A DNA stretch of 30,159 bases, taken from the IMG/VR virus record IMGVR_UViG_3300030106_002420, positions 1-30,159 of that record; one strand, 5' to 3'. Positions within the stretch are counted from its first letter, which is position 1, and each line of letters opens with the position of its first letter. The notes beneath the pieces are model-generated. The model saw only the letters and a program-made list of their open reading frames with translations. It did no database searches and was not told the DNA's origin. The stretch is from a virus. Below, one piece after another: positions 1 to 30,159 of this stretch. The position numbers and the translations under genes are program-made.

Positions 1-84
1 GAAGGTAAGGAGTGCGAGCATACTATTCTACTTAACAAAAATTACGCTCCTTACATTATAGTTTTTAAGAAGGTGAAGATATGA
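1..84 (+). CDS. C-terminal end of an upstream small protein (partial)
   Basis: Frame 1 is open from the window edge to a TGA at 82-84. It encodes about 27 residues, starting EGKECEHTILLN and ending VFKKVKI. The TGA overlaps the ATG of the next gene as ATGA, the same coupling used at most joints of this operon, which supports it as a real gene end. The pattern E-G-x-E-C followed by a hydrophobic strand and F-K-K resembles the C-terminus of the DUF4177-like protein at 4035-4256 (EGWEC then AFLKRR), so it may be a paralogue. That relation is inferred from a short stretch only. Confidence 0.55.
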   Translation, partial: EGKECEHTILLNKNYAPYIIVFKKVKI

Positions 85-464
85 AAACAGTAGATTATAT
101 TTCTGAAATAATAAAACGAAAAGTATTAGCGAAAGATTGGACATTTAATGAAATATCTAATCTAAAAGAAACAATAGATAATCTCGCTATTGATATTTAT
201 GAAGAAATTAAACTAATAGAAAGATTTGATTTAATTAGAGAAATTAGAATCAAAGAAACTTATGTCGGTGAAGTCTTTGAAGATGTAATAAAGCAAACAA
301 TCTTGACTTCTTTGAGAGCAGAAGTAGCAGATACAATGAGAAATATGTTAAATAACGCAACAGTTAATTTTGGTGGTAATAAAAATGAAGTTTCCGAGAG
401 AAGTGTGGTCGGGGAGTCAAATGAAGAACGCTCCTCCACTACCAAGAAGAATAGTAAGAAGTAA
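81..464 (+). CDS. Hypothetical protein, 127 aa, helical
   Basis: The ATG is preceded by AAGGTGA with short spacing, a good archaeal-type ribosome-binding site, and overlaps the stop of the preceding gene (ATGA). I do not recognise the family. The protein is mostly predicted helix, rich in Ile, Glu and Lys, with no Cys pairs and no membrane segment. Its C-terminal ~25 residues are Ser/Thr/Lys/Glu-rich and look disordered (ending TTKKNSKK). Its last ~80 bases overlap the beginning of the primase gene in another frame, so the two are probably translationally coupled. Position directly ahead of the primase suggests an early replication-associated role, but nothing in the sequence shows it. Confidence 0.75.
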   Translation: MKTVDYISEIIKRKVLAKDWTFNEISNLKETIDNLAIDIYEEIKLIERFDLIREIRIKETYVGEVFEDVIKQTILTSLRAEVADTMRNMLNNATVNFGGNKNEVSERSVVGESNEERSSTTKKNSKK

Positions 465-1434
465 AGAAGAATACTTGAGTTATGTAAAGGCTCAAAATAA
501 TAGGACTAATGTTTACACTAGTGTTTATGATTTTGCTGAATTTGCAGAAAAAGCCAAGATAGATTCATCAGTTATACTCGATAGAATCTTTCTTGACTTC
601 GATGCTCATGGTGAAAGTATCGAAAAAGCATGGAGAGATGTCAATGTTGTTATGACTTATGTTATTGAGAATGATTATCAATATACTCTTTTCTTTTCCG
701 GTAGAGGCTTTCACTTGTTTGTCTTTGGTGAGGTTACGGACACAATTAGAAACATACAGGTTTTCTTTAGAGAGATTAAAACATACTTAGTAAATAGAGT
801 CGGTAGTGATATAACCCTTGATGATAGGGTTGGACAAGCAACTAGACTTAGAAGAATACCTAATACAGTAAACATGAGTTCTAGGGATGAGAATGGTAAT
901 CCATACTTTTGCATACCTTTACTTCAAACTGATTTAGACAAACCAATTAATGAGATACTTGAGTTAGCCAAGAAACCTAGAAGCATACCGTTTAGAAAAA
1001 GCGGGAATGTAAAAGTAGTGTTTCCCGAAGCACCACCTATGCAAGCAGTAAGTGGTGAGATTTCTGTTCCTAAAACAACAGGAACTTTGCCAATGTTACC
1101 ATGTTTACATAATGCTATCATGACCGAGAATCCTTCTCATATGGCTAGAGCATATCTAGTTTCATGGTATAGGGATTTGCTATCCGGTTGTGCTGATGTA
1201 GAAAGTGATGCCGACAAACAAAAAATACTTGATGCTATCATAAATGAAATAAGGACTTTAGTTGAAACAAACGAAGAAATATGGTTAGATTGGGATGAAA
1301 GAGAAACTAGAAAACATGCTAAGTTTACCGTCTTTGGTAATTATAGTAGTCCTCATTGTAAGACTGTATTGATACCTAATGGGTATTGTGTTGGTAAGTG
1401 TTGGAGATACCCCGAACATGCGGAGGGAGCATAA
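385..1434 (+). CDS. Archaeo-eukaryotic primase, PriS-like catalytic domain fused to PriL-like Fe-S domain
   Basis: This probably makes the RNA/DNA primers for viral replication. Numbering from the ATG at 385, the catalytic part (about 1-200) has the metal-binding pair D71-F-D73 in IFLDFDAHG, the nucleotide-binding motif SGRGFH (105-110), and a DD pair (146-147) followed by RLRRIPNTVN (154-163), which matches the PriS pattern D...RLxRxPxSLx. The C-terminal part (about 235-349) has Cys at 240, 325, 335 and 339, with the spacing of the PriL C-terminal domain: PC, then a His/Arg-containing helix, then PHCKT and GYCVGKC. That domain carries a 4Fe-4S cluster in known primases. The start at 385 is preferred over an upstream TTG at 370 because GGTGGT lies 8 bases before it. 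An ATG at 421 is also possible. The stop overlaps the next start (TAATG). Confidence 0.88.
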   Translation: MKFPREVWSGSQMKNAPPLPRRIVRSKEEYLSYVKAQNNRTNVYTSVYDFAEFAEKAKIDSSVILDRIFLDFDAHGESIEKAWRDVNVVMTYVIENDYQYTLFFSGRGFHLFVFGEVTDTIRNIQVFFREIKTYLVNRVGSDITLDDRVGQATRLRRIPNTVNMSSRDENGNPYFCIPLLQTDLDKPINEILELAKKPRSIPFRKSGNVKVVFPEAPPMQAVSGEISVPKTTGTLPMLPCLHNAIMTENPSHMARAYLVSWYRDLLSGCADVESDADKQKILDAIINEIRTLVETNEEIWLDWDERETRKHAKFTVFGNYSSPHCKTVLIPNGYCVGKCWRYPEHAEGA

Positions 1435-1769
1435 TGGTAAGTGTGGCTAGATTAAAATTTGATAAAATAAGAGAACTTATTTCCATATATTTAGAAGATA
1501 AGCAGGAAGTAAAACTAATTGATTTAGTTGAAGACATAACCCCCGAATATTATTCTTATATTAGAGGTCAATATTTAGGGAATGTTAGTAAAAGTAATAA
1601 TATTGCTAGATTAAAAGACATGGAATCAAGACTAAGACCTGTAATTGGCAGATGTCTACCGTTAGGTTGGAAAAAGAAAATAGTGCGGTCTTATGAAACT
1701 ATTATATTTGAAGGAAATGTTTTGAAAAAAGATAGAAGATTAACTGTATTGTTTAAGGAGGAAGTCTAA
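1434..1769 (+). CDS. Hypothetical protein, 111 aa, in replication operon
   Basis: The ATG at 1434 overlaps the primase stop (TAATG) and has GGAGGG seven bases upstream. An upstream in-frame TTG at 1398 lies inside the primase and is rejected. The protein is basic and compact: an N-terminal helical part (residues 1-45, RLKFDKIRELIS onward), then a Lys/Arg-rich half that ends in beta-like strands (VRSYETIIFEG, RRLTVLFKEEV). A small winged-helix DNA-binding fold is possible, but no family signature is clear. Its place between the primase and the ERCC4 nuclease, with overlaps on both sides, argues for a role in DNA replication or repair. Function unassigned. Confidence 0.75.
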   Translation: MVSVARLKFDKIRELISIYLEDKQEVKLIDLVEDITPEYYSYIRGQYLGNVSKSNNIARLKDMESRLRPVIGRCLPLGWKKKIVRSYETIIFEGNVLKKDRRLTVLFKEEV

Positions 1770-2479
1770 TGTTAGTAATAGATAGTAGAGAAAAGAAAGG
1801 TTCTAAATTAGTAGAACTAGTAGAGAGTGAAGCACTAAAGATGAAAGTGCCTTATGAAAAGAAGTGGATAGAGATAGGTGATTATGTTTACGATGATGTA
1901 TGCTTTGAGGCTAAATCAGCACATGATTTTCTTAGTTCAGTAATGAGCAAAAGAATGTGGACTCAATTAGATAACATGGATAGGCACTATCAAACTAATG
2001 TTGTTATTATTTATGGCAGTATAGATGAAGGTGTAAACCAATATAAAAAATACATTAAGACAGACAAAACATTTACTAACGCACAACACGCCAATTGGTC
2101 TAATAAACTTAGAAGTAAGTTTCTTGGGGCTATTGGTAGAATAACATTAGATACTGATGCAAAAGCGTTTTGGGTATCTAGTGAACAAGAAGCCGCTTTG
2201 ATAATTGCTTCTATATGCAAGATGAAACCCATCAAGCGAGAAGTTATCAAACCGGAGATATTCAAAAGAATATCAACAGATGATTTGAGGATAGATACCC
2301 TCATAACTATAAAGGGCTTATCAGTAGACAAAGCGAATGCGCTGATAAAGCAATATGGTTCGATTATGGAAATAGGCGAACAGACAGAAAAAGAACTTCA
2401 AGAAATGGATGGCATAGGAAAAACCCTAGCCCGAAGAATCTTGAATGTATTGCATTCCGAAGAAAAGGTGAAAATATGA
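1769..2479 (+). CDS. ERCC4/XPF-Hef-type structure-specific endonuclease with HhH repeats
   Basis: This is a nuclease expected to cut branched or forked DNA during replication or recombination. The N-terminal ERCC4 domain (about 1-150) begins VIDSRE (3-8) and carries the core GDY (37-39), FEAKSAHDF (46-54) and the helix SKRMWTQLDNM (60-70). These match the XPF pattern GDY...ERKxxxD, but the Arg of ERK is Ala here (E47-A48-K49). The C-terminus (about 165-232) holds tandem helix-hairpin-helix motifs, IKGLSVDKANALI and MDGIGKTLARRIL, used by XPF/Hef for dimerisation and DNA binding. There is no helicase domain, as in short archaeal XPF proteins. AAGGAGG precedes the ATG, which overlaps the previous stop (TAATG). 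The stop overlaps the next start. Confidence 0.9.
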   Translation: MLVIDSREKKGSKLVELVESEALKMKVPYEKKWIEIGDYVYDDVCFEAKSAHDFLSSVMSKRMWTQLDNMDRHYQTNVVIIYGSIDEGVNQYKKYIKTDKTFTNAQHANWSNKLRSKFLGAIGRITLDTDAKAFWVSSEQEAALIIASICKMKPIKREVIKPEIFKRISTDDLRIDTLITIKGLSVDKANALIKQYGSIMEIGEQTEKELQEMDGIGKTLARRILNVLHSEEKVKI

Positions 2480-4038
2480 ATGAAGATAATGATAATTATG
2501 AGACAGAACAGCAAAGACAATATGCGGAGATAATAGAAGAAGCGTCAGTAAACATGACTAGCGAATTACCTAGACTAGTTGCTGAATTTCAAAAAGATGC
2601 TATCGCAGTTTCTTTTAAGAATGATATACCTGCGGCACTAAGTTGCTTTGTAATATTAGGACAGATTTGTAAAGACTTTATACAAATACCAAACGGTAGA
2701 AGCACAGAAGATAGTAGGGTGCATTTTTGCCAAATACAAACTTCCGGTTCGGGTAAATCAACTCTATGGAATTTCGTAGAGCCAGTTTCCGAGAAATTGT
2801 TTACTATGATAAACGAAAGCGGGCTTCATGTAAATAACAAATACATAAACTCCGAAGGAGAAGAAGTTAGTGGTGAAGAAGGAGAATATCTTTCTAAAAA
2901 GAAATTTGATATTATGTCAGCAACAGAATATACTGATGCGGCACTTGTTGGTGGCTTTGAAGAGAAACTAGTAGAAAAGCCTGTATTAGATAATGAAGGT
3001 AATCCGGTACAAGATGAAAACGGTCATCAAAGAATGAAGAAAGAACTAAGCATGGTAAGACAAGCAGGTTTGTTAGAAGGTAGTGGATTAGCACATTGGG
3101 ATGAGTTTGAATATTCCGGTGTGTTTAAACAAAGCCAAAACAAAGAACAAGCCATCGTCTATCTAAATACCTTAATGAATACACTAGCAGGTTCTTCTTG
3201 GGTAATTAAAAAGAAACTAAAACAAGGAGATATGATGAATTGTTATTGTGAAAGGTCAATATTGGCCTTGACATATCCACCGGAAAAATTAGCAAAGGTT
3301 ATTGCCAATAAAGGTGTATTACAAAGAATGATTCTATTTATTTGGGATGTTCCCGAACACACTTTACACCAAATGAGAAAAGAACAAATACGCCAAGCAG
3401 GTAAAATTGATGATGCTAAACAACCAGTTGATATTCATGCAGAAAGACTGTTTAAAGTCTATCAAGCAGTTAGAGATAGATTCCACGAAGTTGATAAAAA
3501 CACTTTAGACACTATGGTTTACACACCGGATTTTAACGACAGACTGTATTATGAATATGAAGTCATGCGTAAATTCATTAGTGATACGCACCCCGAAGTT
3601 AGAAAGATTGTATCTACTTTTCAAACTAGATTGCTCAAGATACTAATTAAAATGGCTGTATTGTGTTCTGTTGCTGAAGCCCTTAGTATTAAGGATAAAT
3701 CTAAAAGGTTTAGGGTTACGAGCAAGAATGTTGAAGCGGCAGGTGTTATCGTGCAACAATGTTATAAAACATTGGTAGCATGGTTAGAGCAAAGCCTAAA
3801 GCGCACTAGGAGGAAAAAGGTCACGGAAAAGGATTCAGTATTCTTTAAAGCGGTCAAAGAAGTAAAGAAAGACGAAGACGGATTCTTTGCTAAAAATGAC
3901 TTAATGAAGAAACTAGAAGAAGCAGGAGTTACCTATTCCACTAGATATAGAATGTTTGCAGATTATGAAGAAGATAAATTCAACAAAAGAAAAACAGGAA
4001 GAACCGTTTACTTGAAATTAAAGGAGGAAAAGAAATGA
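2476..4038 (+). CDS. P-loop ATPase, probable replicative helicase (DUF3987-like)
   Basis: The likely role is unwinding DNA or loading the replication machinery together with the primase encoded in the same operon. A Walker A motif is seen at residues 89-96 (TSGSGKST), Walker B at about 205-212 (LAHWDEFE), and a sensor/arginine-finger-like stretch later (ERSILALTYPPEKL then NKGVLQRM). This order resembles DUF3987-type helicases from plasmids and viruses; the family name is my best guess. About 60 charged residues (121-180) form an insertion between the two Walker motifs. The C-terminal ~80 residues look like a winged helix (KNDLMKKLEEAGVTYSTRY). AAAAGGTGA precedes the ATG, and ATGA overlaps join it to both neighbours. 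Confidence 0.75.
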   Translation: MNEDNDNYETEQQRQYAEIIEEASVNMTSELPRLVAEFQKDAIAVSFKNDIPAALSCFVILGQICKDFIQIPNGRSTEDSRVHFCQIQTSGSGKSTLWNFVEPVSEKLFTMINESGLHVNNKYINSEGEEVSGEEGEYLSKKKFDIMSATEYTDAALVGGFEEKLVEKPVLDNEGNPVQDENGHQRMKKELSMVRQAGLLEGSGLAHWDEFEYSGVFKQSQNKEQAIVYLNTLMNTLAGSSWVIKKKLKQGDMMNCYCERSILALTYPPEKLAKVIANKGVLQRMILFIWDVPEHTLHQMRKEQIRQAGKIDDAKQPVDIHAERLFKVYQAVRDRFHEVDKNTLDTMVYTPDFNDRLYYEYEVMRKFISDTHPEVRKIVSTFQTRLLKILIKMAVLCSVAEALSIKDKSKRFRVTSKNVEAAGVIVQQCYKTLVAWLEQSLKRTRRKKVTEKDSVFFKAVKEVKKDEDGFFAKNDLMKKLEEAGVTYSTRYRMFADYEEDKFNKRKTGRTVYLKLKEEKK

Positions 4039-4256
4039 AATACGAAAATACATATGTTGTGTTTGATGTGACAAAAGGGCCAAAAGTAATAATAGAAACA
4101 TTAGATACTTACGGTGATGAAGGTTGGGAATGTTGTTCTATGCTAAGTATAGCAGGAACTAATATTGTGGCTTTCTTGAAAAGAAGAATTGGCGCAGATG
4201 AACCAACAGTAGATGAAGAAAGTGAAAAGATTAGTAAGTTATGGTCAAGTGATTAA
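4035..4256 (+). CDS. DUF4177-like small protein
   Basis: This is a 73-aa protein. It has the alternating strands and the signature LDTYGDEGWECCSML followed by a strand ending FLKRRI, which is the usual pattern of DUF4177-type proteins (yG.eGWE...fKR). The last ~20 residues are an acidic tail (DEPTVDEESEK). The family is common in phages and bacteria and has no settled function. The ATG overlaps the ATPase stop (ATGA) with AAGGAGG upstream. The partial protein at the left window edge ends in a similar way and may be a paralogue. Confidence 0.7.
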   Translation: MKYENTYVVFDVTKGPKVIIETLDTYGDEGWECCSMLSIAGTNIVAFLKRRIGADEPTVDEESEKISKLWSSD

Positions 4257-4257
4257 G

Positions 4258-5184
4258 ATGATACACGATTCGGTAGTCCAAAATGACAATACCAATATTA
4301 CTAATAATTATTTTACTTGGTGGCATATAGTCAAACAACAAACAATTGATGACCCATATGGCTTTGTTTCGGGTAATCTGCAAGAAGAAAATCAAGAAGA
4401 AAATAAAGAAGAAAATGAAAAGAACTTTTATACAACCTTTCTTGGTAGCGGAAACACCGATTATTCTTTACTGGATGAAGAACAACAAAAGAAATTTAGA
4501 GATGCTGAAAAAAAGGTTAGGTTAGAAAACCCTGAAATTCCTAAAAACGACGCATACCGTAAACTTGTTGTTGAAGCAGTTAATACAGGGGCAACCCCTC
4601 AAGCACAGTCTAAGCCTAATTTAACAAGTAGGGTTTTAAGTGCAGGAGGAAAGTTATCTCAAGGGGTTAAAAATGTGTTAAGTAGAACCGGACAAGCCAT
4701 GCAACGAGACACAGATATACAAACTGCTAGAAAGGTGAAAGAAATTGATAGCAAAACTGCTAATGTAAAAAGTGCAGGGGCAAAACAAATTAATGATGTT
4801 TTATCGTCGAATGTGTTTGGTAGAACCCTTAATCAACAAGGCAGGGGCGACGCACTTCTTTCAATATCGCAACAACTAAAAAATAATCCAAAATTTATGC
4901 AAGAATATAGTGGCGGCAAGAGTAGATTTTCGACTGATAGTTTACCTTATGATGCTAAAACTAAAAATAAAATCGCTAGTGCTTTTGGTAGCACTATTAC
5001 TCCCGCTACTAAGTTGGCATTGGAGACTTTAAATGATAAAATTAAACTTGCTGGAATAACAAACAAAGACTTCCTAGAGCCTAGAAGAAGAAAAGGAAAG
5101 AGGAAAAAAGGTCAAACAACTTCTACGAGTTCGGGCAGAAAGGTTGGTAGAGAAAAAAAACCATCCATAGAAATAAGGATATAG
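4258..5184 (+). CDS. Hypothetical protein, 308 aa, acidic centre and basic tail
   Basis: I do not recognise this protein. The start at 4258 lies one base after the previous stop and has AAGTGATT upstream. An in-frame ATG at 4213 lies inside the preceding gene without a ribosome-binding site and is rejected. The layout is an Asn/Trp-rich N-terminus (NITNNYFTWWHIVKQQ), a Glu/Asn repeat (EEN three times, about residues 44-56), a long Ser/Gln/Lys-rich helical middle (about 110-230), and a strongly basic end (RRRKGKRKKGQ) that could bind nucleic acid. The composition looks like a disordered, DNA- or virion-associated protein. It is the least expected member of the replication block. Confidence 0.7.
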   Translation: MIHDSVVQNDNTNITNNYFTWWHIVKQQTIDDPYGFVSGNLQEENQEENKEENEKNFYTTFLGSGNTDYSLLDEEQQKKFRDAEKKVRLENPEIPKNDAYRKLVVEAVNTGATPQAQSKPNLTSRVLSAGGKLSQGVKNVLSRTGQAMQRDTDIQTARKVKEIDSKTANVKSAGAKQINDVLSSNVFGRTLNQQGRGDALLSISQQLKNNPKFMQEYSGGKSRFSTDSLPYDAKTKNKIASAFGSTITPATKLALETLNDKIKLAGITNKDFLEPRRRKGKRKKGQTTSTSSGRKVGREKKPSIEIRI

Positions 5185-5197
5185 GGGGCTTCTAATC

Positions 5198-5791
5198 TTG
5201 ACAGTATTAGCATTAGACATTGAAACAAAAAATATGTCGCATGAAATAGGCGGCTTCGGCAATACCCATATGTTTCAAGTCTCTACTGTTGCTACTTGGG
5301 ATGGGAATACAGGAACAGTCTATGTAGATGAACCTGTAGATTCATTTGCTAAGTCCGGCCATGTTGTTAAAGGTTTAAGTGAACTAAAGTATGATTTAGA
5401 TAATCACTTGTCTAAAGGCGGTAAAGTGTTGGGTCACAACATAGCAGTATTTGACTTACCTATACTTAGAGACTCTATGGATATATATTGTATTCATAAA
5501 TATCTAAATGATAAAAACTATATTGACACTAGTAAGGTATTACTAAAAGAACATGGTGAAAGATTCCAACTTAAGAATCTTGTAAAATGCACTATGGATG
5601 ATTTCAAACTTATGGATAGTGCCGACGCTCCTAAGTTATGGAAGATGGGTCAATACGATGAGGTAGTAGAATACTGTATGAAAGACACCCAATTAGTTTA
5701 TGACCTTTGGCAGTATGGAAAAGAACACGGGATTGTGAAAGCCTTCTCGATAGAGAAAGAAGAATTTGTAGATTTGGAGGTAGATTGGTAA
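5198..5791 (+). CDS. DnaQ-like 3'-5' exonuclease (DEDDy)
   Basis: Single-domain RNase H-fold exonuclease of 197 aa. Motifs in order are ExoI LALDIET (D7, E9), ExoII GHNIAVFD (79-86, catalytic D86) and ExoIII YCMKD (Y159 and D163, the YxxxD form that defines the DEDDy subgroup of proofreading exonucleases). No polymerase domain is attached, so it may act with a polymerase encoded elsewhere or degrade DNA on its own. The start is a TTG, preceded by AGGGGG. It is preferred because it places the ExoI strand at the very N-terminus as usual, and no ATG is available. The stop overlaps the next ATG (TAATG). Confidence 0.85.
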   Translation: MTVLALDIETKNMSHEIGGFGNTHMFQVSTVATWDGNTGTVYVDEPVDSFAKSGHVVKGLSELKYDLDNHLSKGGKVLGHNIAVFDLPILRDSMDIYCIHKYLNDKNYIDTSKVLLKEHGERFQLKNLVKCTMDDFKLMDSADAPKLWKMGQYDEVVEYCMKDTQLVYDLWQYGKEHGIVKAFSIEKEEFVDLEVDW

Positions 5792-5940
5792 TGAGTACAG
5801 CAGAATGGTTTGGCTTGTTTATCTTCTTGATAATATTGACGCTATTGTTTTTTGCCGCTTTTGGTGGCACGAACATAACAGAACAAAGTGTTGATGATTA
5901 CATCAAGAGGCTAATGGGTCAAACGGAAGAGAAGAAATGA
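5791..5940 (+). CDS. Small one-TM membrane protein, 49 aa
   Basis: The ATG at 5791 overlaps the exonuclease stop (TAATG) and has GGAGG 11 bases upstream. An earlier in-frame start at 5707 lies inside the exonuclease gene and is rejected. One strong membrane segment runs from about residue 6 to 24 (WFGLFIFLIILTLLFFAAF), followed by a short polar tail (VDDYIKRLMGQTEEKK). Such peptides in viruses can be holin-like or membrane anchors, but there is no direct evidence for either. Confidence 0.65.
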   Translation: MSTAEWFGLFIFLIILTLLFFAAFGGTNITEQSVDDYIKRLMGQTEEKK

Positions 5941-6092
5941 GTTTGAAACAGAAATGCCCTTATTGTGAAGATAAGACATTAGCAAAGAGAATTTTAGGAT
6001 TCTATGTTGGTTCTAGCGAACAAGTAAAACTTTGGGAATGTCGTTCATGTAAAGGTATATGGTCGGTAGACACAAAAATAGAGGGAGAGTAG
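5937..6092 (+). CDS. Zinc-ribbon mini-protein, 51 aa
   Basis: The ATG overlaps the previous stop (ATGA), and GGAAGAG lies just upstream. The 51-aa product has two Cys pairs, CPYC (7-10) and CRSC (35-38), separated by a short strand region (ILGFYVGS), the layout of a zinc ribbon that binds one Zn. It probably contacts nucleic acid or the transcription apparatus, as small zinc ribbons in archaeal viruses often do; this is inference. The stop codon lies inside the 5' arm of the terminator hairpin, so the gene is the last of the early operon. Confidence 0.7.
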   Translation: MSLKQKCPYCEDKTLAKRILGFYVGSSEQVKLWECRSCKGIWSVDTKIEGE

Positions 6093-6124
6093 TTTAGGCT
6101 ACTCTCCTTCTAAATTTTTTTTTT
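6084..6124 (+). terminator. Hairpin and T-tract ending the + strand operon
   Basis: The arms GGAGAGTAG (6084-6092) and CTACTCTCC (6099-6107) pair perfectly over nine bases around a six-base loop, followed by a run of ten T (6115-6124) and further T-rich sequence to about 6155. This fits a terminator for the left operon. The hairpin is symmetric, and on the - strand it is followed by a shorter CTATTTTTG, so it may also stop the converging virion transcript. Bases 6125-6180 hold no gene, only A/T-rich sequence. Confidence 0.75.
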
Positions 6125-6180
6125 CAAATTTTTTTCAAAAGTTTTCTAAAAAGCAAGAAAATTTTCTGAATAGGCGAAAG

Positions 6181-6297
6181 TTATTCGTCGTTTGAATTTA
6201 AAATAATAAAGCCTAATGGTTTATCTTCAACAAATAATGCACTAACGGTTAAATAGCCAATAGTGAAACTAAGCAAGAATAAGAAAAGTAAAAACAT
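6181..6297 (-). CDS. Small membrane peptide, 38 aa
   Basis: This frame starts five bases after the stop of the enzyme gene at 6302-6862. It encodes a 38-residue peptide beginning MFLLFLFLLSFTIGYLTVSA, a membrane segment of about 18 residues or an uncleaved signal, with a short acidic end (SNDE). There is no clear ribosome-binding site, only re-initiation distance from the preceding stop. It would be the last gene of the virion operon. Function unknown; a holin-like or spanin-like role is only a guess from size and position. Confidence 0.45.
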   Translation of the reverse strand: MFLLFLFLLSFTIGYLTVSALFVEDKPLGFIILNSNDE

Positions 6298-6301
6298 TTT
6301 A

Positions 6302-6862
6302 TCAATTAGGTGGAGGCAGACTTCCCCAAAAACCAATATCGCTACAATAACTAGAATATTTAGTTCTCATAGCAGTTTCATATTCTTCACAAGATAGGGA
6401 ATTATCACTACACCAAGTATCAAACCACATAATATCCCATTGTGAATTGGCAGGGGGAGTCCATGTTTCTATGTCTGCTTGGATTAATGTAAATCTACTG
6501 TCCTTAGCACAATGAGGCCAAACTAAATCTATTACATCTTGCGAGTTCTCAATAATTGTCACAGAATTAATATTAGGAGCGTTAATTAAAAATTCATTTA
6601 CCATACCTATTCCTAATCCTCCAATAAATACATCCCCTGTTGCATTATCCCACAACCATTGGTGTTCTCTATACTCTCCTTCGGAGTCTTGCATAATTGG
6701 CATAGGACAGCCATTTTTTAATAATACACAATAATTTGAATGGCTTTCATTTTTTATTTGTAAATATATTTGCCATTGATTATCATTTGTATTATTAGTA
6801 TAGTGCGCTACTTCAAAATCACCGGAAACTCCGGCAGGAATATTAACTTGTAATCTACTCAT
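6302..6862 (-). CDS. Spermidine-synthase-fold / class I SAM-dependent transferase
   Basis: The protein has the Rossmann-type ligand-binding motifs of the family in order: GGLGIG (81-86), a strand ending in acidic E105 (VTIIEN), then FTLIQADIE with D130, and DIMWFDTW with D148. This arrangement is typical of polyamine aminopropyltransferases and related class I methyltransferases. The N-terminal ~70 residues form a beta-rich part, as in spermidine synthases. At 186 aa it is shorter than true spermidine synthases (about 280 aa) and lacks the C-terminal part of that fold, so the substrate is uncertain. It sits directly after the tail-fibre genes (one base between stop and start), so modification of a virion protein, glycan or polyamine counter-ion are all possible. 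Confidence 0.7.
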   Translation of the reverse strand: MSRLQVNIPAGVSGDFEVAHYTNNTNDNQWQIYLQIKNESHSNYCVLLKNGCPMPIMQDSEGEYREHQWLWDNATGDVFIGGLGIGMVNEFLINAPNINSVTIIENSQDVIDLVWPHCAKDSRFTLIQADIETWTPPANSQWDIMWFDTWCSDNSLSCEEYETAMRTKYSSYCSDIGFWGSLPPPN

Positions 6863-6863
6863 A

Positions 6864-7664
6864 TTAAATCCACTTTATCTCAAGGTCAATTATTCTTTGG
6901 CTGACAGCAGTACCACCAACGCTACCATCGGCTTTAATTCTTAAAATAAATTTATCTCCAACAGCAGGATATGTAAGACTACCTCTACCACCACCGCAGG
7001 TATATATAAGTTTATAAAGACCAGTAGTAAGCGGACTACTATGATATATACCTAAACTATTAGTAGCAAATCTATTATCTTGAGTATTGTCTCTAGTAGC
7101 GTCACTATTTATTAGAGACAAACTGCCATTGGTTATTGTTGAACTAATTAAAGCACCACTACCAACAGTCCAAGTTAATGCAGAAACACCGCTATTATTT
7201 GCTGTACTAGCATCATCCCAACCTCTCAAATACGACCCGATATGTAAGTGAAAAACAGCACCGCCATTCAATATAAATTCTTGTCTACTAACTGGAACAT
7301 GCACTCTAGTTCTTGTCACTCCACCACTTTCTATTTCACTATAACCAAAATCGTGTTCTTCTAATTCTGCTAATTCTAAATATGTTTCTATTTCTTCGCT
7401 TAAATCATTTAAAATTCCATCTCCCGAACCATCATCAAATATACCATCAAATTCAGCAAACGCACCTATACTAGTTGAACTACCGCCTACGCCCCATTTA
7501 AATTCTAATGCTTGACTACTGCTTCCTGCGGGCATAGCCCCACTAGACACTGGAGCAGTAGACATTTGTATAAATTTAGTACCTGCACCACCACCAGTAG
7601 TAGCGGGAAATTGTGTATAAGTATTAATAATATGAACAGGAATAATATCACGCCCTATAACCAT
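6864..7664 (-). CDS. Putative tail fibre / receptor-binding protein, 266 aa
   Basis: No family is recognised. The protein is rich in Gly, Ser and Thr with many short beta strands, in keeping with a fibre or tip protein. Its N-terminus overlaps the previous gene by 17 bases. That ATG has only a weak upstream AAGGA, so the exact start is less sure than elsewhere. A mid-region acidic helix (EIETYLELAELEEHDF) is followed by a jelly-roll-like C-terminal half ending FILRIKADGSVGG then RIIDLEIKW. Position at the far end of the tail gene cluster suggests host recognition. Confidence 0.65.
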   Translation of the reverse strand: MVIGRDIIPVHIINTYTQFPATTGGGAGTKFIQMSTAPVSSGAMPAGSSSQALEFKWGVGGSSTSIGAFAEFDGIFDDGSGDGILNDLSEEIETYLELAELEEHDFGYSEIESGGVTRTRVHVPVSRQEFILNGGAVFHLHIGSYLRGWDDASTANNSGVSALTWTVGSGALISSTITNGSLSLINSDATRDNTQDNRFATNSLGIYHSSPLTTGLYKLIYTCGGGRGSLTYPAVGDKFILRIKADGSVGGTAVSQRIIDLEIKWI

Positions 7665-8202
7665 ATAGCGTAACTTTTAATCCTTTACCAGCAGTTGAAG
7701 AACCTACTTGGTCTATATCAAAAGTAATCAAAGCATCATCGGCTAAGGCAGTATCACTCATTACTGCGGCACTAGCGGCAGTAGAAGAAGTGAGTTCGCT
7801 TGCATCAATAGATAATTTAGTGCTTAATATTGTAGAACCTGCTTCATTAATGTCTACAATAATAGTAGCACCTACCGGAGCAGTTGTGCAGTTTGCTTTT
7901 ACTCCTGTTAAAGTCATAGCAAATGGCATATGAAAACTTGCTTTACCAGTTCCCGTAGTTAAATCAGTAGTTTCATCCGATAAAGCAACGATAAAAACTT
8001 CTTCTGTAACTTTTACATCTGTTCCTGCACCATTAATAAAATGTAAATGATTATCAGCATTAGTATATAATTGCCCTCTATCAGCAGTATTACTAGGGGC
8101 TGATATTTCATCTAAAGATATTGCACCCTCTACTGTTAATTTAGCGTTAGCATCGGGGCTTGCAGTTCCTATACTAACATTACCATCAGTATGAATCCTC
8201 AT
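7648..8202 (-). CDS. C-terminal part of the tail fibre (out of frame with its N-terminal part)
   Basis: From the first ATG this reads MRIHTDGNVSIGT, a motif usually found in the middle of phage fibres as ERMRIDSSGNVGIGT. The same frame stays open upstream to 8277 and encodes STATSDDAVAERM just before that ATG. No ribosome-binding site precedes the ATG. The natural reading is therefore that this is the C-terminal ~200 residues of the fibre encoded at 8211-9299, separated by one base. It ends KVTLYGYRA, a typical fibre C-terminal strand. The final part is a beta-sandwich-like domain of about 110 residues. Confidence 0.75.
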   Translation of the reverse strand: MRIHTDGNVSIGTASPDANAKLTVEGAISLDEISAPSNTADRGQLYTNADNHLHFINGAGTDVKVTEEVFIVALSDETTDLTTGTGKASFHMPFAMTLTGVKANCTTAPVGATIIVDINEAGSTILSTKLSIDASELTSSTAASAAVMSDTALADDALITFDIDQVGSSTAGKGLKVTLYGYRA

Positions 8203-8210
8203 TCTTTCTG

Positions 8211-9299
8211 CTACTGCATCATCGCTAGTAGCAGTAGAAGAATGAAAGACGAGCCAGTTCCATCTGCTAATCCCGATTTAAGGATTAAATCTCCACCATC
8301 AGTATTACCGGAAGCGGCAGTTGTTGAACCTGCTGATATAGTTAAGTCTCTTCCAACAGTTCCCGAACCCGAAGCAGTTACACTTAATTCTGCATTTCCA
8401 CCATTAGCATAAACAATTTTATCTAAACTAGTTATGGTTAAATCTCCACTTGAATATGAAACATCCGATAAATCGTTTAATGCGGCTACACTACTTGTTC
8501 CCGCACCTATATCACTTCTTACTTCTGCCCCAGTTCTAAATTTAATAACACCACTATCACTAACTAAGAATTTATCAGTATCACTACCACAAGCCGCTAT
8601 TGAACTTAAAGTTGTAGCACCCGCTATTGTTGCTGTTCCATCCCCATTTACAGCAAATTGTAGTTGGTCTGCACTATCTGTAACTTGAAAAGTGTTAGAA
8701 GAACTAGTGCCATTAAGTTTTACTACAACTTGATTTTCTTCGGATAAAAGTGTTGTCTTTCCGCTACCCCCTGTAATAGACATTGTTTGGTCATAGCCCG
8801 AATTATCATAGCCAATACTTACATTATTAGCAACTTTACCTGTTGTTAGGTATTGAATTGTCATATCGTTAAATCCATCACTTGTGTATGTAACAACAGC
8901 AATTATGGTATCTCCCTCATCGTAAGGAGGTATTTTATTTTGAGTAGAACTACCATGCTTTCTTATTTGTAATACATTAGAACTGTTAGCGACTAATAAA
9001 TGGTGTGTATTGGCAGTTGCTTGAAAACTACTAGAAGTGAAATTTGCCGCACTCACAGGATGAAAAGCACCGTCACGATAAATCTTACCTTCGGCAACTT
9101 GTAATACATTGCTACTGCTAGCCTGTGTAATATCAAAATCAGTTGCCGACCCCTTTACAGCATAGTTTCCTTTCATGCCTAAACTTAACGCTTTGATTAA
9201 TCCCGTATGTGGGAAATCTACTGCATCAGTTATTTGGTCTATGTTTGTATCATCTTTCGTATTCGTCGCAAAATAATGCGGGTTTTCTTCACTTGCCAT
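8211..9299 (-). CDS. N-terminal part of tail fibre protein (frame-split)
   Basis: The start has AGGTAGAG upstream and lies one base after the preceding stop. The protein begins with a conserved-looking segment (MASEENPHYFATNTKDDTN), followed by beta-rich stretches with several SSNVLQV / SNTFQV strand motifs and a fibre-like segment (DLSDVSYSSGDLTI). In frame it ends with an unnatural run FILLLLLAMMQ. The other frame gives the expected continuation (STATSDDAVAERM). A -1 shift at about 8244 would join residues 1-352 here to about 198 residues of the 7648 frame, giving one protein of about 550 aa. Whether the break is a sequencing indel, a mutation or expression control cannot be told here. Confidence 0.8.
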   Translation of the reverse strand: MASEENPHYFATNTKDDTNIDQITDAVDFPHTGLIKALSLGMKGNYAVKGSATDFDITQASSSNVLQVAEGKIYRDGAFHPVSAANFTSSSFQATANTHHLLVANSSNVLQIRKHGSSTQNKIPPYDEGDTIIAVVTYTSDGFNDMTIQYLTTGKVANNVSIGYDNSGYDQTMSITGGSGKTTLLSEENQVVVKLNGTSSSNTFQVTDSADQLQFAVNGDGTATIAGATTLSSIAACGSDTDKFLVSDSGVIKFRTGAEVRSDIGAGTSSVAALNDLSDVSYSSGDLTITSLDKIVYANGGNAELSVTASGSGTVGRDLTISAGSTTAASGNTDGGDLILKSGLADGTGSSFILLLLLAMMQ

Positions 9300-9300
9300 T

Positions 9301-9645
9301 TTACTCTACCTCTAAAAATATAAAAAATTCTACTGTTTCATTTGAAGAAAATGGCCCAATTCCATCGAAGTTTTCTCTAAATAACATATTAGAACTCGAA
9401 TCAAAAACTCCAACTTCTCTAAGTGTTTGTCCTGTCATAGCCGCAGTTGCTCCACTAACTGTTAATTTTATTTGAACAACATTAGCATCGGATTGGGTTG
9501 CCGTAGCAGTAGCAGTTGCTACAAGAGGAACATCTAAATCTGTTTGAGAAGAAAAGGTAGAGTTTCCACCTAGACCAACTTTACCATTATTTACTAGGCT
9601 GACTAAATGAGTAGCCAATAAATTCTGTAATTTTTCAGTTATCAA
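9301..9645 (-). CDS. Tail-collar / baseplate-type protein, 114 aa
   Basis: Starts with a TTG that overlaps the stop of the giant gene, with GGAGG seven bases upstream. The sequence has an N-terminal helix (MITEKLQNLLATHLVSL), beta strands, and the stretch LREVGVFDSSSNMLFR. That stretch is typical of small tail-collar or fibre-attachment proteins, which usually read LREVGLFD. The placement between the hub protein and the fibre fits a connector that attaches the fibre to the tail tip. Confidence 0.65.
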   Translation of the reverse strand: MITEKLQNLLATHLVSLVNNGKVGLGGNSTFSSQTDLDVPLVATATATATQSDANVVQIKLTVSGATAAMTGQTLREVGVFDSSSNMLFRENFDGIGPFSSNETVEFFIFLEVE

Positions 9646-12600
9646 AATTCTTCCTCCAATAGCGTTGTGAATGTAGTCACTCCTATGTTCAATGCATTGC
9701 TATTCGTATTTAGCGTTTCCGAATCTGTCGAGTTAGTTCCTAGTGTAAATGCCCCTGCCGGAGTTTCCTTCTTTCTAACTTTTAATTTGATTGGTTTCAC
9801 ATTTATATTTTCTAAGAGGTCGAAACTGATTTCATTATTATTAAATGAATCCTCCCTAACTTTATTATTTATATTTTGATTAGCAATTGCTAATTCTGCA
9901 AATCTATCTTCTAACCCTTTAGTATAACTTCCTAATTCTAAGTCCAAAGTTCCTTGTAAGTTATGTTGCATTTCTGTTATAATAAATTCACTTCTAGGTA
10001 TATCTTCTTCTTCTATCTCTACTGTAACTACATCCCCGACTTTAGTTTGAGAAAGCCCTTTATGCCCTACTGTAAGTTTAAGCCCATAACTTTCATCACT
10101 ATGTAATTTAAGCAATTCACTTGCTCTTTTATCTACATCTTCTTGAGTCACTAACTCATTTTCAAAAAGTTGTAAAGTCTTTCTTCCTTTCTTTTTAATA
10201 TTTTTAGGATTTTTTCTTGAGGCTTTATGTCTTTTGCCAAAAATAACAATTTCATTAAAGTTATCGAATTTATTACTTTCTCTACTGTAAGATAATATTT
10301 CAGTATTTTGATTAGATGTGGTGAAGAAAATATTAGGGAATAAGGAAGCATCTTTGCTTTCTTTTATTGTAAATATATTATTTTCTTCTAATAATGTTTT
10401 TTCTTTTTTGGCTAATAAAAATTGTATTGCAGAAAATAAATCTATTCCTCTATAATTAGGAGCAACGAAGTAAGGATAACTTGATTCAGTTAAATTAAAC
10501 TCGACATCATTTTCTTCTAATATTTCATTAATTAATTTATCAGCATCTTGACAAACAGAAACGGCAGAACCTATCATTGCTCTTTTACCAAAGTTTGTGG
10601 TTTCTCCATTAACTAAAATTTCCATAGTTTCCGAAACAGAAACTACACCTAGCATTTCTTTTTGTTCTTCTAATTCTATATGAAAACCAATTTCATTCCC
10701 ATCATCAATAAAGTTTAAGTTTGTAAAATTATTATTGTCTCCGTCACTAATATTCATTTTTATTTTACCACTACGGAAAACATTTCCTCTTAGGTTAAGT
10801 GGGTCTTCAACAACCAAATTACCATCTGTGCTTTGCCCATCGGGGTCTACCACAACATACATAGATAATACTGCTTCATTATTTCCTTCGTCTTCCCTAT
10901 TACCGAGTCTATCTTTGTATAGATAATTGTTAATATTATCATACATATTATCTTCTTTTGGTTTTTTAGTATATTTAGAAGACAGTTGATTTAATGTTAT
11001 TTTCTTTGGGCTGAAGTTATAAAAACAAGTATGATTAGGTTGCATTATTCTAAAGTTTTTAAATCGTGAAAAATGTGTTGCGCTAGAGGCCGCACTAGGG
11101 AAATCACCACTAACCGTTAGTATGTGCGTTCTATCCGGTCTTGTGGTATCTATCTCATGAGAAATTACATATAAAATATGATTTGGTGTTCCGTTGTTAA
11201 TCGAATGCCTTTCCCCGTTCTCTCCACTACCGACTCCATGTGAGCCACCTATTCCTTTAGTTCCTGCTGTTGAATAATCTTCAACTGTATCATCAAGAGG
11301 ATTAAATGTTTTAACATCCTCCGATACTAAATAACAACCTGTTAAATCAACGAAACTTAACCAATGCATATTGTCTGTATTGAATCTACCATCAAACTCA
11401 TCCCGTTGTGTTTCGGCCTGTATGACCATGTAGTCAGTAAAGGCTAAGGTTGTAACTGTTGTTCCATTAGTAGCGGTATCAGCACCAACTCTACACCTGC
11501 TTATTCTAACAGAAGTATCTTGCCCTGTACTTGTAGCATTCGCTGTCATCTTATATTCATCGGGAGAGCCGGAGATTCTTTCGTAGCCTCTAGTAAATTT
11601 AGGAACTTTCTCGCTATCAACATAAAAAGAACATATGTCAGAAGTAGACCCTAAAGAATAGTGTTCCGCTATATCATCATTATCAGCAATAAATCTACCA
11701 TGTGTAGAAGAAGTTGTATTAAATGTAGCACTTATTGTATATCCAACATCTATCTTCAAGGTTGGTTTAAATCCAACAAAAACACCATCAGCATCATTTT
11801 CATAAGTTGGAGCATTAGAACCTATTGTAGAATCTGTACTAACAACTTTGGTTGCGAAACCTGCCGGTTCTTTATTGAAACTAGTCTTATTTATTGTAGC
11901 GTTTACTAGCCCAAATCTTATTTCTTTATCGTTTGAGCCGTCTACATTTACTCCTCTAGTATTATGTATCTTAGGCATAGCCATACCAATATCTGCCTTC
12001 GCACCACTTCCTCCCGTTATATTATATCTATCAAATATAACAGGTATGTGGTTCTGCATCATTCTGTGAGAGTTTTTATTTACTGAATCTTGAAAGTTGC
12101 TGTAAGTAGAGAATAAATCTGCTCCGGTAAATCCTCGTTGTGAGTTCGTAACATCATCACCTTGATAGCAATGTTTTCCTAGAATTGGAAAAATTTGAGA
12201 TGTCAAAAAATTACTATCGGCACTTGACATTGAACCCTTTATCGTTCCTGCTAAAAATGAATAATAAGCATCATGCCCTGTGGTTGAATCGGATAAAGCA
12301 AATGGCAAAAACATACTACAATCTTCTGTTAAACTTGTTACAGAACCCGCTATTGCATTGACCCCTTTTCTTGTGGCAAAGGTAGTGTCCGTGTAAGTTG
12401 AACTGTTGCCCCCATAACCGCTATCAGCATTGCCCCTATTCGTAGTTGTAGAAACATAGTTGCTTGGGAAGCCAGTTGCATCATCAGCCAAGCCACGCAT
12501 TATTGCCCCCTGTAATAAATTTATATTACCATCCGATTCAATAAAATCATTTTCACTATTATACCCCCTTATTGTAGCAACTCCTGTATTGCTAGAACTA

Positions 12601-15600
12601 GAAGCCTGTTGAGTTTCAAAATCTATCTTAAACAATTCCATATAAGAACCATCGGGAGAACTACCATCTCTTTGATTTAATCTAGGAGAATAGTGGTCAG
12701 CACTAGAATTGGTGGCTAAGTCTGTTTTTCTTGCGGGTAAAAATGTAGTTATTGTGTTTGTTCCTACGCTATCTACTACTCCAATAAATCTACCTGCTCT
12801 ATCAACAAGTATGTCATTCTGTACTAGATTATTAGCGGAAGTAGCCGCACCTGTATCTGCTCTAACGGTATTAATTGTTGTGCCGCTTACAGAACCTATT
12901 GCTATATTATCAGCACCCGAATTAGTTATATTTGAAAAAACATATCGAGGATAGAACGCTATTGTTCCTATGTTTTTATCATTTCTTGGCACATTTTCGG
13001 GGTCAAATTGATTGTAAAAACAATCAACCACGATTTCTGTTAGTCTCATTATGCTAAATCTTCTTAACTGATTTATCTTTTTATCATCATTTACCGAGAC
13101 TATATCGTGGCTTATATAAGAGTCGTCAAACGAACTTATTGTTTGCGTCGTTCCTTTTACTGCTTCTTTAATGTCCGAATGCTGTCTTGTTGTTAATTCT
13201 CTTAGTGTTAGTAGTGAATAATTTGTTATATCTCTATCTTTAGTTACATTTAACAAACTATCCTTTCTAGTAGAAGAATAGGGCAATAAATCACTATTGC
13301 TAAACAAAAACATTCTAGCAATTTTAGGGTCTATTTGTTCAAATTTATCTTTAAATTGATGTGCGGCTCTTAACTTGGCTTCTGTGCCAATTCCATTGCC
13401 GTCAAACATTTTAACTGAAGGAAATGGAGTAAACATAATAGAAGGCATGCCTCCTTCTTGATAACTTTCTTTTTTGTATGGGTCTGCGCTTTTAGTTTCT
13501 AAAGTATTAGGGCTGTAAAATTTATCTCCAATACTAGGTAGAAAGCCTCTTGATTCAATCAATCTTTTATTATCATAATCGAAAAACTTTGCAGTAATGT
13601 TAGTTGCGTTAGCCGTAGCGTTTACAGCAGTTCCATCTAAATCAGTAAGTCTAAGTTCTCTAGCCGTAGTTGCAGTTGTTCCTATATTTATCACATTACC
13701 AACAAAGGTATCATCGGGAATACCTGCCGCAACAATTTTTTGACCTAGCCTAAATACACTTGGGTTGTGAGTATTTGTGGTAATTACAGTTCCTATTTTT
13801 GTTGCTTCTACATAAGCACTACCACTAAAGGTATCTATTTCTCCTTGACCTATAATGTTCATACCACAAATATCAGTTCCTATAATGTTATTTTGTAAGA
13901 AACCATCTGTATAATATCCCGCATTATACCTATATCCGCTAGCATAATATTTTATTTTACTAGCCACCTCTTCATAAAACCTAATATCTTCTGTATTAAA
14001 AAATAAATGTTTAGATTGGCTGTAATTTCCTTTTTCTAAATTTGTCATTCTATAATTAGAAGCACCAAAATTAGATTGATATGTTCCCATTTCGTCTAAC
14101 TTAGTGTCACCTGTAACAAAGTTTCTAGCCTTATTACTACCAACTTCGTGAAATGGTTGTTCTCCTAACATTCTGTAATTTAAAACACTAGTGATATTAT
14201 ACGCATTTGATGATTGTAATACAGGATGAATTAAAGATATATTTTTACCACCATGTAAGTGTCCACCATTTAATAAATTCAAATTATGAGTCAGTTTGGT
14301 AGTTTCTCTTGTAGAATCTTGGTTGTGGTGTCCTTCTAAAATATCTATTACTGTATTGGCCAAAAATGCAAAATTTATTGTTTGAGCAAGATTTATTGTG
14401 CTGTTAAGCGAAGCAGAACTCATGGTTACTTGAGTATCACTATCTATTGAAACGATAGTAGTTCCTGCTGTAAAATTAGAGTGATAAGTTGTCATACCTA
14501 CAAATAATTCTTTTGTTGAATTTAAGTTAGTTATTACTTTACTACCTATTCCCATATCACCTATCTTAGTAACATAACCAACTTCTCTATCTAAATATAT
14601 TCTACATTGTGTTGAAGGTAATGAGAATCTAGTAGTGGTATCGGTAGATGAGCCAGTTGCGCTAGCACTCATAGTTAAACTAGTGCTAGACTCAATAGAA
14701 GAAACAGTAGTTCCGTTTGGTATGTGAGTATGGCTTCCATTTCCTATTTCCATGCCATTTGATAAATAAGTCGTCGTTGTTGTTAGTTGAGTGCTACCTG
14801 CCGTAGTTGCTGATATTTCTAATTCTATATTTTTTTCAACTGAAATAATATTTGCTAAAAACTTTCCATTAACATAAACGGGCTTATCATGAAGATTTCT
14901 TTTGTTTCTAATATGATTATATGCTGATAGCGCATAATCACTATCTACCTCAATGAAACTTTTTGCTATGGTGAAAGCATGTGTGGTTTTACCTAAGTTA
15001 GTTTTTGAAAAAGTTGTATCTTGAGTATTAGCGTAGTTTATGTCCACTCTACCCAATGTTAAAGGATTATAGGGTGCAATAGTTACAAGCGTTCCTGCAT
15101 TTTCTCCGGCTGATTTAGTTTCTACTATTTCAAAATCTATTAGGGTGTTCACGGTATCAAAAGTTGCTTTATTAGAAAAAGTTAAACTTACTCCGGTTGC
15201 ACTTCCTGTTGCGTTTGCGCTCAACTCTAAAGTGTTACTATTCGTGATGCTACTGACTGTTGTTCCTGTTGGTATATTAGTTCCCGAAACTTCCATTCCT
15301 GCAAACAAATTAGTAGTTGATAATAAGGCTGTTATTGTTGCATCTCCCGAAGTAGTAGTTCCTGTTAAGACAACATCGTTATGTAAGCGAGATTGAAAGT
15401 GTGCATCACTTAACATATTTTGAACATCACTTATTTCATATCCAACTGCATTTTCATGTGTGCTTCCACTACTACCAACTAAGTTATCTCCTTCTTCTCC
15501 TGTAGAAGTAATCTTAACACCGGAGTTAAAGAACAAACCTTTGTTAGAAGCACCACTTAAACTAGTTGTTGAATCTACCAATGTATTTGTAGCCAATGCT

Positions 15601-18089
15601 TTGTTTAGTAAGTAGTTCTTATTGCTTTCTTTATATCCTGCCAGTGTCGTTCCTTCTGCTCTTGCGTTATCTACTAAAGTAAAACTAGTTCCTGTAGCAG
15701 TTGTGGCAATCTCACCAATATAACTCATCATTCCCGAAGAGTGTTTTAGGTGAACTTTAGTTCCTGCTGTTAATGTTATACTGCCCGATGAAGTTAATGT
15801 TTTATTAGCAAAACTGCAAGTAAAGTTAGCACTAACACTTTCTAACTTATTGTATGGACTTTGAGTTGAATAAATAATATCTTGAGAAAATAAAGTGTTC
15901 TTAGATATAATAGGAGAAATTAATTTTCTAACATTACTTCTTGCTTCTAAGTCAATAAAAGTCATGGAGTTTTCTTTGTAAATATCTATTCTTTCTATCT
16001 CCCCATTCATTTTTTGAGAATATATCATATATTTTCCAAACATATAATCTAACATAGTGCCTTGAGAATGATATGCAGGTTCAGTGCTTACACTACCATC
16101 GGAGTCAAAATATCCTTTATTTGAAAAAGATAATGTAATTAATTTTTTATTCATATCTATTGCACTAACACTTGCATATAACTCACTAAGAGAATTAGAA
16201 ACCAGTTTAACAAATAAAGTATCGGTTCTATTAGAGACTAATGGAAAATCTGTAAATAAAGTTTTATCTTTTTTATTATATGCTCTCCTTTCAAGTACGC
16301 TATCATTTGCTAATGTGTAAGAACCAGTAGTAAATATTGATTCGGTTTCTAATCTACTGTGAGTTCTAAATGTAATACTTTGAGTTTTACCACTAATAGA
16401 TGCTATGCTTTCAACAATAACTATTCTTGTACCAACTCTAACTTCATCACCAACATTCAAATAACTACCTAAATCGTGGTCTGTTGTTGTTGCATAAGTA
16501 TTGCCGCTAGTGTTAGAAGTTATTACAGCACCTATTGATTTGAACTCATTAAAGTCTCCGGTAAACAGTCGGTGTCTCATTCTAATCGGTTCTTCATCCC
16601 CTATTTTTTTAGATATTATTCTAAATGGGTCAGCCATTTTTAATTTAACTATTGATGATTTTGCTCCCATAGATTCATACATTATGTGTTCAATAACATT
16701 ATTCGCTATGTTTGCTCTATCTTTTGATAGTGAATAGGACAAGTATCTATATGGGCCATTATAATCTTGACTTGCAGTATCAGTTATTGTGTCATTATCA
16801 TCTCTTCTAGCGTTAGTAAAGCAAGCATCACTTGTAAATGGAGTGTAAGTTAATATTGTTTCTCCTTCATTACTGGTATGAGTAGAAGGATTATCTTGGT
16901 TTTTTAGGTTATCAATTAATTTAGTCTTTAGAGTATATTTACTATAATCTATAATATCTGTTCCGAAATCGGGAGTTGTCGTAAAAAAACTTCTAGTGTT
17001 TATTGCATCACTAGTAGCCGATACTGCAACAAAGTCTAGTTCAGAAAATAACATATTATATTTTTTATTATGGTCAAGTTCATTTTTCTTATCTAAGTTT
17101 TCGTTGAAAAAATAAAACAGTGGCCTCGCTACTGAAACAGAAGCAGAAAGAGAGTTTTTAATTCCTAAACCAATTGCCGCTATTGTTTTATCTGTTGGTA
17201 TGGGCGTAGAATATAGTTTAAACTTAACATTCTTTGCTATCTCATTTCCTAACTTTGGTCTAAACTCAAATGCGTCTCCGCTAATATCATCAGTAAATAT
17301 TTCCGATACTTTAGCAAAGTGGTGTTTATTCTCGTCATCCGAATGAATCATTACAAATAAATGAGTTGTTGTTAAATCTATGCTGTTTAGCCTCACTCCT
17401 GTTTGAGTTGTATCGTCAAAACATTTTATTCTAATTCCTTCTGTAACTTCTAAGTTTCTATGCTCTATACCTAAAACAAAGGTAGCACCAGTAGCACTAG
17501 TTGTTGCTTTTTCTGTCAATGTAAATTCTGTGCTAGAATTTATCATTTTTATTCTAGCAACTTTATTTTGAGGTAAATTTTCTGTGGCAAAACCTGTACC
17601 TTGAACAGATTGCCCTACATACAAACCGTTAGTATTTCCACTAGACAAGGTTACAGTTGGGCTATTTTGTGTAACATCACAATTCCCTAATGTTGTTCTA
17701 CCAACGGCTGTCAAGTTAATACTGCCGGAGTTTTCCTCTATTATTGCTACCCCGAAATTATCTACCGTAGAACCATTCGATGAAGGCGAAGTCGCACTAA
17801 CGCAAAGTTGAGGGTTTGTTGGAACATCGAATGCTGTTCTAGTAAATGTAAGAGTTCCGGTAGCACCACTACCACTTGCTTCTCTACTCATTGTTATGTT
17901 AGTATTAGTTGAAATAGCAGTAACTATTGTATTATCTTCTATGTTAGTTCCACTTACTTTCATACCAATTAAAATATCGCTAGTATCGCTAATCGGCAAA
18001 GTCTCGCTACCCGATGTAGCAGTTGTTGTAGATTTAGTTACTGTAGTAGTCGGCCTACTTAGCGCAACCAAAGTAGAAACTTCTGTCAT
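9642..18089 (-). CDS. Giant tail-tip / baseplate hub protein, 2815 aa
   Basis: One uninterrupted frame of 8.4 kb. The ATG has GAGGAGG upstream and overlaps the previous stop (ATGA). The N-terminal ~1500 residues are Ser/Thr/Asn-rich beta structure with dispersed copies of a ~65-residue module (pattern GMxVSGTxIxxGTxVxSI...T/S-rich...ATGSATG), clearest at residues 13-85, 133-207 and 910-973. The C-terminal part (about 2350-2750) looks like a tail hub (gp27/Tal-like): VSVSETMEILVNG, RGIDLFSAIQFLLAKK, then FNEIVIFGKRHKASRK and VGDVVTVEIEEEDIPRSEF. Only single scattered Cys residues are present. The size and order (after tape measure, distal tail and LamG genes) suggest a tail-tip protein carrying adhesin-like decorations. 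No catalytic domain was recognised. Confidence 0.8.
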   Translation of the reverse strand: MTEVSTLVALSRPTTTVTKSTTTATSGSETLPISDTSDILIGMKVSGTNIEDNTIVTAISTNTNITMSREASGSGATGTLTFTRTAFDVPTNPQLCVSATSPSSNGSTVDNFGVAIIEENSGSINLTAVGRTTLGNCDVTQNSPTVTLSSGNTNGLYVGQSVQGTGFATENLPQNKVARIKMINSSTEFTLTEKATTSATGATFVLGIEHRNLEVTEGIRIKCFDDTTQTGVRLNSIDLTTTHLFVMIHSDDENKHHFAKVSEIFTDDISGDAFEFRPKLGNEIAKNVKFKLYSTPIPTDKTIAAIGLGIKNSLSASVSVARPLFYFFNENLDKKNELDHNKKYNMLFSELDFVAVSATSDAINTRSFFTTTPDFGTDIIDYSKYTLKTKLIDNLKNQDNPSTHTSNEGETILTYTPFTSDACFTNARRDDNDTITDTASQDYNGPYRYLSYSLSKDRANIANNVIEHIMYESMGAKSSIVKLKMADPFRIISKKIGDEEPIRMRHRLFTGDFNEFKSIGAVITSNTSGNTYATTTDHDLGSYLNVGDEVRVGTRIVIVESIASISGKTQSITFRTHSRLETESIFTTGSYTLANDSVLERRAYNKKDKTLFTDFPLVSNRTDTLFVKLVSNSLSELYASVSAIDMNKKLITLSFSNKGYFDSDGSVSTEPAYHSQGTMLDYMFGKYMIYSQKMNGEIERIDIYKENSMTFIDLEARSNVRKLISPIISKNTLFSQDIIYSTQSPYNKLESVSANFTCSFANKTLTSSGSITLTAGTKVHLKHSSGMMSYIGEIATTATGTSFTLVDNARAEGTTLAGYKESNKNYLLNKALATNTLVDSTTSLSGASNKGLFFNSGVKITSTGEEGDNLVGSSGSTHENAVGYEISDVQNMLSDAHFQSRLHNDVVLTGTTTSGDATITALLSTTNLFAGMEVSGTNIPTGTTVSSITNSNTLELSANATGSATGVSLTFSNKATFDTVNTLIDFEIVETKSAGENAGTLVTIAPYNPLTLGRVDINYANTQDTTFSKTNLGKTTHAFTIAKSFIEVDSDYALSAYNHIRNKRNLHDKPVYVNGKFLANIISVEKNIELEISATTAGSTQLTTTTTYLSNGMEIGNGSHTHIPNGTTVSSIESSTSLTMSASATGSSTDTTTRFSLPSTQCRIYLDREVGYVTKIGDMGIGSKVITNLNSTKELFVGMTTYHSNFTAGTTIVSIDSDTQVTMSSASLNSTINLAQTINFAFLANTVIDILEGHHNQDSTRETTKLTHNLNLLNGGHLHGGKNISLIHPVLQSSNAYNITSVLNYRMLGEQPFHEVGSNKARNFVTGDTKLDEMGTYQSNFGASNYRMTNLEKGNYSQSKHLFFNTEDIRFYEEVASKIKYYASGYRYNAGYYTDGFLQNNIIGTDICGMNIIGQGEIDTFSGSAYVEATKIGTVITTNTHNPSVFRLGQKIVAAGIPDDTFVGNVINIGTTATTARELRLTDLDGTAVNATANATNITAKFFDYDNKRLIESRGFLPSIGDKFYSPNTLETKSADPYKKESYQEGGMPSIMFTPFPSVKMFDGNGIGTEAKLRAAHQFKDKFEQIDPKIARMFLFSNSDLLPYSSTRKDSLLNVTKDRDITNYSLLTLRELTTRQHSDIKEAVKGTTQTISSFDDSYISHDIVSVNDDKKINQLRRFSIMRLTEIVVDCFYNQFDPENVPRNDKNIGTIAFYPRYVFSNITNSGADNIAIGSVSGTTINTVRADTGAATSANNLVQNDILVDRAGRFIGVVDSVGTNTITTFLPARKTDLATNSSADHYSPRLNQRDGSSPDGSYMELFKIDFETQQASSSSNTGVATIRGYNSENDFIESDGNINLLQGAIMRGLADDATGFPSNYVSTTTNRGNADSGYGGNSSTYTDTTFATRKGVNAIAGSVTSLTEDCSMFLPFALSDSTTGHDAYYSFLAGTIKGSMSSADSNFLTSQIFPILGKHCYQGDDVTNSQRGFTGADLFSTYSNFQDSVNKNSHRMMQNHIPVIFDRYNITGGSGAKADIGMAMPKIHNTRGVNVDGSNDKEIRFGLVNATINKTSFNKEPAGFATKVVSTDSTIGSNAPTYENDADGVFVGFKPTLKIDVGYTISATFNTTSSTHGRFIADNDDIAEHYSLGSTSDICSFYVDSEKVPKFTRGYERISGSPDEYKMTANATSTGQDTSVRISRCRVGADTATNGTTVTTLAFTDYMVIQAETQRDEFDGRFNTDNMHWLSFVDLTGCYLVSEDVKTFNPLDDTVEDYSTAGTKGIGGSHGVGSGENGERHSINNGTPNHILYVISHEIDTTRPDRTHILTVSGDFPSAASSATHFSRFKNFRIMQPNHTCFYNFSPKKITLNQLSSKYTKKPKEDNMYDNINNYLYKDRLGNREDEGNNEAVLSMYVVVDPDGQSTDGNLVVEDPLNLRGNVFRSGKIKMNISDGDNNNFTNLNFIDDGNEIGFHIELEEQKEMLGVVSVSETMEILVNGETTNFGKRAMIGSAVSVCQDADKLINEILEENDVEFNLTESSYPYFVAPNYRGIDLFSAIQFLLAKKEKTLLEENNIFTIKESKDASLFPNIFFTTSNQNTEILSYSRESNKFDNFNEIVIFGKRHKASRKNPKNIKKKGRKTLQLFENELVTQEDVDKRASELLKLHSDESYGLKLTVGHKGLSQTKVGDVVTVEIEEEDIPRSEFIITEMQHNLQGTLDLELGSYTKGLEDRFAELAIANQNINNKVREDSFNNNEISFDLLENINVKPIKLKVRKKETPAGAFTLGTNSTDSETLNTNSNALNIGVTTFTTLLEEEF
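14364..14552 (-). repeat. Beta-module copy 5 in giant tail protein
   Basis: A GIGSKVITNL lead, then FVGMTTYHSNFTAGTTIVSI and DTQVTMSSASLNST. It lies about 70 bases after copy 4. The turn residues VSGT are replaced by TYHS. Confidence 0.6.
14622..14807 (-). repeat. Beta-module copy 4 in giant tail protein
   Basis: A TTAGSTQLTT lead, then GMEIGNGSHTHIPNGTTV, SSIESSTSLTMS and the ending ATGSSTDTTTRF. It follows copy 3 by about 360 bases. Confidence 0.7.
15171..15362 (-). repeat. Beta-module copy 3 in giant tail protein
   Basis: Residues 910-973: GTTTSGDATIT lead, then GMEVSGTNIPTGTTVSSI, a strand with NTLELS, and the ending ATGSATGVSLTF. This is the cleanest copy and serves as a reference for the others. 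Confidence 0.75.
17469..17693 (-). repeat. Beta-module copy 2 in giant tail protein
   Basis: Residues 133-207: a TVTLSSGNTNGLYVGQ lead, QGTGF, STEFTLT, and the ending TSATGATFVL. More divergent, with an insertion between the GTGF turn and the next strand. Confidence 0.6.
17835..18053 (-). repeat. Beta-module copy 1 in giant tail protein
   Basis: Residues 13-85 of the giant protein: a T/S-rich lead, then GMKVSGTNIEDNTIV, a short strand with TNTNITMS, and the ending GSGATGTLTF. It is the copy closest to the N-terminus and matches copy 3 best. Confidence 0.7.
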
Positions 18090-19189
18090 TCATCTACCTC
18101 CTCGAATCTAAAATAGAACAATGTGCTGTTAATGTTAGGTGTAAGATTATTTATTGAGAATCTTTTTTTAGTTGTATTTACCATAGACATTTCATGTAAT
18201 TCCCCCATGAATTGTTTATTAGCAATAGCACTTTCTGTTCCTGTTCCATTGTTACTAGAAGCACCAATAAAGTAATCTTCTTGAGCCATAGAAAATGTAG
18301 AGGAAGTAGATAAAGTTTGACGCTTTACTAATAGCCCGTCTAAAAATATCTTTACTTCTTTTCCAATTTCATTATAACTACAAGCAATATGGAAATTGTT
18401 GTTTATGTATGAAGGGTCTTTAAACGCAGGAATAAAAATATTAGTGCTACTACTTATACTGCTAGAAGGAGTAGTGTTTAGAACTATACTAACACCGGAG
18501 TTAATTGAAGCAATAGTTCCTAAAGATGTAAATGTAAATCCATCTCTTATGAATACTTCTTGGTTTTCGTGAAATTTAGCAGTAGAAGCAACGGGAATTG
18601 TTGTAGTGCTATTCGACCCATCAGTAACCCCTCCAATAACATGAGTTATTCTTCCATTTCTATCAAATCCTTCTAATGTATCAGTCGTATAAAACCAACC
18701 GAATCCCGAAGTTGCATTGATTACTGTATTGTCAGTAGTAACGGTATAATCAGTTCCGGCTATTTTTATAGTAACTTTAATTTTATATTCAGCCGGTTGA
18801 TTTTCATTATGTAGCGTAGAATTAACCAAAGATATTGTTAAATTAGTGCTAGAAAAAAGATTCATTTCATGGACTAATCTATTAGCAATTGGCATATATT
18901 CATTACTTTGTGGGTCGGCACTAGCGGCATCACTAAATATTGCACTCGGCATCACTTTTGTTGTAGCAGTAACAGTAGGTCTTGCTGTTGCTGAATATTG
19001 CCCAAAACCATTTATGTCATAAGGAGTAAGTATGGCCTCAAAAGTAAAACTTCCCTCATGAGAAAATATACCATACGCTTGATTATCCGAAGTGCTAGGA
19101 ACATTATCACTATAATCTATCCTAACATGGCCATTACACATTACAGGGAATACCAAGCCACGCTGTTTTCCGATAAGTGTATCATACAT
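18086..19189 (-). CDS. LamG/concanavalin-like tail protein, 367 aa
   Basis: Starts with an ATG preceded by AGGTGATA. A jelly-roll carbohydrate-binding fold of the LamG type is suggested by an N-terminal strand pair (GSFTFEAILTPYDING, 46-61) and a C-terminal block: FHIACSYNEIGKEVKIFLDG (266-285), then FIGASSN and FMGELHEMSMVN. Residues 187-254 between the two halves are another copy of the beta module used in the giant protein (TTIPVASTAKFHENQEVFI). The protein probably sits at the tail tip and binds surface glycans. The stop overlaps the giant gene (ATGA), so the two are made together. Confidence 0.7.
   Translation of the reverse strand: MYDTLIGKQRGLVFPVMCNGHVRIDYSDNVPSTSDNQAYGIFSHEGSFTFEAILTPYDINGFGQYSATARPTVTATTKVMPSAIFSDAASADPQSNEYMPIANRLVHEMNLFSSTNLTISLVNSTLHNENQPAEYKIKVTIKIAGTDYTVTTDNTVINATSGFGWFYTTDTLEGFDRNGRITHVIGGVTDGSNSTTTIPVASTAKFHENQEVFIRDGFTFTSLGTIASINSGVSIVLNTTPSSSISSSTNIFIPAFKDPSYINNNFHIACSYNEIGKEVKIFLDGLLVKRQTLSTSSTFSMAQEDYFIGASSNNGTGTESAIANKQFMGELHEMSMVNTTKKRFSINNLTPNINSTLFYFRFEEVDE
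18428..18631 (-). repeat. Beta-module copy inserted in the LamG-like protein
   Basis: Residues 187-254: GSNSTTTIPVASTAKF lead, ENQEVFI turn, TIASINSGVSIVLNTT strand and the end SSSTNIFIP. The same strand order as the giant-protein modules, although the GMxVSGT turn is only loosely kept. Confidence 0.45.
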
Positions 19190-19197
19190 ATTATCAC

Positions 19198-19833
19198 CTA
19201 TGGGAATATAGTTGCCGCTTCAAAATCTAAACTAAAACTTAATTCAAAGGAATCTCCCTCTATATTACAACTAAAACTTCTAATAAACCCTGTAATTCCT
19301 GTATCACTAGAACTATCGGGAAAACTAGAAAAGGGTATGGGAACTCCTTTATTGTCTAAAGAATTTCTTGCTCCCCTAGATGAGAAGTTAAACGGAACTA
19401 ATGTTCCTGTGCTTCTATCATTTACATCCACTCCTGCTCTTTGGGTATAATCGTCTTTGATAAAAGAAGGCATTAGTATGACTATTTCATTGAATGCTTG
19501 GTTTTCAGCAAAACCCGTAGCATCTACTCCTGCCGCTATAAGTTGCGCTATTTCATGTGCTGTCATAGTAACAGTAGTATCAACACCATCAAAGGTCTTG
19601 GTTATTGCTGTGTCCATAATTATACCTTGTATCTGTATTTGTTTACTAGCCATTCCTAAATCTAATGCCGCAGTTATAGACTCACCAAATGTAACACCGG
19701 ACAATGGAACAGGTAAAGCGGGTATTTGTTTAGAAACACTAATACCTACACTATTCACTTTTAATGGTATAATATTTTTAGTTAGACCATCACTATCACT
19801 GTGGCTTTGTAATTTAATATATACATTAGTCAT
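19198..19833 (-). CDS. Putative distal tail / tail-tip structural protein, 211 aa
   Basis: Follows the tape measure gene and has a near-perfect GAGGTGATT ribosome-binding site that includes the tape measure stop. The protein has beta-rich ends (MTNVYIKLQSHSD; SFELSFSLDFEAATIF) around a central helix (TAHEIAQLIAAGVD) and a Ser/Asn-rich loop. No family is recognised by sequence. In siphovirus-like gene orders the slot just after the tape measure belongs to the distal tail protein, so this is a positional call. Confidence 0.6.
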   Translation of the reverse strand: MTNVYIKLQSHSDSDGLTKNIIPLKVNSVGISVSKQIPALPVPLSGVTFGESITAALDLGMASKQIQIQGIIMDTAITKTFDGVDTTVTMTAHEIAQLIAAGVDATGFAENQAFNEIVILMPSFIKDDYTQRAGVDVNDRSTGTLVPFNFSSRGARNSLDNKGVPIPFSSFPDSSSDTGITGFIRSFSCNIEGDSFELSFSLDFEAATIFP

Positions 19834-19837
19834 TTAA

Positions 19838-21808
19838 TCACCTCACTATACTAGAAGATGAAGACACTCTTCTATTGATATTACCTGCAACTAACTTGCC
19901 TATTTTATCTGCAAGCATTCTAAGTTCTGCATCGGAGTTACCTTTTGCTTCTACATTAACTGTAATGTTATTGTGGTGAGTATTGTTTACAGTATTAGAA
20001 GGCGTAGAAAGCAATCTGTTAGTTTCACTATTGTTGTGAACTTTAGCACCTGCCGGTAACTCTACTATTTCTGCACCTCTTTCTCCAACTAAATAATTAC
20101 CTGCTATAGTGGTTGTTCCACCATTTGCCATTGCGCCTTCTACTGTTTTTGCACCTTTTTCTAAAAGATTGAGAGTTCCTGTTCCTACATCTTCAAGGAA
20201 TTTTCCAGCAGTTCGCACTATACTCACATCAAATACCTCTTTGAAAAGAAAGCCCTTTGCTGAGTTTATAGCAAACTTAACAGCCTCCAATACTCCTTGA
20301 GCAATAGCGGGTATCAAATTCTGTATGCTTTCGACTAATTTATCTTTTATAGAGATTAAACTGTTTTTCAAATCTTCACTGTATCTATCTGCAACTGCGT
20401 ATAATAAAGCGGCCATAGCGACTACAAAAAGAATAGGCAACGCATACATTCCTGCTAGAGTAAGCAATCCTATTGCTACAGTCTTGAGCATATATGCACC
20501 TAGTGCTATTTTTAAAACTATTAAACCATAACCTATTACTTTTTCTCTAAAAGAGGGATTTCCTATAAATGCCTCAAAGAATCTTATGATTAAATCAAAG
20601 CCACCAACCAATGTCATAAATGCTAACTTGACTAATAACTTAGCACCTTTAATTCCTAAATCAACTGCTTTTTCTAATATTGGCCCTAATAACGCAAATG
20701 CTTTTTGATAATCACCATCTATGAATGCCCCAACAACTTTGAAGACACTACCTATTAAGGCTATCACTTCCATACCAAATGCTTTCACTTCATCAACAAT
20801 ACCCATTTCTTGTAAGAATTGGAATATTTCATAAGCGGCTTTAACAAACAATAGAAAAGTTATTACTGCCATCATAGTAAATAAAAAGAATTTAAATGCT
20901 TGATTTAATAATGGGGCTAGGGATTTAGTAAAATCACTTGCTTTCGTTGCCAATCGTTTTCTATCTTTTGCTATTTTTAATATGCCCGCTAGAGGGGCTA
21001 GCGGCATTAGCAAGGCTTTGAATTGTTTACTATCAAAAGTCATATCAAATGCGCTTTTAATTGATTCCCCTCTACTTTCTTTTAAAACATCCGTTTGGTC
21101 TTGTTTCTGTTGTTTCTTTTCCTCTTTACCTGCCTTTTTCATGGCGGCTTTTACTTCTTTTTTGCTTTTACCTTCCGCTAATGCCTTTATCTTCGCTTCT
21201 TCTTTAGCAATTTTTATTCTATCTTTATCAAAAGCATATTGCTTTCTTAAAACTTTAAGAGTTTCTTCATTCTCTTTTTTAGCACCTTCAGCCTGTTTAT
21301 TGAGCATGCTTCTTGCTCTTAGCAAAGCCTTTGTTTCATCACCAGTCTGTTTCAAGGCTATGGTATAAATATCTAATCCCTTTATTTGTTCTTCTAACAA
21401 TTTAGTTTGTTCTTCATCTAATACTGCACCCTCAGCAAATTTGTCAATAACAATATTAGCGTTTTCAACATTTTCTTTTAGTGTATCATAATTTTTCAAA
21501 TTCTCTACAACTACTTTATTTTGCTCTTGTAAAGCCTCTTGTGCCTTTCTAGCCGATTCACCGAACTCCGAAAAAGTAGATAGTGCGGCTCTTAGATAGT
21601 TTTGAAATCTCCATAAAGGAGTTCCCGAAACAATCCTACTAAAAATAGTCCACTTCTTACCTGCGCCATTTAATGAGTTTGCCGCATCTAAAAATCCTTT
21701 AGCAAAGCCTTGAACTTTGCCAGTAGTATTAAAGATAGTAGTTTCTAAAGAACCTAAACTGCCATCAATCTTGGCAATTTTTCTATCGGTGCTTTCTAAG
21801 TTTTCCAT
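19838..21808 (-). CDS. Tail tape measure protein, 656 aa
   Basis: Sets tail length and is expelled at infection. The N-terminal ~250 residues are coiled-coil helix, very rich in Lys, Glu and Gln (EEKKQQKQDQ). A central hydrophobic region (about 290-500) has several membrane-like segments (FKFFLFTMMAVITFLLFV; ILFVVAMAALLYAVA). Near residue 574 the motif VGERGAEIVELPAGAKV matches the C-terminal hallmark of tape measures (VGExGPElvxLPxGxxV). The chaperone frameshift product ends five bases before this ATG, the classical arrangement. At 656 aa, a tail of roughly 100 nm would be expected from the usual residue-to-length relation. Confidence 0.92.
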   Translation of the reverse strand: MENLESTDRKIAKIDGSLGSLETTIFNTTGKVQGFAKGFLDAANSLNGAGKKWTIFSRIVSGTPLWRFQNYLRAALSTFSEFGESARKAQEALQEQNKVVVENLKNYDTLKENVENANIVIDKFAEGAVLDEEQTKLLEEQIKGLDIYTIALKQTGDETKALLRARSMLNKQAEGAKKENEETLKVLRKQYAFDKDRIKIAKEEAKIKALAEGKSKKEVKAAMKKAGKEEKKQQKQDQTDVLKESRGESIKSAFDMTFDSKQFKALLMPLAPLAGILKIAKDRKRLATKASDFTKSLAPLLNQAFKFFLFTMMAVITFLLFVKAAYEIFQFLQEMGIVDEVKAFGMEVIALIGSVFKVVGAFIDGDYQKAFALLGPILEKAVDLGIKGAKLLVKLAFMTLVGGFDLIIRFFEAFIGNPSFREKVIGYGLIVLKIALGAYMLKTVAIGLLTLAGMYALPILFVVAMAALLYAVADRYSEDLKNSLISIKDKLVESIQNLIPAIAQGVLEAVKFAINSAKGFLFKEVFDVSIVRTAGKFLEDVGTGTLNLLEKGAKTVEGAMANGGTTTIAGNYLVGERGAEIVELPAGAKVHNNSETNRLLSTPSNTVNNTHHNNITVNVEAKGNSDAELRMLADKIGKLVAGNINRRVSSSSSIVR

Positions 21809-21813
21809 CTAAA

Positions 21814-22382
21814 TCACTTTCTATTTTTCATTTTTTCATACTCTTCGGCTTTTAGTGTTTCTATCACGCCATGAACACTTAATAAATCTTTTACAAGACT
21901 TACTGGCATTTTGTAAACTTCTAGTGGGCTAATATGTAAAGCACTAGAAAGCGAGTAAACCATAATTAAACTCGCTGTTTTGAGGTTTGCACTACCTCCT
22001 TTTAGTGCTTTTTTAATTAGTCCTTTTTTTCTTCATCCTCCTGCAACATTGTCATTGGGTTTGGTAGTATTGCTTTGATTTGATTTCCGATGAACGGACT
22101 TAATCTAAGCATATCAACCGATGAGAGTGAGGGTTCAGTTTTAGTTATGAAATTCTCCATCATATAACGATACATGGCATTCAAATCTAAATCTAAGTTT
22201 TGCGTTCTTGTGTCTATCTTCATGACAGCATTTAACGCTTTTTCGGATTCAAGCCATGTAGGTTCTTTAATCCAAATTTTTAGATATTCTTCGCTTTCGG
22301 GTGCTACTTTGATATAGTGTAGCGTAGGCTCGGTTAGTGCAAATAGCACATTCTTATCACTTATTACTTTCTTTTCAGTCAT
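21814..22382 (-). CDS. Tail assembly chaperone, long form made by -1 frameshift (G-T type)
   Basis: Reading shifts from the short chaperone at 22023 into the -1 frame, which is open from just past the end of the zero frame to a TGA at 21814-21816. The product has about 189 residues: 120 from the short form plus 69 (ALHISPLEVYKMPVSLVKDL, then KAEEYEKMKNRK). That C-terminal pattern is what lambda-type GT chaperones carry; it binds the tape measure protein during tail assembly. The extra frame has no start codon with a ribosome-binding site of its own, so it can only be reached by frameshifting. Confidence 0.85.
21989..22041 (-). promoter_or_regulatory. -1 programmed ribosomal frameshift cassette
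   Basis: Three elements lie on the - strand. An SD-like GGAGG (22041-22037) sits inside the coding frame. Seven bases on is the heptamer A AAA AAG (22029-22023), in the correct phase with codons gaA AAA AAG. A hairpin follows 14 bases later: arms TAGTGC and GCACTA at 22003-22008 and 21989-21994, with an 8-base loop. This is the same toolkit as the E. coli dnaX site. The hairpin spacing is longer than the usual 5-9 bases. Confidence 0.82.
22017..22382 (-). CDS. Tail assembly chaperone, short form (G type)
   Basis: 121 aa from the ATG at 22382, which has AAGGTGGAT upstream. A TTG at 22406 in frame has none and is rejected. The protein is acidic and helical, starting MTEKKVISDKNVLF and ending MTMLQEDEEKKD. 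It lies exactly between the major tail protein and the tape measure, the slot of gpG in lambda and its relatives. The last codons contain the slippery heptamer. Sequence similarity to known G proteins is not evident by eye; position and the frameshift carry the call. Confidence 0.82.
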   Translation of the reverse strand: MTEKKVISDKNVLFALTEPTLHYIKVAPESEEYLKIWIKEPTWLESEKALNAVMKIDTRTQNLDLDLNAMYRYMMENFITKTEPSLSSVDMLRLSPFIGNQIKAILPNPMTMLQEDEEKKD

Positions 22383-22436
22383 ATTATCCACCTTCAAAAC
22401 CAACAAACAAACAAACGGTGTTGGTGGAATCTATAA

Positions 22437-22547
22437 TTACTCGGCTTTTGGAGTTGCTTTTTTAGCCTCCCTAGCCTTTTTCTTAGCATCCGCCTTTTCT
22501 TTCTTTAGGCGTTCTTCTGCTAACTTTCTTTTTTCATACTTATCCAA
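22437..22547 (-). CDS. Small basic helical peptide, 36 aa
   Basis: A TTG start preceded by GGGGTGATT, one of the best ribosome-binding sites in the window, which overlaps the stop of the major tail gene. The peptide is Lys/Glu/Ala-rich (YEKRKLAEERLKKEKADAKK) and would form one charged helix or coiled coil. Function unknown. Its place between the major tail protein and the chaperones suggests a role in tail assembly. There is no ATG in frame. Confidence 0.6.
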   Translation of the reverse strand: MDKYEKRKLAEERLKKEKADAKKKAREAKKATPKAE

Positions 22548-22552
22548 ATTAA

Positions 22553-24193
22553 TCACCCCTGCAATACCCAGTGGGTTGTAACTTCGCATAGGTGTAAATC
22601 TCTTGGCATTACTGTTGCTTCGACAGTAACAGAACTTTTATCATCGGGTATAGTAACATTGGCCGAACCTAGCATATAATTCTTGAATTGTAATTTTATT
22701 TGCTCCGTATTTCCTTTTGTAAAGAGCAGTTGAATCAAACCATTGTCAGCAGTAAGAGTAGTTCCTGTTTGTTCTGCTTGGTCAAATATTTCTTCAAATA
22801 GTCTGTTATCTGTAACTAAAGCAGTAAATGTCAATTCATAGTTTCTGTTTGCAGGAATACCATCTTTTATTTGTTTATTACCAATTCCAACGAACCTTTT
22901 ATCTTGTATGTTATTGTTAATAGTTAGAGATAAATTTGTTATCTTTAGGAACTCTTGACCAAAAATTGTGAAAGAACCGGATGAAAAGAAAAACGGTTCT
23001 AAGAATTCAGCATCATCGGTTGTATCATTAAGGTTGAATAATTTATTATTATCGTCACCCGCACCACCTCTCGCTTCATAACTTTCATCAGTCTTAAGTT
23101 TGTGAACTGTTCTACTGTTTAAATCCATAGTCATTTTTAACTCTTCATTTTCATTAGCAGTTAATGTTAGAGTATTGACTCTATTACCTCTAGCAATTCT
23201 AACAAAGTTATGCGATTCTGTTGCTATTCCAGTATCTCCTGTGATAAATGTACTACTTGATTCAAGTTTACTTAGACTTTGTTCAAGTGAAAATGAAGGT
23301 AACTCTTCTCCATTTGATTCTGCAAAGGTGTAAGTAATAGCATTTGTAAGAGCAGTAGCAGTAGTTGTTGTTCTTGTCAATAATTCTACATTTGCGGTCA
23401 AATCTAAATTATAAAGAAGAGGTGGGGTAAGTGCTACTCCCTTTACTCCCGTCGCACCATAACCTGTCTTATAGAAAATTGGCCCTTGACTTAAGTGAGT
23501 TTGTGTTTTATTATTTCCACCACCGGCATCTCCATTGTCAATATATACATCTCCTGCTGTTCCGGCAAGAAGATGATTAGAAGGATTAGGAGCAGTAGTA
23601 GTGCATTCAACATGGCTACAAGAACCTAAAGCATAATACAGAAATGCACCGTGATTACAAATATATCCTAAACTTCCACCACTAGCAGTTTCCATACCCT
23701 TGTATTGGTATTCCATGTTTCTAGTTGTTCCCAAACCAATGTTCATTTGTTTTACTTCTGCTTCTACATTAGGAAATGTAGATGCTTCTAATATTCCTAG
23801 CCAGTTATCAGCGTTTAATCTTTTAACAGTTCCATTCTTTTGCCCTACACATGGCGCACCATAACTTCTAATTATTACAAAATCACTATCATCACTTGCT
23901 AATGTAACTGTGCTTGCGATACTAGGGCTAATTGTGATTGAGTCGCTGTCATTGCTTGTAATTGTGTGAGTTGAAGCAGGAACGGTAAGAGATACATCAG
24001 CATTGAAAAAATCAACAACGCACCCAACATAAATATCTTCAACAAAAGAATAACTATTCAAAAAACCTGAAACAGCGTGTAGATTTGTTAAATCACTACT
24101 TTCGCTTGCATCTATTTGAAATATTAAATCAGTTTCCGGCACTAAGGCCAAGTTCGCTCCGCTTCCTAAAAAAATGTCTGTGTTTATTGCCAT
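22553..24193 (-). CDS. Probable major tail (tube) protein, 546 aa
   Basis: The ATG is preceded by GGGGAGATAAAG, a strong site fitting an abundant product. The protein is beta-rich with Thr/Ser/Asp stretches. A segment typical of tube proteins, NWLGILEASTFPNVEAEVKQ, is followed by GTTRNMEYQY and, near the end, NLSLTINNNIQDKRFVGIG and LQFKNYMLGSANVTIP. It directly precedes the tail chaperones and tape measure, the standard slot. At 546 aa it is about twice the size of simple tube proteins, so it probably carries extra surface domains (for example residues 25-130, and a Cys-containing loop near 180-215). Confidence 0.75.
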   Translation of the reverse strand: MAINTDIFLGSGANLALVPETDLIFQIDASESSDLTNLHAVSGFLNSYSFVEDIYVGCVVDFFNADVSLTVPASTHTITSNDSDSITISPSIASTVTLASDDSDFVIIRSYGAPCVGQKNGTVKRLNADNWLGILEASTFPNVEAEVKQMNIGLGTTRNMEYQYKGMETASGGSLGYICNHGAFLYYALGSCSHVECTTTAPNPSNHLLAGTAGDVYIDNGDAGGGNNKTQTHLSQGPIFYKTGYGATGVKGVALTPPLLYNLDLTANVELLTRTTTTATALTNAITYTFAESNGEELPSFSLEQSLSKLESSSTFITGDTGIATESHNFVRIARGNRVNTLTLTANENEELKMTMDLNSRTVHKLKTDESYEARGGAGDDNNKLFNLNDTTDDAEFLEPFFFSSGSFTIFGQEFLKITNLSLTINNNIQDKRFVGIGNKQIKDGIPANRNYELTFTALVTDNRLFEEIFDQAEQTGTTLTADNGLIQLLFTKGNTEQIKLQFKNYMLGSANVTIPDDKSSVTVEATVMPRDLHLCEVTTHWVLQG

Positions 24194-24222
24194 GCTTTAT
24201 CTCCCCTTTCCTTACATACTTA

Positions 24223-24732
24223 CTAGGGAATACTTAATGCGAATCTCTTTGCTTCTACTGTTAATTTATATCCGAATAACCTCTTTGCTCTATCGTTGCT
24301 TTCACTTCTTGAACCTACAAATACTTGATTAAACTTAGAACCGTCACTTGCAGTATAGCCCTTACGACCTCGCTCAAGTGCATGACGGGATATCAAGTAT
24401 AAAGCCTTTAGCCTATCTTTTCCAAAACTAACATCCGTACCTGCTCTTTCATCGTGAATGGTTCTCATGTGCATTGTAAATGAATAAGTTTCGTTCCGTA
24501 CATCGAAATGAACTGTTGGGTATTCTAAATTTTGTGAGTCTTCAAAGAATATAATTACATCTTTAGCAGTTAAATCATATCTAACTCCTCTATTCTTATC
24601 TAATGTTCTAACATCAACAAAGTTAGGAGTTCCTGCATGGTCAGCAGTTATCTTTCCTTCACTAATCAAAGTAGTAACAGAAGAACTCCAATTGGATGAA
24701 ACTAAATCTATTAACAAACTTACTTCATCCAT
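24223..24732 (-). CDS. Putative tail terminator / completion protein, 169 aa
   Basis: Overlaps the previous gene by 13 bases; GGAGG lies upstream of the ATG. The protein has an N-terminal helix (MDEVSLLIDLVSSNW), a strand with DVIIFFEDSQNLEYPTVHFD, then MHMRTIHDERAGTDVSFGKD and LKALYLISRHALERGRKGY. This strand-helix layout, with regular beta hairpins after a first helix, matches tail terminators that cap the tube. Together with the slot just before the major tail gene it makes that the best guess. No sequence signature is decisive. Confidence 0.55.
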   Translation of the reverse strand: MDEVSLLIDLVSSNWSSSVTTLISEGKITADHAGTPNFVDVRTLDKNRGVRYDLTAKDVIIFFEDSQNLEYPTVHFDVRNETYSFTMHMRTIHDERAGTDVSFGKDRLKALYLISRHALERGRKGYTASDGSKFNQVFVGSRSESNDRAKRLFGYKLTVEAKRFALSIP

Positions 24733-24926
24733 TTACTAATTGCCTCCATCACTTCTCTTTGTATTTGCTTTTCAAAACTATCTTGTGCATTTTTTAAAAT
24801 TTCATCTTCGGAAAAAGAAACATCAATTCCTAATATCATGGATAATTCTACCATAGCGGCCTGTCTTTCTTTTTCTATATCTAAAAATTTTTTAAATTTT
24901 GTTACGGAGTTAAGTGATTTTTTCAT
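24720..24926 (-). CDS. Small neck-region protein, 68 aa
   Basis: The ATG at 24926 has GGAGTGATT upstream. A GTG at 24935 in frame would overlap the previous stop but leaves no space for a ribosome-binding site. The product is a short helical protein (KFKKFLDIEKERQAAM; DSFEKQIQREVMEAISKWMK). It lies between the adaptor and the putative tail terminator, where head-closure and neck proteins are encoded. No recognisable family. Confidence 0.6.
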   Translation of the reverse strand: MKKSLNSVTKFKKFLDIEKERQAAMVELSMILGIDVSFSEDEILKNAQDSFEKQIQREVMEAISKWMK

Positions 24927-24931
24927 TTCAA

Positions 24932-26050
24932 TCACTCCAAGAGATAAACCAAATCACCCTTTCCTTTCAGTATATCCATAGCCTCTTTAGTTAAAATGTC
25001 ATATTTTTCTTTTGTAGATATGTTGCCACCAGTTTCAGCAATCATTATTGTTTGGTCATCATGTCTTAATAATTCAGCCGCTACTAACATCGTCGTGGCT
25101 TTATGTATAGCCGATGGCACACGACTTGAACCTGCAACATATGTAATAATGATAGAGTTTTGAGTATGATATGGATAATCTCTCAAAAAGAATATTCTAC
25201 CATCATCCTTAATACTCCAAAAACTACCTAGCCTTTTCATATCTTGCTTATCAGTAAATGCTTCCGAAGCGGACTGTGAGTTCTGCCCTGCTTTATCTGC
25301 AAGTGTTATTGTGCATCCCGAACCATCTTCCCCTGCCAATAGGCTTGAAATATTAATTTTATATCCATTATCGGGGTCAATAGAAGCATAAAAGAAATCA
25401 CTTATGCTTAAACTATTTGGAGAAGAAGACCTTTCTTTTTCTCTATTTGCTCCTGTAAACTGTGCAGTATTAGCAGGGAATTCTTCATTAATTAAATGAC
25501 AAATATCCCTCGCTGTTGTTTTTGCGCCAAATCTACTGTCGAATGTGTTGTGTGCCGACATTGTTCCTTCGGCATGATGAAATAAAGTAAAAGTATCACC
25601 GCTATTTGGTAATTGTAAAGTTATACTTCTAAGGTGTTGAAAAGCATCGGGGTCTAATGTAATGCTTGCTTGGGCTGACGCTAATTCAAGATAACTATTA
25701 CCTTGCCAAACCTTGAGAGAGATAACTTTCTTTAGTTTCATAGTTGCTAATTGTATAAATCCAACATAACCGCCATAATATGCTTGCATTGGATGTCTAA
25801 CAAATTCAAAATCATGAAACTCATCTTTGTGTATAATGGGTCTGTAAGACCTCTTTACTTTATCATCAACCATGCCTTCAATGTTTTTTATTATCTTACC
25901 GACCTGTGCTTGGCTAGGAAATGTAGAAGATGTAAATGCAGGTATCTGTAACATATCCGATACTGCGTCTTTGTCAGTATAGAATCCTTTACCTGTTGAA
26001 TAATCAACATCAATAGATGTATAGTCGCTTGGGGATGATGCTATTGCCAT
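24932..26050 (-). CDS. Putative head-tail connector / adaptor protein, 372 aa
   Basis: GAGAGGTTT precedes the ATG. The N-terminal helices (FPSQAQVGKIIKNIEGMVDD, then KVKRSYRP) and the C-terminal helical bundle (IHKATTMLVAAELLRHDDQ; MDILKGKGDLVYLLE) are like gp6/gp15-type adaptors that dock to the portal. Between them lies a ~200-residue beta-rich insertion with a Thr/Ser pattern. The adaptor slot (before neck and tail terminator) fits. No signature is conclusive. Confidence 0.6.
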   Translation of the reverse strand: MAIASSPSDYTSIDVDYSTGKGFYTDKDAVSDMLQIPAFTSSTFPSQAQVGKIIKNIEGMVDDKVKRSYRPIIHKDEFHDFEFVRHPMQAYYGGYVGFIQLATMKLKKVISLKVWQGNSYLELASAQASITLDPDAFQHLRSITLQLPNSGDTFTLFHHAEGTMSAHNTFDSRFGAKTTARDICHLINEEFPANTAQFTGANREKERSSSPNSLSISDFFYASIDPDNGYKINISSLLAGEDGSGCTITLADKAGQNSQSASEAFTDKQDMKRLGSFWSIKDDGRIFFLRDYPYHTQNSIIITYVAGSSRVPSAIHKATTMLVAAELLRHDDQTIMIAETGGNISTKEKYDILTKEAMDILKGKGDLVYLLE

Positions 26051-26054
26051 TGTA

Positions 26055-27977
26055 TCAAACCTCTCTTTCTAATATATTTAATTCTTCTTTGATGTCAAAT
26101 ATAAAATCTCTTGCTGTTCTTGTTGATTCTAAGTCGGGTTGAGACTTTTTATCGGACAATGCAGTTTGTAATTTTCTTAAGTTTACATTCTTATATTTTA
26201 TAGTGCTAGGTTGGCCATTAAACTTACCTAAAGAGTATGTATAACTAGTTGTAGTTTCTCCATCCGAATCTTTTGCAGTAAAGGCAAACCTATCAATAAC
26301 TAATCTAAAGTCCATAACTTTAGTAACATCTCCTATGGTTTCACCAAAGTATTGTTTGTCTAATACCCTGCTTGGACTATTATACAATATTCTTAGCATT
26401 TCACTAGTTTCAGTATCTTCTGCGTCTCTAGCAGGTAAACCTTTATCGCTTTCTTTTATTCTTTTGTCAATAAATTTTCTTTTATTGGCTAAATAATTTT
26501 TAAATATTGGTTTCAAAAGGTCGCCACTATTCTTACTTTTACCTAACTCAATTTCATATCTACTTTTATCGAAATCCGGTAACAATAATAGATGCTTTGC
26601 CTTTAATGGGTTATTTTGTGGATTATTATATCCTATAACCCTCATTTGACTTAACATATCTTTATGTGTCGCAATAACACTAGCCACTCCTTCAAAACTT
26701 CCACCGCCTATTTTTACTTCACTAAGAGTTTTCTTTAAGTCGTCTAATATGCCTTGCTCAACAGGTTCATCAATAATCTCTTTTAGAAAATCCTTAACAA
26801 AGCCCTGTGTTTTTTCTCTTTCTTTTTCAGTAGTTTCCTCTATTATTTGTTCTTCTTTTGCCCTAAAGTCTTTTTCTTCTTCGGGGCTTTCGAGCCTATC
26901 AAACATTTCATCTACTTGTTCTTCGGTAGCATCTTCGATATACGATTCAATATCTCTCAATGCAGGATTTCTTTCTAAAAGTAATTTTCTTAAATTATCA
27001 ATATAGTTATCAAATACAGGTCTAAGTTTGTCTGTTTCTCTTTTAAGTTTAGAATATTCTTTTGCCGCTTTCTTTCCTTTTTTTGTGTCTTCGTATTGTT
27101 TTCCAAATATTATTTCTAAACTATCTGCCGCAGTTTTTTGTTCTCTACCTGTTGTTGTGGCTATGGGTATGACTTGTTTTCTATAAAGAGGACTACTTTC
27201 TAAAGATAACTTTTCATCATCTCCTCCCCCAATAGTCATTTTAGTTTCTTGTTGAATTTTTTTACTTGTTATAATATTAGGAAGTAATATATTTCTTAGG
27301 TCTTTTGGCTCTTTAACAAAACCTGCATCGAATAACACTACCGCTTTAGGATAACCTTCCATATACCCATCTACTTCTAGTGTTAAATTGTCTATATAGG
27401 CATCGTTGCTTAATTCAGTAAATGTAATAATTTTAGTTTTTTTGTTTTTGTTTCTATGAGATTTTTCTTCAACATTAAAAATATTATTACCACTAGCATC
27501 TTTATATTTTTTAAGTTTGTTTAACTCACTTTTAGTCAAACCCTGTCTAATCCTAGATTGACTCTCCTTTGTTGCCTTTGTGTCTCTAAAAACACTTGCT
27601 AATTTTTGACTTGTTAAATCTTTTAATTTTATTTCTGCAAGTTCTTTTCCTATTTCGTTAGTTTTTAAGAAACTTTCAATGTCTTTTTTTAGTCGCAATT
27701 GAAATCTATTATCGTTTATAATAGTCAAAATAGATTTATTTTTTAGTGCTGATAGTGCTTTTTTGTAAACACTTATAAATTTATTTTCATCATATGCTTC
27801 AGCACCAAAGTTTTTTTCTTTTACATCATCGGGGTCTACTCTTTCAGCATAATCTTCTGTTCCTTTTGCAGTAGAACCTTCTGCTAAATAATCAAATAAA
27901 ATAAACTCGGCAAATCTTTGAGTTGCTATAGGCTGAGTCCAAGATAGAGGACTACCCTTAGCATCTTTTATTCTCAA
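26055..27977 (-). CDS. Hypothetical charged protein, 640 aa, head region
   Basis: I do not recognise this protein. It starts with a TTG that has AAGGTGATT upstream, and no ATG is close. It is strongly charged, Lys/Glu/Asp-rich, with long helical stretches: RKLLLERNPALRDIESYIED, EEQVDEMFDRLESPEEEKDF, KEREKTQGFVKDFLKEIIDE. The first ~230 residues and the last ~150 look more globular (MDFRLVIDRFAFTAKD; TRTARDFIFDIKEELNILER). The slot just before the adaptor is where head morphogenesis genes are found. A scaffold-, protease- or portal-type role cannot be shown, and no Ser/His or zinc motif stands out. Confidence 0.65.
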   Translation of the reverse strand: MRIKDAKGSPLSWTQPIATQRFAEFILFDYLAEGSTAKGTEDYAERVDPDDVKEKNFGAEAYDENKFISVYKKALSALKNKSILTIINDNRFQLRLKKDIESFLKTNEIGKELAEIKLKDLTSQKLASVFRDTKATKESQSRIRQGLTKSELNKLKKYKDASGNNIFNVEEKSHRNKNKKTKIITFTELSNDAYIDNLTLEVDGYMEGYPKAVVLFDAGFVKEPKDLRNILLPNIITSKKIQQETKMTIGGGDDEKLSLESSPLYRKQVIPIATTTGREQKTAADSLEIIFGKQYEDTKKGKKAAKEYSKLKRETDKLRPVFDNYIDNLRKLLLERNPALRDIESYIEDATEEQVDEMFDRLESPEEEKDFRAKEEQIIEETTEKEREKTQGFVKDFLKEIIDEPVEQGILDDLKKTLSEVKIGGGSFEGVASVIATHKDMLSQMRVIGYNNPQNNPLKAKHLLLLPDFDKSRYEIELGKSKNSGDLLKPIFKNYLANKRKFIDKRIKESDKGLPARDAEDTETSEMLRILYNSPSRVLDKQYFGETIGDVTKVMDFRLVIDRFAFTAKDSDGETTTSYTYSLGKFNGQPSTIKYKNVNLRKLQTALSDKKSQPDLESTRTARDFIFDIKEELNILEREV

Positions 27978-27989
27978 AAAGAATCACCT

Positions 27990-28658
27990 TCACATTAACC
28001 ATTTAGCCCAAGCCGCACCTTTTTGTATAGCACTACCTAAACCTAAACCGCTTTGTGGAGGTTCGTAACTCATTTGTCCTTGAGCATCTATCCAATATGG
28101 TCTTCCATAATTATCAGTTCCCGAAGGTGGAATAGGATAACCAGTGCCATTATTCATAGCACCTTGCATTTGATTGTATTGTTGCATATTACCTGTTAAT
28201 CCTGCTATTGCCACACCTGCTGTTGGTTGTGTCATTTGTTGCATACCACCACCACCGCTAAATCCTTGAGATTCTAGGTATTGTTGTTTTGCTAACTTTC
28301 TTTGATTAACAACTTCTGTATTAATTGCCGCATCTAATATATTCTTAATATCCAAATCAATGTTTTCTTGAGTAATCTTTTCAAACTCTCTCATGGCATC
28401 ATTATGAATCTTTAACATTCCTGTTGTAGAATCAGTTGTAAATTGTAACTTAGCCAACATTTTACTAACTACTCTTTCTACAACATCTTCCATAAGTTTC
28501 TCCATCTGTGTCAAAAACATTTGTCCATGATATTGAAAGAACTCTTCAACATGATTATCTTGTAAAGAAAGTAGATTATTTACATTCTTAAATTGTTGGT
28601 CACTTTGCGCTTGTACTGCGCCTAATACTGTTCCGTTACTTGTTCCAAAAACTCCCAT
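27990..28658 (-). CDS. Hypothetical Gln/Met-rich protein, 222 aa
   Basis: The preferred start is the ATG at 28658, one base after the previous stop and with GGGTGAG upstream; a GTG at 28667 is an alternative. The first half is helical (FFQYHGQMFLTQMEKLMEDV, then VVSKMLAKLQ). The second half is rich in Gln, Met, Gly and Pro (GGGGMQQMTQ; QQYNQMQGAMNNG), low-complexity and probably disordered. It ends with a short hydrophobic/Trp segment (GAAWAKWLM). No family recognised. It shares the operon with the GTPase and the zinc protein. Confidence 0.65.
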   Translation of the reverse strand: MGVFGTSNGTVLGAVQAQSDQQFKNVNNLLSLQDNHVEEFFQYHGQMFLTQMEKLMEDVVERVVSKMLAKLQFTTDSTTGMLKIHNDAMREFEKITQENIDLDIKNILDAAINTEVVNQRKLAKQQYLESQGFSGGGGMQQMTQPTAGVAIAGLTGNMQQYNQMQGAMNNGTGYPIPPSGTDNYGRPYWIDAQGQMSYEPPQSGLGLGSAIQKGAAWAKWLM

Positions 28659-28659
28659 A

Positions 28660-29292
28660 TTACTCACCCTGCTCTCCTTTAATTAGATAATTAATCCTTT
28701 CTGTATTTAATTGTATTTCTGCCGTCAATCTAACCATTTCTGCTAATTGTGTTTCTGCATCTTTAGCCGGAGTTGGTGGCGTTATAGCCCATCCCATGCT
28801 AGTCAGCCTCATAACATCTTCTTTTGTTAAGTCATTTATTTGCTGTCTTTTTAACATATTAGGCATTTTCGCTTTAGGAATAAATGCCTTAAAATCTAAC
28901 CCATGTTCATCTGCTAATATTTGTTGTTGGAGCATTTCCATTTGTTTGTGAATAGCCGCATGTTTAGGACAATATGTTCCTCTAAGTGGCCTACCTTTCT
29001 CCACCTTATCTAATGGTATTGGTGGTCTTAGGTAATCTCCTGCTTCCCAAACATGGTGAGTTCCACATACTACACATCTATCTTTAAAGTTAAACTTGTG
29101 ACCATATTTCAAAAACAATATTTGTTTCTTCTCCGGTAACAATACTTTTCTTATTTCTTTCATTTGCTTCTTTGGTTTTAACGCATCAAACTTATAATCT
29201 TCAATTGGCCCAATTGCTCTATACTGTTGTAGTTTAGGCAAAAAAGCGTTCTTTGCTTGTTGCGTGTTTATCAAATTCGGTTGCTGATACAT
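28660..29292 (-). CDS. Putative zinc-binding protein, 210 aa
   Basis: The ATG is preceded by TGAGG, which includes the GTPase stop. A candidate zinc site is C73-V-V-C76 (RCVVCGTHH) with C108-P-K-H111 (YCPKH), a C2-C-H arrangement in a central domain of about 50 residues. The flanking parts are helical; the last ~60 residues (LAEMVRLTAEIQLNTERINY) look like a coiled coil. The HNH endonuclease pattern was considered (CxxC zinc knuckles plus His), but the expected HNH core is not clear. Possible roles are a virion-associated scaffold or a partner of the adjacent GTPase. Confidence 0.6.
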   Translation of the reverse strand: MYQQPNLINTQQAKNAFLPKLQQYRAIGPIEDYKFDALKPKKQMKEIRKVLLPEKKQILFLKYGHKFNFKDRCVVCGTHHVWEAGDYLRPPIPLDKVEKGRPLRGTYCPKHAAIHKQMEMLQQQILADEHGLDFKAFIPKAKMPNMLKRQQINDLTKEDVMRLTSMGWAITPPTPAKDAETQLAEMVRLTAEIQLNTERINYLIKGEQGE

Positions 29293-29302
29293 CTTTCATT
29301 CC

Positions 29303-29965
29303 TCAATAATCTTTTATCATACTAGTAATTCCTTTATACACCATTTCGGGGTCGGACTTTGCTGATACTATATACTTGAAACAAGGTATTCCCTTGTCAT
29401 TCAACTGCCTCATTCCGTATGTAAACGGTTCAAATATTTCATGTTTATCTATGGGTTTATCGCTTTTATACTTCTCTCCCCACATATCATATTTGTTAGC
29501 CCATATGCCAACTGCCATAGGATAATCCACTTCTTTTTTCTTTCTACCCGAAGGCCATCTATCAGCAACAATAGTATCTACTAAAAATTTCCATGCTAAC
29601 TGATGGTCTAAATTAGAAGGAGAATCTAAATGCCTATGGTCTATCATAAAAATAATGTATTTTACTCTACGCCTTTGCATATCTTTGACCCATTCTTTCC
29701 AATAGATTGCCTCTCCTCCTAAATCAGCACTTTTAATTGTATGAGAATCTCCATCAATTTTTACATTTTTTCTAGTGGCTCTATGTAAACCAACTGTTCT
29801 TTCGCTTATCGTGGGAACTTCCCCCCTTGTTCTAAGTTGGTGACTTAAAGTTGTTTTACCAACCATTGTAGAACCATAAACTCCAAAGTTAATTGCGTGA
29901 ACTCTTTTGTAAAAACCTATTATTGCTTCACCTACTAATATGGCAAAGCCCGTCATTATTGACAT
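29303..29965 (-). CDS. Small Ras/Arf-superfamily GTPase, 220 aa
   Basis: All G motifs are visible in order: P-loop GSTMVGKTT (31-39), a switch-I Thr in ERTVG (55-59), G3 DLGGE (81-85), G4 NKYD (157-160) and G5 SAKS (201-204). The DxGG form with Gly-Gly is typical of Arf and SR-beta-like GTPases. The following residue, Gln in Arf and Ras, is Glu (E85). The first ~20 residues (MTGFAILVGEAIIGFYKRV) form a hydrophobic or amphipathic helix that could hold the protein on a membrane. GGAG precedes the ATG. This is not a known standard virion gene. It sits between a membrane protein and a zinc protein, so a membrane- or assembly-related switch is proposed, not shown. Confidence 0.85.
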   Translation of the reverse strand: MSIMTGFAILVGEAIIGFYKRVHAINFGVYGSTMVGKTTLSHQLRTRGEVPTISERTVGLHRATRKNVKIDGDSHTIKSADLGGEAIYWKEWVKDMQRRRVKYIIFMIDHRHLDSPSNLDHQLAWKFLVDTIVADRWPSGRKKKEVDYPMAVGIWANKYDMWGEKYKSDKPIDKHEIFEPFTYGMRQLNDKGIPCFKYIVSAKSDPEMVYKGITSMIKDY

Positions 29966-29966
29966 A

Positions 29967-30159
29967 TTAATGACTCCAAATATCTTTAGCCCTCTCTATA
30001 ATCCAACCCATTATATTGATGTCAAAGACTCCCATGATATTACCTATCAAAAAGGCTGATAGCACCGCACAAGAACCCCAAAAATACATCTTCATTTTTA
30101 TGAAGAACATATCTGCCGAATGCGCTCGACTTTGATTATACACATAGTCGGACTCACTA
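29967..30159 (-). CDS. Membrane protein, C-terminal part (partial)
   Basis: Open from the window edge to a TAA one base before the GTPase ATG, giving at least 63 residues. Visible are a polar N-terminal part (DYVYNQSRAHSADMFF), a membrane segment around YFWGSCAVLSAFLIGNIMGV, and a short amphipathic end (GWIIERAKDIWSH). The internal ATG has no ribosome-binding site, so the gene probably starts beyond the window. Tight spacing with the GTPase suggests co-expression. Confidence 0.65.
   Translation of the reverse strand, partial: SESDYVYNQSRAHSADMFFIKMKMYFWGSCAVLSAFLIGNIMGVFDINIMGWIIERAKDIWSH

Follow-up and report, generated by a model that had tools for sequence, protein, structure and literature searches.

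A predicted Ras-superfamily GTPase at the centre of a conserved five-gene cassette in one clade of Magrovirales-type tailed viruses

Introduction

To our knowledge, Ras-like switches are uncommon except in cells and giant viruses, and the exit of tailed archaeal viruses from their hosts is largely unsolved. In euryarchaea, membrane-linked small GTPases govern vesiculation, which was shown only recently (PMC10927574). Knock-out of ArvA (OapA) in Haloferax volcanii abolishes RNA-bearing vesicles; the predicted structure of ArvA contains an N-terminal amphipathic helix, and a Zn-ribbon protein encoded nearby has been proposed to act as its GAP (PMC10927574). Among tailed viruses, the Magrovirales/Aoguangviridae have been described as carrying an HK97 major capsid protein (MCP) related to that of the Druskaviridae, PolB and GroEL in genomes of about 90–110 kb, with opposed replication and virion modules (PMC10768690).

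Here we describe a gene for a predicted small GTPase and its setting in a stretch of viral DNA, IMG/VR record IMGVR_UViG_3300030106_002420. The window that was analysed is the entire 30.2 kb record (30,159 nucleotides). A literature search yielded no report of such a GTPase gene in a tailed virus, although a mention in a table of an earlier magrovirus paper is possible.

Results

The virus and its host

Because the record stops inside a gene and its relatives are longer (85–97 kb for those that are near full length), the window is evidently a fragment. The MCP of the relatives is of the HK97 type and shares 24% identity with that of Druskaviridae HVTV-1; a PolB domain, mostly at two separate places, and GroEL were found in all ten of the relatives' records tested. 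Comparison of these relatives with the published description points, at the family level, to a fragment of a Magrovirales-type tailed virus. The hosts of the magrovirus group are given in the literature as Poseidoniales, and the virus of the window presumably infects the same group. Capture of the gene from an Asgard-type host, which a first-pass annotation of the window had considered, is not supported: the viral, phage, plasmid and genome contig collections scanned gave no evidence for it, and the published work ties the group to Poseidoniales. The GTPase-carrying viruses are widespread in the ocean and probably infect archaea.

A scan of genome contigs for the GTPase matched only one magrovirus contig (NZMJ01000024.1), which is filed in a bacterial Maricaulis MAG and represents a binning contamination (locus L082). 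A further contig, 184,733 bases long, consists of two distinct magrovirus genomes joined head to tail (L064 and L081) and carries two GTPases and two GroEL; it is probably a product of assembly or long-read concatenation.

The GTPase gene and its predicted fold

The GTPase reading frame is open and starts with ATG. The first-pass annotation had described a Ras-superfamily small GTPase with motifs G1 to G5, a hydrophobic N-terminal helix and an adjoining membrane protein gene, and each of these features was recovered (Table 1). The full motif set occurs in order within the 220 residues; none of 200,000 shuffles of a protein of the same composition produced this order. The N-terminal helix was seen both in the AF2 model and by hydropathy (mean Kyte–Doolittle value 1.6–1.8). 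Its hydrophobic moment is weak (0.26–0.32) and Gly2 for myristoylation is absent. Because the helix is hydrophobic throughout more than it is amphipathic, a fixed anchor of the SR-beta type is equally possible. The adjoining gene encodes a protein with one transmembrane segment (1-TM) and is cut by the end of the contig.

Table 1. Features of the GTPase locus and the neighbouring late genes in the window
Feature	Position	Strand	Evidence or remark
Tape measure protein	19838..21808	-	tail-length tape measure phrog_19914, 4e-5
Tail tube protein	22553..24193	-	PF18906 6e-13, phrog_290 3e-17
Predicted neck/head-tail adaptor	24932..26050	-	phrog_17057 5e-16; weak match to head-tail adaptor phrog_442
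Variable structural-region protein, 640 aa, 3' flank of cassette site	26055..27977	-	position shared with empty-site clade
Helical protein, 225 aa, cassette gene 5	27990..28667	-	conserved C-terminus GYPIPPSGTDNYGRPYWI...AAWAKWLM
C2CH zinc-site protein, 210 aa, cassette gene 4	28660..29292	-	C73, C76, C108, H111
Predicted small Ras-superfamily GTPase, 220 aa, cassette gene 3	29303..29965	-	motifs, profile scores, predicted fold
G5 SAK, residues 201-203	29357..29365	-	kept in relatives' alignment
G4 NKYD, residues 157-160	29486..29497	-	kept in relatives' alignment
G3 DLGGE, residues 81-85	29711..29725	-	Glu in place of catalytic Gln
G2 threonine T57 (RTVG)	29795..29797	-	R56 and T57 invariant in 41-row alignment
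G1/P-loop GSTMVGKT, residues 31-38	29852..29875	-	G36, K37 and T38 invariant in 41-row alignment
Hydrophobic N-terminal helix, residues 2-22, predicted membrane-binding/anchoring segment	29900..29962	-	AF2 helix, modest confidence
1-TM protein (~72 aa) with RAHSAD, C-terminal part, cassette gene 2	29967..30158	-	cut by contig end

Taken as a single protein, the window GTPase gave only weak profile scores, all under the curated cut-offs (TIGR00231, 1e-4; MMR_HSR1, 0.002; Roc, 0.014; SRPRB, 0.027; Ras, 0.08), and family labels alone are therefore insufficient. Divergent relatives scored 3e-5 with SRPRB, the best Pfam E-value reached by any member, 2e-4 with MMR_HSR1 and 3e-4 with Arf, again under the cut-offs where these are shown; the Ras, Rab, Roc, SRPRB and Arf models gave similar scores. 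An AF2 model built on a 41-row alignment (mean pLDDT 67, with residues 42–84 of the switch region poor) superseded a first model from 11 near-identical rows (pLDDT 57). Its element order, b1-a1-b2-b3-a2-b4-a3-b5-a4-b6-a5, is that of Ras, plus the extra helix at residues 2–22. Foldseek comparison of the model with the PDB yielded 1235 matches at E <= 0.001, headed by Rab33 (2e-8) and Ras, and the top 50 were all Ras-superfamily proteins or their complexes. Among viral proteins (BFVD), the best named matches were Rab, Ran and Ras proteins of giant viruses. The PHROGs, phage and plasmid collections contained no convincing relative.

On motifs and predicted fold, the product is thus a genuine Ras-superfamily small GTPase, for which binding and hydrolysis of GTP are predicted. 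That it is actually a P-loop enzyme of some other kind, for example a kinase or an ATPase for packaging, is scarcely credible: the weak single-sequence scores and one weak PHROGs match of the window protein to a Sak4-like family (0.11) stand against invariant NKxD and SAK motifs, DxGG and the Ras-superfamily fold matches, which rule out a packaging or other P-loop ATPase, and searches of Pfam, PHROGs and the PDB neither placed the protein in a non-Ras P-loop class nor gave a convincing match to ASCE-type or terminase families.

We assign the protein to no subfamily. The DxGG motif, initially read as that of the Arf/SR-beta group, is present, but family membership did not hold up in HMM searches: the Arf cut-off (PF00025) was missed (20.7 versus 22.3 bits for the divergent relative L261), as was the SR-beta cut-off of 25 bits (PF09439; 14.3 for the window GTPase and 19.4 for L261), and no NCBIfam or Pfam model of MglA was matched. 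Membership of Arf or SR-beta is unsupported by these scores, and we make no claim of membership of ArvA.

Conservation in relatives and the glutamate after DxGG

Successive scans of viral contigs returned 165, 234 and 358 stretches encoding relatives, which places the gene in at least 358 viral contigs, counts that include redundant fetches; distinct counts are used below where given. The gene is thus not missing from close relatives. Among the distinct family proteins of the fetched loci (n=115), DxGG is present in 114 and SAK in 112, the remainder being mostly truncated. Catalytic and base-binding residues are invariant in the 41-row alignment, which extends down to 61% identity.

Pairwise, non-independent dN/dS estimates on the same locus pairs were 0.090 for the GTPase, 0.102 for the two-transmembrane (2-TM) protein, 0.129 for the helical protein, 0.158 for the zinc protein and 0.199 for the MCP. 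The loci were partly picked by GTPase similarity, which biases them toward GTPase conservation, and the other genes were compared on these same loci; on them, purifying selection acts more strongly on the GTPase than on the MCP. The dN/dS of 0.09 and the motif invariance rule out a decaying or chance reading frame.

The residue after DxGG is Glu in 99 distinct GTPases (DxGGE) and Gln in 15 (DVGGQ, the Arf form). The switch between the two corresponds to one change on the GTPase tree, on a weak branch (SH-aLRT 67). Judged from the aligned proteins, Glu is a stable lineage trait, with Gln in one sub-lineage, and not decay. Ras Q61E is not dead, and its intrinsic GTP hydrolysis can be faster. Because Glu is fixed in the lineage and Ras Q61E still hydrolyses GTP, the residue is better read as tuning the rate than as damage. 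The earlier remark that Glu replaces Gln and may alter hydrolysis stands as to the replacement; the idea of damaged hydrolysis is weakened by fixation in 99 proteins and by the single change on the tree.

A five-gene cassette

The scan of related viral contigs revealed a conserved gene neighbourhood: in one Magrovirales-type clade, the GTPase lies at the heart of a cassette of five genes. The order is 2-TM protein, 1-TM RAHSA[DE] protein, GTPase, C2CH zinc protein and helical protein. After removal of repeats, 146 distinct GTPase DNA sequences (loci) were left; 124 of these hold the full cassette, and the same 124 also contain the MCP gene. Apparent absences of cassette genes nearly all reflect contigs that end too early (possible exceptions are L020 and L253).

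The suggested link with membrane protein genes extends to two of them, since the 1-TM and 2-TM genes are constantly upstream of the GTPase. The 2-TM gene (~129 aa) falls past the end of the window; in relatives it was found upstream wherever the locus extends far enough. The 1-TM gene is separated from the GTPase start by 1 base in the window, and its product has the RAHSA[DE] motif and the transmembrane segment in 124/124 distinct relatives. On the other side, the zinc protein gene starts 10 bases past the GTPase stop; its C, C, C and H ligands are invariant (124/124). No Pfam family, ArfGAP and DUF2072 included, matched the zinc protein, and the spacing of the ArfGAP zinc site differs from its C-x2-C-x31-C-x2-H pattern. 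The helical protein, with a weak match to Phasin_2 under the cut-off (8e-4), was recovered from almost every locus that extends far enough, and the zinc and helical gene pair is uninterrupted in all 124 loci. Insertions in relatives occur in the gaps on both sides of the GTPase (1-TM/GTPase and GTPase/zinc).

The cassette site in the late operon

In the relatives, the genes follow the order prohead protease, MCP, small head proteins, cassette, large variable protein, adaptor and tail tube, so that the cassette occupies a single site between the head-decoration and neck genes. The original placement of the GTPase in a virion operon is thereby confirmed, with tail tube and tape measure genes in the window and the MCP gene in relatives. 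In two relatives (L028, 2866-5355; L064, 2656-5160), a protein with an apparent ATP-dependent DNA ligase domain is encoded directly before the prohead protease.

In a survey that began from the MCP instead of the GTPase, 42 loci had the GTPase downstream of their MCP; the loci of this MCP clade that lack it all break off no more than 2.6 kb from the MCP. The GTPase is missing from a related marine clade (L172-L180) and from Druskaviridae HVTV-1. On the MCP tree, presence and absence of the cassette correspond to a single change (SH-aLRT 97), and the cassette is one unit that was gained or lost as a whole, gain and loss not being separable on this quick tree with some long outgroup branches and no firm root.

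In the empty-site clade, the gene after the decoration gene encodes 600-886 aa. The decoration gene of one member (L174) stops at 5578 and the large protein begins at 5590, with about 11 bases between them; the two genes nearly abut, and therefore all five cassette genes are absent together. A GTPase profile search of this record (64 kb, incomplete) found no match anywhere. Because the site is empty in this clade, the core head-neck plan can do without the cassette.

Tagged late proteins and an inserted motif

A shared N-terminal tag, approximately M(x)W[KE][DN]ILK, begins 172 of 3927 distinct ORFs, with 4 expected. The bodies of the tagged ORFs fall into 76 unrelated clusters, and in MCP-bearing loci all of them (171/171) lie on the structural strand. 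In five stretches elsewhere in the genomes, the PolB and GroEL regions included, none of 263 ORFs carried the tag. Examples are found in L174 (9348-14376), L034 (3300-3590), L020 (4728-5312), L328 and L334; L328 contains, in one magrovirus, a tandem array of ~8 paralogous tagged proteins (MSWVDILKETITQGRVKEIEDIDIDIEDDD...; 1082-5891, minus strand). Of the insertions in the gaps flanking the GTPase, 51/53 carry a tagged ORF. The tag resembles a transferable signal for the targeting of late proteins and may direct packaged cargo to the capsid, by analogy with T4. A role of the GTPase as general loader of tagged late proteins was rejected because the related clade without the cassette carries tagged ORFs too.

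A second short motif, approximately VGMxVSGTNIPxGTTVSSITxxxxxxLS, is repeated in a putative tail protein of 2815 aa (9642-18089, minus strand). In relatives, decoration and adaptor proteins carry insertions of motifs of this type (the L028 adaptor; L174, 5105-5578), which may represent an exchangeable surface domain.

Comparison with known GTPase systems

ArvA is the nearest counterpart that has been worked out and, like the viral protein, is a single-domain small GTPase with an N-terminal helix and a membrane context; a zinc-binding protein is encoded close by in both systems, and MMR_HSR1/Arf is the best simple Pfam label of both. This likeness to ArvA (HVO_3014) is drawn from its published description. 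The viral gene differs in its position in a late operon and in the additional 1-TM and 2-TM genes. Because the ArvB (DUF2073) and ArvC (DUF2072) domains were not found by Pfam in the two genes downstream of the viral GTPase, we do not file the cassette as ArvA.

The Arf family, including Asgard ArfR, shares with the viral GTPase DxGG, a helix before the G domain and the overall fold, but the viral protein mostly has Glu for Gln, lacks a glycine at position 2 and falls under the Pfam cut-off. In SR-beta (SRPRB), too, the Arf-like G domain is immediately preceded by a hydrophobic stretch; here the differences are the viral setting, scores under the cut-off where shown and no adjoining SR-alpha gene seen. 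MglA is also a prokaryotic Ras-like switch, but the viral GTPase matches no MglA model and no MglB of the Roadblock type was found among the scanned neighbours. The Rab, Ran and Ras proteins of giant viruses, the best viral structural matches, are also virus-encoded; they are, however, annotated as host-type proteins and belong to viruses of eukaryotes. None of them is known to us as part of a conserved cassette in the late operon of a tailed virus.

Discussion

The presence of membrane proteins in a cassette beside the genes of the virus shell suggests that these viruses switch some late membrane event. By analogy with ArvA, we tentatively propose that the cassette may be a membrane-tethered GTP switch that acts late, mainly for virion exit; we regard this as quite possible, though short of probable. 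The course that we propose is as follows. The GTPase would be produced late, together with the virion proteins, and its hydrophobic N-terminal helix, along with the two small membrane proteins, would tether it to the host membrane. There it would alternate between GTP and GDP states, with the zinc protein encoded directly downstream as a likely GAP-like regulator or effector. The active form would drive or time a late membrane event, most likely deformation or opening of the membrane for exit and, next in likelihood, a membrane-linked maturation of heads.

A late membrane switch is consistent with the G1 to G5 motifs, intact in 115 distinct proteins, with a Ras fold extended by an N-terminal helix, and with dN/dS values of the GTPase and the 2-TM protein that both lie under that of the MCP. 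The 2-TM, 1-TM and zinc genes are constant companions in a cassette that behaves as one unit at a single site, and the analogous ArvA is needed for vesicle budding (PMC10927574). Several observations fit it less well. The zinc protein matches neither ArfGAP nor DUF2072 and has a spacing unlike that of ArfGAP, the N-terminal helix is weakly amphipathic, and viruses of the related clade get through their cycle with no cassette. Genes for lysis tend to evolve rapidly, whereas conservation of the cassette is roughly equal to that of the capsid or above it, which suits a tightly constrained complex better than exit. The head-neck position could instead mean that the products are part of the virion.

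A somewhat unlikely reading is that the GTPase, acting at the membrane in the manner of a chaperone or a checkpoint, controls maturation of heads or joining of head and neck, the TM proteins possibly serving as a membrane start site for procapsids. The fixed place between head-decoration and neck genes, conservation exceeding that of the MCP and the co-conserved helical protein speak for such an assembly switch, but the related clade has the same head and neck flanks without the cassette, and HVTV-1 likewise manages without the GTPase.

We consider it unlikely that the GTPase is directed at the host, as a mimic or decoy that engages the host small-GTPase or vesiculation machinery against superinfection, defence or vesicle loss. 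The control of euryarchaeal vesiculation by membrane-linked small GTPases (PMC10927574) speaks for it, and Glu at the catalytic position could alter the on-time; against it stand the late-operon position and the invariable association with four virus-specific genes, for which the collections searched gave no cellular relatives. Less probable still is a virion-borne entry module, in which the TM proteins and the GTPase would be packaged and would work at the host membrane while the genome is delivered: tagged late genes resembling packaged cargo surround the cassette, but the cassette proteins themselves are without the tag and a nucleotide switch in the virion would need the GTP of the new host.

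To return to the late membrane switch, its boldest form would be a self-contained, membrane-anchored GTPase machine that remodels the archaeal membrane or opens it to release virions, and no earlier cassette built on a small GTPase would be known from Caudoviricetes; we hold this stronger version to be rather doubtful. If true, a tailed virus would possess an exit system driven by a GTPase and composed of a switch, a zinc regulator, two membrane proteins and a helical effector.

A Ras-type switch can be a long-standing, strongly selected gene of tailed viruses and not an occasional host capture. Together with its empty-site counterpart, the conserved viral GTPase cassette offers a testable entry to virus exit and to the control of archaeal membranes.
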